Origin: Prosthecobacter debontii
GTDB taxonomy: Bacteria > Verrucomicrobiota > Verrucomicrobiia > Verrucomicrobiales > Verrucomicrobiaceae
Reading direction: 5' to 3'
Length of the DNA stretch: 64,000 bases
NCBI GenBank assembly: GCA_945860295.1
Contig: CAMAQH010000020.1
Location: 1-64,000, forward strand
The notes below the pieces were generated by a model, which was not told where the DNA came from, did not search any database, and worked only from the letters and a program-made list of their open reading frames with translations. Below, one piece after another: positions 1 to 64,000 of this stretch (positions within the stretch are counted from its first letter, which is position 1; every line of letters starts with the position of its first letter). Both the position numbers and the translations under genes were made by a program.

Positions 1-1392
1 AATGATCTGCTGGGTGCCGAGTTCCTTGAGCACGTTATTCAGACTCTGGATGCCACTGGCGAGCGCGCGGTTGTAGTCGCTGCTCTGCTTTACGGCATCG
101 CTGACAGAGGTGGTGAAATCTTCACGCATCCTGCTTATGGCGCGGGCAAATTCGGTATCGACGCGCTCCTGGTGAGCGGCGGCGCGCTTATCGAGGTTGT
201 CGGCCTGATCTTTGATTCTGGCGGAAAGGCTATTGAGATCGACGAGGAATTCCTTTTGCGCACTGGCAACGGCTTTGACGAGCACTTCCATGATGCCCTG
301 CGTGTCACCACCGGCGATGCTGCCGCCGTCGTTGAGGCGTGGCAGGAGGACTTCGTTACAGAAGGAATCGATGTCATTGAGGCAGTCATCTTCGGCCTTC
401 ATCATGGAGTTCAGCGGGAAGTTCAGCGTCATGGCCAGCACGAGGCCGAGAAGTGTGGCATCAAAGGCAGTGCCTAAACCGCTGGTCACTTTGTTGATGG
501 ATTCCATGATGAGCTTCACATCTTCGACATTGGAAAAGTTCATGCCGCCGATGGCGTGAGAAAGACCGAGTACGGTGCCGATGAAGCCGAGGATGGGGAT
601 GGCCCAGAGAAAGGCTTTCAATAGTGTGTAGCTGCCTCCGATCCTCATGCTGTCGATGTCGGACTGACTGGAGAGCATGTTGGTCACATCACCGACGTTT
701 TGCTTCACCTCGAACAGTTCGAGTGCTTTGCGAATGCGGTTCACCATCATGCTGTCACGCAGTCTCATGGGCAGTTTGTAGAGCTGGTCGATGAATGAGC
801 CGACATTGTTGGCATTGATTTCAGCGCCCATTTCCCATGGCAGCACATCGAGCATGAGCGCCTCTCTTTGATGGCGTAGCTTTTTGAACTTCAAGTAAAC
901 GATGGACATGGCCCAGGTGAAGAAGAGGGTGTTCGTGAAGCTAACAAGCATGTGCTTGTAGAAGAGTGAGGCCACAAACTGCATGGTCGTGTACTCGGCC
1001 ACTGGCACCTTATCACTTGGGTTAAAAGGAAACAGAATCCCAACCCAGGCGATGAATAAGACCAAACCAATAGCAAAGCTGAGTAGTGAGTTTGGATTGG
1101 TGGGATCTTTTTCCGCCCAGCCGCCGCGAGCTGCTGTGGGGGCAGGGGAGAAGGACGGCGCAAAAGTCGGCTGTATGGGCTGATCAGGCACATCGGCATC
1201 GCTGCCCCAGACATCGTCCGCTGGTGGCGGTGTAAAGCCGCTCGGTATCGGCAGACCGGAGGCAGCCGGGTTTTCTCCAGGATTTTCCGGGACGGGAATT
1301 TTGGTGTTGCAGCCGGGACAGCGGATGACTTTGCCGAACATTTCCGGCTCGGCCTTGAGCTGCATATCGCAGGAGGGACACTTGAATTTCAC
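1..1392 (-). CDS. Zinc-ribbon MotA/TolQ/ExbB-type proton channel protein (3' end beyond window)
   Basis: The minus frame is open from a GTG at 1392 to the window edge (464 codons), so the C-terminus is missing and the ORF track omits it. Residues 4-30 hold two CxxC pairs (KCPSCDMQ and RCPGCNTKIP), a ribbon often seen at the N-terminus of PVC and delta-type proteins. A proline-rich linker follows, then hydrophobic segments near residues 105-120 and 145-165. The MotA/TolQ/ExbB core is at about 255-340 (AIPILGFIGTVLGLSHAIGG, then GLGTAFDATLLGLVLAM). A long, probably coiled-coil tail follows (KEFLVDLNSLSARIKDQADN). The family forms inner-membrane proton channels that energise outer-membrane or motility machines. 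The partner (ExbD/TolR or MotB type) would lie outside the window. Nothing shows which machine is driven. Confidence 0.75.
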   Translation of the reverse strand, partial: MKFKCPSCDMQLKAEPEMFGKVIRCPGCNTKIPVPENPGENPAASGLPIPSGFTPPPADDVWGSDADVPDQPIQPTFAPSFSPAPTAARGGWAEKDPTNPNSLLSFAIGLVLFIAWVGILFPFNPSDKVPVAEYTTMQFVASLFYKHMLVSFTNTLFFTWAMSIVYLKFKKLRHQREALMLDVLPWEMGAEINANNVGSFIDQLYKLPMRLRDSMMVNRIRKALELFEVKQNVGDVTNMLSSQSDIDSMRIGGSYTLLKAFLWAIPILGFIGTVLGLSHAIGGMNFSNVEDVKLIMESINKVTSGLGTAFDATLLGLVLAMTLNFPLNSMMKAEDDCLNDIDSFCNEVLLPRLNDGGSIAGGDTQGIMEVLVKAVASAQKEFLVDLNSLSARIKDQADNLDKRAAAHQERVDTEFARAISRMREDFTTSVSDAVKQSSDYNRALASGIQSLNNVLKELGTQQII

Positions 1393-1629
1393 GGTGAGGT
1401 TTCCAGTTGGGTTGATTGATGGGATGCGTTCGGAGCGCGGACTGATTAAAATGTTGATTGAAGCGGACTGCCTTCCAACCAACAAGGCTTATTACTGTCT
1501 CGAATACGCACTTTTGGAATCTTTGTTGGGGAGGCTGCCAAATGAAGTCTGAATCTGAGCGGTGGTGCAAGAATGGAAAAGCAATCTTGCTTGAGGCTGC
1601 GGATGTTCCTATCCTCGATTCACCGTTTT

Positions 1630-2301
1630 ATGAAATCTACCCTCTTTGCCTTCGCCTGTGTCCTCACTAGCAGTTCAATGCTGCACGCTAATCCTGAAAT
1701 CCCGCGCGCTGTGGCGCAGAGTTTCGGGGAGGCGGTGGCGGGAAATATTCTTCTGCTCAAAGGCACGGGCACGACTTCAGAGCCTGTCGAATGGGTGGCG
1801 TTCTCGCGTGATGCCTTTCGCAGTGACGAAGTCTTGCGCATTACGGTGAAGCTGGAGGGCACACAGTGGAATGCGATCCCCGCCGGAGCTGGCTCCAAGA
1901 TTCTCTCCCCCGCGCCTAACCGGACCGTGGATTTTGCCAGACTTCATGAGCGCAGTGCTGATGCGCGCGTGGTAGCGGCCAAGGCGGCGGCACTTGCCCA
2001 GAGTTCTTTTGTCAGTGTGGACTATCAGCTTGCTGCCAATGCCGAGACCGGAATTCCCGAGTGGGGACTAGCCTTGAAAGACGATGCTGGCTATGAGGTT
2101 GGTTTTTGCGTCGTTTCTGCTGAGACGGGTGCGCTTTCCTTTCAGGACTGGACACCCCGCATCGCAATGGAGTCGAGCTTTGAAACGGGAGAAGGCGAAC
2201 GGGTCGCCAAGTCCGTCAAGCGCACGGCACGCAAGGCCTGGAACTGGACTGACAAGGCGCGCACTGAAACAAAAAGTTTCTTTCGCGAGTTGTTCCGCTG
2301 A
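1630..2301 (+). CDS. Small secreted protein of unknown function
   Basis: The ORF opens at 1573, but the ATG at 1630 gives a clean signal peptide (MKSTLFAFACVLTSSSMLHA) and is preferred. The mature protein is about 200 residues, has no cysteine pattern and no membrane segment after the leader, and ends in a basic tail (KSFFRELFR). A stretch near residues 155-190 (PEWGLALKDDAGYEVGFCVV followed by SAETGALSF) resembles the strand pattern of PepSY-like domains, but the match is weak. It is divergent from the channel gene and 185 bases upstream of bamA. I do not recognise the family. Confidence 0.6.
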   Translation: MKSTLFAFACVLTSSSMLHANPEIPRAVAQSFGEAVAGNILLLKGTGTTSEPVEWVAFSRDAFRSDEVLRITVKLEGTQWNAIPAGAGSKILSPAPNRTVDFARLHERSADARVVAAKAAALAQSSFVSVDYQLAANAETGIPEWGLALKDDAGYEVGFCVVSAETGALSFQDWTPRIAMESSFETGEGERVAKSVKRTARKAWNWTDKARTETKSFFRELFR

Positions 2302-2486
2302 TTTTCACAGACCTGACAATATGCGCAGCTCTGGTTTTTTGACACAATCCGCGGCGGACTTTCTGCTTTCTGAGTTAAGCGACAAAGGCGTTTTTACGTC
2401 TTGACGCACCATCGCTGGTCCAGCATTACTGAGCGCCTCCGACCGCTCAGGATCGGAACCTGTTTCAGACCTCATCTATCATCCCT

Positions 2487-4868
2487 ATGACCGGAGTCTC
2501 CCTTTTATCACGAATCATTCTTTGCCCATTGCTGGCGCTGGCTCTCATCGGCGCCTCTAACCTGCGCATCTATGCCCAGGTTTCCCTCGACTCTCCAGCA
2601 GCTGCAGGTCGCAAGATCGTTCGTCAGGTCGATGTGGTTTTCAAAGGAGCCGCAACGATGGATGCAAACCGCTTGCGCGCCCAGATGTCCACTCGCGTGG
2701 GAGAACCTTACACGGATGAATCCGTCGAGCGAGACATCCGCACACTCTACGCGACAGGCTCCGCCGAAAACGTGGACATTCAGGCTTTTGATATGGCTGG
2801 CGGTGTGCGCGTTGTGGTGACCGTCTCTGGCCGTGGCGGCATCGCCGAGCTTAGTTTTCTGGGAAATGCAGCTATTGACAACAGCAAGCTACTCAAAGAC
2901 ATCGAGATCAAAGTGGGAGACCCAGTCGATGATGCAAAGCTCACCACAGCACAGCAAAAAATTCGCGAGGCTTATGAGAAAAAAGGTTTCTCTGATGTTG
3001 GTGTCACCTATGATGTAGCTCCATCGACCAAAGAAGGCTTTTCGAGTGTCGTCTTTAAAATCGAAGAGGGTGGCCGTGGATTGATTGGTGACATCAAGTT
3101 TGAAGGCAACAATGCCATCAGCGCCAAGAAATTGAAGGGTAAGATTAAGAGCAGAGAGAAGACTTTTTATCGCCTTTGGGGTAAGGCTGGTAAAATCGAC
3201 AACCAAGTCCTTCTTGATGACGTCAAAGCCATTGAACAGGCCTTTCAGGATGAAGGTTATGTCTATGTAAAAGTCGGTTATCGCCGCGAGCCACTTGATG
3301 AAAAGAGTGTGTCTTTGATTTTTGAAATCAATGAAGGTGGCAAATATGAAGTGGCCAATGTGGACATGCAGGGAATCACCGTTTTTACCAAGGATGAACT
3401 CACCCCCGCTATTCTCACGGAGACGGGTGTTTCTTATTCTGGAACGGACGTGCGCGGTGACGAAAAAATGATTCTTGATTACTATGGTTCCCGTGGTTAC
3501 GCCGATGCCCGTGTTGACACACAGCTTTCTGACGCTGGTCCAGGAAAACTCAATGTCGCCTATGTTGTTTTTGAAGGCGGAAAGTCCTTCATTCGCAAGG
3601 TCAATATTAGTGGTAATGCCAAGACTAAAGATGAAGTTATTCGCCGTGAGCTCACCTTTGCTCCTGGTGATGAACTCAACACCGTGAAGTTGGAAGCCGC
3701 GCAGACGACGCTGGAAAATATGAACTACTTTGAAGGCAAAAGTGAGGCCAACCCATTGACCATTCGCCCACTTGCAACTGAGGTGGACGGATTCAAGGAC
3801 GTGGAAGTGAACGTGACCGAGAAACCGACAGGCTCCGTGAACTTCGGTGCAGGCTTTAGCTCCATTGACAGCCTAGTGGGTTTTGTGGACGTGACACAGA
3901 CTAACTTTGATATCTCCGACTGGGGAGATTTCCGTGGTGCTGGTCAGCGTTTTAATATGAACATCCGCTACGGAACACGCACCTCGACCTTTAACACGAG
4001 TTGGACTGAGCCTTGGTTTCTGGGTCAGAAATTGGCTCTTACAGTTCAGCTCTTCTATCAAAACTTGAACTACCTATCGACACGCTTCGATCAGGTCAAT
4101 ATCGGCACCTCCATTGGTCTCAGGAAGCCCCTCGGAGATCACTCTTATCTTGAAGGAACTTACACCCTACAACAGACATCAATCGATGTGGAGAGAAGCG
4201 GTGATTCGACCAAGGTCTTGCTCGACGAAGAAGGTGATTATATTGAGAGCAAGGTCGAACTGGGCTATGTGCATGACACTCGCGACAGCGTCTTTATCAC
4301 TCGTAAAGGGCACAAATTTGAAGCGGGTCTGATGGCTGCTGGCCTGGGTGGTGATGTGCAAGCCTTTGGCGGTAATCTTGGTGGCCAACAGTATTTCCAC
4401 CTTCCTGGTGACACGATCTTGAGCTTTGAGGGTATGGCTCGCTGGGTGCAGGGTGACAATGTACCGATCTTCGAACGCCTATTCCTCGGCGGTGCCAACA
4501 ACCTGCGCGGTTACGACTACCGTGAAGTGGGTCCAAAAGACGTTTCAGGTGAAGCCATGGGCGGTAATTTCTCCATCTATGGGTCCGCCGAATATTCCTT
4601 CCCTATCCTGGAGAAGGTTCGCGGTGCCGTGTTTTGGGATGCCGGCATGATCTCTTCGGATGTTGAGGCAAAGGTTGGTGCTGTTGGTAACATTAGAAAT
4701 GGCGGCCAGATCGTTGGTGATGGTGAAGTCTATTCAAACGTCGGTATCGGTCTTCGCTTATTCCTACCTATTGGTCCCATTCGTGTTGATCTGGGCCTGC
4801 CCCTCGTGAAGGACAAGTTCGTCGGCGACAGCCCGCGCTTCCAGTTCAACATGGGTTACAAATTCTAA
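2487..4868 (+). CDS. bamA: Outer membrane protein assembly factor BamA (Omp85 family)
   Basis: BamA folds and inserts beta-barrel proteins into the outer membrane. The 793-residue length is typical. A signal peptide covers about residues 1-31 and ends ...LRIYAQ. Five POTRA repeats follow at roughly 43-113, 114-195, 196-283, 284-362 and 363-445, then a 16-strand-type barrel. The barrel carries the signature LFLGGANNLRGYDY near residue 665 (the conserved RGY/RGF loop-6 motif), and the protein ends in FNMGYKF, a terminal aromatic beta-signal. The next gene encodes the periplasmic chaperone OmpH/Skp, followed by lpxD, a conserved envelope neighbourhood in didermic bacteria. The gene stands 185 bases from the upstream gene and probably has its own promoter. 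Confidence 0.97.
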   Translation: MTGVSLLSRIILCPLLALALIGASNLRIYAQVSLDSPAAAGRKIVRQVDVVFKGAATMDANRLRAQMSTRVGEPYTDESVERDIRTLYATGSAENVDIQAFDMAGGVRVVVTVSGRGGIAELSFLGNAAIDNSKLLKDIEIKVGDPVDDAKLTTAQQKIREAYEKKGFSDVGVTYDVAPSTKEGFSSVVFKIEEGGRGLIGDIKFEGNNAISAKKLKGKIKSREKTFYRLWGKAGKIDNQVLLDDVKAIEQAFQDEGYVYVKVGYRREPLDEKSVSLIFEINEGGKYEVANVDMQGITVFTKDELTPAILTETGVSYSGTDVRGDEKMILDYYGSRGYADARVDTQLSDAGPGKLNVAYVVFEGGKSFIRKVNISGNAKTKDEVIRRELTFAPGDELNTVKLEAAQTTLENMNYFEGKSEANPLTIRPLATEVDGFKDVEVNVTEKPTGSVNFGAGFSSIDSLVGFVDVTQTNFDISDWGDFRGAGQRFNMNIRYGTRTSTFNTSWTEPWFLGQKLALTVQLFYQNLNYLSTRFDQVNIGTSIGLRKPLGDHSYLEGTYTLQQTSIDVERSGDSTKVLLDEEGDYIESKVELGYVHDTRDSVFITRKGHKFEAGLMAAGLGGDVQAFGGNLGGQQYFHLPGDTILSFEGMARWVQGDNVPIFERLFLGGANNLRGYDYREVGPKDVSGEAMGGNFSIYGSAEYSFPILEKVRGAVFWDAGMISSDVEAKVGAVGNIRNGGQIVGDGEVYSNVGIGLRLFLPIGPIRVDLGLPLVKDKFVGDSPRFQFNMGYKF

Positions 4869-4920
4869 TTCGCATCCTTATCATACACTACATTAGCTCC
4901 AACCCTCTCAGTCTCTCCTT

Positions 4921-5529
4921 ATGATCCGTTTCTTCATTCTCGCTCTTACCCTATCTAGCCTTGCCACCAGCCATGCCGTGGATCTCAAATTCGGCGTCGT
5001 GGACATGTCCAAGGCGTTTTCCGAATACTTCAAAACCAAAGAAGCTGCCGAAAAGTTCAAAGGCAATCTCGACAAAGCTCAGAAGGAAATGAATGATCGC
5101 TGGTCCGTGTATAAGAATCTGATGACGGAGATGCAAAAGCTCAAGAAAGAGGCCAGTGATCCCATCATGAACCAGGATGCTCGGCAAAAGAAAGCCGTGG
5201 AGTTTGAAGAGAAAGCTAAAGAGTTGCGCGCCCTCGAGCAGGAAATCGGCGAAGCCCAGAATCGCCGCAGCAGCCAGCTCAAGCAGGAAGACATGAGCAT
5301 CCGCAAGGGTATCTACGATGAGATTCTTATCGTGGTCAGAGAGAAGTCCAAGACCGAGAATTATGACTTCGTTTTCGACAAGTCTGGCATGAGCCTTTCC
5401 ACCGTGCCGATGCTTGTCTATTACAAGGATGCCGTGGACATCACTGATCAGATCGTGGTTGAACTCAACAAAACCGCGCCTGCCAGCACTGCCGCCCCAG
5501 CCGCTGCCAAAGAAGAAAAGAAACTCTGA
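4921..5529 (+). CDS. OmpH/Skp-family periplasmic chaperone
   Basis: Skp/OmpH proteins are trimeric periplasmic holdases that carry unfolded outer-membrane proteins to BamA. The 202-residue product has a signal peptide (to about residue 19, ...ATSHA). The family N-terminal strand follows (LKFGVVDMSKAF, the usual G.vD...v), then two long charged helices (about 40-140) that form the coiled-coil tentacles. The closing strand region is YDFVFDKSGMSL...MLVYYKDAVDITDQI. The alanine-rich C-terminal tail is probably disordered. It starts 52 bases after bamA and is probably cotranscribed with it. A strong intrinsic terminator begins 22 bases after its stop. Confidence 0.9.
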   Translation: MIRFFILALTLSSLATSHAVDLKFGVVDMSKAFSEYFKTKEAAEKFKGNLDKAQKEMNDRWSVYKNLMTEMQKLKKEASDPIMNQDARQKKAVEFEEKAKELRALEQEIGEAQNRRSSQLKQEDMSIRKGIYDEILIVVREKSKTENYDFVFDKSGMSLSTVPMLVYYKDAVDITDQIVVELNKTAPASTAAPAAAKEEKKL

Positions 5530-5551
5530 TTTTTCTTCTAAAGATCATCCG

Positions 5552-5583
5552 AGGCACGCCGACCTAACTCGGCGTGCCTTTTT
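5552..5583 (+). terminator. Rho-independent terminator after ompH
   Basis: A perfect 11-bp inverted repeat (AGGCACGCCGA / TCGGCGTGCCT) encloses the 6-base loop CCTAAC and is followed by a short T-run. It ends the bamA-ompH unit only 15 bases before the lpxD start codon, so some read-through or a promoter inside ompH is needed for lpxD. It also argues against the upstream ORF start at 5574, which lies inside the stem. Confidence 0.85.
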
Positions 5584-5597
5584 CATTTCGACCCATT

Positions 5598-6647
5598 ATG
5601 AGCACAAGTATCAGCCATCAACGCCTCGCTGAAATCGTCGGCGGAGAACTTATTCAAGGTGACCCAGCGGCATTGGTCACAGGCATGAACTCGATCCGGG
5701 AAGCGGTTTCTGGCGAAGTGACCTTTCTGGGCAATACACGTTACTTAGCTGCCCTCAAAACAACTAAGGCGACGGCCATCTTGGTGAGTTCAAACTTCAA
5801 TGAGCCTATGGAAGGTGTTGCACTCATCTGTGTGACCAATCCTACGCTGGCCTTTACTAGTGTGATTCGTCATTTTGGACCATCGGTAAAGCCATTTATC
5901 CCAGGAGTTCATGCCTCGGCGGTTGTCTCAGCGACAGCCGTCTTTGATCCGCAGAAAGTAAGTATCGGCCCGTGTGCTGTCATTGAGGACTGTGTGATCA
6001 TCGGTGATGGAACCGTCATCCATGCAGGGGTCTTTGTGGGGCAGGGGGCGCGCATAGGAAACGACTGCGTGCTGTATTCAAATTGCACCATCAAAGATCA
6101 CTGCGTGCTTGGTCATCGCGTCATCATCCACACCAGCAGCGCCATTGGCACAGATGGCTTTGGCTACGAATTCTCCAATGGACGCCATGTCAAAATCGAT
6201 CAGGTCGGCATCGTTCAGATCGACGACGATGTGGAGATCGGCTCCTGCTCCACCATCGACAGGGCTAGGTTTGGCCGCACCCGGATCGGTGAAGGCACGA
6301 AGATCGACAACCTCGTGCAAATAGGCCACAACGTGACTCTTGGTAAGCATTGCGTCATCGTCTCCCATGTCGCGCTCGCAGGCAGTACCCGTTTTGGAGA
6401 CTACGTCACCATCGCCGGTCAAGTCGGCGTTGGCGGCCATCTTGAGATTGCTAGCAAAGTCACCCTCATGGCCAAAAGCGGCGTCACGAAAAACATCACT
6501 GAACCCGGAGCCTACGTGGGCTTCCCCGCCAAGCCACTCATGGAAGGCCACCGCCTCCAAGCCTCCACAGGCAAGATCCCAGACATGATCGACCGCATCA
6601 GGGAATTTGAAAAGCGTTTGGCCGCACTAGAAGACCAAGGCAAGTAG
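5598..6647 (+). CDS. lpxD: UDP-3-O-(3-hydroxyacyl)glucosamine N-acyltransferase LpxD
   Basis: LpxD transfers a 3-hydroxyacyl chain from acyl-ACP to the 2-amino group of UDP-3-O-acylglucosamine, the third step of lipid A synthesis. With the ATG at 5598 the product is 349 residues, normal for LpxD. The N-terminal uridine-binding domain (1-100) is followed by a left-handed beta-helix of hexapeptide repeats (about 105-310). The catalytic histidine is H244 in VQIGHNV, equivalent to the E. coli QIAHNV histidine. The C-terminal helix (IDRIREFEKRLAALEDQ) is also typical. The gene implies that this organism makes lipid A. The usual downstream fabZ/lpxA are not present; about 500 bases without a clear gene follow. 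Confidence 0.96.
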   Translation: MSTSISHQRLAEIVGGELIQGDPAALVTGMNSIREAVSGEVTFLGNTRYLAALKTTKATAILVSSNFNEPMEGVALICVTNPTLAFTSVIRHFGPSVKPFIPGVHASAVVSATAVFDPQKVSIGPCAVIEDCVIIGDGTVIHAGVFVGQGARIGNDCVLYSNCTIKDHCVLGHRVIIHTSSAIGTDGFGYEFSNGRHVKIDQVGIVQIDDDVEIGSCSTIDRARFGRTRIGEGTKIDNLVQIGHNVTLGKHCVIVSHVALAGSTRFGDYVTIAGQVGVGGHLEIASKVTLMAKSGVTKNITEPGAYVGFPAKPLMEGHRLQASTGKIPDMIDRIREFEKRLAALEDQGK

Positions 6648-7147
6648 GCCGTCGGATCTCGTGCTTCTGTGTGAGTTGCACACCTATTCAGCCGTGGGTT
6701 AGCAAAGCGCAAAACTTCACGTCCCAGGCGCAGATGAGAACCTCTGGCGCAGGAACCGCCACAGGGGCGGAATGTTGAAGAAGACCATCAGATAAACGGC
6801 ATACTCCAAAGCATCGAGCCGCCACGTCTCCTTAGGCGGCCGACTTAAGCATCCCCGAGGGTGCCACTGGCGGTGAAGGCCCGCAGGGAAATCAAGGCCC
6901 ACCCGGAGAGTGACGAATGCCGCCCTGGCCGGCGATATCAGCAGCACCAGTAGCAACTCAAATATGGTGACGACGCTGGACACGCCTTTTGCCGATCCTG
7001 ATGACGAAGCAGTGAGAGTGAAGATAAACGCGCTAGTCCTAGCTCTGAGGCGCTGAACATCAAAAAGCCATACCGACCTCGTAGCTTGGCGTGCTGCATG
7101 ATGAGTTCGGCGTCTGGAACACCTGGCTTCAGACGGCTCTGGCGAGA
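6648..7147 (+). other. 500-base stretch without a convincing gene
   Basis: I find no credible intact gene between lpxD and the convergent actD. The minus strand has a frame open for more than 110 codons, ending at 6717. Its annotated GTG start at 6983 gives 88 residues with two hydrophobic stretches (VVTIFELLLVLLI and YAVYLMVFFNIPPLW), but the middle is unlike a folded membrane protein and I recognise nothing. It may be a decayed membrane-protein gene. In other bacteria actE and actF would follow actD here; I see no CxxCH motif or NrfD-like segment. Confidence 0.5.
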
Positions 7148-7747
7148 CTAGATGTCGTCCTCGACGAGTTCGACGTTTTTGCCGCCGATCTTTTCCAGGA
7201 AGGACTTGGTGCCTTCTTGGGAGAATTTGGGGTCGCGGGCTTCGATGACGACGAAGAAGCCGTCATCGGAGAACTTGGGGAATTGCTTGGAGGCAAAGAG
7301 GGGATGATTCAGACGCGGCAGGCCCATGAGTGCCAGCAGGCCAAACAAGGTTGTGAAGGCTGAGAACAGGATGGTCAACTCGAACATCACGGGGAAGAAG
7401 GCTGGCAAAGTCCAGATGTCGGTGGGCTTGGCCTGAACGACTGTTGGGTAGGTTTCTGCGAGTGTCTGAAGGAAACCGAGGCCGATGCTGGACCAGAAAT
7501 TGGTCTGAGTCAGCGTCTGGAGCGTGAAGGCAATGGAAGTGCCAGTGATGCCGCCGCAGAAGACGAGGTAGGGCAGCTTGGAACGCTTCACGCCCATGGC
7601 ATGATCCATGCCGTGAATGGCGAAGGGGGAGTGGACATCCCAGCGCTGATAGCCCGCGTCACGGACGTGTTCGGCGGCGTGATAGAGGTCTGCCACGCTG
7701 TCAAATTCAGCAAGGAAGCCATGGACTCGTTTGAGGGTAGTGCTCAC
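7148..7747 (-). CDS. actD: Alternative complex III subunit ActD (DUF3341)
   Basis: ActD is a membrane subunit of alternative complex III, the quinol:electron-acceptor oxidoreductase that replaces cytochrome bc1 in many bacteria. The 199-residue product has the DUF3341 layout. A soluble N-terminal alpha/beta part (HGFLAEFDSVADLYHAAEHV) is followed by two membrane segments (about 58-80, PYLVFCGGITGTSIAF, and 113-140, PAFFPVMFELTILFSAFTTL) and a soluble tail (DDGFFVVIEARD). It lies 21 bases after actC and is the last gene of the unit. The usual following genes actE (cytochrome c) and actF are not in the window. Confidence 0.9.
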   Translation of the reverse strand: MSTTLKRVHGFLAEFDSVADLYHAAEHVRDAGYQRWDVHSPFAIHGMDHAMGVKRSKLPYLVFCGGITGTSIAFTLQTLTQTNFWSSIGLGFLQTLAETYPTVVQAKPTDIWTLPAFFPVMFELTILFSAFTTLFGLLALMGLPRLNHPLFASKQFPKFSDDGFFVVIEARDPKFSQEGTKSFLEKIGGKNVELVEDDI

Positions 7748-7768
7748 AGAAAAATCGTGGGTGGAAAG

Positions 7769-9247
7769 TTAAGCGAGTGCTTTGGGGACGTGCCTGTCTG
7801 AGTAGTCCATGAGGTCTTCCTCTTGGATGCCGTCCTTGCCATGGTCATCATGGTGCGGATTGGATTGTGGCAAGACGCCTTTGACTTCACCGATGGCGAT
7901 GACAGGCAGGAAACGCAGGAACAAAAGGAAGAGCATCATGAAGAAGCCGAAGGTGCCGAGGAAGGTGACTTTATCGACCCAAGTGGCCTCATAAGCGCGC
8001 CATGAGCCTGGGATGAGGAGGCGCTCCAGGGTGGTGGCAATGATGACATAGCGCTCAAACCACATGCCCATATTCACGCACATGCAGACGGCCAAGACGA
8101 CCCAAACATTGTGGCGGCACCAGCGGAACCAGAAGAACTGTGGGGCAAAGACGTTGAAGCCAAACATGAAGTAGTAGGCCCAGGTGGACGCACCGTAGAG
8201 GCTGCGAAGCTGGAAGGTCTGGAACTCGAACTTGTTGGCGCTGTAATAAGCCATGAAGAACTCCATGCAGTAGGCGTAACCAACGATGGTTCCTGTTAGC
8301 AGGATGATCTTGGCCATGTTGTCGATGTGCTTGGGCGTGATCAGATCGCTGAGACCATAGATTTTACTCACGGGGATCATGAGAGTGAGCACCATGGCAA
8401 ATCCGCCAAAGATAGCACCAGCCACGAAATACGGCGGGAAGATGGTGGTGTGCCAGCCGGGAACAATCGATGTGGCAAAGTCAAAGGACACGACGGAATG
8501 CACGGAGAGCACGAGTGGTGTGGAGAGCGCTGCGAGAAGCATGTAAGCGGTCTCATAGTGACTCCAGTGGCGGTTAGATCCGCGCCAGCCGAGGGAGAAG
8601 ATGCCATAGAGGGTCTTTCTCAAACCGGGCTTGCAGCGGTCACGCAGTGTGGCGAGATCGGGCACGAGGCCGAGGAACCAAAACACGGCTGAGACGGAGA
8701 AGTAGGTGGATACGGCGAACACGTCCCAGAGCAGTGGGGATTTGAAGTTTTGCCAGATGGCATTGGCGTTCGGGATCGGCGCTAGAAACCAGACCATCCA
8801 GACACGACCGACATGGAAGGCTGGAAACAAACCGGCGCACATCACAGCGAAGATCGTCATGGCCTCAGCGGCGCGATTGACGGACGTACGCCATTTTTGA
8901 CGAGTGAGGAAAAGAATGGCGGAGATTAGAGTGCCAGCGTGACCGATACCGATCCAGAACACGAAGTTTGTGATGTCCCAAGCCCAAGCAACGGGCTGCT
9001 TCTGACCCCAGACACCGACTCCGGTGCTGATAAGGTAAGCGAAGCAGAAAACCATGATACCCGTCAAAATGACGGAAGGCACCATGAGCACCCACCAGAG
9101 CAGTGGCTGCTTATTTTCAACGATTCCGCAGATGCGGTTTGTGATCCAGGAGTAGGAACGATTATTGAGGACGAGTGGCTCGCGGTCCAGGATGCGGGGA
9201 GCACCTGTGTGAGCTTCTGAATGTGGCGCGATGGTCGTGGCTTCCAT
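7769..9247 (-). CDS. actC: Alternative complex III quinol-oxidising subunit ActC (NrfD family)
   Basis: ActC is the NrfD/polysulfide-reductase-type integral membrane subunit that binds menaquinol in alternative complex III. The 492-residue product shows about ten hydrophobic segments, starting with [20 protein letters not shown] near residue 57 and continuing through [37 protein letters not shown] and [12 protein letters not shown]-like NrfD signatures. The histidine-rich C-terminus ([11 protein letters not shown]) is cytoplasmic by family topology. The start lies 9 bases after the actB stop. Length and order (A-B-C-D) match the complex in other phyla. Confidence 0.92.
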
Positions 9248-9256
9248 GAGTCCGGA

Positions 9257-12200
9257 TTAAATTTGGTGAGCACTCCAGGCAGCGATCTTGTCAGCGCCGG
9301 GCATGGCCATATTGGGGTTGCGCAGACGGGCCAGATAGCTCGTGCGTGGGCGTGTGCCGATGTATTTAAGGAGTTCGTAGTTACGTGGTGAGGCCTTGGC
9401 CTTGACCACGCTGCTCTTTTCATCAGCGATATCACCGAAGACGATGGCCTCAGCAGGGCAGGCCTGCTGGCAGGCGACTTTGATGCTGTCGGTTGGCACG
9501 CGGAAGTTCTTCGAGTCGCGTTGCTTCTGCTTCTGGAGAATCTTACCAGCTTCGAGACGTTGTACGCAGTAGGTGCACTTCTCGATCACACCACGCATAC
9601 GGACGGTGACGTTCGGGTTCTTTTGAAGCTGAAGCGACTCGCGGACGCCGGTTTTGTCGGCTGTGGAAAGGGGGCCCAGGTAGAGTTCATCAAGCGGACG
9701 CTTGTTGTAGTCGAACCAGTTGAAACGACGCGCGGTGTAAGGGCAGTTGTTGGCACAGTAGCGCGTGCCGATGCAGCGATTGTAGGACATCGCGTTGAGT
9801 CCTTCCGGGGTATGCACCGTGGCATTTACAGGGCAGACGGTTTCACACGGAGCGGATTCGCACTGCTGACAGGCGATTGGTTGCTGCACCATCTCGGCGT
9901 TTTCGAGCTGCTCAGGTGTCGGGTCAATATCGACGTCATCCGACTTGGCTTTGCCTTCACCCCACTCGTTGGTGGCGAAGTAGCGATCCATACGAATCCA
10001 CTGCATGAGACGGCCTTTGACGACCTGGTCTTTGCCGACAATCGGGATGTTGTTTTCACTTTGACAAGCGACGACGCAGGCAGTGCAACCAATGCATTTG
10101 CTGAGGTCGATGGACATGCCCCACTGGTGCTTTGTCTCATAATCGAATCCGTCAGGATTGGTCGCGCTCTTCTTGCCGACCTGGCCTTTGTACAAGGAGA
10201 TGGTCTGCGGGATGTGCGAGTCCATGCCGGTCTTCACGGCGAAGTCTGGCATCTTATTGAAAGTCTCCAAAGTGGCCTCGCGATAGACGGCGCGGCCTTC
10301 CATGGTGTTCTGATCCTGAGTGATCGCTAACTCGTAAGTGCCGGTGAGGACTTCGAGATTAGCGCCTGTCAGGACGTACTCCGAAGTGCTCGTGCGCAGT
10401 GGGTATGCATTGAATCCTCGGCCTTGGCCTTTGCTGTCGGAGCCGACAAAACCGAGGTCTTTCTGTCCATAACCCAGGGGGATTGTGACCGAGTGGGAGA
10501 CGTGACCAGGAGCCTCAATGGCTGGCAATGTGAGGCTACGATCACCAACACTGACTTTGACCAACTGACCGTTCTTCAAGCCAAGGCTGCGGAAGGTGAC
10601 ACTGCCAATCCATGCGGCATTGTCCCAAGTCAGCTTGGTGATTGGATCTGGAGCTTCTTGGAGCCAGGCATTGTTCGTGTAGCGTCCATCAAACACGCCC
10701 GAATCGGGAGTGAGCACGATTTCGATCGCCTCAGCAGATGGCGCTGAGGCAGGCTTAGCTTTACCGACGATGCTGGCGACGGCACTCGTGTTGACCACAC
10801 CGGAAGCTTTGACATAGCCTGAGCCTTTGAGGAAACCATCGCGTAAGGTGAAGTTCCACTTCACTTCATCCAAACTGCCTGCGACCACCGCGAAGGTGTC
10901 ACGCACAGCTTGATAAGCCGGATCTTCAGGTGCTGGAGCTGCGGCGTCGGCTTTGGGTGCATCGGCAGAACCGAGTTTTTTGCGACCTAGCAGAGCGAGC
11001 AGCATTTCGGTTTCACTGGCTCCGCTGTAGAGAGCCTGAATCATCGGCTGCACGATCGAGTAGCAACCATCGGCTGCACGAACGTCGCACCAAGATTCGA
11101 GATAGTTGGCCGCTGGGATATGCAGTTTGGCGGCTTTGGCGGTGGCATTTGGCAACATGCCGAGATGGATCACGGAGACACCTTTGTCCTTAATGGCAGC
11201 GGCCAGAGTGACGGGTGCATCATAGAAAAAACTGGAGGGCGTGAGAGAAACCAGTGTCTTCACGGCACCCGAAGCGAGAGCTGCTTCGAGTTCTGTCGCT
11301 GTTCCAAGTGCAGCTTCCGGGCCACTTTGGAGAAGCTCAATCGTCGAACCGTAGGCACCCAGTGCGTTGTTGATCGCGGCGACCAGCGCGTGGACCTCTG
11401 CACCGTAGCGTGAGCCTGCGAGCACGACTGATTTGCCCTTGTGATCGACAAGATCACGGATCGCTGGAGCGAGCCATTCTTTGAGCGTTGCTGGGGCTGT
11501 GTCGGCGAGCGCTTTGGCAGAGACTTCACCAAGTTCAGCGGCGATAACGGCCACTGCGGCAGGAATAAGGCTAGCAGCTAGTGGCTTACGATGGTCGGCC
11601 ATACCACCAGTCACCGTGTAGCGGTTTTCCAGTGTGTATAGACGGTTCATGTCTCCACCAGGCGTGTCTTTACTGCGCTGCCTAGTGAAGTGCTTGATCG
11701 GCTCGCCCGCGATGGGATCAAGGCCGAGGAAGTCGCAATCGAGTGTCAGTATGCGTAGCGCTTTGCTCAGTCGGACAAAGGTCTTTACGCCAGCGCCGAG
11801 CACTTCTTTGTTCGCGCTTTGTTGAGGTTCGTTGCTGATAGCTTCGTAGCTGAAGAGCTTTGCTTGAGGATAGGCGGTCTTCACTTCGCCTAGCAGACGA
11901 TGCAGAGTCGGAGATGTGGAAGAGCCCACCACAACGGCCAACGATGCGCCACTGTCTTTTTTAGCATCAGCGACGACTGTTTCCAAAGCCTTGTTAGCAT
12001 CGGCCCAAGAAGCCTTTTTTCCGGCCGCCAATGGGGTTTGTGAGCGCTCAGGATCGTAAATATCGAGCACGGAAGCTTGAGCAAAGGCATCGAGACCTCC
12101 GCCAAGCGGATGCAGCGTATTGCCGGACAGGTGCGTCGGTCGACCTTCATGTGTGGTCACGACCAGCGGCACGGCACCACTTGGGATTGGCAATGCCGTT

Positions 12201-12493
12201 GCATAGAGCAGCGGTTTACCAGGGATGATCCATTCGACATGCTGCGTGTAGGGCAGGATGTTGGCGATCGGACGACGACAAGCCGCGAGGCCCATCATGC
12301 CCGCAGAGGCACCCATAAGCTTGAGGAAGTCACGACGCGATTTCTCGCGCTCGTCTTCGTCCATGGTATCTCCTGCGGGGAATTCAACGCCGAGCGTGTT
12401 GAGAAATTCCGAGCGCTGCTCTAGTTCAGCCGTGCTGCGCCAAAAGCGCTTACCGGTCTTCGGCTCCTCGGGGTGCTGCCAAATGCGTTTCAT
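9257..12493 (-). CDS. actB: Alternative complex III subunit ActB (Tat-exported molybdopterin-oxidoreductase-like/iron-sulfur fusion)
   Basis: ActB is the large extracytoplasmic subunit of alternative complex III. It fuses a molybdopterin-oxidoreductase-like domain (about 90-720), catalytically empty in this family, to an iron-sulfur domain (about 780-1050). The Tat signal is internal (SRRDFLKLMGASAGMMGLAAC near residues 52-72) after a longer cytoplasmic leader, as is usual for this variant. Four cysteine clusters are visible: CIGCTACVVAC near 798, CQQCESAPCETVCPVNAT, CIGTRYCANNCPYTARRF, and a CTYCVQR...CQQACPAEA pair. These would hold the electron-relay Fe-S centres towards the haems of ActA. 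The 1078-residue length is normal. It sits between actA (25 bases) and actC (9 bases). Confidence 0.93.
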   Translation of the reverse strand: MKRIWQHPEEPKTGKRFWRSTAELEQRSEFLNTLGVEFPAGDTMDEDEREKSRRDFLKLMGASAGMMGLAACRRPIANILPYTQHVEWIIPGKPLLYATALPIPSGAVPLVVTTHEGRPTHLSGNTLHPLGGGLDAFAQASVLDIYDPERSQTPLAAGKKASWADANKALETVVADAKKDSGASLAVVVGSSTSPTLHRLLGEVKTAYPQAKLFSYEAISNEPQQSANKEVLGAGVKTFVRLSKALRILTLDCDFLGLDPIAGEPIKHFTRQRSKDTPGGDMNRLYTLENRYTVTGGMADHRKPLAASLIPAAVAVIAAELGEVSAKALADTAPATLKEWLAPAIRDLVDHKGKSVVLAGSRYGAEVHALVAAINNALGAYGSTIELLQSGPEAALGTATELEAALASGAVKTLVSLTPSSFFYDAPVTLAAAIKDKGVSVIHLGMLPNATAKAAKLHIPAANYLESWCDVRAADGCYSIVQPMIQALYSGASETEMLLALLGRKKLGSADAPKADAAAPAPEDPAYQAVRDTFAVVAGSLDEVKWNFTLRDGFLKGSGYVKASGVVNTSAVASIVGKAKPASAPSAEAIEIVLTPDSGVFDGRYTNNAWLQEAPDPITKLTWDNAAWIGSVTFRSLGLKNGQLVKVSVGDRSLTLPAIEAPGHVSHSVTIPLGYGQKDLGFVGSDSKGQGRGFNAYPLRTSTSEYVLTGANLEVLTGTYELAITQDQNTMEGRAVYREATLETFNKMPDFAVKTGMDSHIPQTISLYKGQVGKKSATNPDGFDYETKHQWGMSIDLSKCIGCTACVVACQSENNIPIVGKDQVVKGRLMQWIRMDRYFATNEWGEGKAKSDDVDIDPTPEQLENAEMVQQPIACQQCESAPCETVCPVNATVHTPEGLNAMSYNRCIGTRYCANNCPYTARRFNWFDYNKRPLDELYLGPLSTADKTGVRESLQLQKNPNVTVRMRGVIEKCTYCVQRLEAGKILQKQKQRDSKNFRVPTDSIKVACQQACPAEAIVFGDIADEKSSVVKAKASPRNYELLKYIGTRPRTSYLARLRNPNMAMPGADKIAAWSAHQI

Positions 12494-12518
12494 GTCAGAT
12501 AAAAGAGGGGGCGCAGGT

Positions 12519-13322
12519 TTAGCGATGGCATGCTGTGCAGGAATCAGGCGGTTGCACCTGCCAGTGTTTCTTGAGCTGGGTTCCCACTTCGAGCTGGGTC
12601 ACCGTTTTGCCGTAGGTAGTGTCAGCGAGAGCGAGCAGATCTTTGAGTCCGGCAGCGGTCTTGCCTTCAGCGATCACTCCAGCGATCTCGTCAGCTTTTA
12701 CGCCTTTGCCCAGCAGACTTTGATAAAAGGTGGAGCGGTCGAGCTGCTCCGGCTTGTAGTTCAAGTTTGTCACCTGATCCAATGGGCGCAACTTCAGCTC
12801 AGGATTACGGTGGCAGTCGAGGCACCAGCCCATGGACTGCGGCTCCGCGTGTTTCACCACTTCCATTTCATTGATCTGACCGTGGCAGTTTTGGCAGGAG
12901 ATACCGCGATTCAAGTGAGCGCTGTGATTGAAATAGACGTAATCGGGAGCCTTGTGGACTTTGATCCACTCAATAGGCTTGCCTGTTTCATTGGCCTTCA
13001 TCACTAGTTCCAGCTTAGGACTGGCCGATTTGATATTGCCCTTACCAGCACCGTGGCAGTTGAAGCAGGTCTGATTGGTCGGCACGTTCGCGTGGCTCGA
13101 GTTCTCCACAAAGGAGTGGCAGTAGCGGCAGTCGAGACCGAGCTGGCCCGCGTGGACCTTGTGAGAGAAAGGCACTGGCTGAGTCGGCTCATAGCCAACT
13201 CGCGTGTATTTTGGCGTGAAATAGTATGGCACAGCCAGACTTGCGCCAAAGACGATGAAGCCAGCCGCAACCGCTAGCTTCAGAGGCAGCCAATTGGTCC
13301 AGCGCGGAAAGAAGTTACCCAT
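12519..13322 (-). CDS. actA: Alternative complex III pentahaem cytochrome c subunit ActA
   Basis: ActA is the membrane-anchored pentahaem cytochrome c of alternative complex III and passes electrons out of the complex. An uncleaved N-terminal anchor (about residues 12-34, LPLKLAVAAGFIVFGASLAV) is followed by five CxxCH haem sites: CRYCH, CFNCH, CQNCH, CLDCH and, at the extreme C-terminus, CTACH. Length is 267 residues. It is the first gene of the act unit. A perfect CRP-type palindrome lies 17 bases upstream of its start codon. Confidence 0.94.
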   Translation of the reverse strand: MGNFFPRWTNWLPLKLAVAAGFIVFGASLAVPYYFTPKYTRVGYEPTQPVPFSHKVHAGQLGLDCRYCHSFVENSSHANVPTNQTCFNCHGAGKGNIKSASPKLELVMKANETGKPIEWIKVHKAPDYVYFNHSAHLNRGISCQNCHGQINEMEVVKHAEPQSMGWCLDCHRNPELKLRPLDQVTNLNYKPEQLDRSTFYQSLLGKGVKADEIAGVIAEGKTAAGLKDLLALADTTYGKTVTQLEVGTQLKKHWQVQPPDSCTACHR

Positions 13323-13339
13323 AGTGTGTCGGTTTCAGG

Positions 13340-13361
13340 GCTTGTGAAATATTTCACAAGC
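13340..13361. promoter_or_regulatory. Perfect 22-bp palindrome, CRP/FNR-family operator type, between actA and ddl
   Basis: The core TTGTGAAATATTTCACAA is fully self-complementary and extends to 22 bp (GC...GC on the outside). It fits the CRP half-site rule TGTGA-N6-TCACA exactly. It lies 17 bases upstream of the actA start codon and about 120 bases upstream of the ddl start. A CRP/FNR-family regulator controlling the respiratory complex is the natural reading. So close to the start codon, the site could overlap the promoter core or the 5' leader and act as a repressor site. No regulator gene is in the window. Confidence 0.7.
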
Positions 13362-13482
13362 AGGCTTGAGAATAGATTTCCATCGGACCTTTGCAACCCT
13401 TGAAATGAAAAAAATACTTCGTCTCATCCTCAGTCACGTTGTCTTTGCCATTCCCACGCAGGCACTGCATATCTGCACTCCC

Positions 13483-14403
13483 ATGCTCGACCTCTCTGGA
13501 AAAAAAATCGCGCTGCTCAAGGGCGGCCCTGGTAACGAACGCCACGTCTCCATCAAAACCGCTGAAAGCGTTGCTGAAGCCCTCCGCTGCCTGGGGGCTG
13601 AGATCGTCGAGGTCGATGTGACCGGTCCCGAATTCGAGGTGCCTGAGGGCATCTTTATTGCCATGAATCTCATCCACGGCACCTTTGGCGAAGACGGCCA
13701 GATCCAGGCCATTCTGGAAAAGCGCGGCATCCGCTACACTGGAGCTGGCGTCGAGACCAGCCGCATCGCTTTCGACAAAGGTCTGAGCAAAGCCAAATTC
13801 ATCGCCGGCGGAGTGCCAACGCCGCGCTCGCAGGATTATAAGCTAGACGGCAGCGAGCCTCTGACCATTTCAATACCGCTCGTGTCCAAACCACCCCGTG
13901 AAGGCTCCAGTGTCGGCGTGAATATTTGCCGCACCAAAGAAGAGTGGGCCATAGCCATTGAGGAAGCCAAGAAGTTCGGCACCACCACTCTGGTGGAAGA
14001 ATTCATCGAAGGTAAAGAACTCACCGTCGGTGTTCTGGGCGATCAGGTGTTGCCCGTCATCCACATCGAGCCAGTCGATGGCTTCTATGACATGAACAAC
14101 AAATACCCCTGGATCAACGGCACCGGTAAAACCAATTACAATTGCCCCGCCGATCTTAACGCTGAAACCACGAAGCGCGTCCAAGACGCCGCCATGGCCG
14201 CCTTTAAAAGCTGCGGGACTGAAGTCTATGGCCGAGTCGATGTCATGCTCAGCGCCAATGGTTCGCCCTTCGTGCTTGAGATCAACACCATCCCCGGCAT
14301 GACCAGCAGCAGCCTCCTTCCAAAAGCTGCGTGCGCAGTAGGCATCGAGTTTCCTGAACTCTGCGCGCGGATCATCGAACTGTCATTGGCCGCGCGGCCT
14401 TAA
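13483..14403 (+). CDS. ddl: D-alanine--D-alanine ligase
   Basis: Ddl joins two D-alanines with ATP to make the peptidoglycan terminal dipeptide. The ATG at 13483 gives 306 residues, the standard length, and starts directly at the first strand (LSGKKIALLKGGPGNERHVS). The ORF track start at 13366 (TTG) and the ATG at 13405 add a leader that a cytosolic ligase should not have. Family marks are the NLIHGTFGEDGQIQ loop, the ATP-grasp strands (LVSKPPREGSSVGV, TLVEEFIEGKELTV), and the C-terminal metal and substrate region GRVDVML...FVLEINTIPGMTSSSLLPKAA. It is divergent from actA, with the CRP-type palindrome between them. Confidence 0.95.
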   Translation: MLDLSGKKIALLKGGPGNERHVSIKTAESVAEALRCLGAEIVEVDVTGPEFEVPEGIFIAMNLIHGTFGEDGQIQAILEKRGIRYTGAGVETSRIAFDKGLSKAKFIAGGVPTPRSQDYKLDGSEPLTISIPLVSKPPREGSSVGVNICRTKEEWAIAIEEAKKFGTTTLVEEFIEGKELTVGVLGDQVLPVIHIEPVDGFYDMNNKYPWINGTGKTNYNCPADLNAETTKRVQDAAMAAFKSCGTEVYGRVDVMLSANGSPFVLEINTIPGMTSSSLLPKAACAVGIEFPELCARIIELSLAARP

Positions 14404-14423
14404 TCTCTGCTCAACACTCCCCC

Positions 14424-17400
14424 ATGCGTGTCCTCGCTCTGCTGTTGCTCGTATTCAACACCGTCAGCGCCGCTGAGGTGACACTTCATCGTTGGTCCGG
14501 CGCTTTGAATGTGCCTGATCCAGTCGCCTGCACGGTGGATGAGAAGGGCCGCGTGTATGTGTCTGCCACGACGCGCCGAAAGGTCGCTGATCTCGACATC
14601 CGTGAGCATTCGATGTGGATCGCTGATGATGTCGGATTGACCAGTGTCGAGGCCAAGAGTGAGTTCCTGAAGCGCGAGCTGGCTCCAGGGAAGCTGCGCC
14701 TGCCGCGTGGTGGATTGAAGGATCACAACAAGGACGGCTCCATCGACTGGAAAGACCTCACCGTTCATAGCGAGCGCATCTACCAGCTCCGTGACACGGA
14801 TGGTGATGGCACGGCCGATAAGATGACTGTGTTTGCCGAGGGTTTTAACACTGAAGTCACCGGCATAGCAGCAGGCATTCTTTATCACGACGGCTGGGTT
14901 TATGCCACCATCGCCCCCGATCTCTGGCGGCTCAAAGATACGAATGATGATGGAGTGGCTGATGTGCGTGAGGTCGTCGCGCATGGCTTCGGCATGCACA
15001 TCGCCTATGCCGGGCACGATATGCATGGGCCGCGTCTCGGGCCTGATGGCCGCATCTACTGGAGCATCGGTGACAAAGGCGTGAACGTGACGAGCAAGGA
15101 AGGTAAACATTGGTATTACCCACATGAAGGCTCAGTTCTGCGCTGCGAGCCTGATGGCAGTGGCTTTGAGGTCTTTGCCCACGGTCTGCGCAATGTGCAG
15201 GAGATCGCCTTTGACGACTTCGGTAACATCTTCGGCGTGGATAATGATGCCGACATGCCCGGCGAAAAAGAGCGTTTCGTTTACATCACCGAGCAGAGCG
15301 ACTCCGGCTGGCGCTGTGGTCATCAATACATGAAAACCGAAAGCCGCTGGATGCGCGAAGGCATCTGGCAGGTCCCAACGCCCATAGAAGCGGCGGGCGT
15401 CAGCATGCCGAAATCCCCTAAGCTCCAAACTCTCACGAGTTCGGCTACCCCACTCTTCATCACTCCGCCACTCGCCAATTACTCCAACGGACCAGCAGGC
15501 TTCGCTCACGAACCCGGCACCGCGCTTGGCGCTCATCTGCGCGGCCATTTCATCTTGGATCAGTTCCCATCGGGCAAGATGGAGGCCTTCACTATCAAGC
15601 CAAAAGGCAGTGCCTTTGAAATGAGTCACGCACGTCTGATCAACGCTGGCATCATGGGCATCGGACTCAGCTTCGGCCCCGACGGCGCGCTCTACATGGC
15701 CGATTGGGTGGGCGGTTATCCGCTCGATGAAAAAGGCGCGATCTGGCGTGTCGATGAATCCGGCAACCCCAGTCCCGCTCGCGTCGAAACGCAGAAACTT
15801 CTTAGCGCCGGATTCGATCAACGTGAAGTCATCGAACTGCAAACACTGTTAGGTCATGCTGATCAGCGTGTGCGTGTCGGCGCTCAATTGGCTCTGGTTA
15901 AAATGAAAGCATGGGAGCCGCTACTGACCCTGATCAATAGCGCGAAAACTCCACTGCTCAGCCGTATCCACGCGCTATGGGGCTATGGCATCGGCCTGCG
16001 ACATGGTGAAGTTTCAGACACACCGCTCATCCCTCAAATGCTCGAAGAAACAAACTCTGAGATGCTGGCTCAGTTCGCTAAAGTGCTCGGTGATGCCAAG
16101 GCCAGCGCTGCCAGTCAGAAAGCCATCATCACTCTGCTTGCTACTAAAACACCGCGCACTCGTTTCCACGCCGCCATCGCGCTTGGCAAGCTCAAGACGG
16201 CTGCTGCTGAAGAGGCGCTTTGGAAGATGGCTGCGCAGGATGCAGATGATGCCTGGCTCCGACATGCCGTGGTCACTGGACTCGCAGGCAGTTCCTGTGC
16301 AGAGAATCTTGCCAAGCACCTCAAAGAAGCGTCCCGCCAGATCCGCCTCAGCGCCACACTCGCTCTCTCGCGTCAGCATTCAACGCTCGTTATCGATGCT
16401 TTGCATGATGCTGAAACCAGCATCGTCGATGAAGCCGCGCGCGCTATCCATGATGATATTGGTATCCCCGAAGCCCTGCCAGCACTTGCCGCTTTGCTTG
16501 ACGGCCAACCAGCCTCCGAAGTCACCACCCGCCGTGCCCTCAATGCCAATCTACGCCTCGGTAAAATCGAAGGCACCCAGCGCCTGCTTAAAGCCGCGCT
16601 TGCTGGCTCCAGCGAGGCCTTCAACGCCCTCCTTGTCTTCACTGAGCCACCACGCCTCGATCGTGTGGACGGCATGGCACGCAGCTATCCTCAGCGTGAT
16701 GCAGCAGCCATTGCCAGTGCGATTGAGACTCGTGTCGCCGACATGTTTGCACTGACCAATCCGGAGCTGAAAGCGGCCGCTATCGAACTCATGGTAAAGC
16801 TTCAACTCAAGGTCGATGCCCGGGCTCTTCAGCAGATCATCACTGACGCTAATGCAAAACCCACTCAGCGTGTCGGTGCGCTTCGGCTCATGGCAGCACA
16901 GCACGCAGATGATACTGCCTTTGCTACCACACTCAGCGCCACAGCGGTTAAAACTGCGCCTATGGAATTGCGCATGGAGTCACTCACCCAGACCTTCAAG
17001 CATCAGCAAGATCGTGCCTTCACTGAAGCCTCTCGCATTTTGGAGCAGGGCAGCCTTCCTGAAAAGCAGGCCGCGTTAAAACATCTCGCTTCAGCCAAAG
17101 GTAAGGCCGCTGAAGCTCTCATGAACCGCTGGGTGCAACGCCTCGCTGCTGGTAAAGTCGAGCCTGGTTTGAAGCTCGATATTCTCGAAGCAGCACAGCT
17201 TCACCCAGCGCTCACCAAGCATGTCACCACTTATGAGAAGTCACGAAACACCGCCCCGCGCGATGACTTGATCGAAGGCGGCGATGCCACAAACGGTAAG
17301 GACATTGTCACCAATCATCTCGGAGCCAACTGCCTCGCCTGTCATACCGTCGAGGCTAAGGAAGGTAGCCAAGTTGGTCCGCTACTAAAGACCATTGGCA

Positions 17401-17729
17401 ACCAGCGCGCACAAGCAGAGTTGCTTGAATCCTTGCTCAATCCAATCGCCAAAATCGCCCCCGGCTACGGGCTAGTTTCGATCACGATGAAGGACGGAAG
17501 CAACCTTGCCGGCGGCCTATTCAAAGAAGACAAAGTCTCCGTCACACTCCGCCTCGCTGATGGCACCGGGAAGAAAATCCCGCGTGCCCAGATATTCATG
17601 CAAACCCCGCCTATTTCGATGATGCCACCCATGCTCGGCATCCTGACGCCGCGTGAGGTTCGGGATGTCGTCGCCTATATCAGCGCCTTAAAACCGACGA
17701 AGAGCAAGAAGCAGAAGAACGAGCATTGA
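14424..17729 (+). CDS. PVC-type propeller/HEAT/cytochrome c protein (putative membrane-bound dehydrogenase)
   Basis: The 1101-residue protein has a signal peptide (MRVLALLLLVFNTVSAAE). A six-bladed beta-propeller of the PVC membrane-bound dehydrogenase family follows at about 20-440. It contains EF-hand-like calcium loops (DTDGDGTADKM, DTNDDGVADVR) and the blade motifs GPRLGPDGRIYWSIGD and SFGPDGALYMADW. HEAT-like helical repeats cover about 460-900. A C-terminal class I cytochrome c has its haem site CLACH near residue 971 and a candidate Met ligand in SMMPPMLG. Such proteins are abundant in Planctomycetes and Verrucomicrobia and are thought to oxidise sugars or alcohols in the periplasm, passing electrons to the haem; the substrate is unknown. 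It starts 20 bases after ddl, but a functional link is unlikely. Confidence 0.88.
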   Translation: MRVLALLLLVFNTVSAAEVTLHRWSGALNVPDPVACTVDEKGRVYVSATTRRKVADLDIREHSMWIADDVGLTSVEAKSEFLKRELAPGKLRLPRGGLKDHNKDGSIDWKDLTVHSERIYQLRDTDGDGTADKMTVFAEGFNTEVTGIAAGILYHDGWVYATIAPDLWRLKDTNDDGVADVREVVAHGFGMHIAYAGHDMHGPRLGPDGRIYWSIGDKGVNVTSKEGKHWYYPHEGSVLRCEPDGSGFEVFAHGLRNVQEIAFDDFGNIFGVDNDADMPGEKERFVYITEQSDSGWRCGHQYMKTESRWMREGIWQVPTPIEAAGVSMPKSPKLQTLTSSATPLFITPPLANYSNGPAGFAHEPGTALGAHLRGHFILDQFPSGKMEAFTIKPKGSAFEMSHARLINAGIMGIGLSFGPDGALYMADWVGGYPLDEKGAIWRVDESGNPSPARVETQKLLSAGFDQREVIELQTLLGHADQRVRVGAQLALVKMKAWEPLLTLINSAKTPLLSRIHALWGYGIGLRHGEVSDTPLIPQMLEETNSEMLAQFAKVLGDAKASAASQKAIITLLATKTPRTRFHAAIALGKLKTAAAEEALWKMAAQDADDAWLRHAVVTGLAGSSCAENLAKHLKEASRQIRLSATLALSRQHSTLVIDALHDAETSIVDEAARAIHDDIGIPEALPALAALLDGQPASEVTTRRALNANLRLGKIEGTQRLLKAALAGSSEAFNALLVFTEPPRLDRVDGMARSYPQRDAAAIASAIETRVADMFALTNPELKAAAIELMVKLQLKVDARALQQIITDANAKPTQRVGALRLMAAQHADDTAFATTLSATAVKTAPMELRMESLTQTFKHQQDRAFTEASRILEQGSLPEKQAALKHLASAKGKAAEALMNRWVQRLAAGKVEPGLKLDILEAAQLHPALTKHVTTYEKSRNTAPRDDLIEGGDATNGKDIVTNHLGANCLACHTVEAKEGSQVGPLLKTIGNQRAQAELLESLLNPIAKIAPGYGLVSITMKDGSNLAGGLFKEDKVSVTLRLADGTGKKIPRAQIFMQTPPISMMPPMLGILTPREVRDVVAYISALKPTKSKKQKNEH

Positions 17730-17736
17730 ATGCGCA

Positions 17737-18555
17737 TCACTCGCCTGCTGACCGGATGTGGTAGTCGCCTGACTTCTCGTCCTTTTGCAGATTCAGCAGC
17801 CCGCGTTTACCCGCCTCCTCGACGAGCGAGTTGAAGGATCGGAAGCCGTGGAAGCGCTCGCTGAACTGAGGTTGACGGCGTTTGATCGTCTGCTTCACAT
17901 TTGAGCCCCACACAGATTGTTCTCCGCCGCGTTCGGCCATCATGGCATCGACCGTTTCCACGACTAGTTCGATGGCTTTCTCAGGATCACCTGCCGGCTT
18001 CGGCGCTTCTTGAGTGGACGCTTTTGCAGGTGCTGGCTTAGCCGCCTTCGGTGCGGCGAGCGGTTTACGCCTTGGTTCCTCGCGCACCAGATCGTCGTAG
18101 AAAATGAAGTCGTCGCAGTTGTCGATGAAGATATCGCCCGTGGAATTCTTTACGCCCACGCCGATGACCGTCTTGTTGTTCTCGCGCAGCTTACTGACGA
18201 GCGGGGAGAAGTCCGAGTCACCGCTGACGATCACAAATGTGTCTACATGCGACTTCGTGTAGCAGAGATCCAGCGCATCCACCACCATGCGGATGTCCGC
18301 GCTGTTTTTGCCGCTCATGCGCACATGCGGAATCTCGATCAATTCAAAGGCCGACTCATGCATCACCTTCTTGTATTCCCGGTAGCGCTCCCAGTCGCAG
18401 TAGGCCTTCTTCACCACGATGCTGCCTTTGACCAGCAGGCGCTCCAGCACTTTGCCCATGTCAAATTTGTCATACTTGGCCTCACGAACCCCGATGGCGA
18501 GATTCTCGAAGTCACAAAAAATAGCCATCGTGTGGGTGCGGTCCGCATTTCTCAT
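17737..18555 (-). CDS. NYN (LabA/DUF88-type) nuclease-fold protein with C-terminal LOTUS/OST-HTH domain
   Basis: The NYN domain is a PIN-like RNase fold. Here it starts at MAIFCDFENLAIGV, with the first acidic residue in CDFEN. The later acidic cluster KNSADIRMVVDALDLCY...VIVSGDSDFSPLV supplies the other candidate metal ligands. A proline/alanine-rich linker leads to a C-terminal winged-helix of the LOTUS/OST-HTH type (SNVKQTIKRRQPQFSERFHG...LVEEAGKRGLLNLQ). The pairing suggests an RNA-binding endonuclease. The ORF runs back to 18720, but that extension looks non-coding. The ATG at 18555 (272 residues) or 18528 (263) fits better because the NYN fold begins at once. It is convergent with the PVC protein. 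Confidence 0.85.
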   Translation of the reverse strand: MRNADRTHTMAIFCDFENLAIGVREAKYDKFDMGKVLERLLVKGSIVVKKAYCDWERYREYKKVMHESAFELIEIPHVRMSGKNSADIRMVVDALDLCYTKSHVDTFVIVSGDSDFSPLVSKLRENNKTVIGVGVKNSTGDIFIDNCDDFIFYDDLVREEPRRKPLAAPKAAKPAPAKASTQEAPKPAGDPEKAIELVVETVDAMMAERGGEQSVWGSNVKQTIKRRQPQFSERFHGFRSFNSLVEEAGKRGLLNLQKDEKSGDYHIRSAGE

Positions 18556-19057
18556 GACCGCAGACTCAGAGCGCGAGAGTAAAAGGTCAAGTGACGTCAA
18601 AAAACCACATCTCACTGCCCAAGACATCAGGTTCGGGCGGACTTCATGTGGAGGCCACTCAGTGCCTCCAATCCAGTCGGGACATTCGGCGAAGGTGACG
18701 TGGTGTGTTTGCGACATCACTCGCGCCCGAGATTTACCTTAACAATCCATCAGAGCACCCAGCGATAGGGTGCCATTGAGCAGCCTGACATTCGTGTCAT
18801 TCATCGCATGGAGGCAGCCAATGTGACCACTACCGGCTTGATCGACGGTGAGTGGTTGGGTGATGCAGATGGCACCTTATGTCGCCGCGACGGGGCGTCC
18901 CCAGCACCACCAGTCAAAGACTCTCATGCCAAAATTCGTGGCGATCTTGCTCGGGTTATCTCCGGGCTGGACGGAATATTGTGCCATAGGAGACAAACTT
19001 TAACGGTCAGACACAAAAGCCAATTCCCAATTCACATCTCTGCACCATCATGCCGTC
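18556..19057 (+). other. About 500-base intergenic stretch
   Basis: I see no intact gene in this divergent interval between the NYN gene and the amidase. The plus ORF from 18808 runs into the amidase gene in another frame and looks like no protein I know. On the minus strand there is a short LysM-like fragment, listed separately. Promoters for both flanking genes should lie here, but I cannot point to convincing hexamers. Confidence 0.5.
18877..18987 (-). pseudogene. LysM-like fragment, 36 codons (probable remnant)
   Basis: An ATG at 18987 opens a 36-codon frame whose first part reads YSVQPGDNPSKIATNFG, very close to the first half of a LysM peptidoglycan-binding repeat (Y.VqpGD.l..IA..fg). 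The second half of the repeat is missing: the frame turns into WWCWGRPVAAT and stops at TAA (18877-18879). It is below the ORF-track length cutoff. A decayed or truncated LysM gene is the simplest reading; a chance match remains possible. Confidence 0.4.
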
Positions 19058-19831
19058 ATGACACTCCCCATCCATGCCGTGCAGCTCGATTCCGTCTGGG
19101 AAAACAAATCGGCAAACTTTGCCAAGGTCCGCTCACTCCTTGCAGTAGCACCGCCTGCGCCCAAATCGCTGATCGTGCTCTCAGAGATGTTTGCCACGGG
19201 TTTCTCCTGTCAGATCAGTGTCACCGCTGAGGCTGAGGGCGCTGAGACGGAGCGCTTTCTACAAAGTCTGGCCGTCGAGTTTCAATGCTGTGTTATCGGC
19301 GGCGTCGTCACCACCAGCTCCACGGTTACAGCACGCAACCAAGCCTTGGCTATTTCTCCCAGCGGTGAGGTGTTGGCGCGCTACACGAAGATGCAGCCTT
19401 TTTCGTTAGGTGGTGAGGCTGCAGTGCATGAGCGCGGCAGCGCACCCGTCGTCTTCGAGTGGGGCGGTGTGAAAATAGCGCCGCTGATCTGCTACGACCT
19501 GCGCTTTCCTGAGCCAGCACGCGAGGCCGTACGGCTCGGGGCGGAGGTGCTGATCTACATCGCGGCCTGGCCGGTGAAGCGCATTCAGCATTGGATCACG
19601 CTGCTTAAGGCACGGGCCATCGAGAACCAAGCCTATGTGATCGGCGTGAACCGTTGCGGTCAGGAGCCGGAGTTTAGTTACAATGGCCGAAGCCTCGTCG
19701 TGGACCCACATGGCATCATCATCGCTGACGCTGGTGAACATGAGCAAGTGCTGCACTCCCAGCTTGATCCACAACTCATGCAGGACTGGCGTGCCATGTT
19801 CCCTGCACTGCGTGATGCTGGACTGCTCTAA
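19058..19831 (+). CDS. Carbon-nitrogen hydrolase, omega-amidase/YafV type
   Basis: The nitrilase fold hydrolyses C-N amide bonds. The 257-residue length and sequence pattern fit the omega-amidase branch (YafV/Nit2), which deaminates alpha-keto amides such as alpha-ketoglutaramate. The catalytic triad is complete: E43 (LSEMF), K111 (YTKMQPF) and C145 (LICYDLRFPE). Other family features are RNQALAISPSGEV and LLKARAIENQAYVIGVNRCG. The protein is cytosolic. Its stop overlaps by 4 bases the end of the convergent gene at 19828-20637. Confidence 0.9.
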   Translation: MTLPIHAVQLDSVWENKSANFAKVRSLLAVAPPAPKSLIVLSEMFATGFSCQISVTAEAEGAETERFLQSLAVEFQCCVIGGVVTTSSTVTARNQALAISPSGEVLARYTKMQPFSLGGEAAVHERGSAPVVFEWGGVKIAPLICYDLRFPEPAREAVRLGAEVLIYIAAWPVKRIQHWITLLKARAIENQAYVIGVNRCGQEPEFSYNGRSLVVDPHGIIIADAGEHEQVLHSQLDPQLMQDWRAMFPALRDAGLL

Positions 19832-20637
19832 CCGCGCAGCCAGTCGAAGAAATTCTTTCGCGCCTGAGCATCTCGGGGCACCATGATCGGAGCGGTCAGC
19901 GAGCCATCCTTTGTTGGCACAGTCGCTGTCAGCGGTTGGGTGCCGGGCTTGGGTGCGATCACGGGTCCAGTCAGACCGAGCGAGATCGATTGGCTAGGCA
20001 GTTCTGAAGTGGGCGTGATGAAAAGGCTGGGGACTTCTTCCTCAATTTCTAGCGACTCGGGCAGCTCGATTTCATCCGGCAGATCAGCGCCATCAAATAT
20101 GCTCGGCTGCATAAGCGGCGAAGACGGCGCGCACAGATTCATCTCGAACATTGGTGGTGTTTCTGGCAGCGCTGTCGCAGTCGTCTGATCCAGTCCTGTT
20201 GGCACCAGCGGTTCTGTTTTGGCGATCGCTTCAGCCAAAGTCGGAGACAGGGCTGCACGCAAATCATCCCAAGCATTTGCCACTGGGGCCACAAGTGTGG
20301 GCGGTGCTAAATCGGGAGTTGGAGAAACCCAAGGCTCAATAATCAGTGCTGGCACTTGATGCGTAGGAATCTCTGGTCGCTCAGGCTCGCTGGCCATCGC
20401 AGGCTCTACTGGAATTGTCAGGGGGAGTGCCTTCTCCTCTTGAGCCGCAGCCCTCGAAGCTTGGCCTTTTTTATACCAAGTATACGCGAGACCTGCCGCG
20501 AGGAAGAGCGCCCCGCGATTCATTCGACTCGCTACAAAAGCCCCCGCAGCCGCGCCTAGTACAATCTGCGTGAGTCCCTTCACTTGTGTTGAAGGGCTGA
20601 GCGTTTCAGAGTCCGGCGCTTGCGTGCTTGGTTGCAT
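19828..20637 (-). CDS. Membrane-anchored proline/glutamate-rich protein of unknown function
   Basis: The 269-residue product has a short polar N-terminus, one or two hydrophobic segments at about 23-55 (QIVLGAAAGAFVASRM and ALFLAAGLAYTWYKKG), and a long low-complexity acidic/proline-rich region. It ends in a short basic tail (KNFFDWLRG). I recognise no domain. The length of the frame and its even coding pattern argue that it is a real gene. It converges on the amidase gene with a 4-base overlap. Confidence 0.6.
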   Translation of the reverse strand: MQPSTQAPDSETLSPSTQVKGLTQIVLGAAAGAFVASRMNRGALFLAAGLAYTWYKKGQASRAAAQEEKALPLTIPVEPAMASEPERPEIPTHQVPALIIEPWVSPTPDLAPPTLVAPVANAWDDLRAALSPTLAEAIAKTEPLVPTGLDQTTATALPETPPMFEMNLCAPSSPLMQPSIFDGADLPDEIELPESLEIEEEVPSLFITPTSELPSQSISLGLTGPVIAPKPGTQPLTATVPTKDGSLTAPIMVPRDAQARKNFFDWLRG

Positions 20638-20909
20638 GTGTGTTTCACGCTAGGCTAAAGCCGGCTGGGCTTCAAACCCGAATATAAATTAGCCATCACA
20701 TGCTACGGGACTTATGCATGAAAGAAGCGCATAAATCAGAATCGTGGCTTTGGCTGCGGGATTTGCATTGAGTGCGTGAGGCCTCTATCCGTGTGCGGGG
20801 CGTCGATTCATGATTTTCGGCGCAACTAGCGGCCCCATGCGAATCTTCTTGGATGAATGAGGCGCGAAGCCACGCTGGACAGTGGCCCCGGACCCGCTAC
20901 GCATGAATC

Positions 20910-21854
20910 ATGTCCTTATTAGGCGGCAAACTTTTCATCACTGGTCATCAGGGTCTCGTCGGACGAGCTTTGATGCGGCATTACGCGAGCAATCCCGAAT
21001 GGCAGATCGTCACCCGCACACGGGCCGAACTCGATCTGCGTGATCAGCCTGCTACTAATGCTTTTTTTGAAGCTGAAAAGCCTGATCAAGTCATTCTTGC
21101 TGCTGCGACCGTCGGCGGTATCAAAGCCAGCTACACGCAGCCAGTCGATTTCCTTCTCAACAACCTACAGATCCAAAACAGTGTTCTGTCTGCGGCGCAT
21201 CGTTATGATGTGAAGAAACTTCTCTTCTTGGGTAGCACCTGCATTTATCCGAAGATTGTCGAGATGCCTATTCCTGAGGACAGCCTGCTCACTGGCGCGA
21301 TGGAAAGCACAAATGAGCCTTATGGTGTCGCTAAGATTGCAGGAATCAAACTTTGTCAGGGATACCGCCATCAGTATGGCCGTGATTTCATCTGTGGGAT
21401 GCCAGCGAATCTCTACGGTTCATTCGACAACTTCGATCCAGATCATTCGCATGTTCTCCCCTCTCTGATCCGGCGCTTTCACGAGGCAAAGCTTCAAAAT
21501 GCACCCACCGTCACGCTATGGGGAACTGGTGATCCGACACGTGAGTTTTTATTTGTCGATGATCTGGCTTCTGCCTGTGCTTTCCTGCTCGAAAACTACA
21601 GCAGTGCCGACATCATTAACATCGGTTGTGGTTGGGAGATGAGCATTCGCGAAGCCGCGGAGATCGTTAGCGACATTATTGGTTATGAAGGCGAAATCTG
21701 CTGGGATGCCACGCAGCCCGATGGCAATCCACGGCGATTACTCGACATCAGCCGCATGGAACAGCTGGGTTGGAAAGCGCAGACTGATTTCCGTGAAGGT
21801 GTAGGCAGGACTTATCAGTGGTTCCTAGACAATCGCGCCACAGCTAGGACCTGA
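20910..21854 (+). CDS. GDP-L-fucose synthase-like epimerase/reductase (first copy)
   Basis: An extended short-chain dehydrogenase with a Rossmann motif (FITGHQGLVGRAL). It closely resembles GDP-L-fucose synthase (Fcl/WcaG), which epimerises and reduces GDP-4-keto-6-deoxymannose. The catalytic set known from E. coli Fcl is kept: Ser and Cys in FLGSTCIYP, Tyr and Lys in EPYGVAK, and His in HSHVLPSLIRRFH. It differs from the second copy (25030-25965) throughout, so it is not a recent duplicate. It heads a plus unit with a C-methyltransferase, a GMD-like protein and a glycosyltransferase-like gene. Its product may be GDP-fucose or a related 6-deoxyhexose. The upstream 272 bases hold no gene. Confidence 0.85.
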   Translation: MSLLGGKLFITGHQGLVGRALMRHYASNPEWQIVTRTRAELDLRDQPATNAFFEAEKPDQVILAAATVGGIKASYTQPVDFLLNNLQIQNSVLSAAHRYDVKKLLFLGSTCIYPKIVEMPIPEDSLLTGAMESTNEPYGVAKIAGIKLCQGYRHQYGRDFICGMPANLYGSFDNFDPDHSHVLPSLIRRFHEAKLQNAPTVTLWGTGDPTREFLFVDDLASACAFLLENYSSADIINIGCGWEMSIREAAEIVSDIIGYEGEICWDATQPDGNPRRLLDISRMEQLGWKAQTDFREGVGRTYQWFLDNRATART

Positions 21855-21889
21855 AGCCGTGAACTCTGGCTGGACACGCAAGCACATCA

Positions 21890-23188
21890 ATGCCACCTGA
21901 GAAGATGGCAATCCAAGCATTTCGCCCCGTCCTTATTACTCGCAATACTTGCCGCGTCTGCGGTTCAAGAAGCCTCACGCCCGTGGTCAGTCTGGGTGAC
22001 CAGTTTATAGGTGGAGTTCTCGCCAGCGCAGATGGCAGTGCGCTCATCAAGCGCAGAGTGCCGCTCGACCTTGTTCGTTGTGATCCTTCTCAAGATGAAA
22101 ATGCCTGCGGCCTTGTGCAGATGCGCCATTCGGTGCCGCCAAAGGTGCTCTATCACCGCTATTACTACGAGTCTGGCATCAACCAGTCGATGATCGACAA
22201 CCTCACAGGCATCACTCGGCTCGTCGAGCAAACCGTCTCGCTATCGGCCAAGGACATCGTGCTCGATATCGGCTGCAACGACGGCACACTCTTGGCTAGT
22301 TATCAAACGAAGGGCCTTCGTCATATCGGCATTGATCCGTCCGACGTGGCTCTCAAAGCTCGTACCAAAGGATTTGAAGTGGTGAACGATTTCTTCACAG
22401 CACAAGCTTTCAAGAGCGTTCACGCGACCGAGAAAGCCCGTGTCGTCACGAGCATCTCCATGTTCTATGATTTGGAGAACCCGCATGCATTCGTGCAAGA
22501 CATCGCTGATGTACTTGCCGCTGACGGCATCTGGATTCTTGAGCAAAGCTACCTGCCGGCGATGCTCGAAGTGAACAGCTTTGACACTATCTGCCACGAG
22601 CATCTTGAATATTACTCACTGGCTGTGCTGGAGCGCCTCTTTGGTGATCACGGGCTGGAAGTCATCGACGTACATCTTAACGACGTGAATGGCGGCAGTT
22701 TCCGCCTCGTTGTCGCCAATGCAGGTCAGGTCAAGCCGAGCGCCGAAGCCGCAACTCGTGTGCAGGAGTTGCGTGTCCGGGAGTTTGAAATGGCGATCGA
22801 CAGCGACGCGCCTTATGCCGTGTTCCGCGAGAACATCACTCGCATCCGCACCGACCTTACAGCCTTTCTCAAGAAAGCTAAGGCTGAGGGCAAAGTTGTT
22901 CACGGCTACGGGGCCTCGACCAAGGGCAGCACGACACTACAATTTTGTAATGTCACGCCTGACCTTGTGGCCGCGATCGCGGATCGTAACCCTGTTAAAT
23001 GGGGCAGTTACACCATTGGCACGCAGATCAAGATCATCTCCGAAGAGGAATCCCGTGCGGCGAAACCCGACTACTATCTCGTTCTGCCTTGGCACTTCAT
23101 GCCAGAGTTTCTCAAGCGTGAAACAGACTTCCTCTCACGCGGTGGCAAATTCATTGTCCCGATGCCTCAGGTTCACTTGGTGGGCTGA
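21890..23188 (+). CDS. Sugar C-methyltransferase-type SAM enzyme with N-terminal zinc site
   Basis: The 432-residue protein has the three-part plan of deoxysugar C-methyltransferases (TylC3/NovU type). An N-terminal zinc-binding module (CRVCGS near residue 21 and later cysteines, PLDLVRC...ACGLVQ) leads to the motif YHRYYYESG. A SAM-binding Rossmann domain follows (VLDIGCNDGTLL near residue 122). A C-terminal half ends with VHGYGASTKGSTTLQFCNV and VLPWHFMPEFLKRE. These enzymes methylate C-3 (or C-5) of nucleotide-linked 4-keto sugars. The flanking epimerase genes suggest a GDP-linked 4-keto-6-deoxy sugar as substrate. The gene starts 35 bases after the Fcl-like gene. Confidence 0.85.
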   Translation: MPPEKMAIQAFRPVLITRNTCRVCGSRSLTPVVSLGDQFIGGVLASADGSALIKRRVPLDLVRCDPSQDENACGLVQMRHSVPPKVLYHRYYYESGINQSMIDNLTGITRLVEQTVSLSAKDIVLDIGCNDGTLLASYQTKGLRHIGIDPSDVALKARTKGFEVVNDFFTAQAFKSVHATEKARVVTSISMFYDLENPHAFVQDIADVLAADGIWILEQSYLPAMLEVNSFDTICHEHLEYYSLAVLERLFGDHGLEVIDVHLNDVNGGSFRLVVANAGQVKPSAEAATRVQELRVREFEMAIDSDAPYAVFRENITRIRTDLTAFLKKAKAEGKVVHGYGASTKGSTTLQFCNVTPDLVAAIADRNPVKWGSYTIGTQIKIISEEESRAAKPDYYLVLPWHFMPEFLKRETDFLSRGGKFIVPMPQVHLVG

Positions 23189-23231
23189 GTTTAAAACTCC
23201 TCTGACTCGTTGAGGTCACCAATCAAGTATC

Positions 23232-24182
23232 ATGCGCAGAGCACTCATTGTGGGACATCAAGGGCAAGATGGTCGCTTGATGTCCGCACATTTGTGCTCT
23301 GAGGGTTATGAAGTAATGGGCTGGGGCAGCAAAGGCTGTGAAGGGAGTGCGGAGTTTGATGGGCGGAATCTCAGCATCTGTGATCCTCAGGCCGTTTTCG
23401 AGGTGATCAGGAATTGGCAGCCTCATGAGGTTTACCACTTTGCTGCGCATCATCATTCATCTGAGCAGATGCTGGATGATGAACTCTATTTGTTTCAGCA
23501 AAGTGTGAACATTAACCTGATGTCGCTGGTGTATTTCTTGCAAGCCGCGAAGACGCATTCGACATCGACGCGAATATTTTACGCAGCCTCGTCTCGGATC
23601 TTTGGTTTGAAAAACACTGGATTTGTTTCTGAAGACACAGCTTTCGATCCGGGATGCCCATACGGAATCAGCAAAACAGCTGCGCTTCAGGCTTGTCGTT
23701 ATTATCGGAATCAACATGCGCTCCACGTTTCGGTGGGAATCTTGTTCAACCACGAATCTGACTTGAGACCCCGTCACTACCTGTCTCGAAAAATTATTCA
23801 GGGGGTGCTGGATATTCGTCGGGGAGTGGCAACTGAGATGATGCTGGGTTCTCTCGACTCTGGGGCAGACTGGGGTTATGCGCCTGACACGATGCGGAAG
23901 ATCCATCGGATGGTTCAAATGCCTGCCGGAGAGGATTTTGTTATCGCCACGGGTGAAGGGCACTTGGTTAGGGACTTCGCTAAAATTGCCTTCTCGCTAG
24001 TGGGTCTCAACTGGAGTGATTACGTCCGCACGAATCTGGATATTATCCGTGAGCCCAGGCCGCCGCTAGTCGGGGATGCTGCTCGCTTTAGAAAGGCATG
24101 TGAGTGGCCTGAGGACAGGCCTTTCGAAGATTTTATTCGCCAATTGATCATTGATGCCGGAGGAACAGAGTTCCTCACATGA
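23232..24182 (+). CDS. Divergent GDP-mannose 4,6-dehydratase-like SDR lacking the catalytic glutamate
   Basis: The protein aligns with GDP-mannose 4,6-dehydratase across its length: GHQGQDGRLMSAHL for [26 protein letters not shown] for [12 protein letters not shown], and GADWGYAPD for KRDWGFAGE. Tyr144 and Lys148 of the YxxxK pair (PYGISK) are present. The canonical SSSEMFG is here SSRIFG, so the catalytic Glu of dehydratases is replaced by Arg122 and one residue is missing. That makes 4,6-dehydratase activity doubtful and a reductase or epimerase role more likely. It is 43 bases after the C-methyltransferase gene and overlaps the next gene by 4 bases. Confidence 0.75.
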   Translation: MRRALIVGHQGQDGRLMSAHLCSEGYEVMGWGSKGCEGSAEFDGRNLSICDPQAVFEVIRNWQPHEVYHFAAHHHSSEQMLDDELYLFQQSVNINLMSLVYFLQAAKTHSTSTRIFYAASSRIFGLKNTGFVSEDTAFDPGCPYGISKTAALQACRYYRNQHALHVSVGILFNHESDLRPRHYLSRKIIQGVLDIRRGVATEMMLGSLDSGADWGYAPDTMRKIHRMVQMPAGEDFVIATGEGHLVRDFAKIAFSLVGLNWSDYVRTNLDIIREPRPPLVGDAARFRKACEWPEDRPFEDFIRQLIIDAGGTEFLT

Positions 24183-25015
24183 ATCCTAACGATGAAACCA
24201 AAGAGAAGCCATTGTGGTCTATTTTGATCTCCAGCTTCGATGATAGCTGCGACCTTTGGCCGATCTTTTTCCATTTCCTTTTCAAGCATTGGCCTGATGT
24301 GCCGACACCGATTTATTTGGTCACCAATTTTCGTGTCTATAATGATCCCCGTGTGGTCAGCCTTTGTGTTGGTGAAGATGTTTCATGGGGCGATACGATG
24401 ACTAAATCGCTATCAAAGATACCTTCAAAGCATGTTTGGATGCTGTTAGAGGATTTCTTTCTGACTCACCCCGTCAGCACGAGCCATATCGATAGTCTGG
24501 TTCGCTCTTGGGACAGTCTGGGCGGCAAATATTTAGAGACTGGCAGAACAAGTGACATCGGCCCACTGATTCCCGGCACAGACTTCAGACGCATCCCCGC
24601 CGAAAATCCACAGGCAGGCATTAACTCGGCTATGTATGAAGTTGAGTTTCTCAGAGAACTTGCGCAGCCAGGCTGGAGCCTATGGCAGGGAAACACTCAG
24701 TTGGGCAGACTCAATCGCGATAATCATCCTGACCTGTACTATCTCCGTAAAGGCGTTGAGCCCATGATTCAGTTTGTCGAATCCGTGAAAGGCAAGTTTT
24801 GGAAACCAGTCGCGATGGATTATCTCAAGGAGTCTGCGGTTCAGCCGGATCTGGCGTGGAGACCCTTTCCACCGCAGGGCCGGGGCTGGGTTTCCAAGCT
24901 CATACGCAGTGTCTATAAAAGACGTATGGATTGGAGGAAAAAGCGTGATGAACGCCGCTTTGCCTCTGGCGTAGTGCCACCACTTGTGAAACCCATTGAA
25001 GGCCACGGGCAATGA
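24179..25015 (+). CDS. Unrecognised glycosyltransferase-like protein
   Basis: The 278-residue product overlaps the GMD-like gene by ATGA and must be cotranscribed with it. Its N-terminal pattern (SILISSFDDSCDLWPIFFHF, PIYLVTNF, then VWMLLEDFFLTHPV near residue 90) looks like a GT-A fold with an acidic E-D motif, as in several surface-polysaccharide transferases. The C-terminus is basic (KRRMDWRKKRDERRF) and could contact the membrane. I cannot assign a family. The context of nucleotide-sugar enzymes supports a transferase role. It converges on the fcl gene at 25030 with a 14-base gap. Confidence 0.55.
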   Translation: MNPNDETKEKPLWSILISSFDDSCDLWPIFFHFLFKHWPDVPTPIYLVTNFRVYNDPRVVSLCVGEDVSWGDTMTKSLSKIPSKHVWMLLEDFFLTHPVSTSHIDSLVRSWDSLGGKYLETGRTSDIGPLIPGTDFRRIPAENPQAGINSAMYEVEFLRELAQPGWSLWQGNTQLGRLNRDNHPDLYYLRKGVEPMIQFVESVKGKFWKPVAMDYLKESAVQPDLAWRPFPPQGRGWVSKLIRSVYKRRMDWRKKRDERRFASGVVPPLVKPIEGHGQ

Positions 25016-25029
25016 AGAGAGCGAGCGCG

Positions 25030-25965
25030 CTACTCGCGCAACCGATGAGAGCTAAGCTCCTGCAAAAATGCCTGATAGGTCTGTGTCAGGCCATCCTTGA
25101 GAGGGATGGCAGGCTCCCAGCCCAAGTCATTAATGCGTGATGTGTCCAGTAGTTTGCGTGGAGTTCCGTCTGGTTTCGATGAGTCCCAAACAATGCGACC
25201 CTGATAGCCGACGACCTCCGCCACCTGCTCCACAAGCTCGCGAATTGTTACATCAGTACCGCAACCAACATTCACTAGGTCGGGTGGGTTCTCCAACTGG
25301 AGTAAAAAGGCACAAGCATCCGCCAGATCATCCGCGTGCATGAACTCACGCCGTGGCAGCCCAGTTCCCCAAGCGTCCACTTCAGGCTGAAGGGCCAGTT
25401 TGGCTTCATGGAAGCGCCTTATCAGCGCGGGCATCACATGTGAGTTCTGTGGGTGATAATTATCCCCTGGGCCATACATATTCGTCGGCATGGCTGAGTG
25501 ATAAATGACTCCATACTGTTTGCGATAATGTTCGGCCATCTTTAACCCTGCGATTTTGGCGATGGCATACGCCTCATTGGTGGGCTCAAGCGCTGATGAG
25601 AGCAGGCTGTCCTCACGCATCGGTTGAGGTGCGAGCTTTGGATAGATGCAGGAACTGCCGAGAAACAACAGGCGTTGTACGCCTGATTTCCAGGCACTGT
25701 GAATGTTGTTCGTGGCGATGGTCAAGTTCTGGTAGAGGAACTCCGCAGGGTAGGTGCTATTGGCATGAATGCCGCCGACCTTTCCTGCAGCGACGATTAC
25801 TGCATCTGGCTTTTCAGCGGCATAGAAAGCCTGCACAGCAGCCTGATCTACCAGATCTAGGTCCCTGCGTGTGCGGATCAGTAGTGTGACACTTGGAATC
25901 TTTTGAAAGCGCCTCACAAGCGCGCTTCCCACCATGCCTGTATGACCAGAGATAAACAGCTTCAT
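25030..25965 (-). CDS. fcl: GDP-L-fucose synthase
   Basis: Fcl converts GDP-4-keto-6-deoxy-D-mannose to GDP-L-fucose by 3,5-epimerisation and NADPH reduction. The product is 311 residues. It has the nucleotide-binding motif [13 protein letters not shown] and the catalytic residues seen in the E. coli enzyme: Ser and Cys in FLGSSCIYP, Tyr and Lys in [10 protein letters not shown], and His in [13 protein letters not shown]. It lies 6 bases after gmd, the classical gmd-fcl pair. The pair faces the plus-strand sugar unit that carries a second Fcl-like gene. Confidence 0.93.
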
Positions 25966-25971
25966 GATTCT

Positions 25972-26979
25972 TCAAAGATTCTTCACCTTAGCTTCATGCG
26001 CAGCCAGTATGAGGTCGGCATCGATCATGATTTTAACCAGTTCCTTGAATCGCACCTTAGGTTCCCAGCCAAGTTGTTTGCGCGCCTTCTCTGGGTCACC
26101 AATGAGTAGCTCGACCTCAGCAGGGCGTTCATAGCGCGGATCGAGCATGACGTGCTGCTCCCAGTCGAGACCTAGTAAGCCGAACGATTCCTGGCAAAAC
26201 TCGCGCACGCTATGGGTTTCATTAGTTGCCACGACATAGTCGTCCGGCTGCTCCTGCTGAAGCATGAGCCACATCATTTCCACATACTCGCCAGCAAATC
26301 CCCAGTCACGTTTCGCGTCCAGATTTCCGAGATACAGCTTGTCCTGTAAGCCCAGTTTGATGCGAGTGGCAGCGCGGGTGATCTTGCGGGTCACAAAGGT
26401 TTCTCCTCGACGCGGACTTTCGTGATTAAACAGAATGCCATTGGAAGCGTGCAAATTGTAGCTTTCTCGATAGTTCACCGTCAGCCAGTAGGCATACACC
26501 TTTGCGCAGCCATAGGGAGAGCGGGGCCAAAATGGAGTCTTCTCAGTTTGCGGTACCTCCTGCACTTTTCCGAACATTTCTGATGATGATGCCTGATAGA
26601 AACGAGTCTTTTGCAGGAGGCCCGCCTCACGAATCGACTCGAGAATGCGCAGCGCTCCGAGTCCGTCCACATCGCCCGTATACTCGGGAATGTCGAAGGA
26701 GACTTTGACATGAGATTGGGCCCCCAAGTTGTAAATTTCGTCCGGCTGCAACTCATAGAGAAGCTTTACCATCTGCACCGCGTCCGAGAGATCGCCGTAA
26801 TGTAGAATCATTCGCGCGCCATCCACATGCGGATCTTGGTAAATGTGATCAATCCGTCCTGTGTTGAAGCTCGAAGAGCGACGAATGACACCATGCACTT
26901 CATATCCTTTCTTCAATAGCAGTTCGGCTAGGTATGAGCCATCTTGTCCAGTGATCCCTGTGATGAGTGCTTTTTTCAT
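25972..26979 (-). CDS. gmd: GDP-mannose 4,6-dehydratase
   Basis: Gmd makes GDP-4-keto-6-deoxy-D-mannose from GDP-mannose, the entry to GDP-fucose and related sugars. The 335-residue product is canonical. It has the motif [14 protein letters not shown], the catalytic Ser132 and Glu134 in ASSSEMFG, and Tyr156 and Lys160 in SPYGCAK, at the same numbers as the E. coli enzyme. The tail motif [16 protein letters not shown] is also typical. The neighbour fcl follows after 6 bases. The start at 26979 is divergent from the ABC permease across 139 bases. Confidence 0.95.
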
Positions 26980-27118
26980 GAATAGTTTATAGTGAGTTGG
27001 TAGAGCGCTTTCGTCGGTAAGCTAGTCGAAAATCTTCTCCGAATGAATGGTCGAACGCGGTAGTGTGAATCCGCGATTGCCATTTATGAACTAATAGTGA
27101 CAAACTTCGCGTCAGTTC

Positions 27119-28810
27119 ATGTCCCGCACGCTGTCTTTTTTCATTTTCGCCGTCATGGCGATCTTCTTTGGATGCTTCTTTGCTTACCCGATCTGGATGA
27201 CCGTGCGCGTGGCCTTTGAGACACCGGACCATCATTTCACGCTGGAGTTCATCGGCGAGGTGTTTCAAAACCAGCTCTACCGCGAAGGTCTCTTCAATTC
27301 CTTCACCATCGCCTTCTGGACCACGCTCGGCTGTCTTTTCATCGCGCTGCCGCTGGCGGTGTTGTTTGTGCGCTTTGAGTTTCCTGGCAAGACGCTGCTG
27401 AACAGTCTCGTGCTCACACCGATGGTACTGCCGCCCTTTGTCGGAGCCATCGGCATCAAAGCCATGCTCGGGCAGGCAGGCGCGCTGAATTCACTGCTCA
27501 TGAACCTGGGGCTGATGAGCCGCCAGCATCCTGTGGACTGGCTGGGTGATGGGCAGATGCCCGGCATCGTGATCATGGAGGTGCTGCACCTGTATCCGAT
27601 CCTTTATCTCAATGTCGCCGCTTCATTGGCGAATCTCGATCCCGCACTAGAGGAGGCCGCTGCCAATCTCGGCTGCCCGGCGTGGAAACGCTTCTGGCGC
27701 ATCACCTTGCCACTGATCATGCCAGGCATTTTTGCGGGTGGTACCATCGTCTTCATCTGGGCTTTCACGGAACTCGGCGTGCCGCTAGTGTTCGACTTTG
27801 ATCGTGTCACCGCCGTGCAGATCTTCCGCTCTCTCAATGACCTGAGTGACAACCCCTTTCCGTATGCGCTGGTCGTGGTCATGCTGACTTTCAGCACGCT
27901 GCTTTACACCTTGAGCAAAGTCCTCTTTGGTCGCAGCAGCGCCACGGGCGGTGGCAGGGCGACGATGGCGCGCGAAACGATTCGTCTGCCGCTCGGCGCT
28001 GGCTTGCTTTGCACCGGCTTCTTTACGCTGGTCACCTTCCTCGCGGTGATTCCGCACCTCGGTGTCGTGCTGCTCAGTTTCGCACGCGACTGGTATGGCA
28101 CCGTGTTGCCGCATGAGTTCACGCTCGATCATTATCACGCTGCGCTCGGTCATGAACTCACGCTCAGTTCCATCGCCAACAGCCTCAAATATTCCGGCAT
28201 CGCGCTCGTGCTCGCCCTGCTGCTCGGCATCGGCGTTGCCTATGTGAATGTGCGAACCAAGCTCTGGGGCCGTCAGCTTCTTGATGCGATGGCGATGCTG
28301 CCGCTCGCTGTGCCGGGCGTTGTCGTGGCCTTTGGGTATCTCGCCATGACACGTCCCGGCCAGCCTTTCGACTGGCTCATTCTTGGTGAAGATCCGGTTC
28401 TCATTCTCGTCATCGCCTATGCCGTGCGTCGTTTGCCGTATGTCGTGCGCTCCGCCTCCGCAGGCTTTCAGCAGGTCAGTCCCACGCTAGAAGAGGCCGC
28501 GCAAAGTCTCGGCGCATCCCCCGAGCGCGCGCTGTGGCGTGTCACCCTGCCACTTATCGCCCCCAATTTGCTCGCCGGTGGCCTACTCGCCTTTGCCTTC
28601 TCCATGCTGGAGGTGAGTGATTCCATGATCCTCGCCCAGCAGGCCGCGCATTTCCCGATCACGAAGGCGATTTACTCGCTCATCATGTCCCTCGGCAACG
28701 GTCCCCAGCTCGCCTCAGCCCTCGGTGTCTGGGCCATGATTTTCCTCACCGTGACGATCGTGGGAGCGAGCTTGCTGCTGGGGAAAAAGCTCGGTGCGTT
28801 GTTTCGGTAA
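27119..28810 (+). CDS. Iron(III)-type ABC transporter permease, fused two-domain
   Basis: The 563-residue membrane protein is a tandem of two binding-protein-dependent permease domains, as in FbpB/SfuB/AfuB iron uptake permeases. Each half carries the ATPase-contact EAA loop: EEAAANLGCPAWKRFWRITL near residue 178 and EEAAQSLGASPERALWRVTL near residue 460. About twelve membrane segments are visible, starting with LSFFIFAVMAIFFGCFFAY. No substrate-binding protein or ATPase gene is adjacent: upstream is gmd, divergent, and downstream is the MFS unit, convergent. The partners must be encoded elsewhere. Iron is the likely but unproven substrate. The stop codon abuts the stop of the convergent small gene. 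Confidence 0.85.
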   Translation: MSRTLSFFIFAVMAIFFGCFFAYPIWMTVRVAFETPDHHFTLEFIGEVFQNQLYREGLFNSFTIAFWTTLGCLFIALPLAVLFVRFEFPGKTLLNSLVLTPMVLPPFVGAIGIKAMLGQAGALNSLLMNLGLMSRQHPVDWLGDGQMPGIVIMEVLHLYPILYLNVAASLANLDPALEEAAANLGCPAWKRFWRITLPLIMPGIFAGGTIVFIWAFTELGVPLVFDFDRVTAVQIFRSLNDLSDNPFPYALVVVMLTFSTLLYTLSKVLFGRSSATGGGRATMARETIRLPLGAGLLCTGFFTLVTFLAVIPHLGVVLLSFARDWYGTVLPHEFTLDHYHAALGHELTLSSIANSLKYSGIALVLALLLGIGVAYVNVRTKLWGRQLLDAMAMLPLAVPGVVVAFGYLAMTRPGQPFDWLILGEDPVLILVIAYAVRRLPYVVRSASAGFQQVSPTLEEAAQSLGASPERALWRVTLPLIAPNLLAGGLLAFAFSMLEVSDSMILAQQAAHFPITKAIYSLIMSLGNGPQLASALGVWAMIFLTVTIVGASLLLGKKLGALFR

Positions 28811-28933
28811 TCACTTCTTCACTTCCGCAGCACCGCTGAAGAGAGGCTGTGATTTCTTCACGGATTGAAACACGCCCCAGCCGAGCGGCACGATGATCCA
28901 GGTCCAGGCGATGAGCAGGGTGATGGCTTTCAT
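28811..28933 (-). CDS. MFS transporter small subunit (40 residues)
   Basis: A 40-residue frame too short for the ORF track begins 6 bases after the MFS gene stop. The product has one membrane segment starting MKAITLLIAWTWIIVPLGWG and continues FQSVKKSQPLF before a charged tail. This closely matches the small proteins that accompany oxalate/formate-type MFS carriers and are annotated as MFS transporter small subunit (pattern W.w...PL.WG..qs..ks..LF). It is presumably translated with, and bound to, the carrier. The role in transport or stability is not established. Confidence 0.75.
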   Translation of the reverse strand: MKAITLLIAWTWIIVPLGWGVFQSVKKSQPLFSGAAEVKK

Positions 28934-28939
28934 GGCAGA

Positions 28940-30283
28940 TCAGGCTTTGGCGGTTTCTTTGAGGTGATACTTGGAGTCCACAGGACGCACGAGAAGGTTG
29001 GCGATCAGGCCCACCGTCAGCAGGCCGACCATGAGGTGGAAGATGGAATTGTAGGCCTGCTCAGGCGGCATGACCTTTTTGTTCGCGACCGACAAACGGT
29101 CCACGAGCTGCGGTCCGATGATCGCCGCCATCGACCAGGCGGTGATGAGGCGACCGTGAATCGCTCCCACCTGATAGCTGCCGAACAAATCACGCAGATA
29201 CGCCGGGATCGTGGCGAAACCGCCGCCATACATTGTCAGGATCAATCCGGTGGCGATGACGAACAGCGTGACGCTGCCATGTCCCTGCGTCCACGGCACG
29301 CTCGCATACAGCGCGGCACCGGCGATGAAGTAAATGCAGTAGATGCCTTTGCGGCCCACGATGTCTGACATGGATGACCAGAAGAAGCGGCCCCCGAGAT
29401 TGCAAAGCGAAAGCAGGCCCACATAGCCCGCCGCTGCCGCTGGCGTGACTTTGAACATGTCCTGAATCATAGGCGAGGCCTGTCCGAGAATGCCGATGCC
29501 CGCGCTTACATTCATGCACAGCACCACCCACAGCATCCAGAATTGCGGCGTCTTCCACGCGGTATCCACGGCCACATTGGCATTGGTGACGAGCTTGGCG
29601 GTGTGCTCCTTGGCAACCCAGCCCTCTGGCGTCCAACCCTCCGGCGGCACGCGCACGATCAGCGCGCCAAAGAGCATCGAGATCGCATACAGACCCGCCA
29701 TCACCAGCATCGCCTCACTCGCGCCCACCGAGGTCGCAGAAGCAAAGCGCTTCATCAGTTCTTCTGCCAGCGGCCCGCCGATCAGCGCCCCGCCGCCGAA
29801 ACCCATGATCGCCATCCCCGTCGCCATACCAGGGCGGTCCGGGAACCATTTCATCAGCGTGGACACCGGCGAAATGTAGCCCAGTCCCAGTCCGATGCCG
29901 CCGATCAAGCCATAGCCCGCATACAGCAGCCAGAGTTGATGGTATTTCACCGACAACGACGCCAGCACCAATCCGGTGCAGAAGCAGATCATGCTCGCCA
30001 CCATCGTCTTGCGCGGCCCGCTGCGCTCCACCCATTTGCCAAACACGGCGGCAGAGAGCCCAAGAAGCGCCAGTGCAATGGAGTAAGCCACGCCCACATC
30101 CGCCTCCGTCCAGTCCAGTGCTCCAGGTGCCGTGATGCCCAGCGCTTTTGCCAACGGCTTCTTAAACACACTGAATCCATACACCTGGCCGATGCACATG
30201 TGGACGGCGATGGCGGCTGGCGGAACCAGCCAGCGGCTGAATCCTGGTTTCGCGACGGTGGCTTCAAGGGAAAGAAAACTCAT
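28940..30283 (-). CDS. OFA-family MFS transporter (oxalate/formate antiporter-like)
   Basis: Starting at the ATG at 30283 the product is 447 residues; the ORF track start at 30385 adds a polar leader without membrane character. Twelve membrane segments are visible. Family features are the first-helix motif MCIGQVYGFSVFKKPL, the MFS loop FGKWVERSGPRKTM, and GLGLGYISPVSTLMKWFPDRPGMATGMAIMGFGGG, the OFA hallmark. The family exchanges small carboxylates such as oxalate and formate; the substrate here is unknown. The 40-residue small subunit gene follows after 6 bases, a pairing seen elsewhere with this family. The 287 bases upstream hold no gene. Confidence 0.85.
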   Translation of the reverse strand: MSFLSLEATVAKPGFSRWLVPPAAIAVHMCIGQVYGFSVFKKPLAKALGITAPGALDWTEADVGVAYSIALALLGLSAAVFGKWVERSGPRKTMVASMICFCTGLVLASLSVKYHQLWLLYAGYGLIGGIGLGLGYISPVSTLMKWFPDRPGMATGMAIMGFGGGALIGGPLAEELMKRFASATSVGASEAMLVMAGLYAISMLFGALIVRVPPEGWTPEGWVAKEHTAKLVTNANVAVDTAWKTPQFWMLWVVLCMNVSAGIGILGQASPMIQDMFKVTPAAAAGYVGLLSLCNLGGRFFWSSMSDIVGRKGIYCIYFIAGAALYASVPWTQGHGSVTLFVIATGLILTMYGGGFATIPAYLRDLFGSYQVGAIHGRLITAWSMAAIIGPQLVDRLSVANKKVMPPEQAYNSIFHLMVGLLTVGLIANLLVRPVDSKYHLKETAKA

Positions 30284-30570
30284 GGTGTGGAAGAACGCCG
30301 TTCTAGCGTTTTGCCTCACAGCCAAACAAGACAATTCATCCGCAGGGGAGAAGAATTGCCATATTTGATGTGGCTTTTGATCCACGTTTTAGCTTGTATT
30401 TCAGCCGCTCACAGGCAACTCAATGTTTCGCTTTAGGGCAAGTAGTCAGGATGTGATTAACGGCGAATTTAGATCGATTCTCAAAATGTCTGTCCGATTC
30501 AGTCTTTGTTAAGAGAGTGAGGTATAAGGGGAGTAAATGACAATTTTTTCGAGGACTGGTCTAGGTGCAA

Positions 30571-32748
30571 TTAGGACGCAAGACCATGATCTGCCAGTGC
30601 TTTCAACATGTCTTCGACTGCCTTCTCAGAGGTATCACAGCGTTGAGCAATCTCGGCTACACTGTTGATGCCGTCGATTAAGTAGAGAATGTTGAAAAAT
30701 GCACGGTAGCTTTCCGGGTCAGATGCGAAGTCTAAATGCAGGCCGTAGCGGGAACAAAAAATCTCGCCTTTAAAATGATTCAAAGGAACACGACTCGAAA
30801 GCTGAGCAACTTTAACTGAAATGGGAGCCAATGGAACCTGAAATAAAGAATACTCCTCCAACGCTTCTATCATGTGAAGCACGAGTTTGGTGCTGTCCAC
30901 CATGTGAGGCCAAGAAACCTTATCAGGCGTGTCATCGCTGGAGTGATACTCAGCGTAAGGATAGATTCCAGCAAACTTATCCTTGAGTACACGAGAGAGT
31001 GAGAGCATGGGCACTCGCACGCCAGGAGCATTGAATTGTCGCTCATCGTTTCCAACTACAGTTCGAAAGGCACCAGTCCATTCATCTGGATCATGCTGGG
31101 AAAGAGCTTTGGCAAAACAGCGGTCAATAAGAGTATCGCCATCAAAGGACATCTGCAAGGCCGGCGGATTTGGCAGACTCAGCATTTCCAGAAATAGACC
31201 ACCTTTCATCTGAGGAATTAGATGCTCATTCTGACTCAGCCATGCCAATGAACCGATGGTTTCCGGTAGAATGAGAAATCGGTAGCTATAGCGTAACCCA
31301 TGACGCTTCTTCAGTTCTCTCATGACGTTGATGCCGACCACCACTCCGCTGAGATCATCTGCCACCTGACCTGGATGGCAGAGATGCGCACATAGTACTA
31401 TGCAGTCATCACTCTGCCCTTGGACAAAAACTTCACCGACCTTCAATTCACCAAAACTGAACTCGCTGCGGATGCGCACTCGGTAATCGGCGTCAGGCAG
31501 TGAGTCTCTCAGTGCACTCGGACAGCAGAGGCCCCAATCGCGATCATAGTATTTGAATATGAATGGCGTTGCGTGTGGTAAAAGTGGGTGGACATGCAGA
31601 TGCTTCAATAACTCTTCTCGCGTCACTATTCCCTCAAACGGTAATGAGTAGGAGACCACGTGTAGGAGCTGGTCGGCATAGTCAATCAGTCGGTGTCCGT
31701 CAGTGGTTTCCAGCCACGCTTCGTAACATGTCCATTTCTCCGGCACAAGCCATGTCCAGGCGTGGGTGCCCGTGGGATAGGCATGGATCTGCATGGGCAC
31801 GACTGTGGCTAGTGCATCGAGAGCCGCGTCATAGCCGTCAGAGACGATGTCACGAGGTAAAAACCACAGTGCCTCGATCATGTCCTGCATGCTTGCATCT
31901 GCAGGCAGGCTGACATTGAAGTGCCTTTTTTTGCTAGTGAGGACAGGCACCTTGCCGTGCAGTCCTGCTTGGTTCAAAAAATTGGGCTGCGTGGACAAAG
32001 CGCCTTCGAGCAGTCGCACCATGTCACGGGCACGCATGGCGGTGATAAATCCCCGCCCCACTTGGATTTTCTTCGCAAGACCCGTTTCATAGGCCAAGGC
32101 ATCAAACTGTGTCACGTCCACCCGCGTGTCGGGATTGGTGGGATCTTGGACTGTGAAGATGCTGCCTTTCCTGACGGTCTTTCCCTTCAAAATGAAATCG
32201 CCCACAAACAATTTGTCGTAGCGATAGGGCACGTTCAGGTAGCGTTCGACATAATGGGCGAGTCCTGATATCGCCCACAAATTGACATTGATGACCCAGC
32301 CGTCTGCTTCGACGAATCTTTGCCAAAAACAGCCAGGCGCAAAACTCGCCATAGGCACGTCTTTGGTTAGCTCGTCGGCCCTGGCTCCCAAAGCAGCCAC
32401 TGAAAATATCGGGTCACAGGTTCTAATGACTCCCGACTGCTGTCTGACGAACTCAGACCAGCCTTTGACGGCAGAAGGGGTGTGCTCAGGATCGAAGGCT
32501 TCTCCTTTGGGAAAGCTGTAGGTGTACGTAGGCACGCATAGAGTGCCTGGCTTGCCTAGCACGTCCAAAAAAGCGTCTAGCAGCACTTGGTCGGCGACTT
32601 GTCGGTTGTTGCCTTCTTTGGGGATGCCTAGCAGGCCCAGATTGGTGTAGGACAGCACCACGTCTCCTTCTGTGAGACCTGCACTTCTGAAGGCAGAGAC
32701 CAAGTCAGCCTTTGAGTAATGGAAAGAGGCGGTTGAAAGTACACTCAT
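30571..32748 (-). CDS. Fusion of AAC(3)-type acyltransferase and DUF4910 aminopeptidase-like domain
   Basis: The ATG at 32748 gives 725 residues; the upstream extension overlaps the HAD gene. Residues 1-265 match the AAC(3)/FrbF/YokD acyltransferase fold (GDVVLSYTNLGLLGIP, GTLCVPTYTYSFPKG, VIRTCDPIFSVAALG, then AISGLAHYVERYLNVPYR). The usual His before P..S is Asp here. Residues about 290-725 are a DUF4910/DUF2172 M28-like domain with the zinc-site pattern VLCAHLCHPGQVADDLSG, Glu in PETIGSLAWL, and a winged-helix tail (INSVAEIAQRCDTSEKAVED). It follows the HAD and ACP genes. Unfused homologues sit together in the Campylobacter flagellin-sugar locus, as I recall. A role in acyl transfer from ACP to an amino sugar is inferred. 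It is not likely to be a resistance gene. Confidence 0.8.
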   Translation of the reverse strand: MSVLSTASFHYSKADLVSAFRSAGLTEGDVVLSYTNLGLLGIPKEGNNRQVADQVLLDAFLDVLGKPGTLCVPTYTYSFPKGEAFDPEHTPSAVKGWSEFVRQQSGVIRTCDPIFSVAALGARADELTKDVPMASFAPGCFWQRFVEADGWVINVNLWAISGLAHYVERYLNVPYRYDKLFVGDFILKGKTVRKGSIFTVQDPTNPDTRVDVTQFDALAYETGLAKKIQVGRGFITAMRARDMVRLLEGALSTQPNFLNQAGLHGKVPVLTSKKRHFNVSLPADASMQDMIEALWFLPRDIVSDGYDAALDALATVVPMQIHAYPTGTHAWTWLVPEKWTCYEAWLETTDGHRLIDYADQLLHVVSYSLPFEGIVTREELLKHLHVHPLLPHATPFIFKYYDRDWGLCCPSALRDSLPDADYRVRIRSEFSFGELKVGEVFVQGQSDDCIVLCAHLCHPGQVADDLSGVVVGINVMRELKKRHGLRYSYRFLILPETIGSLAWLSQNEHLIPQMKGGLFLEMLSLPNPPALQMSFDGDTLIDRCFAKALSQHDPDEWTGAFRTVVGNDERQFNAPGVRVPMLSLSRVLKDKFAGIYPYAEYHSSDDTPDKVSWPHMVDSTKLVLHMIEALEEYSLFQVPLAPISVKVAQLSSRVPLNHFKGEIFCSRYGLHLDFASDPESYRAFFNILYLIDGINSVAEIAQRCDTSEKAVEDMLKALADHGLAS

Positions 32749-32776
32749 GGAGATTGCAAAAATTGAGGTTCGTCGA

Positions 32777-34621
32777 TCACCGTTGGTCCACAAGAGTGAT
32801 GGGGCATTGGCGGGTGTCAGTCAGAGTCACGGACAGACTATACTTTCCGTTGGCCTCTTCAAAGCCCAAGCGATCTAGAAAAGCACTGACATAGCCATTC
32901 TTCGGTGTGCGCAGGAAGACGGCCTGAATCTCAATGCAGCCATGTTTTTCAGCACGCTGAAGCAGCTCACGCAAAATGCAGTCTTCAAGGGTTCGGCTAA
33001 AAACGCGGCAACTCATGACCCAATTTTTGATCTCTAGGATTCTGTCATGAACTTCTAGCACGGCACATGAAACCAAGCCATGAGACGCATGGCGATCCTT
33101 CAGCCATACCGCGAGAATGAATGCGCTGCTGGATTGCATGAGGGCATCAAGCTGTGGCTTGTCCCAGGTCTGCCCGTTCCAGTTGAACTGATTGGTCTTT
33201 TTGAAGAGCTGCTCGACACGAGGCAAATCCTGGATCGAGACGTCTCGGATCGCCGCCTGCATCTGAAGGCTGGCCAGGTAAGCGGCGAGCGTATCAGACT
33301 GTGAGATCGCTATGCGCAATTCATCAGCCACCAGCAGTGACTGTGCGCGCCCCAAGTCCTCAGTTGTCAGATCGAGCGGGGCGAATAGATAAAGCTCATC
33401 CACTTGGCGGATAAAGTCGGCAGGGTCGGCATCAAGATGAATCACAGTGACCTCAGGCAGCGCGGCCATCACTTCGGCACACTCTGCCGGGTTGTCATCA
33501 ATGAAGACCAAGCTGTCCAGACCTACATTGAGCCGTTGGGCGATTTTTTTCAGACCCGTGGACTTTACTCCCCAGCCACATTCCCAGGCAGAAAAGTCAG
33601 CAAGTTTCAGTGGGCATTCCGGGTGCTTTTCAAAGGGTTCTTGGGCAATCTCAAGTTCATTCTTGCTGCACACCGCGAGTAGGGTCCCCTGCTGACGCAA
33701 GGTGATGATGTACCGCTGGAATGCGGCATGGGCTTCACCCTTTGCAGAGACGGTTCCGAGTTCAATGCCAGCAAGCCCATCATCGCCGATGACGCCACCC
33801 CAGAGAGTGTTATCCAGATCGCACACCAGCACCTTCCGCGTGCGCCCCAGCAGTGCTCGCCACAATCCGCCGAACAGTAAGCTGTATGAGCCTGTGGCGG
33901 AGGGGTCGAAGCCGTGCTTGCTGTGATGATACCAGCGCGGACTAAGCCAGGTTTTCGCACCCAAGTATTGGGCGGCTAGATTCACATCCAGGACACGGAT
34001 CTGATCCCCTTCGTGCTCCCAGAGCTTCTTGTTTAGCCGCTCGATATATCGCGTCGCTGAGTGCACGTAGCGGCCTTCCTGATGTCCCAGTGACCGCGTC
34101 GCCGGTGTCTCAAAATTGTGCTGAATGATCTGCGCTGAAGAAAACTTTTTGATGCAGTTCCATCGCGTGCGCAGCCCGGCGATCACGGACTCTGCAAGCG
34201 CCTCGATTTCGTCCTCAGAGTCACTAGGTTTTGGCCATTCCCGCACATCCGTCACGCCAGTGGCGACGAGCATAAAGTGGGGTTTAAAGGAGTATAGCGC
34301 GGAGCCTGGGGAGAGTGGCTCCGTCTCAAAGCTGCCGTAGTCACCTTCCTGGATTTCAGCCCATGAGCCTTCTGCCAGCAGATGTGGCAGGATGAGGTCA
34401 GTGATCATTCGTGTCGTGTAAGTGCCGATAACGGCTACTCTCAAAAGACGATCTTCGGTGAACTGGCGCCACGTTTCCTGATGCTCAAGTATCAAGCGTG
34501 TCAGCCGCTGCCACTGCATTGGAGTCAAAGGTTGCAGAACCAAGGCGCGGAGGGCAGCCCAAGCTGTCGGCACTTGTCCGGCTTTTAATGCGGTGCTGAA
34601 AATTTCCAGACTAATCTTCAT
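32777..34621 (-). CDS. FkbH-type HAD-IIIC protein (glyceryl-ACP loading)
   Basis: FkbH proteins dephosphorylate 1,3-bisphosphoglycerate and load the glyceryl group onto an acyl carrier protein. The 614-residue product has an N-terminal SGNH-like region (LLRVAVIGTYTTRMITDLIL) and a HAD core at about 268-400 with the nucleophile motif VCDLDNTLWGGVIGDDG. Later HAD motifs are LLAVCSKNE and LVFIDDNPAECAEV. A C-terminal GNAT-like FkbH domain contains KKTNQFNWNGQTW and WVMSCRVFSRTLED. The start overlaps the end of the ACP gene by 11 bases, tying the two products. The next gene, the AAC(3)/DUF4910 fusion, begins 28 bases later. Confidence 0.88.
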   Translation of the reverse strand: MKISLEIFSTALKAGQVPTAWAALRALVLQPLTPMQWQRLTRLILEHQETWRQFTEDRLLRVAVIGTYTTRMITDLILPHLLAEGSWAEIQEGDYGSFETEPLSPGSALYSFKPHFMLVATGVTDVREWPKPSDSEDEIEALAESVIAGLRTRWNCIKKFSSAQIIQHNFETPATRSLGHQEGRYVHSATRYIERLNKKLWEHEGDQIRVLDVNLAAQYLGAKTWLSPRWYHHSKHGFDPSATGSYSLLFGGLWRALLGRTRKVLVCDLDNTLWGGVIGDDGLAGIELGTVSAKGEAHAAFQRYIITLRQQGTLLAVCSKNELEIAQEPFEKHPECPLKLADFSAWECGWGVKSTGLKKIAQRLNVGLDSLVFIDDNPAECAEVMAALPEVTVIHLDADPADFIRQVDELYLFAPLDLTTEDLGRAQSLLVADELRIAISQSDTLAAYLASLQMQAAIRDVSIQDLPRVEQLFKKTNQFNWNGQTWDKPQLDALMQSSSAFILAVWLKDRHASHGLVSCAVLEVHDRILEIKNWVMSCRVFSRTLEDCILRELLQRAEKHGCIEIQAVFLRTPKNGYVSAFLDRLGFEEANGKYSLSVTLTDTRQCPITLVDQR

Positions 34622-34874
34622 TGACGACAGCCTTTTGCTGAAGCTTGCCCTGCAACAGTGAGATCAGGTCTGCTACTTTGCCCATGCGGCCTATTTCATC
34701 AGTCGAAAACTGGATTTTGTAGGAGTCCTCAAGGCCCATGATCAGATTGATGTGCGCAAAGGAATCCCAGCCTTCGACATCCGACGCTGTCATGGCTTCG
34801 GTGATCATAAGCTCCGGCTGGCCGAGCACTTCACGAAGGATGGATATTACCTTGTCTAGCAGATCATTGTTCAT
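34611..34874 (-). CDS. Acyl carrier protein (FkbH-linked)
   Basis: The 87-residue product (ATG at 34874, MNNDLLDKVISILREV) has the four-helix ACP pattern. The phosphopantetheine serine lies in DVEGWDSFAHINLI, the variant typical of ACPs next to FkbH proteins, and helix III follows (LEDSYKIQFSTDEIGRMGKVADLISLL). The longer ORF start at 34916 adds residues with no ACP counterpart. It is the first gene of a minus unit with the FkbH gene (11-base overlap) and the acyltransferase fusion. It probably carries a glyceryl or related acyl unit rather than fatty acids. Confidence 0.9.
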   Translation of the reverse strand: MNNDLLDKVISILREVLGQPELMITEAMTASDVEGWDSFAHINLIMGLEDSYKIQFSTDEIGRMGKVADLISLLQGKLQQKAVVNED

Positions 34875-35006
34875 GCGGATGAATTCATTGGAGAGAACCG
34901 CCTGCATTGTCAACACAGGCTTTCCGCATCCAGTTTATTGTATGCAGATTTTGTTTGCCAGCCGTTGTTGAAGAGTGCTTGTAGTGTCCCTCCCAATCAC
35001 TTTTTG

Positions 35007-35963
35007 ATGAACCTGCCTGACACTTCCTCCCCCACTCCCTCGGCGGTTAGCCGGGGTGAGACCGCCGTTAAAAATCTCATCCACATCGTGGCGAAAGCGA
35101 ACCAGGTTCACGCTAAAAAGCTGGAGCGGTTCCTGATGCCGCTCGGAGCTGACTACTTTGCCTTTGCGGGTGCTTTCATCGACCGTGTCTCGGCGCACTT
35201 GGTCGAGCAGGGGCGCACGCTCGATTTCGCGGTGGAGTGCTACCTGAAAATGATCGCTGATGTCACCAGTGAGCACGTGAGATTTCTGCGCACCGGGCGC
35301 TATACGAGCACGTCTTTTGATGAGGTGAATAAGCGCGTCTATGGCAACCCAGAAGTCATGAGCTACTACATGCATGGGCTGCTGCTCAGTCAGGTGCTTT
35401 GGGCGCATCACTACAAGATGATGCTCTTCTTTGAGGCTGGGCTCGCGCGCCGTAGCGGAGCTGTGAAAAGCTACATGGAGGTCGGTGGTGGGCATGGCCT
35501 ATTCCTTGCAGAGGCGATGCGTCTCATTCCAAAGGGCGAATCCTTTACCATGGTCGATATCAGTCCCGCGTCTCTCCAGATGGCCCAGGAATTTGTCCCT
35601 GCTGATGGCAGGCTGACATTCACTTTGGCAGATGTCTTTTCTCATGAAGTCGAGTCCAAGGTGGATTTCATCACCATGGGTGAGGTCATGGAACATGTGG
35701 AAGATCCGGTGAAACTGCTGGCACGTTTGCGGCACTTCCTGAAAGACACGGGGCGCGTCTTCATCACCACGCCCACTGACTCGCCTGCCATTGACCACAT
35801 TTTTCATTTTAAGAGTGCCGATCACATCCGCCAGATCATCGATGAGGCGGGCTTTGCTGTGGATGAAGAACTCGGCCTCTGGGCGGAGGATATGCCGCCT
35901 GAACTCCTGGCGAAATATAAAGTCACACTGCTCTACGGAGCCTTCTTGAAATCCAAAGCCTAG
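35007..35963 (+). CDS. Class I SAM-dependent methyltransferase
   Basis: The ATG at 35007 gives 318 residues (MNLPDTSSPTPSAVSRGE). The SAM site is YMEVGGGHGLFLAEAM near residue 160, the acidic motif II is FTMVDISPAS, and motif IV is FITMGEVMEHVEDPVKLLARL. The N-terminal helical part (about 20-150) is unlike common sugar methyltransferases. It is divergent from the ACP gene across 132 bases. With FkbH and ACP beside it, an O-methyltransferase acting on the glyceryl group is a reasonable guess. The VOC gene follows 15 bases later. Confidence 0.75.
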   Translation: MNLPDTSSPTPSAVSRGETAVKNLIHIVAKANQVHAKKLERFLMPLGADYFAFAGAFIDRVSAHLVEQGRTLDFAVECYLKMIADVTSEHVRFLRTGRYTSTSFDEVNKRVYGNPEVMSYYMHGLLLSQVLWAHHYKMMLFFEAGLARRSGAVKSYMEVGGGHGLFLAEAMRLIPKGESFTMVDISPASLQMAQEFVPADGRLTFTLADVFSHEVESKVDFITMGEVMEHVEDPVKLLARLRHFLKDTGRVFITTPTDSPAIDHIFHFKSADHIRQIIDEAGFAVDEELGLWAEDMPPELLAKYKVTLLYGAFLKSKA

Positions 35964-35978
35964 TCAGGAGTTTCAATC

Positions 35979-36386
35979 ATGATGTCTCAGGCACGCTTTC
36001 ACCATACGGGGTGCTTGGTGGCGGATATCGATGCCGCGATAGCCGGCTACAAGGCCTTCTGGGGAGATGATTGTGCCTCGCCCATTTGGGAAATCACGGA
36101 GCAGTCCGTCCGAGTGTGCTTCGTTCGTCCGCACCCTGAGAGCGCCGCGTTGGAACTCATCCAGCCAGCGGTGGGAACTTCCCTTCATTCACAACTGGGC
36201 AAAGGCACCTCGTTCTATCATGTCGCCTATGAAGTGAAGGATTTCGACTCAGCGTTGGTTGCCGCTACAGCCTCAGGCTGTCGTTGCATGAAAGCCTTTA
36301 CCTCCAGTGCCTTTGAAGGGCGCCGCTGCATTTTCATATACACACCGCAGAGACATCTCATGGAGTTCATCGAAATGGCTCAATAG
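35979..36386 (+). CDS. VOC-family protein, methylmalonyl-CoA epimerase-like
   Basis: The 135-residue product is a single vicinal-oxygen-chelate domain (FHHTGCLVADIDAAIAGYKA...VRVCFVRP...ALELIQP...FYHVAYEVKDFDSALV...LMEFIEMAQ). Its metal-ligand pattern (His near 8, Glu near 58, His near 80, Glu near 130) resembles methylmalonyl-CoA epimerase and glyoxalase I. It lies 15 bases after the methyltransferase gene and probably forms a two-gene unit with it. In this setting it could epimerise an acyl group on the carrier protein, but that is speculation. It is convergent with pseI. Confidence 0.75.
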   Translation: MMSQARFHHTGCLVADIDAAIAGYKAFWGDDCASPIWEITEQSVRVCFVRPHPESAALELIQPAVGTSLHSQLGKGTSFYHVAYEVKDFDSALVAATASGCRCMKAFTSSAFEGRRCIFIYTPQRHLMEFIEMAQ

Positions 36387-36410
36387 GGAACGGCACAGTG
36401 CACTACTCTT

Positions 36411-37472
36411 CTATTCTAGCAGGGCGTCCCAGCTCAGTGCGGTGCCCCGTGAGGCGTCCTGGCGGAGACGTCTGCCAAGAAGCAAATCGTAGAATTTGGG
36501 AGGCAGTCCAAAACCAGGACGAATACTACGCAGGTTTTGCGCAGTCAGTGGGTCGCCAGCTTTCATGTCCTCGCAAATGTAGAGGGAGCGGCGGCCCCGG
36601 AGAAAACCCTTTTCGCTGGCTTGATATCCATAGCTGATGATGCCGACGGATTCCCAGCCGGCGCGGCATTCCTCAACCAGCGCCTTCATTTCCGCAGGCT
36701 CAAGGCTGAAGTGGGAATCGGGTCCGCCGTCGGCACGGGCCAGGGTTAAGTGCTTCTCGATCAATGAGGCACCGAGAGCTGCAGCGGCCACGGAGGCACC
36801 AATGCCAAGGGTGTGATCAGAGGCACCCGTGAGGCAGCCGAACATATCCGCCAGATGGCTCATGGTTCGCAGGTTGGAAGTTTTCGGACTGGCCGGGTAG
36901 TCCGTGGTGCATTTTAGCAAAATAATCTGCGGAGCACCGTTTTCACGCGCAGTGTTCACGGCCTCTTCGATTTCGGCCACGGCGGCCATACCGGTGGACA
37001 TAATGAGTGGCTTGCCAGTCTGCGCGCACTTTTTGATCAGTGGCAGGTCTACGATTTCGGGCGAGGCGATTTTGTAACAAGGTGGTTCCAACTTTTCCAG
37101 AAAGTCCACGGCGGTGAAATCAAACGGGCTGCTGAACCAGGCAAGGCCTTGTTCAATGGCCCGATCCACCATGGCGCGATGCCACTCCCACGGTGTGTGG
37201 GCTTCTGCATACAAGCTGTGCAGGCTGCGACCATCCCATACCGAGCCGGGTTTGCGCACAAAGAACTCCTCGCCGTCCGCATCCAGCGTGATGGTGTCCG
37301 CTGTGTAAGTCTGCAGTTTGATGGCATCTACACCGCAGGCGGCGGCGGCATCAATGAGTAGCAGTGCACGGTCTAACGACTGATTGTGATTGCCGGAGAG
37401 TTCTGCCACGATCAACGGCCGCCGACTGCCGCGTGGCTGGCTGAGGGTGTCGAGAAATTCGGCGTTTGTCAT
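36411..37472 (-). CDS. pseI: Pseudaminic acid synthase PseI (NeuB family)
   Basis: PseI condenses phosphoenolpyruvate with 2,4-diacetamido-2,4,6-trideoxy-L-altrose to make pseudaminic acid. The 353-residue product has a NeuB TIM barrel (about 15-280). The PseI-like signature is IVAELSGNHNQSLDRALLLI, IKLQTYTADTITLD, WDGRSLHSLYAEAHTPWEWH, with later barrel motifs STGMAAVAEIEEAV and ASDHTLGIGASVAA. A C-terminal antifreeze-like SAF domain follows (about 290-353, RSLYICEDMKAGDPLTAQNLRSIRPG). The WDGR...TPWEWH spacing favours PseI over sialic or legionaminic synthases. It is the last gene of the long minus cluster, 13 bases after the aldolase gene. Confidence 0.9.
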   Translation of the reverse strand: MTNAEFLDTLSQPRGSRRPLIVAELSGNHNQSLDRALLLIDAAAACGVDAIKLQTYTADTITLDADGEEFFVRKPGSVWDGRSLHSLYAEAHTPWEWHRAMVDRAIEQGLAWFSSPFDFTAVDFLEKLEPPCYKIASPEIVDLPLIKKCAQTGKPLIMSTGMAAVAEIEEAVNTARENGAPQIILLKCTTDYPASPKTSNLRTMSHLADMFGCLTGASDHTLGIGASVAAAALGASLIEKHLTLARADGGPDSHFSLEPAEMKALVEECRAGWESVGIISYGYQASEKGFLRGRRSLYICEDMKAGDPLTAQNLRSIRPGFGLPPKFYDLLLGRRLRQDASRGTALSWDALLE

Positions 37473-37485
37473 GAGTTAAAGAAAA

Positions 37486-39426
37486 TTACAGGCCCCATTG
37501 GTCGACGATCCACTGCTGGGCCGCTACGGCGCGGTTTCGGGATTCGGCGCATAGTGGTCGGATGCCACCCTGGCCGTCGGCTTCGCCGAGGATGAAACGT
37601 GGCATAGTGAGATGATCCACGACCAAGTCTCCCGCCTGCCCGACGGCACCTCCTGCGACGATGTGGATGCTGTCGCTCAGGTCGTGTTGTCCGGCGGCGT
37701 TGTGGAAACGGTCATGTGTGTTCATGAGCCGTTCAGCCTCCGCGACCAGGGCGGTGCCGCAGTCGAGCCTCCAGAGCTGCAGGCCGCGCTGGCGGGCCTC
37801 AGCAAAGGCTTCATCTGTGAGCGCGCGGGCCCGCACCATGAGTACTGCACCTCCATCCCGGACACGTTTCAAATCGTCATTGCCCGCCGGAGCTGCGGAG
37901 TCGCAGGTTATCAGTGCATCTGCGCCTTGCCCGTCTTCCATGACTTTCGTGATGCGGCTAATGGCCGCGCGCTGGCCTGCATCGTCACCGACTACGGCCA
38001 CTAGGGTGGCTCTCAGCATTTGCAGGGCATCAGCCACGGCTTGAGCAATCACCACGTCATCTTCATAGATAAACTGTGGCTGGGTAACGGTTGGAGTGAC
38101 AGGTCGTTCCAGACGCTTATCCAAGAGCCAGAAATCACAGGATTGAGCTAGAATGGACTGAACCTCGGCCAGGGTGTTCACCGTGCTGACCTCGACATGG
38201 GCAACGATGCTGCTGCGGTTGCTGCGCAGCGGCCCGATGCGAGCGGCGGTGAGGCCCGGAGTGTGGGCTATGGTGACGACTCGCCGTTGCAGGCTTTTGC
38301 CCTTCTGCACCCTCAGAAGGCCAGCCAAGGCTGTGAGAGTCGTTGGCTGCAAACGCTCTAGGGAGGCACCCTTACCAGGGATATTGGAAATCTGGCTGTT
38401 GTGTCGCAGTTCCAAAGCGGCTTGATGGGCCGCTTCAGCGGCTACTTCTGGGAGAACTTTTTTGCGCGAATTTTTTGGCAGGCGCAGGATGGTGCGAAAC
38501 ATGGGGGCATTGGCATCAGCCGCCGCCAGTTCCACCAGCGGAGCAAAGCTGGTGTGAAAGTAGTTCAATCCAGTGGCGATCTCCGCCGCCCGCGGCCGTG
38601 CATGATCAGGCACGCAGAACTGCATCATCGAGTCGGCAAACTCGACTAGTCTTTTCCAGTCTATGGGCCAGGCTAGGCTGTTGCGCTGAGTGAGAACTGC
38701 GGCCAGCAGTTCCGTCGCGGCATTACCTCCGCTGCGTCCCAGGCCGGCCAGACTGCCATCCACATACACACCTCCGCACTCGATGAAGCGCAGGCAGTTG
38801 GCGACCGCCAGGGTCAGATTATTGTGCCCATGAAAAGCCAGTGGTACTTGCGTGCTGCGGGCAAGAGTCGCCTCCGTGTAAGCTGCGACATCGTTGGGTG
38901 TCATGCCTCCGGCAGAGTCCACGATGGCTACGACATCAACGCCAAACTCACCCACTCGCTGGCTCACCAGGGCGAACTCGGTGGGCGGCACTAGATAAGA
39001 TTTCATCATGTTTCCCCACACTTCGAGTTTGAGCGATTTGGCCAGCTTGACGAATGGCTCGAGCTTTGAGTAATCGTCCACATCCATCCCTAAACGTACA
39101 AAACCAAGTCCGGCATCTGCCGCCGCCCGCAAGCTGTTTTCCGTGCCGATGCCAGGGATGAAAAAGCTGCCGATCAGGGCGGATTCAGGCACTGCGGCCC
39201 TGGCTGCGGTGATGTATTCGATGTCGGTGATGGCGGCGCTGCCTTTGCCGCAGTTTTGCGCGTTCAGGCCGAGACCGTGGCCGACTTCAATGTGGCGGAT
39301 GCCTGCAGCGGCGAGACCGTGGGCGACGATGAAAGTGTCCTCTACAGTAAACTGATAGTCCACGACATAGCTGCCGTCACGGATGGTACAGTCGAGGATG
39401 TGGGCGGATCTTTCCATGAGGGGCAA
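37486..39426 (-). CDS. Two-domain protein: DRE-TIM (HMGL-like) aldolase plus unknown C-terminal domain
   Basis: Residues 1 to about 345 are an HMG-CoA lyase/4-hydroxy-2-oxovalerate aldolase-type barrel. It has the metal and substrate motif LDCTIRDGSY (D12, R16, D17), HIEVGHGLG, VDSAGGMTP and AFHGHNNLTLAVAN with the metal histidines. Residues about 370-646 have no counterpart I know. Fragments such as VAHVEVSTVNTLAEVQ, TLVAVVGDDAGQRAAI and DALITCDSA suggest alternating strands and helices, perhaps Rossmann-like. It lies between the methyltransferase at 39470 and pseI. A pyruvate-type aldol reaction is suggested by the fold, but the substrate is unknown. Confidence 0.75.
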   Translation of the reverse strand: MPLMERSAHILDCTIRDGSYVVDYQFTVEDTFIVAHGLAAAGIRHIEVGHGLGLNAQNCGKGSAAITDIEYITAARAAVPESALIGSFFIPGIGTENSLRAAADAGLGFVRLGMDVDDYSKLEPFVKLAKSLKLEVWGNMMKSYLVPPTEFALVSQRVGEFGVDVVAIVDSAGGMTPNDVAAYTEATLARSTQVPLAFHGHNNLTLAVANCLRFIECGGVYVDGSLAGLGRSGGNAATELLAAVLTQRNSLAWPIDWKRLVEFADSMMQFCVPDHARPRAAEIATGLNYFHTSFAPLVELAAADANAPMFRTILRLPKNSRKKVLPEVAAEAAHQAALELRHNSQISNIPGKGASLERLQPTTLTALAGLLRVQKGKSLQRRVVTIAHTPGLTAARIGPLRSNRSSIVAHVEVSTVNTLAEVQSILAQSCDFWLLDKRLERPVTPTVTQPQFIYEDDVVIAQAVADALQMLRATLVAVVGDDAGQRAAISRITKVMEDGQGADALITCDSAAPAGNDDLKRVRDGGAVLMVRARALTDEAFAEARQRGLQLWRLDCGTALVAEAERLMNTHDRFHNAAGQHDLSDSIHIVAGGAVGQAGDLVVDHLTMPRFILGEADGQGGIRPLCAESRNRAVAAQQWIVDQWGL

Positions 39427-39469
39427 ATGTGCTGATTATGATGGCAGGCGATACGCGCTTGTCATGCGT

Positions 39470-40711
39470 TCAATCCGCGGACAGAAGACAGCCGCCTGCT
39501 CCATCCAGTAATACAAAGTGAGGCAGGCCAAAACTGCGAATTTGGGTAGCGATAGCCTGAGTCCAGCCGCGTGAGCAGATAACGCATACATGCAGCATGG
39601 CCGGGGCAAATCCGGTGGGGTCTGGCTTCTGCACCAGATGTTCAAAACCTTCCAGGTCGGTCCCGGTCTTGGCGTCGGAATTGTCAAAGGGAAGAATCTC
39701 GACTGCGTCTGTGGCCAGCAGGGGACGCAGAAGGGAGGCGATCTCACTTGCGGTTTGGTTGGCTCCGAAGAAACAGACGCGCACTGACAGGGGGGCCTCA
39801 TTTACCGCGATGAACACCAGCCTAGCGCTGACCATCAGATTGTTTGTGGCGTCGTCCAGGAGTTCACGACCACGCAGGTAGCTCGCTTGCAGTTTGGCGG
39901 CACAGACTTGCAGCCCAGCCAGATCAGGAGGGGGAGGCGTTTCCGTCTTCCTGGCGACCAAGGCAAAACCAAAACGGCGGCTTGCTCCACTATCACTTGT
40001 TTCTACAACCTCAAAGCCTGCTTCGTTCACCAGTGCGGTCAGGGACTCTGGTGTTAGATAGAGGAAGTGCTCATGCATGAGCGCTTCTTTGGGATGCAGC
40101 ACCAAATGCGGCACCTCGATCACCAGGCAGCCCCCTGGAGTTAGTAACCCGCGAATGGAGCGCAGCCAGTGCTGCGGATTGGCGAGATGCTCGACGACAA
40201 AGTAGGCCAGAACTGCATCGAACGCCTCGCGCATGGCTGTTGGGGGCACTGCCACACAACCGCGACGAAAGAGTCCATCCAACCAGTCTCTACGCTCAGA
40301 GGCAGCAGCCATCACGTCATCACCAGCAACTTCGTAACCAGCCTTCACCAGCGCCGCGTGAAATTCACCCAGCTTGTCTCCGATCTCGTATAGACGAGCC
40401 TGCGGGGTTAACCATCGGTTGAGGAGATTGAGCCGCAGTGCCACATCGAAGTCCGGCTCTATGGTAATGGAAGTGGAGGAAATGGGCCAGCAGTCCGTGT
40501 AGTAGTCACGCAGAAATCCCGCCTCGGGCCGCAGCCGGTTGAAAACGAATCCGCAGCGCTTGCACTGCGTATCTTGATGCCGCCATGTGTAGTCGTGCTG
40601 CTTTTGCAGGATACGGGCACTGCGTGTGCCCAACACCGTCAATTCGGTTGCGTCAGCTCCGCAGACGTCACAGGCAACCGGTGTCCAGGTGGTTTCGATC
40701 AGCTCCCTCAT
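39470..40711 (-). CDS. Class I SAM-dependent methyltransferase with N-terminal zinc site
   Basis: The 413-residue protein starts with two CxxC pairs (ACDVCGA and QCKRCGFVFN), then the motif FLRDYYTDCW. A SAM domain follows whose first motif is degenerate (LYEIGDKLGEFHAAL) but whose later parts are normal (AVLAYFVVEHLANPQHWLRSI, GGCLVIEVPHLVLH). A C-terminal region (about 290-413) has a second alpha/beta part (VRVCFFGANQTASEIASLLRPL). The plan resembles sugar C-methyltransferases, but the weak glycine motif is odd. It overlaps the preceding methyltransferase gene by 4 bases. Confidence 0.75.
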   Translation of the reverse strand: MRELIETTWTPVACDVCGADATELTVLGTRSARILQKQHDYTWRHQDTQCKRCGFVFNRLRPEAGFLRDYYTDCWPISSTSITIEPDFDVALRLNLLNRWLTPQARLYEIGDKLGEFHAALVKAGYEVAGDDVMAAASERRDWLDGLFRRGCVAVPPTAMREAFDAVLAYFVVEHLANPQHWLRSIRGLLTPGGCLVIEVPHLVLHPKEALMHEHFLYLTPESLTALVNEAGFEVVETSDSGASRRFGFALVARKTETPPPPDLAGLQVCAAKLQASYLRGRELLDDATNNLMVSARLVFIAVNEAPLSVRVCFFGANQTASEIASLLRPLLATDAVEILPFDNSDAKTGTDLEGFEHLVQKPDPTGFAPAMLHVCVICSRGWTQAIATQIRSFGLPHFVLLDGAGGCLLSAD

Positions 40712-41337
40712 ACATGCTTAGTCTTCACGGCTTCCGGTTTGTATAGATAAAGAGTGAACTCATAAAGCGGATAGTCTGCGCGTAGAGTGACAAAGCGGGT
40801 CAGGCTTTTGGCGAAGTCGAAGATCTCCTGCTCACGGTGATAAAACAGGTGCTCCTCTTTGAAGTCCACGTAACTTCCGAGGAGATTGAAAGCGACGCCG
40901 CAACTGGCAATGCGAAAGCTTTCTCTTACGGTGTCATGCATGAAGCCGGTGTTGTCATCGATTTTGAAATTGAACAGGCCGCTGAGGAAGACGTATTCCT
41001 GGGAGTCATCAGCAAACTGGCTGAGATCGGTGGTGGCATGAAACCTAGCCTTGGCATGGCGTTTCTGAGCCACTTCGACGAGCGTTGGATTCAGATCCGT
41101 GCCGGTGTAGCGCACATCGTGGACACCGGCATCTCTCACATAGTCCAGCAGATCGCCAAAACCGCAGCCGATGTCCAAAATCGAGCAACCGCTGAGGTCG
41201 GCGATTTCCGCCAGAATGCGAAAACGGAGCTGTTGCTGGGAGCTATCCCGCCAGCCGAGTGTCTGCGCCGTTTCACCCAGGCTGGCGAGGCGTTCGTTGT
41301 ATCGCTGAATGATTCTTTGCTGCTCGTCAGTGGTCAT
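40708..41337 (-). CDS. Class I SAM-dependent methyltransferase (small)
   Basis: The ORF track extends to 41553, but that part reads antisense-like low-complexity sequence inside the amidohydrolase gene. The ATG at 41337 overlaps the amidohydrolase stop as ATGA and gives 209 residues. The SAM site is ILDIGCGFGDLLDYV, followed by YTGTDLNPTLVEVA and FLSGLFNFKIDDNTGFMHDTV. The tail ends ...FTLYLYKPEAVKTKHV. It belongs to the tightly coupled minus operon, with 4-base overlaps on both sides. The substrate is unknown; a sugar or its acyl substituent is likely from context. Confidence 0.8.
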   Translation of the reverse strand: MTTDEQQRIIQRYNERLASLGETAQTLGWRDSSQQQLRFRILAEIADLSGCSILDIGCGFGDLLDYVRDAGVHDVRYTGTDLNPTLVEVAQKRHAKARFHATTDLSQFADDSQEYVFLSGLFNFKIDDNTGFMHDTVRESFRIASCGVAFNLLGSYVDFKEEHLFYHREQEIFDFAKSLTRFVTLRADYPLYEFTLYLYKPEAVKTKHV

Positions 41338-42116
41338 TGCAAGGCTTTGGAAAGGATTCGCTGGATGTTGCCGGAAAGGACAAGACTTTTGTCGCTCTCG
41401 CTGAATCCGCATTGGTTGCAAAGGCTGAGGGTGTCTTCCAAGGCCTGTTCTGGAAGCACCTCGGGGCTGTCGGAGCCATGCAGGATGCGGTTGGCTCCGA
41501 GCTTGCGCAGCATAAAGACGAGGTCCGAATAAATGTTGGAGCCGGCGAACCAAAAGGGAGTAAAAGAAACGTCCACCACCACATTGCGGTTGCCTTTGAC
41601 GACCATGAGCGCGTCCATGACGTGAATGCCTCCAGCGTGAGCCATGATGATGTCCGCTTGCGGCACGGCCTGGGCCACTTCATGGATCAGGCGCACTTCT
41701 TGAATCTTGTAATAAGTATCACCATAGGGGAAGGCATCGAACAAAACAGGCACGCGATATGCGGCCGCCTGCTCGACCAACTTGATCACCTGGTGCAAGT
41801 GATCTATGCCGAAACCTTGGCGGCGCGGGTGCAGTTTCACTCCATGCATGCTGCCGCCTCCGACATAGGTGCGCAGCGTTTCTTCGACAGATGTAGGGCT
41901 CAGCGGATCAAGTGAGACGAAGCCGATGAGCTGCGGATACTCGGCACACTTCTTCGAGACATAGGCATTGCCCATGTCCGGTTCAATGGCGAGCACCACG
42001 GCCTTGTCGATGCCAGCGCTTCTCAAGTTGGCGACCAGGGTTTCGACACTGGCGTCTTTATGCGATCCGAAGCCGTGTGGATCAGGATGGATGTGCGTAT
42101 GGGCGTCGATGATCAT
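41334..42116 (-). CDS. Amidohydrolase-2-type metal-dependent hydrolase
   Basis: The 260-residue TIM-barrel protein has the N-terminal metal motif IIDAHTHIHPDPHGFG, the mid-barrel VKLHPRRQGFG, a His in IIMAHAGGIHVMDALM and the final Asp in ILHGSDSPEVLP. This is the pattern of the ACMSD/2-pyrone-dicarboxylate branch of amidohydrolases (hydrolases, lactonases or decarboxylases). It overlaps the ATP-grasp gene by 1 base and the methyltransferase by 4 bases, so its product probably acts in the same pathway. No such enzyme belongs to the standard pseudaminic acid route. Confidence 0.8.
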   Translation of the reverse strand: MIIDAHTHIHPDPHGFGSHKDASVETLVANLRSAGIDKAVVLAIEPDMGNAYVSKKCAEYPQLIGFVSLDPLSPTSVEETLRTYVGGGSMHGVKLHPRRQGFGIDHLHQVIKLVEQAAAYRVPVLFDAFPYGDTYYKIQEVRLIHEVAQAVPQADIIMAHAGGIHVMDALMVVKGNRNVVVDVSFTPFWFAGSNIYSDLVFMLRKLGANRILHGSDSPEVLPEQALEDTLSLCNQCGFSESDKSLVLSGNIQRILSKALQ

Positions 42117-43309
42117 CAGCGGGTCATGAGATGGATTAAGTCCAGCGCGGACTGGGCGGTGGCACGGCAGTTTGCGGGATCTTCGGCATAGGTCAGGATG
42201 TGTCCGGCGCGGTCAGAACCGGAGCGCAGTTCATGGAGTTGCTGCCCTGGTTTTGGATATAGCACAACTTCCGACACACCGGGCAGGGCGCGAGCTGCTT
42301 CAACGCCCTCGGCTGCGATGAATTCTCCAGGCACTGGATCCACAAACACCAACGATGCGGCCATGCCCTTTCCTAGACATTGGAGATCGGGCTTCTGTCC
42401 CAGGCTGGCTTGAATACTTGCTTTCGTGGTCGAAAAACCGGTGACGCGCGGGAGCATTTCCGTGAAAACCTTGAACCCCGCACCGCGCGCTGCCAGTTCC
42501 ACAATCATGGGGCCTTGAGGCGAATAGATGCACTCCAGATGAACGGGGCAGTCGCGGAATCCACAGGCTTGAATGGCGCGCACAGCGTGGTCGATCATGA
42601 TGCGGCGTTTTGATTTGGAAAGGTCATCAGGGAAATGCACCTGACGGTCCAGCAGGTAGGGCGGTTGCGTGCGCACCTTCATGGAGGTGGCGAGCACATG
42701 CACTTCAGTGCCCACGACCCAGGCCTCCACACTGTACTCAGTGCCAGGCATGAAAGACTCCACCATGACTAGGGCGGAACGGGAGTTTTGTCGTGCCAGT
42801 TCAAAGGCTCCGGCCACTTGACCGCGCTCATTCACATAGCTCACACCGCGGCTGCCTGAGGCATCTACGGGCTTGATCACGACGGCGGGAGATTGAAAGC
42901 GATCCCAGGACTCCAGCGCTGACTCAGCCGTTTCCACGGCGGCAAACTGCGGCATCAGCAGGCCCGCTTCGCTCATGGCTTCGCGTTGCAGGAGTTTGCT
43001 GCGTGAGACGCGTACCACTTCTGAGCGGATGCCCGGCAGTCCCAGTTCTGCGCAGGCTGCTGCCACGGCCTCCATCGCGACATCACAGCACACGCTGACG
43101 ATGCCCTGTGCCTGTGTGAGCCGCGCGACGCGGAGAACTTCCTGGGCGTCCAGGATATTTCCCAAATGGCTTTCATCCGCGTCACTGAGGCCGGGCGCAG
43201 TGGCGTCACCATCCATGGCTGCCACATCGTAACCCATGAGTTTGGCCTCCCGAATTGCGGGTGCCTGGGCAAGCCCGGCGGCAACAAAGAGGATCTTTTT
43301 TTTCATCAA
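42116..43309 (-). CDS. ATP-grasp ligase
   Basis: The 397-residue product has the three ATP-grasp parts. The N-terminal Rossmann-like domain starts KILFVAAGLAQAPAIREAKLMGYDV. The ATP-binding strands are VVIKPVDASGSRGVSYV and VMVESFMPGTEYSVEAWVV, and the metal-binding motif is HLECIYSPQGPMIVELAARG. ATP-grasp enzymes activate a carboxylate as acyl-phosphate and couple it to an amine or thiol. In this operon it could attach an acid or amino acid to the sugar amine, taking the place of an acetyltransferase; that is inference. It abuts pseG (1-base gap) and overlaps the amidohydrolase by 1 base. Confidence 0.85.
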   Translation of the reverse strand: MMKKKILFVAAGLAQAPAIREAKLMGYDVAAMDGDATAPGLSDADESHLGNILDAQEVLRVARLTQAQGIVSVCCDVAMEAVAAACAELGLPGIRSEVVRVSRSKLLQREAMSEAGLLMPQFAAVETAESALESWDRFQSPAVVIKPVDASGSRGVSYVNERGQVAGAFELARQNSRSALVMVESFMPGTEYSVEAWVVGTEVHVLATSMKVRTQPPYLLDRQVHFPDDLSKSKRRIMIDHAVRAIQACGFRDCPVHLECIYSPQGPMIVELAARGAGFKVFTEMLPRVTGFSTTKASIQASLGQKPDLQCLGKGMAASLVFVDPVPGEFIAAEGVEAARALPGVSEVVLYPKPGQQLHELRSGSDRAGHILTYAEDPANCRATAQSALDLIHLMTR

Positions 43310-43310
43310 G

Positions 43311-44315
43311 TCAATTTTCGGGGTTGGCCATTTGGGTGATCAGAGTGGCCAGGCGTTCGAGCCCGTTTCCGTCCACGATACTGGCGGCGCGGCTGGCGAA
43401 CTCAAGCCGCTCTTGCTTGGTCGCCTCCAAAATTTTACCCACCTCATGTGCCCAAATGCAGGCTTTCTCATGGCAGAAGCCTGTGGCAAAAGCGATTTCA
43501 GCCGCGTTTTGAGGAAGGACCGCTACCAGACGACCGATGCAGAGGGCTTCTAACATGGTGCCCCCACCGTTGCAAAGTACGAGATCGGCGCTGCCAAGCA
43601 GGCCATCAAAGTCCGGAGGACTTCTCTCGATTTTGAAGTCCAGTCCAGCGGCCTCTAAGCGAGCCTGTTGTATCAGCGCGTCATTCACGCCAGGACCCAG
43701 CACCACAGTGACTTGATCGAGACGATTACGCCAGGGTCGCAGCAAGTTCATTGCCTCCAGGGTGAGTCCGCCAGGGTCAGCACCGCCGATGGTGATCACG
43801 GCATTCGAGACACCATTCTGGCCGGGCAGCAAACATCTGGCACGCTGAGCCATCAGACTGGGTCGAATCACGGCATACTCCACGCCTTCATGATAGGAGG
43901 AAGCTCGGCCTGCCCTCATAAACGCCTCATGCATGTGGCCGCTGAGATCCTTCAGCGTTACTACAGCATCTGGCAGCATATCGGCCTGCTGGTAATCCAG
44001 AGCCAGACACACCAACCCCTGATCTTGGCACCAAGCCACCGTCTCCTTCTGACGGAAAGCCGTCATGTCCACCATGGTTACATTCGCCGGGAGGGGGACG
44101 GGCTGAGCCAGAGCCTGCCATTTCAGCCCGTTTAAAATGTGCTGAATGGCATCCTGGCTCAGTCTTTGATCCGCTTTCCCCAGCACTTGAAAAGTGATCT
44201 CCCAACCTTGGCTTTGTAGGTGACGCGCCAGAGTGGCACAGCGCCGAAGATGCCCCGTTCCTGTTCGAACAGAACCTTCGGTAAGGATGAGCAAGCTGCC
44301 TGGTGGCGTTCTCAT
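43311..44315 (-). CDS. pseG: PseG-like UDP-sugar hydrolase
   Basis: PseG cleaves UDP from UDP-2,4-diacetamido-2,4,6-trideoxy-L-altrose by a GT-B-type mechanism. The 334-residue product has the family N-terminus SVRTGTGHLRRCATLARHL with the catalytic His22, the acidic VTMVDMTAF region, AVITIGGADPGGLTLEAM, and the C-terminal nucleotide-binding motif LVLCNGGGTMLEALCIGRLVAVLP. The first Rossmann half is more divergent than in Helicobacter or Campylobacter PseG, which could mean a different 4-N-acyl group on the substrate. It overlaps pseF by 4 bases. Confidence 0.85.
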   Translation of the reverse strand: MRTPPGSLLILTEGSVRTGTGHLRRCATLARHLQSQGWEITFQVLGKADQRLSQDAIQHILNGLKWQALAQPVPLPANVTMVDMTAFRQKETVAWCQDQGLVCLALDYQQADMLPDAVVTLKDLSGHMHEAFMRAGRASSYHEGVEYAVIRPSLMAQRARCLLPGQNGVSNAVITIGGADPGGLTLEAMNLLRPWRNRLDQVTVVLGPGVNDALIQQARLEAAGLDFKIERSPPDFDGLLGSADLVLCNGGGTMLEALCIGRLVAVLPQNAAEIAFATGFCHEKACIWAHEVGKILEATKQERLEFASRAASIVDGNGLERLATLITQMANPEN

Positions 44316-45025
44316 GACGATGCGTCCATTTTCACGGCATTGAAAAGATGCAAGGCATGTTCCCAGTCCTCCGGAGTATCAATGTCCTGGCAGCGATGCC
44401 GTGGGATGACCAAAGGCAGACAATGACCGTTGAGAACGGAGTCCTGTTCCAAAAAAGCGGTGGATCGGCCGATCACAAACTGTCCGGCATCATGAAAAGC
44501 CTCCTTGAGTTCTTGAGTAGCTGTCAGCCGCAACTCTGGATACATGAAACGAATGTGGCCGCTGGCATCTGTGATCATCGCTCGTTGAATGGGGGCGGGA
44601 AAAGTACAAACGGAGATCACATATTCAGCCTCTGGGTTTTTTCTCAGGCGATCACGAGCCGCTCGCAGATCCTCGGCTCTGAGAAAGGGAGCGGTCGCGT
44701 AAACACAGCCCAGCCATTCGGGCTGTCCACCTCCCTCATACTTCAGCCAATGGAGGGCATGGCGTAGTACTTGGTTGAGGCCGGCGGTATCTCCGGAAAT
44801 CTCCTGTGGGCGCATGAATGGGACCGTGGCTCCATAATGACGAGCCACCTCGGCAACTTCATCATCATCGGTGGAGACGATCACCTCGTCGAACACGCCA
44901 CTTTTCAGGGCGGCTTCAATACTCCAGACGATCATGGGTTTATCGCCAAAGGTACGGACGTTCTTGCGCGGTATGCGTTTGCTGCCACCGCGTGCTGGGA
45001 TGATGGCCACGGAGTCAAGTCTCAT
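44312..45025 (-). CDS. pseF: Pseudaminic acid cytidylyltransferase PseF
   Basis: PseF activates pseudaminic acid with CTP to the CMP-sugar used by transferases. The 237-residue GT-A-fold product has AIIPARGGSKRIPRKNVRTF (the CTP-binding loop), MIVWSIEAAL, VIVSTDDDEVAEVA, GCVYATAPFLRAEDL and the PseF-typical ATQELKEAFHDAGQFVIGR. The last motif separates PseF from NeuA and legionaminic enzymes. It overlaps pseG and the sugar methyltransferase gene by 4 bases each. Confidence 0.93.
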   Translation of the reverse strand: MRLDSVAIIPARGGSKRIPRKNVRTFGDKPMIVWSIEAALKSGVFDEVIVSTDDDEVAEVARHYGATVPFMRPQEISGDTAGLNQVLRHALHWLKYEGGGQPEWLGCVYATAPFLRAEDLRAARDRLRKNPEAEYVISVCTFPAPIQRAMITDASGHIRFMYPELRLTATQELKEAFHDAGQFVIGRSTAFLEQDSVLNGHCLPLVIPRHRCQDIDTPEDWEHALHLFNAVKMDASS

Positions 45026-46089
45026 GATTTACGCCGTAGTAGCAGGAGTTCCGAGTGGTAGCCGTCCATGGTGCGGTACCCGAAAGGAAATACGCTGCGC
45101 TCCACCAGTTCATAGTCAGGCAGCATATTTAGATAGTCATCGCTGAAAATGGGGGTGTCCACACCGGCCCAGCCGCCTGCTTTGCGCAGTTGCTTGCCCT
45201 CTCGCATGTTCCTCAGCAGTACCCATCTCGTTTTTAGCCGCGCGACATGGCTCAGGTAGTTCTGTACGATGTTAGGCTCCATTTCCTGGAAGGAGATAAA
45301 ATTTACAAACAGATCGATCTGACCACGCAGCTTCTCGATCTGCCAAGCGCAGAGCACGGAGAAAGGCCTGAGCGCCTGGATGTCGATCTGCTTGAGGTCA
45401 CGTGTTTGCGCATAGGTGGAGATTTTGTCCGCGCCCAGAGCCTCACTCAAGTAATACTGCGCCACATAGCTGGTCGGAGGGATGTCAATGTCCACATAAT
45501 GCAGACCCTCGATGTCTGCGTGGGACAGAACCTCGCCCAGCGTGCCGAAACCGCCGCCGATCTCCAATACCGCGCGGGGCACTTCGTCAGGAACCAGGTG
45601 CTTTTTAAGAAGAGACAGCCCGAGTAGATAGTTCAGTGCAGAACGAGAAAACCAGCGACCATCAAAGGTGAAGTGCTCCACTGGCTCGCCCACCTTACTC
45701 TCCGAAAAGGTGTGCAGATACGGACGCCTTTGAGGGGAGTCGGCGGCAAGTAGCACGCGGTAGTCAGCAAGGGCGGAGCCCTCGCCAGAAAGGAACTGTT
45801 TCAGAGCCAGTAGGGCTTTATTCGCATCAGGATAGGCCTGCTGCAAATGGTCGCACAATTCAACGATCTGGCCCTGGGTAAAACTGTTGCCCGGCGTGCC
45901 AAAAGTGGGAACGAAAAAGCCAAGCGTATTTGGTAGGCTGCGGAAGTGCTTGATGCCATGCTCGCAAAGCTCGTTCACAATGCGTGTAGAGGCTTCATCC
46001 CAGAACACGCTCGGACGGTAAAGTTCGCTCTGAGACTTCATGTCTTCGCGGGCGAGTGAGAGTTCAGAATAGTTGTGCAGGAGGTTCAT
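45022..46089 (-). CDS. Putative sugar O-methyltransferase
   Basis: The 355-residue protein belongs to the putative sugar O-methyltransferase family common in polysaccharide loci. Marks are SALNYLLGLSLLKKHL, the SAM motif VLEIGGGFGTLGEVLSH near residue 193, HYVDIDIPPTSYVAQYYLS, FVNFISFQEMEPNIVQNYL and a tail SVFPFGYRTMDGYHSELLLL. It overlaps pseC by 1 base and pseF by 4 bases. It may methylate the final nonulosonic acid or another residue of the same glycan. Confidence 0.82.
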   Translation of the reverse strand: MNLLHNYSELSLAREDMKSQSELYRPSVFWDEASTRIVNELCEHGIKHFRSLPNTLGFFVPTFGTPGNSFTQGQIVELCDHLQQAYPDANKALLALKQFLSGEGSALADYRVLLAADSPQRRPYLHTFSESKVGEPVEHFTFDGRWFSRSALNYLLGLSLLKKHLVPDEVPRAVLEIGGGFGTLGEVLSHADIEGLHYVDIDIPPTSYVAQYYLSEALGADKISTYAQTRDLKQIDIQALRPFSVLCAWQIEKLRGQIDLFVNFISFQEMEPNIVQNYLSHVARLKTRWVLLRNMREGKQLRKAGGWAGVDTPIFSDDYLNMLPDYELVERSVFPFGYRTMDGYHSELLLLRRKS

Positions 46090-47249
46090 CAGAGATTGAG
46101 TGCGTGAGTGAGAGCGGTTTTCACCCAGACAACGTCCTCATCCCTCATGGCGGGGAACATTGGCAGCGTGATGCATTCTTGATAGTAGCGCTCGGCTTCA
46201 GGGAACATGCCAGCCTGAAATCCCAGCTTCTGATAGTCGGGCTGCAAATGCACGGGGATGTAATGCACATTCACGCCGATGCCTTGCGCGCGCAGGCTTT
46301 CAAAGACCTCACGCCGCGTGCTGCGGATCTCACTGAGGTTCAGGCGGATCATGTACAAATGCCATCCACTAATGCCGGCGGGATCACGCGCCAATGGCCG
46401 TAGAGGCAGTCCGGCCAGGGCTTGATCATGCATATCAGCGATCTCGCGCCGCCGCTTAGCAAAGGCTTCGAGCCGGGTCATCTGACTGGCTCCGAGGGCG
46501 GCCTGGAGGTCGGTCATGCGATAGTTAAAACCCAGCTCCAGTTGCTCATAATACCACGGACCGTGGGAGTCACCCACCATGCGGCCCGCATCACGCGTGA
46601 TGCCGTGAGTGCGCAGAGTGGCGATCCGCCAGGCAAGTTCGTCGTCGTTGGTGGTGATCATGCCACCCTCACCGCTGGTGATGATTTTCACCGGATGAAA
46701 GCTATGTGAGGCGGCGTCTGACCAGCGGCAGTTACCGATCTTTTCGTCCTGATGACTGCCTCCGAGGGCATGAGCTGCATCCTCCAAAATACGAAAGCCA
46801 TATTTCTGCCCGAGCGCATGGATGCGCGGCATGTCGCAGGACTGGCCAGCGAAATGCACTGGCACGACCACCTTCGGCAAGCGGCCCTCTTTTTCCGCTG
46901 TGACGAGTTTTTCTGCGAGGCGCTCCGGGCACATGAGGATGGTGCCGGGATCGACATCGACAAAGTCCACTTTGGCACCGCAGTAGCGGCCTGCATTGGC
47001 TGAGGCCACGAATGTGATCGGCGCAGTCCAAAGATAATCACCGTGTCCAAGTCCCATCGCCTTGGCCGCGCAGTGCAGCGTGGCGGTGCCATTGCTCATG
47101 GCGATGCCGTGTTTGGCACCACACCAGTCAGTTAAAGCTTTTTCAAAACGCGGGATGGCCGGCCCCTGAGTGAGGAATTCTGACTTTAGCACGCCCACCA
47201 CTGCCGCGATGTCTTCTTCGCTGATCGACTGTCGTCCGTATGGAATCAT
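46089..47249 (-). CDS. pseC: UDP-4-amino-4,6-dideoxy-N-acetyl-L-altrosamine transaminase PseC
   Basis: PseC is the PLP enzyme that aminates the PseB product at C-4 using glutamate. The 386-residue DegT/AryC1-type product starts MIPYGRQSISEEDIAAVV, typical for PseC. It has the PLP region MSNGTATLHCAAKAMG, the aspartate in ILEDAAHALGG, the Schiff-base lysine K188 in SFHPVKIITSGEGG, and the loop NYRMTDLQAALG. It overlaps the O-methyltransferase gene by 1 base; a methyltransferase gene separates it from pseB. The assignment is firm because pseB, F, G and I are in the same operon. Confidence 0.93.
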   Translation of the reverse strand: MIPYGRQSISEEDIAAVVGVLKSEFLTQGPAIPRFEKALTDWCGAKHGIAMSNGTATLHCAAKAMGLGHGDYLWTAPITFVASANAGRYCGAKVDFVDVDPGTILMCPERLAEKLVTAEKEGRLPKVVVPVHFAGQSCDMPRIHALGQKYGFRILEDAAHALGGSHQDEKIGNCRWSDAASHSFHPVKIITSGEGGMITTNDDELAWRIATLRTHGITRDAGRMVGDSHGPWYYEQLELGFNYRMTDLQAALGASQMTRLEAFAKRRREIADMHDQALAGLPLRPLARDPAGISGWHLYMIRLNLSEIRSTRREVFESLRAQGIGVNVHYIPVHLQPDYQKLGFQAGMFPEAERYYQECITLPMFPAMRDEDVVWVKTALTHALNL

Positions 47250-47264
47250 GAGTCGTTGGCCAAT

Positions 47265-48164
47265 TTAATCAGTTAGTTTGCTCGCGATAATCGCGTGCTC
47301 CTTCTTCAGGCATGGGATGCCACGCAAAATGGGGTAGGCTCTCATGGATTCCGCGCTGTAGTAGAAGTTATCAATGATAGTGAGCGGCGTGCGATAGGCT
47401 GGGCAGACAAATTGGGGTGTGGATTTCGAGCGCTTTGGATCTTTGGCAATGACGGTGACCGCTGTCGGGTTGGTCGGGTGAACATTACCCACCAAAGCTT
47501 CATGCTTTAAAACAGTCATCCCAAGTTCACGTGCGTGACCCGGTAGGTCACGGCAATAGCCGTGCATATCCATCCGTTTTTGAATTTCCGCTGTCGTCAA
47601 TTCATACGCTGGCTCGCACACCACCAAATACCTGGCACAGACTCGATAAAGTTCTGCCAGCAGCTCTTTTTCACGACCTCCGTTAGGCTCGATCGCATGG
47701 TTGGTCAGCACCATGTCAAAACTATTGTCCGCATAGGGTAAATGCGTCATGGAGGCTACCACAAATTGAGTGTGTGCGGGTCCACCTGCTTTAAGGAACC
47801 ATTCTGATCCGACTTTGAGTCGTGACCATGAGATATCAACACCATGAACAATGGCTGGAACTTCAGGGAGTGCTTCTATGACCCCTTGAAGGGTGGTTGT
47901 TTCTCCAACCCCTGCCTCCAGCAAGCTGTGGATCGCCCCGTATTCAGCGAGATGGCCTGCCACAGAGCTAGTGTGCGCCTTTAAACCTACTTGGAGGTAT
48001 TCATGCTTGCCCAGCGTGTCAACATAGGAGCCGGCTTGTAGATCATAAGATAAGTGAATGATCTCTTCGGAATTTTTTTCCGTGCCGTCTTGATCACGCA
48101 AGAGCGCACAAATATTCTCGCCTCGATTATAGGCTGTCAGCAAGTCTTGAGGAGTCAGGCTCAT
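47265..48164 (-). CDS. Class I SAM-dependent methyltransferase
   Basis: The 299-residue product has a methyltransferase-11-type core: LLEAGVGETTTLQGVIEAL, VHGVDISWSRLKVG, LPYADNSFDMVLTNHAIEPNGG and LYRVCARYLVVCEPAYEL. The C-terminal part contains FVCPAYRTPLTIIDNFYYSAESMRAYPILRGI, which looks like a Trm112-type recognition module. It overlaps pseB by 4 bases and precedes pseC by 15 bases, so it sits inside the core pse genes. Its substrate is unknown. Confidence 0.8.
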   Translation of the reverse strand: MSLTPQDLLTAYNRGENICALLRDQDGTEKNSEEIIHLSYDLQAGSYVDTLGKHEYLQVGLKAHTSSVAGHLAEYGAIHSLLEAGVGETTTLQGVIEALPEVPAIVHGVDISWSRLKVGSEWFLKAGGPAHTQFVVASMTHLPYADNSFDMVLTNHAIEPNGGREKELLAELYRVCARYLVVCEPAYELTTAEIQKRMDMHGYCRDLPGHARELGMTVLKHEALVGNVHPTNPTAVTVIAKDPKRSKSTPQFVCPAYRTPLTIIDNFYYSAESMRAYPILRGIPCLKKEHAIIASKLTD

Positions 48165-49186
48165 GCGTCAGATGGCGCGATTTCAAAGGATGAGTCCACT
48201 TGATCGCGGATGAGTGTGCGGATCTGGTCCACGGTTAGCCAATCACTGTTTTTACCTGAGTTGTAGGAGAAGCCTTTGGGCACGGGGGTGCCGACATGTT
48301 TGGCACTGTAAGTCTTCAAAAGTTCTGCCGCATTGTGGCCAAAGAGCATGGGCACAATGATGTAATACTTCGTGGTTTCGATGGTCTGAAGGGCATCTGT
48401 TTCGGTGATCATCTCCTCATGGATCTTTTCTCCTGGGCGGATACCGACGACTGGGTGCTCACACTTTGGGCCGATAGCCGTAGCGACATCCGTGATGCGA
48501 TACGAAGGAATCTTTGGCACGAAAATCTCACCGCCTTGAGCATGGTTAAGCGCATGGATCACGAGGTCCACCCCTTCTTCGAGTGTGATGTTAAAGCGTG
48601 TCATCTCCGTGTCCGTGATCGGCAGCACGCCAGTCTTACGCTTCTCCATGAAGAAAGGAATCACCGAGCCGCGTGAACCCATGACATTACCATAACGCAC
48701 AACGCTGAAACGAATGTCCTGACCTCCGCGAACATTGTTGGCGGCGATGAAGAGCTTGTCGGAACAGAGCTTTGTGGCGCCGTAGAGATTGATCGGAGCT
48801 GCGGCCTTGTCAGTGGAGAGGGCAACGACGTTGCGCACCTTCATGTCGATGCATGCCTGCACCACATTTTCAGCGCCCAAGACGTTCGTCTTGATGCACT
48901 CAAATGGATTGTACTCGGCGGTGGGCACCTGTTTCAGTGCGGCGGCATGGATGACTGTGTCGATGCCTGTGAGTGCGTGTGCAAGGCGATCACGGTCACG
49001 CACATCGCCGATAAAAAAGCGCAGCCGAGGATCCGTGTACTTCTGTGCCATGTCGAATTGCTTCAGCTCATCCCGAGAGTAGATGACCACTCGTTTCACT
49101 TCAGGGTTTTGGAGCAGGCGTTCGAGGCACTTGTGACCAAAGGAGCCGGTGCCTCCGGTGATGAGAATGGACTGGGCGTTTAACAC
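48161..49186 (-). CDS. pseB: UDP-N-acetylglucosamine 4,6-dehydratase (inverting) PseB
   Basis: PseB performs the first step of pseudaminic acid synthesis: C-4 oxidation, C-6 dehydration and C-5 inversion of UDP-GlcNAc. The 341-residue SDR has ILITGGTGSFGHKCLERLL, VIYSRDELKQFDMAQ, AAALKQVPTAEYNPFECIKT, the catalytic D126-K127 in LSTDKAAAPINLYGATK with Y135 and K139, and VRYGNVMGSRGSVIPFF. Asp-Lys ahead of YxxxK is the soluble FlaA1/PseB signature. It is the first pse gene of the minus cluster, 105 bases after the glycosyltransferase-like gene at 49292, and the cluster promoter is probably in that gap. Confidence 0.95.
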   Translation of the reverse strand: MLNAQSILITGGTGSFGHKCLERLLQNPEVKRVVIYSRDELKQFDMAQKYTDPRLRFFIGDVRDRDRLAHALTGIDTVIHAAALKQVPTAEYNPFECIKTNVLGAENVVQACIDMKVRNVVALSTDKAAAPINLYGATKLCSDKLFIAANNVRGGQDIRFSVVRYGNVMGSRGSVIPFFMEKRKTGVLPITDTEMTRFNITLEEGVDLVIHALNHAQGGEIFVPKIPSYRITDVATAIGPKCEHPVVGIRPGEKIHEEMITETDALQTIETTKYYIIVPMLFGHNAAELLKTYSAKHVGTPVPKGFSYNSGKNSDWLTVDQIRTLIRDQVDSSFEIAPSDA

Positions 49187-49291
49187 AATAGGGTCAGGAT
49201 GGGTTCAACTCTGTGCACTGCACAGGAGAAACCGACACTTGTCCGCCAGAGTAGCGCTGGCAAGGCGGAAATCGTCTTATAGAACAACGAA

Positions 49292-50653
49292 TCAAGCGCC
49301 CGGCTCTTTAGTCGCACTAATCTCCACAAGAAATGGGCTGATAAAACGGCACTTGAGTCGCTTATGCAAGAGTCCTTCCAGGAATCGCAGTTTGGTGTTT
49401 ATAGATTGCTCATCAAAGGGCTCAAATTTCTTTGGAACCCCCCTCGCAGAACGTTGCCTTTGGTTTCGCGGCTGGAACAAGCTCCGCACTAAATGCTCCA
49501 ATTCAGCCATGTGCCCGAGGTTCGCAGCAACTGGCATCTTCTTGGCCTCTGCCGCTACTAGAGTGCCAATGAGTTGTGAGGACATCAATTGCGGTGAGAA
49601 ATTGGCGATGATACGCGCAATGCTCAGTTTTGCAGAAGGCTCAACCTGGGATCGAGTACCGCCTTTGATCTCATGCACGACTTCGTTCTCCGTTGCGCAT
49701 ACTGCGCCAACTAAAGATGTCAGATGCTGTTCGAAATTGTATCCCATATCCGGTGTGTACTGGATAATTTTAGGTGTCAAATAAGAGGATTCTAGACCCG
49801 TTGTGCAGCCGGTATGAACTAGCACTGCTGCAGATGCAAGCCATGGTAATGCGCTGCCTTCATTTAATACGGTCACATTTTTGATCCCTTCCAAAGCACA
49901 GCGATACCACGCCGGATCTTCAGCCGGATGTGGGCGGAGCACGATATTATAGTCAGGGAACTCCTTTCGAAGTCGGTTGGCTAGAATTATATACGCAGCC
50001 TGCATTCGTGCATGGTAGCAATAGCGTCCCATCCAATACTCGGCTCTATCCTCATTTTTGTTTTGCCGAGGAAAGGCTTTTTTGACATTTTGAAACGCAC
50101 CGAGGTTGCTCGCTAAGGCAAAGTTGGTATTCATCAAGATGAATTTGCCAAAGCGTTGCCGGATTGATTGGGTCTCTGACTCATACATGCCCGCGAGTTC
50201 CGGTTTGCAAAGATCGAACCGCGGATGTCCGGTCACATGAATTGGTGCCGCATTCTCCCGCGCCGCTTCACGAAATACTTCAGCAGAGAAATCCCCCCAA
50301 GCGCAAATTACATCATCTTCATCCATCCAATTGGGATGAAAAAGCTTCAAAAACTCCGTGCGATCCACGTCTTTTTCCTCAGAAAAAACTGGCTCTTCCT
50401 CCGCAAGAAACAGCACCCTAAAACCACGTTCTTTGAGTTCGCGGTATTTGGTCAAGTCTGGTTTCTGTCCTCCGAGGACCAGCTGTTTTCCCACATAAAT
50501 ACCACCACGCCACCGCCGCGCTAAACGGTAGATGCCACGATCCTGGCCGAGAAAAACCGTCCGATCTGACCCCACGCAGTGTGCGGCAAGCAGGAGTCTT
50601 GCGTCCAGTTCACGTTTGGTAATCTCAATCGGGAACATGATGGGTATCGGCAT
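49292..50653 (-). CDS. Surface carbohydrate biosynthesis protein, GT-B-like
   Basis: The 453-residue product resembles the surface carbohydrate biosynthesis protein family. Its N-terminal part (ITKRELDARLLLAAHCVGSDRTVFLG) is followed by VTGHPRFDL and, in the second half, ILANRLRKEFPDYNIVLRPHPAEDPAWY. The motif SALPWLASAAVLVHTGCTTGLESSYL is the CDP-glycerol-transferase or capsule-type nucleotide-binding loop. The start may be at 50653 or 50638. It is on the same strand as pseB and just upstream, so it could transfer the nonulosonic acid or build the carrier glycan. I cannot name the donor. Confidence 0.65.
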   Translation of the reverse strand: MPIPIMFPIEITKRELDARLLLAAHCVGSDRTVFLGQDRGIYRLARRWRGGIYVGKQLVLGGQKPDLTKYRELKERGFRVLFLAEEEPVFSEEKDVDRTEFLKLFHPNWMDEDDVICAWGDFSAEVFREAARENAAPIHVTGHPRFDLCKPELAGMYESETQSIRQRFGKFILMNTNFALASNLGAFQNVKKAFPRQNKNEDRAEYWMGRYCYHARMQAAYIILANRLRKEFPDYNIVLRPHPAEDPAWYRCALEGIKNVTVLNEGSALPWLASAAVLVHTGCTTGLESSYLTPKIIQYTPDMGYNFEQHLTSLVGAVCATENEVVHEIKGGTRSQVEPSAKLSIARIIANFSPQLMSSQLIGTLVAAEAKKMPVAANLGHMAELEHLVRSLFQPRNQRQRSARGVPKKFEPFDEQSINTKLRFLEGLLHKRLKCRFISPFLVEISATKEPGA

Positions 50654-50907
50654 AAGTAAAAATGATCAAGGCAAGGGTTGAACTGGAAAGGACTTATTTG
50701 CCGCTGCAACCCAACATGCAACAACGATGATGACAGTCCCGAGAACCGTTCAGAAAGCACTCAAATCTGAAGGTGGAAATAAGTCCACTAAAGACGCGGC
50801 CAACCTTAGGTTTATGCGGACCGAAATGAGTGAAATTTACAGGCCTCTTTGTTCAGCCAATTTTGATTTGCCTCGCCCATAGCTTTGGAGGAATATGAGA
50901 ACAATTA

Positions 50908-52065
50908 ATGAACAAAGTGATCCGACTTGCGAATGACGGCTACACGCGCGCCGCCTCGCTCTTTGGGTTCGGTCTTCAGCCTGCCACCGATGAAGAGTTA
51001 AGTGCATGCGCCCTGCGAACATGGACTCTCCAAACAAGCGGTCGCTGCATATTGGATAACGCCCTTGAGCACGCCCTCAATCCGGTTTGTTCGGCGACGC
51101 TTGAAATGCAGTGGAAAGAGGTTCAATGCTGGGAACTTTCCAATGTTTATCTAACAGGCGACGATTGTAACGTCTTCCTCTCTGTTAATAAATACCTCAG
51201 GTTTTGTCCCAGCCTTCAGCGCCATCCAGAGCGCAAGATCCGGAGACCATTACGGATTCTCTCATCAGCCATCACGGAGCCGTGTTTTTACCTTGCCGGA
51301 CGTAACTATGAAAACCACGGCCACTTTCTTCTGCATCACCTCCCCCGCTTAATGGCAGCTGAACCATTTCTGAATGGCATGGGAAATCCCAAGGTTTTAC
51401 TCGGCAACCGAGCCAAGCGTTGGCAGGAGCGTTACCTGTCCGCCGTGGATGTCCCGCCAGCCAGTCTTGCTCGTGCAGGGCCCGGCACGACTCGTGTTGA
51501 AAAGCTTTTTTACGCTCCGCAAATGTGGACGGACTCTGCCTTGGCTGCCCCCGAAATTCTGCAACGTATGCGCTTGGCCTTTCTGAAATTCAGTCAGCTA
51601 GCTGCCAGTGGCGAAAACAGCCAAGTCCCCATTCTAATTTCGCGCGCCGATGCCCCTGACCGCAAACTACTAAACGAACGCGAAATCGCGGCTGAAGTGG
51701 AGCGCCAGTGGGGAGCCTGCGAGATTTTGGAGCTTAGCCGGATCGATTTTGCCACTCAAATTCGCAAGTTTGCCCAAGCTCCGCTGATCCTCGGGGCACT
51801 GGGTCAGGGTTTGACGAACCTGCTGGTGTCGAAGGGGGCACTCTGTTTAATTCTCGATACTGAGGTTCAATGGGCAGAGTCCTACTTTTCTCAGACATTT
51901 CGAGATTTGGCGCTGTCACAAGGCAATCTGGCTACTCGTCTCTTTGCTGATCAGCCCATTCAAAAACGTGACCATTGGAGCTATCCGATCGAGAAATTTA
52001 AGCGGGAACTTTCCACCGCCACTGTTATTTGGAAACAACACCGCCCCCTTGCGCCCACACTGTGA
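50908..52065 (+). CDS. Glycosyltransferase family 61 (DUF563) protein
   Basis: The 385-residue product shows the GT61 pattern: CFYLAGRNYENHGHFLLHHLPRLMAAEP near residue 130, ILISRADAPDRKLLNEREIAAEVER, and LILGALGQGLTNLLVSKGALCLIL. No signal peptide is visible, so it is probably cytosolic. A GGAGGA sequence lies 15 bases before the ATG, farther than usual. Its end overlaps the GT9 gene as GTGA, so the two are translationally coupled. The 254-base gap to the divergent gene upstream holds no gene I can see. Confidence 0.78.
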   Translation: MNKVIRLANDGYTRAASLFGFGLQPATDEELSACALRTWTLQTSGRCILDNALEHALNPVCSATLEMQWKEVQCWELSNVYLTGDDCNVFLSVNKYLRFCPSLQRHPERKIRRPLRILSSAITEPCFYLAGRNYENHGHFLLHHLPRLMAAEPFLNGMGNPKVLLGNRAKRWQERYLSAVDVPPASLARAGPGTTRVEKLFYAPQMWTDSALAAPEILQRMRLAFLKFSQLAASGENSQVPILISRADAPDRKLLNEREIAAEVERQWGACEILELSRIDFATQIRKFAQAPLILGALGQGLTNLLVSKGALCLILDTEVQWAESYFSQTFRDLALSQGNLATRLFADQPIQKRDHWSYPIEKFKRELSTATVIWKQHRPLAPTL

Positions 52066-52994
52066 GAACTGCCGTCGTTTACCACAAGCAGCTTGGAGAC
52101 ACGCTGCTCTTGCAACCCGCTATGGCAAGGCTCGCCGCACAAGACCATGAATCTGTCACTCTTTACACCCAGCCGGGACACCAGCCGCTCATTGAATTGA
52201 TGCCAAGTGTAAAGTGGGGGGGCGATCCCAGGAAAGTTGTAAGTCCCTTCGATCGAGTTTTAGCATTCGATCAAGGATCACAATCGTTGCTGAAAAGTCT
52301 GCGTTTACGTGCCCGGCATCGGCAGTTGCTTACGCGGGCCTCCGTTTACATCCGCTGGTATCACCGCCTGCTCTTCCACTCATGCAGGTCGGAGAATCTG
52401 AACGACATCTATGTGGCACGTTATTATTTTGGCATGGCGGGTGGTCCGGTTTCAGATTCTTTCGCGCCGCCCAAACTCTGCATGCCACCACCCGAATGGA
52501 TGCAGCCGGAAGCATCCTCGACAACCGCAGTAGTCATCAACCCTGCGTCGGGTTGGGAACGGAAATCTTGGACGGTCGAGGGGTGGCGCACTGTGATTCG
52601 CTCCATGCTCGCTATGGGTCTTGGCCCAGTGTTTGTCTCCAGCGGCACTTCTGATTGGCATTTGCGTATGGGACGTGAGATCTGTGAGGGCTTTCCTACT
52701 CACCAAGTGACGAATCTAGCAGGCTTGACCACGCTGCGTGGATTTCTCTCACTGCTATCGCAGGCTGCGATCACGCTCACCGTTGATGGGGCTGCCTCGC
52801 ATATCTCGCAGGCACTGGGGCGGCCTACGGTGGTGCTTTTTGGCCCATCCAAGACAAAGATGTGGCATCACGAAACGCCGCAAAACCGCGCCATACACGC
52901 AAGTGAGTATAGTGCAGAGGCATTGCCACCCACCGCACTCATTCCGCCGGAACGAGTGATTGAAGACGCTCAAAAAGTGTTGTGCGCAGTCTGA
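52062..52994 (+). CDS. Glycosyltransferase family 9 (heptosyltransferase-like)
   Basis: The GTG at 52062 overlaps the GT61 stop (GTGA) and gives 310 residues; the TTG at 52029 would add 11 residues inside the upstream gene. The family pattern is present: VVYHKQLGDTLLLQPAMARL at the N-terminus, VVINPASGWERKSWTVEGWRTVI (sugar-nucleotide loop), LTVDGAASHISQALGRPTVVLFGPS and the terminal WHHETPQNRAIHAS. GT9 enzymes usually add heptose to the LPS core, in keeping with lpxD in this genome. The acceptor is unknown. Confidence 0.85.
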   Translation: MRTAVVYHKQLGDTLLLQPAMARLAAQDHESVTLYTQPGHQPLIELMPSVKWGGDPRKVVSPFDRVLAFDQGSQSLLKSLRLRARHRQLLTRASVYIRWYHRLLFHSCRSENLNDIYVARYYFGMAGGPVSDSFAPPKLCMPPPEWMQPEASSTTAVVINPASGWERKSWTVEGWRTVIRSMLAMGLGPVFVSSGTSDWHLRMGREICEGFPTHQVTNLAGLTTLRGFLSLLSQAAITLTVDGAASHISQALGRPTVVLFGPSKTKMWHHETPQNRAIHASEYSAEALPPTALIPPERVIEDAQKVLCAV

Positions 52995-53090
52995 ACAAAT
53001 GCTGTTCAGATCTGGGATTCCCGGATGATTAGGCTGATCCCAAAATATTTTTCAGATGAGCACAAGCCGCATCTGTACTAGTCTGCCAAC

Positions 53091-53990
53091 ATGCCAAGTT
53101 CATTTTCACTTCAAAACAATCTCCTCCAAGCTGTTGGCTTATTCTCGGTTCTGTGTCTTAACGCTTGCTCAGACTTTCGCGTACCAGCTTTGGATAAGCT
53201 GAAGGAGAAGGAGTCTGAGACCTCCTCCGTTCAGGCCGGGCAGATCGAAGGCAAGGGAAAGAAGTTAACGACTGAAAAGGAGGATGAGGTAGCCAAGAAA
53301 AAATTGGATACCTCCGCAGTGGTGGGGACAGCGCCGTCTGTGGATTTGAGTTTCCTGCTAAGTATGAATTTTGATGAGGCAAAAACGATTTCAGCTCAAA
53401 GTATGGAATTGCCTAAGGGTATTCGGTTGGCTGCGGACTCCATTGTAATTTTGAAGAAGGGCCGCGACGACGAACCCAAACGTCTCCGCGCTAAAGGCAA
53501 GGTCTATCTCGAGTATGGAGAGGGAAATGACACCTGCAAAGTCCTATGCCAAGAAGCCTATATCAACTTCAATGAGATCGTTCTCAGGGGTAAACCCATC
53601 ATCCAACGCGGTGGCAGTATCGTCGAAGGACTGGAGGACCTAACAGTCGCTCACATCCTGGGAGCACGCCTGCGTGTGATCGGGCTGCATCGTGTGACTA
53701 ATTCGAATTCCATGCTCGCTATGATGCCTGATCTTGGTCCTTGGACTGGCGGGCCGAATCTGATCCTGCCACCTCTCTCAGAAGATGCGGTGCCTAGCAA
53801 TGTGCGCGATGAGATGTTCAAGGCCGCCGAAGCTGAATCTGTACTTCAGCAAAATCGTGCCGATGCCTTTCGGCAGCCCGCTGCTCCCGCTGCTCCGTGG
53901 ATCAAAGATGAATCCAAAGCCAAAGCACCACCTGCCGAAAAGAAGCCCGCGGTAGAAAGCGGAAAGCCTGTGCAGATCAAGTCTGCGTAG
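53091..53990 (+). CDS. Lipoprotein of unknown function with possible OstA/LptA-like domain
   Basis: A lipoprotein signal ends in LCLNAC near residue 26. A charged lysine/glutamate-rich spacer (about 35-75) follows. A beta-rich middle (about 110-215) contains RLRAKGKVYLEYGEG, CKVLCQEAYINFNEIVLRGKPIIQRGGSIVEG, which has the strand rhythm of OstA/LptA-type LPS-transport domains. A disordered Ala/Pro/Lys-rich tail ends the protein. The LptA-like idea is tentative. It is followed 38 bases later by the SNF2 gene, which has no obvious link to it. Confidence 0.6.
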   Translation: MPSSFSLQNNLLQAVGLFSVLCLNACSDFRVPALDKLKEKESETSSVQAGQIEGKGKKLTTEKEDEVAKKKLDTSAVVGTAPSVDLSFLLSMNFDEAKTISAQSMELPKGIRLAADSIVILKKGRDDEPKRLRAKGKVYLEYGEGNDTCKVLCQEAYINFNEIVLRGKPIIQRGGSIVEGLEDLTVAHILGARLRVIGLHRVTNSNSMLAMMPDLGPWTGGPNLILPPLSEDAVPSNVRDEMFKAAEAESVLQQNRADAFRQPAAPAAPWIKDESKAKAPPAEKKPAVESGKPVQIKSA

Positions 53991-54028
53991 CCTTACCAAG
54001 ACGTGGCATTTCTAAGGAATGACGTTTC

Positions 54029-56680
54029 ATGCTAAGCCCACAAATCACTCCTGTAGGAACCCTCATCGGTGAGGGTGATGCCGCATCGGCTCAGGAGAAA
54101 AAGCTCGCACAAGCAGAGAGTGAAGCTGCACTTTTCACGACACTCGCCATGCAGCTTCTCACGGCTGAACTGGAGCCGCCCTGGCGCTGGTTGCGTGAGT
54201 TCGCCCAGCAGTATTTCACACGGCTGTGCCAGACCAAAGAGGCTCTCAGCACCGCAGTGCCGCCCGTGGCGGAGCGTGAGGCATTTATCATCACCGCACC
54301 GCCGTTTGCAGGTGCCGAGTATCTCACGCCGGAAGTGCTGGAGCGCTGGTGGCTCGATCTGGCTCAGCACATCGCGCTCATCGCCACGAATGGCGTGGAG
54401 GCATGGTTGCGCGAGGAATGTCCCGCATGGCATGTCGTCGGGCGCGTGACGTTTCATCTTGCGGAAAACAAGACTGACACACAGCGGCCCTTCGCTTTTC
54501 TCGCGACCTTTACGGAGAAGCTCAGCGCAAGCGGCCAGCCGCAGCATCTGCCGCTGGCGCGCGCCTTGCAGCTTTATGCTGGGCAGCAGGATCAAACGGC
54601 CATCAATGCGTTGCTGGCTCCCGTGCGCACGGCTGCGGAGAAATCCAAGCTCTTGCGGGAGTGGTTGGAGACGAAGCGGCTCTTTCAGCCGATGGCGATG
54701 TCTTCTCAGGAAGCCTATCGCGTGCTGCGGGACACAGCGGTGTTTCAGGAAAGCGGCATCGTCATGAAACTGCCCGACTGGTGGCGCAGCGGCAAAGGAC
54801 CACGCCCTGCGGTGTCGGTAACGATTGATGCGCCGAAGAAAACCTCGCTGCATGCGGGCTCGTTGCTGAGTTTCAAAATGGAGCAAAGCCTTGATGGCGA
54901 AGCGCTCACTGCTGATGAGTGGGAGAAGTTGCTGAGCGCCGACACCGGTCTCGTCTCGCTGCGCGGCAAATGGGTGGAGGTCGATGGCGCGCAGCTTCAA
55001 CAGGTGATGGCGCATTGGAAGAAGGTGCAAAACGCCACTGGCGAAGGCGGCATAGGCTTTCTCGATGGCATGAGATTGCTCGCAGGCTTCGATCCACGCC
55101 GACTGGCTGCCGCAGATGAAAGCATCGAGCAGGTGCATGAATGGAGTGACATCGTTGCAGGCAAAAACCTCGCGATAATGCTTGATCAGATGCGTGATCC
55201 CGCTGAGGCAGCACCGCCGCCGAATCTGCGCGCCACGCTGCGTCCTTATCAGCTTAAAGGTTTTGCCTGGCTGCAATTCATGACTCGTCTTGGCCTGGGT
55301 GCCTGTCTGGCCGATGACATGGGCCTTGGTAAAACAGTGCAAGTCATCGCGCTGCTGCTTGCACGTCAAAAAGAGTCCAAAGCGCCCGCGTTGCTTGTGG
55401 TGCCAGCGTCCCTTGTCGGCAACTGGCGCGCCGAGGTGAAGCGGTTCGCGCCTGATCTGAAGCTGTTCATCGCGCATCCATCCGTCACCTCACGCGAGGA
55501 ATTGGATCTCGCCGTGAAACACACCACCGAGGCACTGCGCGGCTGCGATGCCATGCTCACGACCTATCAATTCCTCCAGCGTACCGATGCGTGGCAAGTG
55601 CATCCGTGGAGTGTCGTCATCCTTGATGAAGCTCAGGCTATCAAGAACCCTGGCAGTGCCAGCACGAAAGCTGTGAAACGCCTGCAAGCCACCACACGCA
55701 TCGCATTGACCGGCACGCCCGTTGAAAACCGTCCTGGCGATCTCTGGAGCCTCTTCGACTTTCTCAATCCAGGACTGCTTGGTGGCTCCGGTGCCTTCTC
55801 CGACGCCATCAAGCGCTGCGCCAAATCCAGCGAGGGTTTTGCGCCACTGCGCCGACTCGTGAAGCCTTACATCCTGCGCCGCATGAAGACGGATCGCAGC
55901 ATCATCACCGATCTACCCGATAAAATCGAAACCAAGGCCTTCTGCGGCCTAACGAAAAGGCAGGCTACGATTTACGCCAAACTTGTCGATCAACTCGCGA
56001 AGATGCTCGCTGACAAAGATATGGAGCCGATCAAGCGCCAGGGCCTCGTGCTTGGATTCCTGATGAAGTTCAAACAGATCTGCAATCACCCCAGCCATTG
56101 GAACGGCGATTGCGCCTGGAATCCCGAAGATAGCGGTAAATTCACCCGACTCGCCGAGATTTGCAGTGAACTCGCCGAGCGGCGCGAACGCGCGCTCATC
56201 TTCACTCAGTTTCAGGAAACCTGCGATCCTCTCGCGCGCTTCCTCGCCACCGTGTTTGGTCGTGAAGGCCTCATCCTGCATGGCGGCACGTCGGTGAAGA
56301 AGCGACCCGAACTCGTCGAGTCCTTCCAGCAGCCCGGCGGCCCGCCCTTCATGGTCATCAGCGTCAAAGCCGGCGGCACCGGCCTCAACCTCACCGCCGC
56401 CAGTCATGTCATCCACTTCGACCGCTGGTGGAATCCTGCCGTCGAAAATCAAGCCACTGATCGGGCTTTCCGTATCGGCCAAAAGAAGAACGTCTTCGTC
56501 CACAAATTCGTCTGCCAAGGAACCATTGAAGAACGCATTGATGCGCTGATCGAAGAAAAGATGCGTCTGGCCAACGACCTCATCAGTGACGATGGCAGCG
56601 CGGAGTCCCTGCTCACCAACATGAGTGCCGATGAACTGCTCAGCTTTGTCTCGCTGGATGTGAATTCAGCGGTTGGGTGA
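54029..56680 (+). CDS. SNF2-family DEAD/DEAH helicase
   Basis: The 883-residue protein is a bacterial SNF2 ATPase (double-stranded DNA translocase). Residues 1 to about 390 are the helical N-terminal domain typical of bacterial RapA-like/SNF2 proteins without a SWIM motif. The motor starts at LRPYQLKGFAWLQFM with the Walker A motif DDMGLGKTVQVIALLL near residue 430. The DEAQ box (VVILDEAQAIKNPGS) is near 532, ALTGTPVENRPGDLWSLFDFL near 560, and the second RecA lobe ends with GGTGLNLTAASHVIHFDRWW and ATDRAFRIGQ. A SD-like AAGGAAT lies upstream of the ATG. Role unknown; no restriction or defence partner is nearby. Confidence 0.9.
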   Translation: MLSPQITPVGTLIGEGDAASAQEKKLAQAESEAALFTTLAMQLLTAELEPPWRWLREFAQQYFTRLCQTKEALSTAVPPVAEREAFIITAPPFAGAEYLTPEVLERWWLDLAQHIALIATNGVEAWLREECPAWHVVGRVTFHLAENKTDTQRPFAFLATFTEKLSASGQPQHLPLARALQLYAGQQDQTAINALLAPVRTAAEKSKLLREWLETKRLFQPMAMSSQEAYRVLRDTAVFQESGIVMKLPDWWRSGKGPRPAVSVTIDAPKKTSLHAGSLLSFKMEQSLDGEALTADEWEKLLSADTGLVSLRGKWVEVDGAQLQQVMAHWKKVQNATGEGGIGFLDGMRLLAGFDPRRLAAADESIEQVHEWSDIVAGKNLAIMLDQMRDPAEAAPPPNLRATLRPYQLKGFAWLQFMTRLGLGACLADDMGLGKTVQVIALLLARQKESKAPALLVVPASLVGNWRAEVKRFAPDLKLFIAHPSVTSREELDLAVKHTTEALRGCDAMLTTYQFLQRTDAWQVHPWSVVILDEAQAIKNPGSASTKAVKRLQATTRIALTGTPVENRPGDLWSLFDFLNPGLLGGSGAFSDAIKRCAKSSEGFAPLRRLVKPYILRRMKTDRSIITDLPDKIETKAFCGLTKRQATIYAKLVDQLAKMLADKDMEPIKRQGLVLGFLMKFKQICNHPSHWNGDCAWNPEDSGKFTRLAEICSELAERRERALIFTQFQETCDPLARFLATVFGREGLILHGGTSVKKRPELVESFQQPGGPPFMVISVKAGGTGLNLTAASHVIHFDRWWNPAVENQATDRAFRIGQKKNVFVHKFVCQGTIEERIDALIEEKMRLANDLISDDGSAESLLTNMSADELLSFVSLDVNSAVG

Positions 56681-56682
56681 AC

Positions 56683-57435
56683 TCAACGAACCTTCCAGAT
56701 TTTCACATCGTCGATCCACACCGTATTGTTCACCAGGAAGCTGAACCAGCGTTTCATTGGATGCGCGAAGCCTTCGGAGTTGTGTTTGGCGAGCAGCTTG
56801 CCGTCGATGCTGAGGCGCATCTCATCGCCTTCGGTGACGAGGACGAGTTCATGCCACTCGGTGTCTGCTTTGTGGGGCACGGTAATGCTCTTCGTCTTCA
56901 GCAGTGCTTCGAGATCAGCGGGGATTTTCTCCTTCTTGGATGCGGCATCATCGCGGCGTTTGCGGTTCTCCAGATTCATGATGCCGGTCTTGTGATCGAT
57001 GAGCGTGATCGAGCTTTGGCTAAGAATGCCATAGCACAGGTGCCCCGCATGAACGCCGGTGGTCGTCTCACGATCCACATAGCCAAGTTGAAGCGTCTCC
57101 GCTTTGCTCAGGCCTGGAAAACGTAAGCGAATCACCGCACCTCCATCCGTGAAGCCTGCCTCATGATGGATGTGGGCTGCATGTTTCGCCTCGACGGAAG
57201 CACTGGCGATTTTGAGGATGCCTTCATCCAGATCGGCCATCTTGATCTTTGGCACACGATCCGCCGTCGCGCTGTTCCAACCGTTACCGATGGCCTTGGC
57301 TAAATTGCCATCTTCTTCGCGCTCAAAGGCATCATGGAAGATGAGTTTGCCTTTGGTGCTGAGCCACGCGGCGTCATTGAGTGGTTCGGTAGCATGGGCA
57401 GCGAAGGCTGCGAGAAGGAAGGCGATGGATTTCAT
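56683..57435 (-). CDS. Secreted LamG/DUF1080-type protein
   Basis: The 250-residue product has a signal peptide (MKSIAFLLAAFAAHATE). A concanavalin-like jelly-roll of the DUF1080/LamG kind follows, with FHDAFEREEDGNLAKAIGNGWN near the N-terminus and WHELVLVTEGDEMRLSIDGKLLAKHNSEGF and VNNTVWIDDVKIWKV at the end. PVC bacteria carry many such proteins, thought to bind or act on sugars; no enzyme activity can be assigned. It shares the overall plan of the gene at 62303-63019. It lies 14 bases after the propeller/cupredoxin gene and may be cotranscribed with it. It converges on the SNF2 gene. Confidence 0.72.
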   Translation of the reverse strand: MKSIAFLLAAFAAHATEPLNDAAWLSTKGKLIFHDAFEREEDGNLAKAIGNGWNSATADRVPKIKMADLDEGILKIASASVEAKHAAHIHHEAGFTDGGAVIRLRFPGLSKAETLQLGYVDRETTTGVHAGHLCYGILSQSSITLIDHKTGIMNLENRKRRDDAASKKEKIPADLEALLKTKSITVPHKADTEWHELVLVTEGDEMRLSIDGKLLAKHNSEGFAHPMKRWFSFLVNNTVWIDDVKIWKVR

Positions 57436-57449
57436 GAGAATAAGATGGC

Positions 57450-60400
57450 TTACTTCACCTTCATCACGCCGCGCATGATCACCCAGTGGCCAGGGAAGGT
57501 GCAGACGTAGGGGTAGTCGCCGGGCTTTGTCGGAGCAGTGAAGCGCAGGGTTTCAGCGGTGTTAGGATTGAGCAGTTTGGTGTGGTGCAGGATCTTGTCG
57601 GTGACGGGAATGAAGTTCTTTTTGATGCCGTCGGGATCTTTGGCCATTTCGTTGCCGGCGAGGCCTATTTCTTCAACGCTACCAGGCAAACAAAGGGCAA
57701 GATTATGCGCGGTGGCGTCGGGGTTGTTGAAGACGAGGCTTACGGGCTGTCCGGCCTTCACGCTGAACTCAGTTTTGTCGAAGAGCATGCGCTCACGCAC
57801 GCAGTTGATGGTGATTTTGGCGACGCCGGGTTGCTTGTCGAAGGCGGTTTCCTGCACGGTCTTTTTCTTTTCGCCAAAGCCAGGCTTGTAGCTCTTGGCG
57901 AAGGTGTCAAATAAAGCGGCGACCTTTAAATTGCCTTCGCTTTTCCAATGACGTGACAGTGCCTCGCTGCCGAGTGCGGTGCGGATGGCGTATTTCAAAT
58001 GGTCGCCCATGGGTTTGTCGATGGTTCCCACAATGGCATCGAGCGCAGGCTTCGTGCCCAAGTAGCTTGCCGCGATGACGGCTTGGAGGCGGACAAGTTG
58101 GTTCTCGTCATTGGCGCGCTTGGTCAGTTGCTCGATGGCATCTGGCAGGCCGCCGTGGCGAAGTTGTTGAGTGGCCGCTGCACGAGCGAGGTGATCATCG
58201 CAGTTGAGCACTTGAATAAGCAAGTCGGTGTTCTGGCTGCTGATCGTGCGGTAGGTCCAAAGCGCTTCGACTTGATGATGACGATAGCGCGCGTCCTTTG
58301 GATTGAGTTTGGCCACCCAGGCATCGAGCGCTGCTTTGATTTCGTTGGCATTGCGCTCGCGCAGTTCGCGCTTGGCTTGGTAGCGCCAGCGGTAGTGCGG
58401 GCTTTTGAGAAGATCGAGCAGAGCAGGGATGGGTGCTCCGGCGATGACGGGCGGCTCGGCGAGTGTGGCTCCCTTTGGCACAATGCGCCAGATGCGGCCG
58501 CTGGTGCGGAGTCGGCGAGGATCACGCAGCGAATACTGCGCGTGACCTTTGATGGGGTTGTACCAGTCGCAGATGTAGAAGTCGCCGCGTGGGCCGACTT
58601 TCACATCGGTGGGGATGAAGCTCAGGTTGGTCGAGAAGATGATGTCGCCGATTTTCTTTTCTTCGAAGTGATCGTCCTTCTCGATCCACTGATGCATCTC
58701 GATGTTGTTCGTCGGCTTGTAGCGCGCCTTGATGAAGCCGCCCTGCAACTCCAGCGGGTAGAAGTCGAAATCGACAAACTCCTGGCCGCAGGTGCCGGAA
58801 TAGGCGGGCAATTTGCCAGCGCCCGGATGTTGCTCGGGGTAGGGAGGATTCGTGGCGTGGAAGGCATCTGCGAAGATCGGATGACTGGCGACATGATGGC
58901 CCCAATCATCAAAAGTAACTCCCCAGGGATTCGTGCTCGGGTAAGAGCCAAAGGTGGAGAGTTTTTGCGTGTCGGTGCGCAGGCTAAACCAGCCGGAGTT
59001 GTCCATACGCACCGCTCCATAAGCCGTCTCGACTTGGGAATGAAGAAAAATGGCATCGCGGAAGATCAAATCACCATCCGGAGTCCAAACGAAGTCATGC
59101 AAAGCATGGTGCGAATCCTCGGTGCCGAAGCCGGTGAAGACCTGACGACGAAAGTCCGCTTTGCCGTCGCCATCGGTGTCTTTGAGGAAGCTCAAATGAG
59201 GCTCATCAGAGACATAGACGCCGCCATCACCGAACTCGAAGGCGAGCGGAATGTGCAGCTTGTCAGCCCACACTTTGCAGGTGTCTGCGCGGCCATCATT
59301 GTTGGTGTCTTCGAGCACGAGAAGCCGATCCGCAGGCTCCTGACCAGGATAGAGATGCGGGTAAGCCTGCGAGGTGCTCACCCACATGCGTCCTTTCGTA
59401 TCAAAACGGATCTGGATCGGATTTGCGATCTCTGGGAACTGCTCTTCACTGGCGAAAAGATTTACCTCAAAGCGGGGATCGACCTTGAAGGCGGCGAGTT
59501 CATTGGCTGGCGTCATCCACTCGTTCGCGCCTTTGCTTTCCTTCGTCGTGGGCATCGCTGGGACGTTGCTGTCATCCACTGGCTTGTCTTTGCCAGCGGC
59601 CAAGCTCCAGATCCGCTGGTCGCGATTGCTCACCATCACATCAAAGCTGCGCATCGCAGGCAGGAAATCGAGGTAGCCGTAGTCCTTGTTGCGATCGCCT
59701 GTGTAGTAGAAGCCGTTCAGTGGCCGATAACGCTGGAAGAACTGCTTGTTCTTGTCGGCGATGGCTGCACGCAATTCAGGTGAAGTCTCGGGTGCACTGA
59801 CTTCAAAGATCGCACGATACATAGCTTCACTCAAAGCCGCATAGCCTGCGTCTTCGAGATGCACACCATTAAAGGTGAGCCCCTTCATTGCCGGCAACAT
59901 GGGTTCAAATACATTGGCGAAACCAACCTTCTCTGTTGCGGCCACTTCTCCCATCGCTGTCGTGTAGGCGGCGATGCGGGCGTTGTTCAGCGTCGCCGCA
60001 GGCACACCTTTTACGTCCTCATTCGCCGTGGGTGATACCAGCACGATGCGTGGCCCCGTTTTGCCATTGTAGGCATGCGTTTTTAGCTCCTGCACGAATG
60101 CTGTGACCCGCTGTTTGAACTCTGGCAGTTTCTGCACGCCACCGAATGATTCATTGAACCCAAACGCCGCGAAGATCATATCCGCCTTTTGTGCGGTGAG
60201 GTGCTGATTCAGTGTGCCGAAGTTTTCGGGTCGCGGCATCAGGTCCACTTCATCCGCCGCCCATGCGAGCGTGCGAATCACGAGTCTGAGATCTACATGA
60301 CCCTTTTGCAGCATCGCCTCAAAATACGGGAACTGCGCTCCGCGATCAAACAACGTGTTGCCGATGAAAACGACATGATCGCCCTTCTTCAGTGCGAGCG

Positions 60401-60632
60401 GCAGTTTTGTTTCCACCGCAGCCGTTACCGCAGGCAGAGGCAGCGTTTTCTCCGACGAATAGTATTTCGCCAACTCAGGATCTTCGGGTGGTGCAGGCTT
60501 GCCGGTATCGGTGTTCTTGGCGTCCTTAACATTCACCGTGGCCTCGAGCTTTTTGGCGGGCTTGGTTTGCTGCGCCACTGCAACTGAGTTCATCAATGCG
60601 AGACTGAGGAGGATTGGGAGGATTTGGATCAT
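57450..60632 (-). CDS. SGNH-like / PVC beta-propeller / HEAT / cupredoxin fusion protein
   Basis: The 1060-residue secreted protein (signal MIQILPILLSLALMNSVAVAQ) has four parts. A SGNH-hydrolase-like domain spans about 80-280 (VVFIGNTLFDRGAQFPYF, FAAFGFNESFGG, FNGVHLEDAGYAALSEA); the usual GDS serine is Thr in GNTL, so esterase activity is doubtful. A PVC membrane-bound dehydrogenase propeller covers about 380-730, with calcium loops DTNNDGRADTC and DTDGDGKADF. A HEAT-like region covers about 740-930. A C-terminal type I copper domain has PDATAHNLALCLPGS and YPYVCTFPGHWVIMRG, giving His, Cys, His and Met ligands. Copper probably takes the electron-carrier place that a cytochrome c holds in the gene at 14424. 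The substrate is unknown. Confidence 0.85.
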   Translation of the reverse strand: MIQILPILLSLALMNSVAVAQQTKPAKKLEATVNVKDAKNTDTGKPAPPEDPELAKYYSSEKTLPLPAVTAAVETKLPLALKKGDHVVFIGNTLFDRGAQFPYFEAMLQKGHVDLRLVIRTLAWAADEVDLMPRPENFGTLNQHLTAQKADMIFAAFGFNESFGGVQKLPEFKQRVTAFVQELKTHAYNGKTGPRIVLVSPTANEDVKGVPAATLNNARIAAYTTAMGEVAATEKVGFANVFEPMLPAMKGLTFNGVHLEDAGYAALSEAMYRAIFEVSAPETSPELRAAIADKNKQFFQRYRPLNGFYYTGDRNKDYGYLDFLPAMRSFDVMVSNRDQRIWSLAAGKDKPVDDSNVPAMPTTKESKGANEWMTPANELAAFKVDPRFEVNLFASEEQFPEIANPIQIRFDTKGRMWVSTSQAYPHLYPGQEPADRLLVLEDTNNDGRADTCKVWADKLHIPLAFEFGDGGVYVSDEPHLSFLKDTDGDGKADFRRQVFTGFGTEDSHHALHDFVWTPDGDLIFRDAIFLHSQVETAYGAVRMDNSGWFSLRTDTQKLSTFGSYPSTNPWGVTFDDWGHHVASHPIFADAFHATNPPYPEQHPGAGKLPAYSGTCGQEFVDFDFYPLELQGGFIKARYKPTNNIEMHQWIEKDDHFEEKKIGDIIFSTNLSFIPTDVKVGPRGDFYICDWYNPIKGHAQYSLRDPRRLRTSGRIWRIVPKGATLAEPPVIAGAPIPALLDLLKSPHYRWRYQAKRELRERNANEIKAALDAWVAKLNPKDARYRHHQVEALWTYRTISSQNTDLLIQVLNCDDHLARAAATQQLRHGGLPDAIEQLTKRANDENQLVRLQAVIAASYLGTKPALDAIVGTIDKPMGDHLKYAIRTALGSEALSRHWKSEGNLKVAALFDTFAKSYKPGFGEKKKTVQETAFDKQPGVAKITINCVRERMLFDKTEFSVKAGQPVSLVFNNPDATAHNLALCLPGSVEEIGLAGNEMAKDPDGIKKNFIPVTDKILHHTKLLNPNTAETLRFTAPTKPGDYPYVCTFPGHWVIMRGVMKVK

Positions 60633-60727
60633 GGCGTGAGAGTGGAATGGAGGCGTGTTTATCTATCCCGCGGTAGGCTACGGAACCGGACACAGATGGG
60701 TGAATCAAAAGCGGCGCATCAGTGCGC

Positions 60728-61547
60728 TCACGGACGGGTCACTCGTGTCATGACCGCAGGCTCTGTCCATTTCCAGAATTTGAGGGAGAGGAGCTTGGGG
60801 TAGTTCTGCGGATCGGTGGCTAGTGAGCTGTGAGGACCGTCTTTGTTGGGTGTTATGCTGCCCTGGAGTTCGCCGGACTTGATGGCAGCGGTGACGACAT
60901 CGTGGTTGATCGACCAGAGGATGAAGACGCCTGACTTGGGTGAGCGAATCAGATGCAGCGTGCCTATGTCGGGTTTTGAGGTGTCCTTTAAGATGGCGGA
61001 GATCTTTTGATCAAACCTGTCATCGACAGCGATGTTGGCTTTGAAAGGGTAGGGCTTCTGGAAGCCATCGCTATAGAAGAGGAAGAGCGGGTTCTTGGTG
61101 AGCTGTGGCGCGTCGGGGCAGATGTAGGGCACGGTGACCATGAGGGCGGCGTCCTAAATAAGCACGCCGACATAGTGATGATCGGGTTGATAATCCCCCG
61201 GGCGATGGGCGATGGCGATGTCGGCATGTCACTTGCGGATGACGCGGATGATTTTCTGGCGGTTCTCCAGTGAGGGCATGAGTTCGCCTTAGTGGATGAT
61301 GAGCACCTCGGTGGTGGCTCCGACGACGGCAACTGCTTTCCTCACTTCCGCCGATGTCGCCGTTGGTTAGAGAGTCAAGTTTGACGTGATGCCCGAGCTT
61401 GGCCTACTTCGCCGTGGCGCCGCCTGCTTTAAACTGGGCGTCATCAGGATCTGGACCAAAGATGATGATGCGGAGTTTGCCGTCACTTTCCTGTGCATGC
61501 AGTGAAGCGATGCCGATGATGAAGAGAAGGAGAAGGCGGTGGAGCAT
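60728..61547 (-). pseudogene. Decayed PIG-L (LmbE-type) deacetylase gene
   Basis: Reading the minus strand from the ATG at 61547 gives a signal peptide (MLHRLLLLFIIGIASLHAQ) and an N-terminal PIG-L domain (LRIIIFGPDPDDAQFKAGGA, then AKLGHHVKLDSLTNGDIG). After a frameshift the family continues: VRKAVAVVGATTEVLIIH, GELMPSLENRQKIIRVIRK, HADIAIAHRPGDYQPDHHYV, then DAALMVTVPYICPDAPQL. In-frame stops lie at 61404-61406 (TAG), 61289-61291 (TAA), 61229-61231 (TGA) and 61154-61156 (TAG). The frame slips between the first two. The metal motif HPDD is DPDD. The intact tail is the 137-residue ORF at 60728-61141. PIG-L enzymes deacetylate N-acetylglucosamine-type sugars; this copy is dead. Confidence 0.9.
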
Positions 61548-61600
61548 GGTAAACAATACGCATGATGAAGCCACATTTAGTGAAGCTACCTTGAGCCATG

Positions 61601-61634
61601 AAAAAACCCGCGCGGATCATTGTCCGACGCGGGT
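61601..61634 (-). terminator. Rho-independent terminator after the HhH protein gene
   Basis: On the minus strand, the stem ACCCGCG / CGCGGGT encloses a loop of 15 bases and is followed by six Ts. It lies about 20 bases after the stop of the gene at 61655. Confidence 0.8.
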
Positions 61635-61654
61635 ATGGATTGGTGAGTGATCGT

Positions 61655-62161
61655 TTATTTTTTCTTGGCTTTCCCTGCGGTGTCTTCGTCTGTTTTCTTT
61701 TTGCTGGAAGACTTGGTCTTGGACGGCGCTTTTTTCTTGGCTTCTGTTTTGGGCTTATCTGACTCTTCTCTAGTGGCTTCAGGGGAGCCTGCTTTGGCGT
61801 GGGCGACGATCTCAGTGAAGGTCATTTCACCAACGCCATCTACCATGACTAAATCGACAGGGTCTTTGAATGGGCGGGCCTTCTTGATAGCTGCGGCACG
61901 TGTTTCTCCAACGCCTGGCAGTGACTGAACCGCTTTGACATCACCTTCGTTAATGAGGTCCAGTAGTTTAGTTCGCTGACTCGGAGTCAGTGTCTTGGCT
62001 AGTGCTATGGCCCTGATCGATGGGCCTTCGCTGGCGGCTTCAGATTTGGCTGCGGCTGTGGACTTGGCTGTAGATTTCTTTTTAGCAGGTGTCTCTGCGG
62101 CGGAACTGAAGGCAGCGAGACCGAGACCGAGGGTGAGGAGGCAAGTGAGGATGAGCTTCAT
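61655..62161 (-). CDS. Secreted helix-hairpin-helix protein with lysine-rich tail
   Basis: The ATG at 62161 gives a signal peptide (MKLILTCLLTLGLGLAAFSSAAE); the ORF extension to 62224 has none. The mature protein has a Lys/Ala-rich spacer. A ComEA-like pair of helix-hairpin-helix motifs follows (LINEGDVKAVQSLPGVGETRAAAIKKARPF and LVMVDGVGEMTFTEIVAHA). The tail is strongly basic (KKKAPSKTKSSSKKK). HhH pairs bind DNA non-specifically; an exported one could bind extracellular DNA or the envelope, but this is inference. The gene stands alone, with its own terminator. Confidence 0.75.
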   Translation of the reverse strand: MKLILTCLLTLGLGLAAFSSAAETPAKKKSTAKSTAAAKSEAASEGPSIRAIALAKTLTPSQRTKLLDLINEGDVKAVQSLPGVGETRAAAIKKARPFKDPVDLVMVDGVGEMTFTEIVAHAKAGSPEATREESDKPKTEAKKKAPSKTKSSSKKKTDEDTAGKAKKK

Positions 62162-62242
62162 AGGTGTATAGTTTACTTTTAACATATTAAAGTCTAATAG
62201 ATGAATTAGATGTACGGCGAGCACTAATTTAATTTTTTATAG

Positions 62243-62278
62243 AAAAAAACCGCCATTGGTACGATTACCTGATGGCGG
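62243..62278 (-). terminator. Rho-independent terminator after the LamG/DUF1080-type gene
   Basis: On the minus strand, CCGCCAT / ATGGCGG encloses a 15-base loop and is followed by seven Ts. It lies 25 bases after the stop of the gene at 62303. Confidence 0.8.
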
Positions 62279-62302
62279 GTAGAAATGTTTAGATGGCAGG
62301 CG

Positions 62303-63019
62303 TTACGCTGCTTGCTTCTTACCTTTGCCTCTGGCGGTAGGCTTGGCAGGCGCAGACACTTTTTCGCTTGGCTTTGGCAGAGTGGCTTTGGCGGTTTCCC
62401 ATTCAGGGTTCAGGGTGGCTTCACGAACGGATAGATTACGGAAGTCAACGGACTGGCCGCCTACGGTGAAACCTGGGGCGAGTTTGCTATTCTTGAAAAG
62501 ACCACTACTGCCCCAGGCGACGTGGTCATCGACCTGGCCGAGCATGCTGTCGCCGACCATTTCCATGCGGACTTTGTGCCAAGTTCCAGTCGCGAGTTCG
62601 GCAGGGAGGCGGGCAAAGATGACTGACTTGTCCGGGCCTTCATGATCGTTGTCATCACGCTGAATAGTCACTGAATTGGGAGTGATGCTGATGCGCGCCA
62701 TGTGGTCTTTAGCGCCGTTGATGGAGAGGCTGGTGCTTTTGGCACCTAAAAATTTGAATTCATATTCGATGACGAAATCCTGGAGTTTGTTCGGCAGGCG
62801 GGTGACGGCACCGTGCTTGTCTTCGGCCACTTCAGAGCCTCGCATGACGCCTTCCACGAGTTCCCATTTACCTTTGGCTGACTTCCATGGGGCGGCGGGA
62901 GGGCTGTCGAGTTTGCTTTCAAAGATGACCGCACCAGGGATGGCGAGGAGTGCTTTGTCGGCGGCGGAGGCGGTGAGGCTGAGCGCGAGCAGTGCGGAGA
63001 GTGACGATGTTGTTTTCAC
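62303..63019 (-). CDS. Secreted LamG/DUF1080-type protein (second)
   Basis: The 238-residue product has a signal peptide (MKTTSSLSALLALSLTASA). Its jelly-roll domain runs from VIFESKLDSPPAAPWKSAKGKWELVEGVMRG to QSVDFRNLSVREATLN, with WHKVRMEMVGDSMLGQVDDHVAWG in the middle, the DUF1080-like pattern. A basic Pro/Lys-rich tail (PTARGKGKKQAA) is added. It resembles the gene at 56683 in plan but is not a close copy. Its own terminator follows. Divergent from the glycine-zipper lipoprotein. Confidence 0.72.
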   Translation of the reverse strand: MKTTSSLSALLALSLTASAADKALLAIPGAVIFESKLDSPPAAPWKSAKGKWELVEGVMRGSEVAEDKHGAVTRLPNKLQDFVIEYEFKFLGAKSTSLSINGAKDHMARISITPNSVTIQRDDNDHEGPDKSVIFARLPAELATGTWHKVRMEMVGDSMLGQVDDHVAWGSSGLFKNSKLAPGFTVGGQSVDFRNLSVREATLNPEWETAKATLPKPSEKVSAPAKPTARGKGKKQAA

Positions 63020-63136
63020 GGGCGCAGGGAAACGCGGGATGATTGCGCCATGTTGCGATTATCTGCCGCAGACATTTTTTCTTTTCCCCTGAACAATTTC
63101 GTCCTAGTCTCAGACTAACTGACCCACAGTTAATCC

Positions 63137-63439
63137 ATGAAAACACTCACACTATCCCTCCTTGCTGTAATTAGCATCTCATCCTGCGCTACTGGTCCGA
63201 ATGCCCAAACAGGCTCGGTCATTGGCGCTCTTGGTGGCGCTGCTGTTGGCGGCATCATTGGCAATCAAAGTGGTCGCGGCCTTGAAGGCGCACTCATCGG
63301 CGGCGGTATCGGCGCTCTTGGTGGCAATGCCATCGGCAACTCACAGGACCAGCGTAACAATCAGCAATACAACAACAACTATCGCCAGCAGCAGCGCCGC
63401 CCATCGGGCTACTACCAAAACGGCCAGCCTTACTATTAG
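63137..63439 (+). CDS. Glycine-zipper lipoprotein
   Basis: The 100-residue product has a lipoprotein signal (MKTLTLSLLAVISISSC, lipobox ISSC). A glycine-zipper segment of two hairpin-like repeats follows (GSVIGALGGAAVGGIIGNQS, GALIGGGIGALGGNAIGN), as in OmpA/OsmB/YMGG-type proteins. The tail is rich in Gln, Asn and Tyr (NNQQYNNNYRQQQRR). Such proteins sit in the outer membrane or its inner face and are often stress-induced. A terminator follows 30 bases after the stop. Confidence 0.82.
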   Translation: MKTLTLSLLAVISISSCATGPNAQTGSVIGALGGAAVGGIIGNQSGRGLEGALIGGGIGALGGNAIGNSQDQRNNQQYNNNYRQQQRRPSGYYQNGQPYY

Positions 63440-63468
63440 GCTTCAGCCGAACAGGCTTTCTATCGAAG

Positions 63469-63499
63469 AGCGCGATCTGGAGACAGGTCGCGCTTTTTT
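63469..63499 (+). terminator. Rho-independent terminator after the glycine-zipper gene
   Basis: AGCGCGA / TCGCGCT form a 7-bp perfect stem around a 12-base loop and run into a row of Ts. It separates the lipoprotein gene from the next plus-strand gene. Confidence 0.82.
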
Positions 63500-63528
63500 G
63501 TTTCCCTTTGCGGTGCCATGGGTGGCGC

Positions 63529-64000
63529 ATGGGAAAATCTGACTTTGTTTTTGCAACTTGCCGAGCTGGCTGGGAATCGTCTCTGAAACGAGAGGTGGCT
63601 GCGCGGCATGGCCGTCTGCTGACGCCTGCCTTTATGCGCCCGCAATTGATCACCTGGAAATCGCAGACGCCACTGTCGGCTGAGTTTGAGTTGGGTGGGG
63701 CCTTTGCGCCTGTCAGTGGCTTCTCTATCGGAATGGCACGCTCGGCAGAAGAGGTGGCGCTGCGCGTATCTGAGGCTGGCATTCAGGCCGCTGATCTGCA
63801 TGTTTTTCCCAGAATCATCGCTGAAGATGGGGTGACGCCTGAGGTCTGGTTGCGCATGGATAAGATCAAGGCGGCGGTCGAGCAAGTCTGCCCACTTTTG
63901 CCAGAGGCAGTTAATGTGATCGATCTGATCATCGGTGAGGAAGGTGAGCCTTGGTTCGTCGGCACGCATCGGCGCAGTCCGGCAGCGCATCCAAATGCTG
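63529..64000 (+). CDS. RlmM-like SAM-dependent methyltransferase, N-terminal part (runs off window)
   Basis: The frame from the ATG at 63529 is open to the window edge (157 codons) and is missing from the ORF track because no stop is seen. The N-terminus (DFVFATCRAGWESSLKREVA) matches the start of 23S rRNA 2'-O-methyltransferases of the RlmM/THUMP type (C.pGfE..lk.E). The following region (AFAPVSGFSIGMARSAEEVALRVSEAG) fits their THUMP-like domain. The catalytic Rossmann domain would lie beyond the window. An alternative ATG at 63518 is in another frame. The call is a family guess from the first third of the protein. Confidence 0.6.
   Translation, partial: MGKSDFVFATCRAGWESSLKREVAARHGRLLTPAFMRPQLITWKSQTPLSAEFELGGAFAPVSGFSIGMARSAEEVALRVSEAGIQAADLHVFPRIIAEDGVTPEVWLRMDKIKAAVEQVCPLLPEAVNVIDLIIGEEGEPWFVGTHRRSPAAHPNA

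Follow-up and report, generated by a model that had tools for sequence, protein, structure and literature searches.

How systems of the Cj1295 type change the N-acyl group of pseudaminic acid (Pse) has been a question since 2010, and it is raised again by a locus within the 64,000-nucleotide stretch of Prosthecobacter debontii DNA analyzed here (the window). Beside a pse cluster lie genes for an FkbH-type HAD protein, an acyl carrier protein (ACP), an AAC(3)-type acyltransferase joined to a DUF4910 domain, a methyltransferase and a VOC protein (Table 1); do these act together on the sugar made next door, and with which acyl group? Judging from the sequence, we assign a probability of roughly 0.58 to the reading that the module replaces the acyl group on an amine of a Pse-type sugar by a glyceryl group, probably O-methylated, that the ACP carries.

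Table 1. Features of the acylation module and of the adjoining pse cluster (positions in the window).
Feature	Position	Strand	Evidence
Fused AAC(3)-type N-acyltransferase, DUF4910/DUF2172 M28-like domain and C-terminal winged helix	30571..32748	-	
FkbH-type HAD-IIIC glyceryl transferase/phosphatase (predicted acyl loader)	32777..34621	-	TIGR01686, HAD motifs
Acyl carrier protein, phosphopantetheine site GWDSF	34611..34874	-	Weak NCBIfam ACP matches, alignment
Methyltransferase, FkbH-linked (Cj1300-position) family	35007..35963	+	Methyltransf_23 5.6e-17
VOC protein, methylmalonyl-CoA epimerase-like	35979..36386	+	Glyoxalase_4 8.7e-16; TIGR03081 2e-8, below cut-off
pseI, pseudaminic acid synthase	36411..37472	-	TIGR03586 461 bits, over cut-off
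HMGL-type aldolase with C-terminal extension	37486..39426	-	PF00682 5e-29
Methyltransferase MT2	39470..40711	-	Methyltransf_23
Methyltransferase MT3	40708..41337 (called ORF to 41553)	-	Methyltransf_12/25
Amidohydrolase_2 family protein	41334..42116	-	PF04909 1.2e-21
ATP-grasp ligase, candidate PseH replacement	42116..43309	-	LAL_C2, ATP-grasp_4
PseG-like UDP-sugar hydrolase, divergent sequence	43311..44315	-	TIGR03590 62 bits vs cut-off 153.55
pseF, CMP-pseudaminic acid synthetase	44312..45025	-	TIGR03584 274 bits, over cut-off
NanM-type putative sugar O-methyltransferase	45022..46089	-	TIGR04371 290 bits vs cut-off 44
pseC, aminotransferase	46089..47249	-	TIGR03588 531 bits, over cut-off
pseB, 4,6-dehydratase	48161..49186	-	TIGR03589 519 bits, over cut-off

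The gene layout bears out what an earlier note on this DNA had reported, namely an 11-bp overlap of the FkbH and ACP genes (bases 34611-34621) and a divergent methyltransferase-VOC pair, with the methyltransferase frame spanning 34938-35963(+), its probable ATG at 35007, and the VOC gene following it at 35979-36386(+). The ACP frame (34611-34916(-)) has a probable ATG at 34874, and 28 bp separate the FkbH stop from the probable ATG (32748) of the gene downstream. The latter, which the note had called an AAC(3)/DUF4910 gene, is present and can be described more precisely as a true two-enzyme fusion: a single open frame (30571-32793(-), with a TTG at 32793) encodes 725-740 residues, depending on the start, and matches Antibiotic_NAT (7e-24, 85 bits), DUF4910 (5.5e-62, 209 bits) and DUF2172 (2e-23).

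FkbH-family proteins take a glyceryl unit from 1,3-bisphosphoglycerate, dephosphorylate it and put it on an ACP. The window protein fits the profile of such a glyceryl-ACP synthase, as predicted from its TIGR01686 score (283.7 bits vs a cut-off of 146.65), intact HAD motifs (D, D, T, S, K and DD), a C-terminal Cys that 59 of 60 FkbH sequences share, and an ACP partner that aligns with 14 other ACPs from FkbH/AAC(3) loci. The same combination of FkbH with a stand-alone ACP makes glyceryl-ACP in polyketide clusters (PMC7489565), although here, unlike in these, no PKS, FabH-like tetronate enzyme or dehydrogenases accompany the pair, which presumably serves a sugar amine as acceptor. The methyltransferase belongs to a family linked to such loaders: among all loci, every other match to it above 30 bits adjoins FkbH, and it is about 30% identical to the Campylobacter proteins over nearly its full length; long branches make its own position in the methyltransferase tree unplaceable. 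VOC homologues likewise adjoin FkbH in loci L079, L080, L081, L086, L094, L106 and L191.

The fusion protein is confidently predicted to have a two-domain fold (AlphaFold mean pLDDT 90.4), in which an AAC(3) part at about residues 10-260 of 725 is joined through a flexible linker (261-272) to a DUF4910 part; Foldseek matches the model to PDB 3k9t (E 8.7e-44) and to AAC(3) structures (about 1e-20). On the AAC(3) side, the catalytic His and downstream Glu (H and E of AHYVE) are conserved, and a Tyr takes the place of a further N-terminal His known from meta-AAC0038 (H29). The DUF4910 part, which matches 3k9t at 2e-56, retains the H/D/H zinc ligands (H189, D195, H324) together with DUF2172 and the C-terminal wHTH; in the alignment, Gly and Pro occupy the positions of the M28 catalytic Asp and Glu. 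The catalytic pair of a true M28 peptidase is thus absent (PMC4000134), and the metal site is a single-Zn rather than a full binuclear M28-type one (PMC4000134). Because these usual catalytic residues are missing, hydrolytic deacylation by DUF4910 is unproven; for CA_C2195 of Clostridium acetobutylicum, the protein in 3k9t, the authors left the choice between transacylation and deacylation open (PMC4000134). Its locus (CA_C2186-CA_C2199) resembles the window in combining DUF4910, an N-acetyltransferase, acpA, an FkbH-like HAD protein plus acetyltransferase, a glyoxalase, an ATP-grasp ligase and NeuB (PMC4000134), but there the acyltransferase and DUF4910 are separate genes. Fusions of the two occur in three phyla, and in six Anaerolineales loci the AAC(3) gene abuts or overlaps that of DUF4910. 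Of the 16 DUF4910 clusters that have AAC(3), 10 also have an ACP no more than 3 kb from DUF4910; of the 46 that lack AAC(3), none does (p = 7e-8).

The neighboring sugar pathway was said in the earlier note to comprise pseI and the rest of the pse genes. This holds for PseI, PseF, PseC and PseB, all over cut-off, with pseI being the only NeuB-family gene of the genome, but not for PseH: TIGR03585 has no match in the cluster or in the 95%-complete genome. The absence of PseH leaves the N7 acyl step unexplained, and what the cluster makes is therefore not simply Pse5Ac7Ac with a single swap. The cluster's ATP-grasp ligase, which matches the L-amino acid ligase of PDB 3vot (4e-17), has a counterpart in a pseH-less Tritonibacter locus. 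An ATP-grasp enzyme of Neisseria, PglB2, makes a glyceramido-acetamido-trideoxyhexose (PMC11130364), that is, a glyceryl rather than acetyl amide on a 4-amino sugar; PglB2 is, however, an ATP-grasp/phosphoglycosyltransferase fusion, for which PMC11130364 describes no carrier-protein loader. Homologues of the HMGL-type aldolase and of MT2 both adjoin DUF4910 in loci L072 and L124.

The parallel with Campylobacter drawn in the earlier note proved sound. In C. jejuni, Cj1295 is needed for di-O-methylglyceroyl-Pse, that is, 5-N-(2,3-di-O-methylglyceroyl)-Pse (PMC3068675), and Cj1302 and Cj1301 are described as an FkbH-domain gene and an annotated epimerase, respectively (PMC7099621); since the glyceroyl group occupies N5, which carries an acetyl derived from GlcNAc, deacylation is needed (PMC3068675). 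The order PseB-PseC-DUF4910-AAC(3)-ACP-MT-VOC-FkbH recurs in about a dozen Campylobacterota loci, so that the six-family set is more than chance. Like Cj1293-Cj1304, the window has pse-adjacent DUF4910, AAC(3), ACP, FkbH-linked methyltransferase, VOC and FkbH genes; unlike it, AAC(3) and DUF4910 are fused, the methyltransferase-VOC pair is divergent, PseH is missing and no flagellin was found in the genome. The window DUF4910 gene also lacks a long poly-G/C phase-variation tract (its longest run is 7 T), and such a tract is not a functional requirement for the glyceroyl-Pse module.

Descent separates the two systems further. The window FkbH lies outside the Cj1302 clade (shared clade rejected, AU p = 1.8e-73), and its DUF4910 falls into a divergent subclade (support 100) apart from that of Cj1295, so that the trees reject both vertical descent and transfer of the complete set from Campylobacter; a clade of the window FkbH with that of locus L210, which holds a tight DUF4910-FkbH-ACP-AAC(3) operon, is not rejected (AU p = 0.135). 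It follows from the separate ancestry of the two FkbH genes that the window set arose independently, and the same six-part set assembled independently in two phyla is evidence that its parts work together. By analogy, the window system is best read as working like the Cj1295-Cj1302 module; the glyceroyl-Pse gene set of this type is already known, and what differs here is the AAC(3)-DUF4910 fusion and the independent assembly.

Genome surveys qualify this association. Lack of co-conservation of these genes with the pse genes among relatives, named in the earlier note as counter-evidence, was found in part: of 289 sampled genomes of the phylum, Verrucomicrobiota, this one alone combines FkbH with a full-length DUF4910, and the closest DUF4910 relatives have no FkbH. 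Among Campylobacterota, co-occurrence at the level of genomes (13 of the 31 with FkbH) is only modestly above chance (p = 0.023); there, position rather than presence holds the signal. A single scan over the named genomes shows sister loci that retain AAC(3)-DUF4910-ACP but carry other loaders. The closest DUF4910 proteins (50-55% identity), from Anaerolineales nonulosonic acid loci L107 and L110-L112, have AAC(3) directly upstream and ACP and methyltransferase genes in the string, and where the window has FkbH, they have as loader an aaRS-like amino acid:[ACP] ligase (Bll0957 is matched at 8e-37), so that the acyl group in these loci is probably an amino acid. A literature search on 3-hydroxybutyryl Pse with ACP found no relevant paper, and one on FkbH with pseudaminic acid a single one.

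Which alternatives compete with a glyceryl swap? Given that no PseH was found and that the DUF4910 family lacks the M28 catalytic pair (PMC4000134), AAC(3) could replace PseH, acylating the 4-amine of the UDP-sugar (N7 of Pse) from ACP, with DUF4910 as a scaffold or transacylase; in the fusions of L115 and L124, moreover, the DUF4910 half is devoid of metal ligands and an intact second DUF4910 adjoins. The window DUF4910, however, keeps its zinc ligands and is the sole DUF4910 of its genome, the C. jejuni product calls for deacylation at N5 (PMC3068675), and the PseH step could also fall to the ATP-grasp ligase, all of which make this replacement unlikely, even though it is the most serious of the alternatives. 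That FkbH, ACP, methyltransferase and VOC instead form a separate acyl supply for another glycan or lipid, beside pse by chance, would agree with units such as the stand-alone ACP-FkbH-MT-VOC of Paroceanicella, FkbH-MT-ACP with MBOAT in Tistrella and FkbH-ACP with WcbI in Niveispirillum, and with FkbH unlinked to DUF4910 elsewhere in the phylum. Since such units also adjoin other acyltransferases, such as MBOAT and WcbI, and occur without pse genes, proximity to pse is by itself weak evidence; but FkbH, ACP and AAC(3)-DUF4910 form one string, overlapping or 28 bp apart, and all six families also stand in Campylobacterota pse loci, besides the tight L210 operon, so that we consider a chance neighborhood improbable.

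The nature of the acyl group and of the acyltransferase leaves still less room. As FkbH, ACP and an O-methyltransferase also take part in the methoxymalonyl-ACP pathway (PMC7489565), the unit on the ACP could be a different FkbH product, for instance methoxymalonyl or hydroxymalonyl; this is very improbable, as the known pse-linked product of this gene set is di-O-methylglyceroyl (PMC3068675), and the methoxymalonyl-ACP pathway itself was rejected because its two dehydrogenases are missing among the annotated genes between 21.9 and 57.4 kb. The Antibiotic_NAT match and distant AAC(3) equivalog matches might suggest a captured antibiotic-resistance acetyltransferase near a sugar locus, but the equivalog scores reach at most 49 bits against cut-offs of 270-675 and the domain is fused to DUF4910 within a sugar operon; a resistance role was rejected on these grounds, and we give it almost no weight.

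In the preferred glyceryl swap on a Pse-type sugar, FkbH would, as is known of its family, derive the glyceryl unit from 1,3-bisphosphoglycerate, dephosphorylate it and load it on the adjacent ACP; the FkbH-linked methyltransferase would O-methylate it there, and the VOC protein may epimerize the carbon next to the thioester. As the Cj1295 phenotype and the fusion suggest, the DUF4910 domain would strip the sugar of the N-acyl group that it already carries, leaving a free amine to which the AAC(3) domain, on the same chain, would transfer the acyl group from the ACP. PseI and PseF would then complete the sugar and activate it for use in a surface polysaccharide or glycoprotein. The glyceryl acylation of a nonulosonic acid proposed in the earlier note is thus partly supported, by the gene set and the methyltransferase family; the glyceryl identity, the number of methyl groups and the attachment position are what we infer from them.

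The fusion, ACP and loader in one string point to a de-/re-acylation enzyme that uses an acyl-ACP donor, and the 725-residue fusion offers a single protein for testing such activity. A broader, tentative reading, to which we give slightly less than even odds, is that of a general acyl swap on nonulosonic acids, with DUF4910 freeing the amine, AAC(3) re-acylating it from ACP and the loaders being interchangeable: FkbH for glyceryl, amino acid:[ACP] ligases for amino acids, FabH with or without a ketoreductase for hydroxyacyls and AMP-ligases for others. Loader swapping in sister loci would then allow the acyl group of a surface sugar to be predicted from genes; if true, the acyl swap would account for a large part of the variety of N-acyl groups on bacterial nonulosonic acids and give the orphan amino acid:[ACP] ligases of such loci a role.

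The ACP, FkbH and AAC(3)+DUF4910 genes form a tight string, in which the first two overlap by 11 bp and the FkbH end lies 28 bp from the AAC(3)+DUF4910 start; methyltransferase and VOC protein genes diverge from it and pseI comes next. The genes themselves are those that the earlier note had described. The GC content of the module string (0.49-0.55) is somewhat below that of the pse block (0.56). In the latter, pseF, pseC and pseB score above their profile cut-offs and a PseG-like gene scores under its own. The "AAC(3)/DUF4910 gene" of the earlier note is present, and its description can be refined: it is a genuine two-enzyme fusion encoded by a single open frame, predicted by AlphaFold with a mean pLDDT of 90.4 and a short disordered linker, one half of which matches the Clostridium acetobutylicum DUF4910 structure 3k9t (Foldseek, 8.7e-44) and the other AAC(3) enzymes (about 1e-20).

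Coordinates of the module genes and of related features in the window and in comparison loci from other genomes (L-numbers)
Feature	Locus	Position	Strand	Remark
ACP	window	34611-34874	minus	start likely ATG
FkbH	window	32777-34621	minus	
AAC(3)+DUF4910	window	30571-32748	minus	
Region from HMGL-type aldolase to amidohydrolase, MT2 included	window	37486-42116		
ATP-grasp ligase	window	42116-43309		cluster without pseH
NanM-type putative sugar O-methyltransferase	window	45022-46089		between pseF and pseC
ATP-grasp ligase	L103 (Tritonibacter)	15275-16411		cluster without pseH
AAC(3)-DUF4910 fusion	L115	3317-6356		zinc ligands lost in DUF4910 half
AAC(3)-DUF4910 fusion	L124	6665-11311		zinc ligands lost in DUF4910 half
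Methyltransferase - ACP - amino acid:[ACP] ligase - AAC(3) - DUF4910	L112 (Anaerolineales)	6370-11317		

Among 200 Campylobacterota genomes, 31 have FkbH, 51 have DUF4910 and 13 have both (Fisher p = 0.023), the two lying within about 6 kb of each other in about 11 of the 13. Better preserved loci (L191, L193, L202, L206 and L213, with VOC detected in only some) follow the order PseB-PseC-DUF4910-AAC(3)-ACP-MT-(MT)-VOC-FkbH. According to published work, Cj1302 encodes an FkbH domain and Cj1301 carries an epimerase annotation (PMC7099621); 5-N-(2,3-di-O-methylglyceroyl) pseudaminic acid requires Cj1295, for which the authors hypothesized deacetylation (PMC3068675). The window thus holds all six families of the Campylobacter module, and the likeness proposed in the earlier note is borne out. 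Its most telling part is the window methyltransferase: in a comparison with every ORF of the loci retrieved, its only matches above 30 bits are methyltransferases adjoining FkbH.

Gene content, order, fusion, intact residues and co-occurrence are directly established for the module; glyceryl-ACP made by FkbH would be O-methylated, epimerized by the VOC protein and, upon deacylation of the sugar by DUF4910, used by AAC(3) for N-acyl transfer. By alignment, all three zinc ligands of 3k9t are retained in the DUF4910 half, but the Asp and Glu that normally serve catalysis in M28 enzymes are absent, as they are across the family (PMC4000134), so that hydrolysis would proceed through other residues or the step would be a transacylation, as also considered by Das et al. 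(PMC4000134). Active-site signatures in the family alignment divide DUF4910 into a window type (CHPxxxNDDLSG..PET), a Cj1295 type (CHPSMANNELSG..PET) and a streptomycete type (CHPSLANDNLxG..PGT), the last without AAC(3) or ACP. L115 and L124 each carry a fusion whose DUF4910 half has lost the metal ligands, along with another DUF4910 gene, of the Cj1295 type, that is intact; the two make up a pseudoenzyme-enzyme pair.

PseH was not found in the window's genome and is apparently missing also from the Tritonibacter locus, which carries DUF4910, AAC(3) and an ATP-grasp ligase. The window ATP-grasp protein, whose nearest PDB entries are L-amino acid ligases, may replace PseH as a candidate non-acetyl N4-acylating enzyme, by analogy with Neisseria, where the ATP-grasp PglB2 replaces an acetyltransferase domain to give a glyceramido sugar (PMC11130364); the main rival reading assigns the PseH step to AAC(3) itself. 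A second acyl substituent may derive from the HMGL-type aldolase, MT2, amidohydrolase and ATP-grasp genes. Unrelated genomes (L072, L124) also carry homologues of the aldolase and MT2 close to DUF4910/pse genes. The NanM-type match is strong (290 bits), which suggests that the sugar itself may be O-methylated too; since no flagellin was found in the genome, it is probably borne by a polysaccharide or another surface protein.

When the Campylobacter and the Anaerolineales loci are each collapsed to one, there are 62 DUF4910 clusters. Of the 16 with AAC(3), 10 have an ACP gene within 3 kb, against 0 of the 46 without it (p = 7e-8), which ties the carrier protein to AAC(3) rather than to DUF4910 alone; AAC(3) is associated with nonulosonic acid genes too (p = 6e-4). 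The enzyme charging the ACP differs among AAC(3)-DUF4910-ACP loci: FkbH in the window, Campylobacter and L210, an amino acid:[ACP] ligase in Anaerolineales, FabH in L065 (plus an SDR) and L067 (genus of the window), and an AMP ligase in L144, while a radical SAM protein adjoins the ACP in L114. The Anaerolineales nonulosonic acid loci (L107, L108, L110, L111, L112) share one gene order (table), and their Bll0957-like ligase (E 8e-37) suggests that aminoacyl-ACP from these orphan ligases could serve N-acylation of a nonulosonic acid. FkbH-ACP(-MT-VOC) also occurs alone or together with acyltransferases of other kinds, among them MBOAT and WcbI; on Alphaproteobacteria plasmids (L106, L224, L105, L226) such units, with MT and VOC in some, lie alone or with MBOAT/WcbI and have no pse genes, making glyceroylation of other glycans possible there.

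Earlier publications already cover the product made in Campylobacter, the structure of DUF4910 and the sugar genes that surround it, among which some gene fusions are mentioned without being specified. As far as a search of the open-licence literature shows, the six-family set in Verrucomicrobiota, an intact AAC(3)-DUF4910 fusion adjoining FkbH-ACP, independent assembly of the set, the statistical link between ACP and AAC(3), and the swapping of loaders, amino acid:[ACP] ligases included, are new.

In the trees, the window FkbH clusters with stand-alone FkbH-ACP units, apart from the Cj1302 type (the AU test rejects a single clade of both, p = 1.8e-73). The window DUF4910 shares a divergent subclade with those of Anaerolineales, of a Solidesulfovibrio plasmid and of the two other fused proteins; the Cj1295 clade is distant from it, whereas two genomes from the window's genus have a DUF4910 close to that clade. 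Both trees contradict inheritance of the module as one block, and no other sampled genome of the phylum has FkbH together with full-length DUF4910. The same parts were thus assembled at least twice, and such repeated assembly argues that they function jointly.
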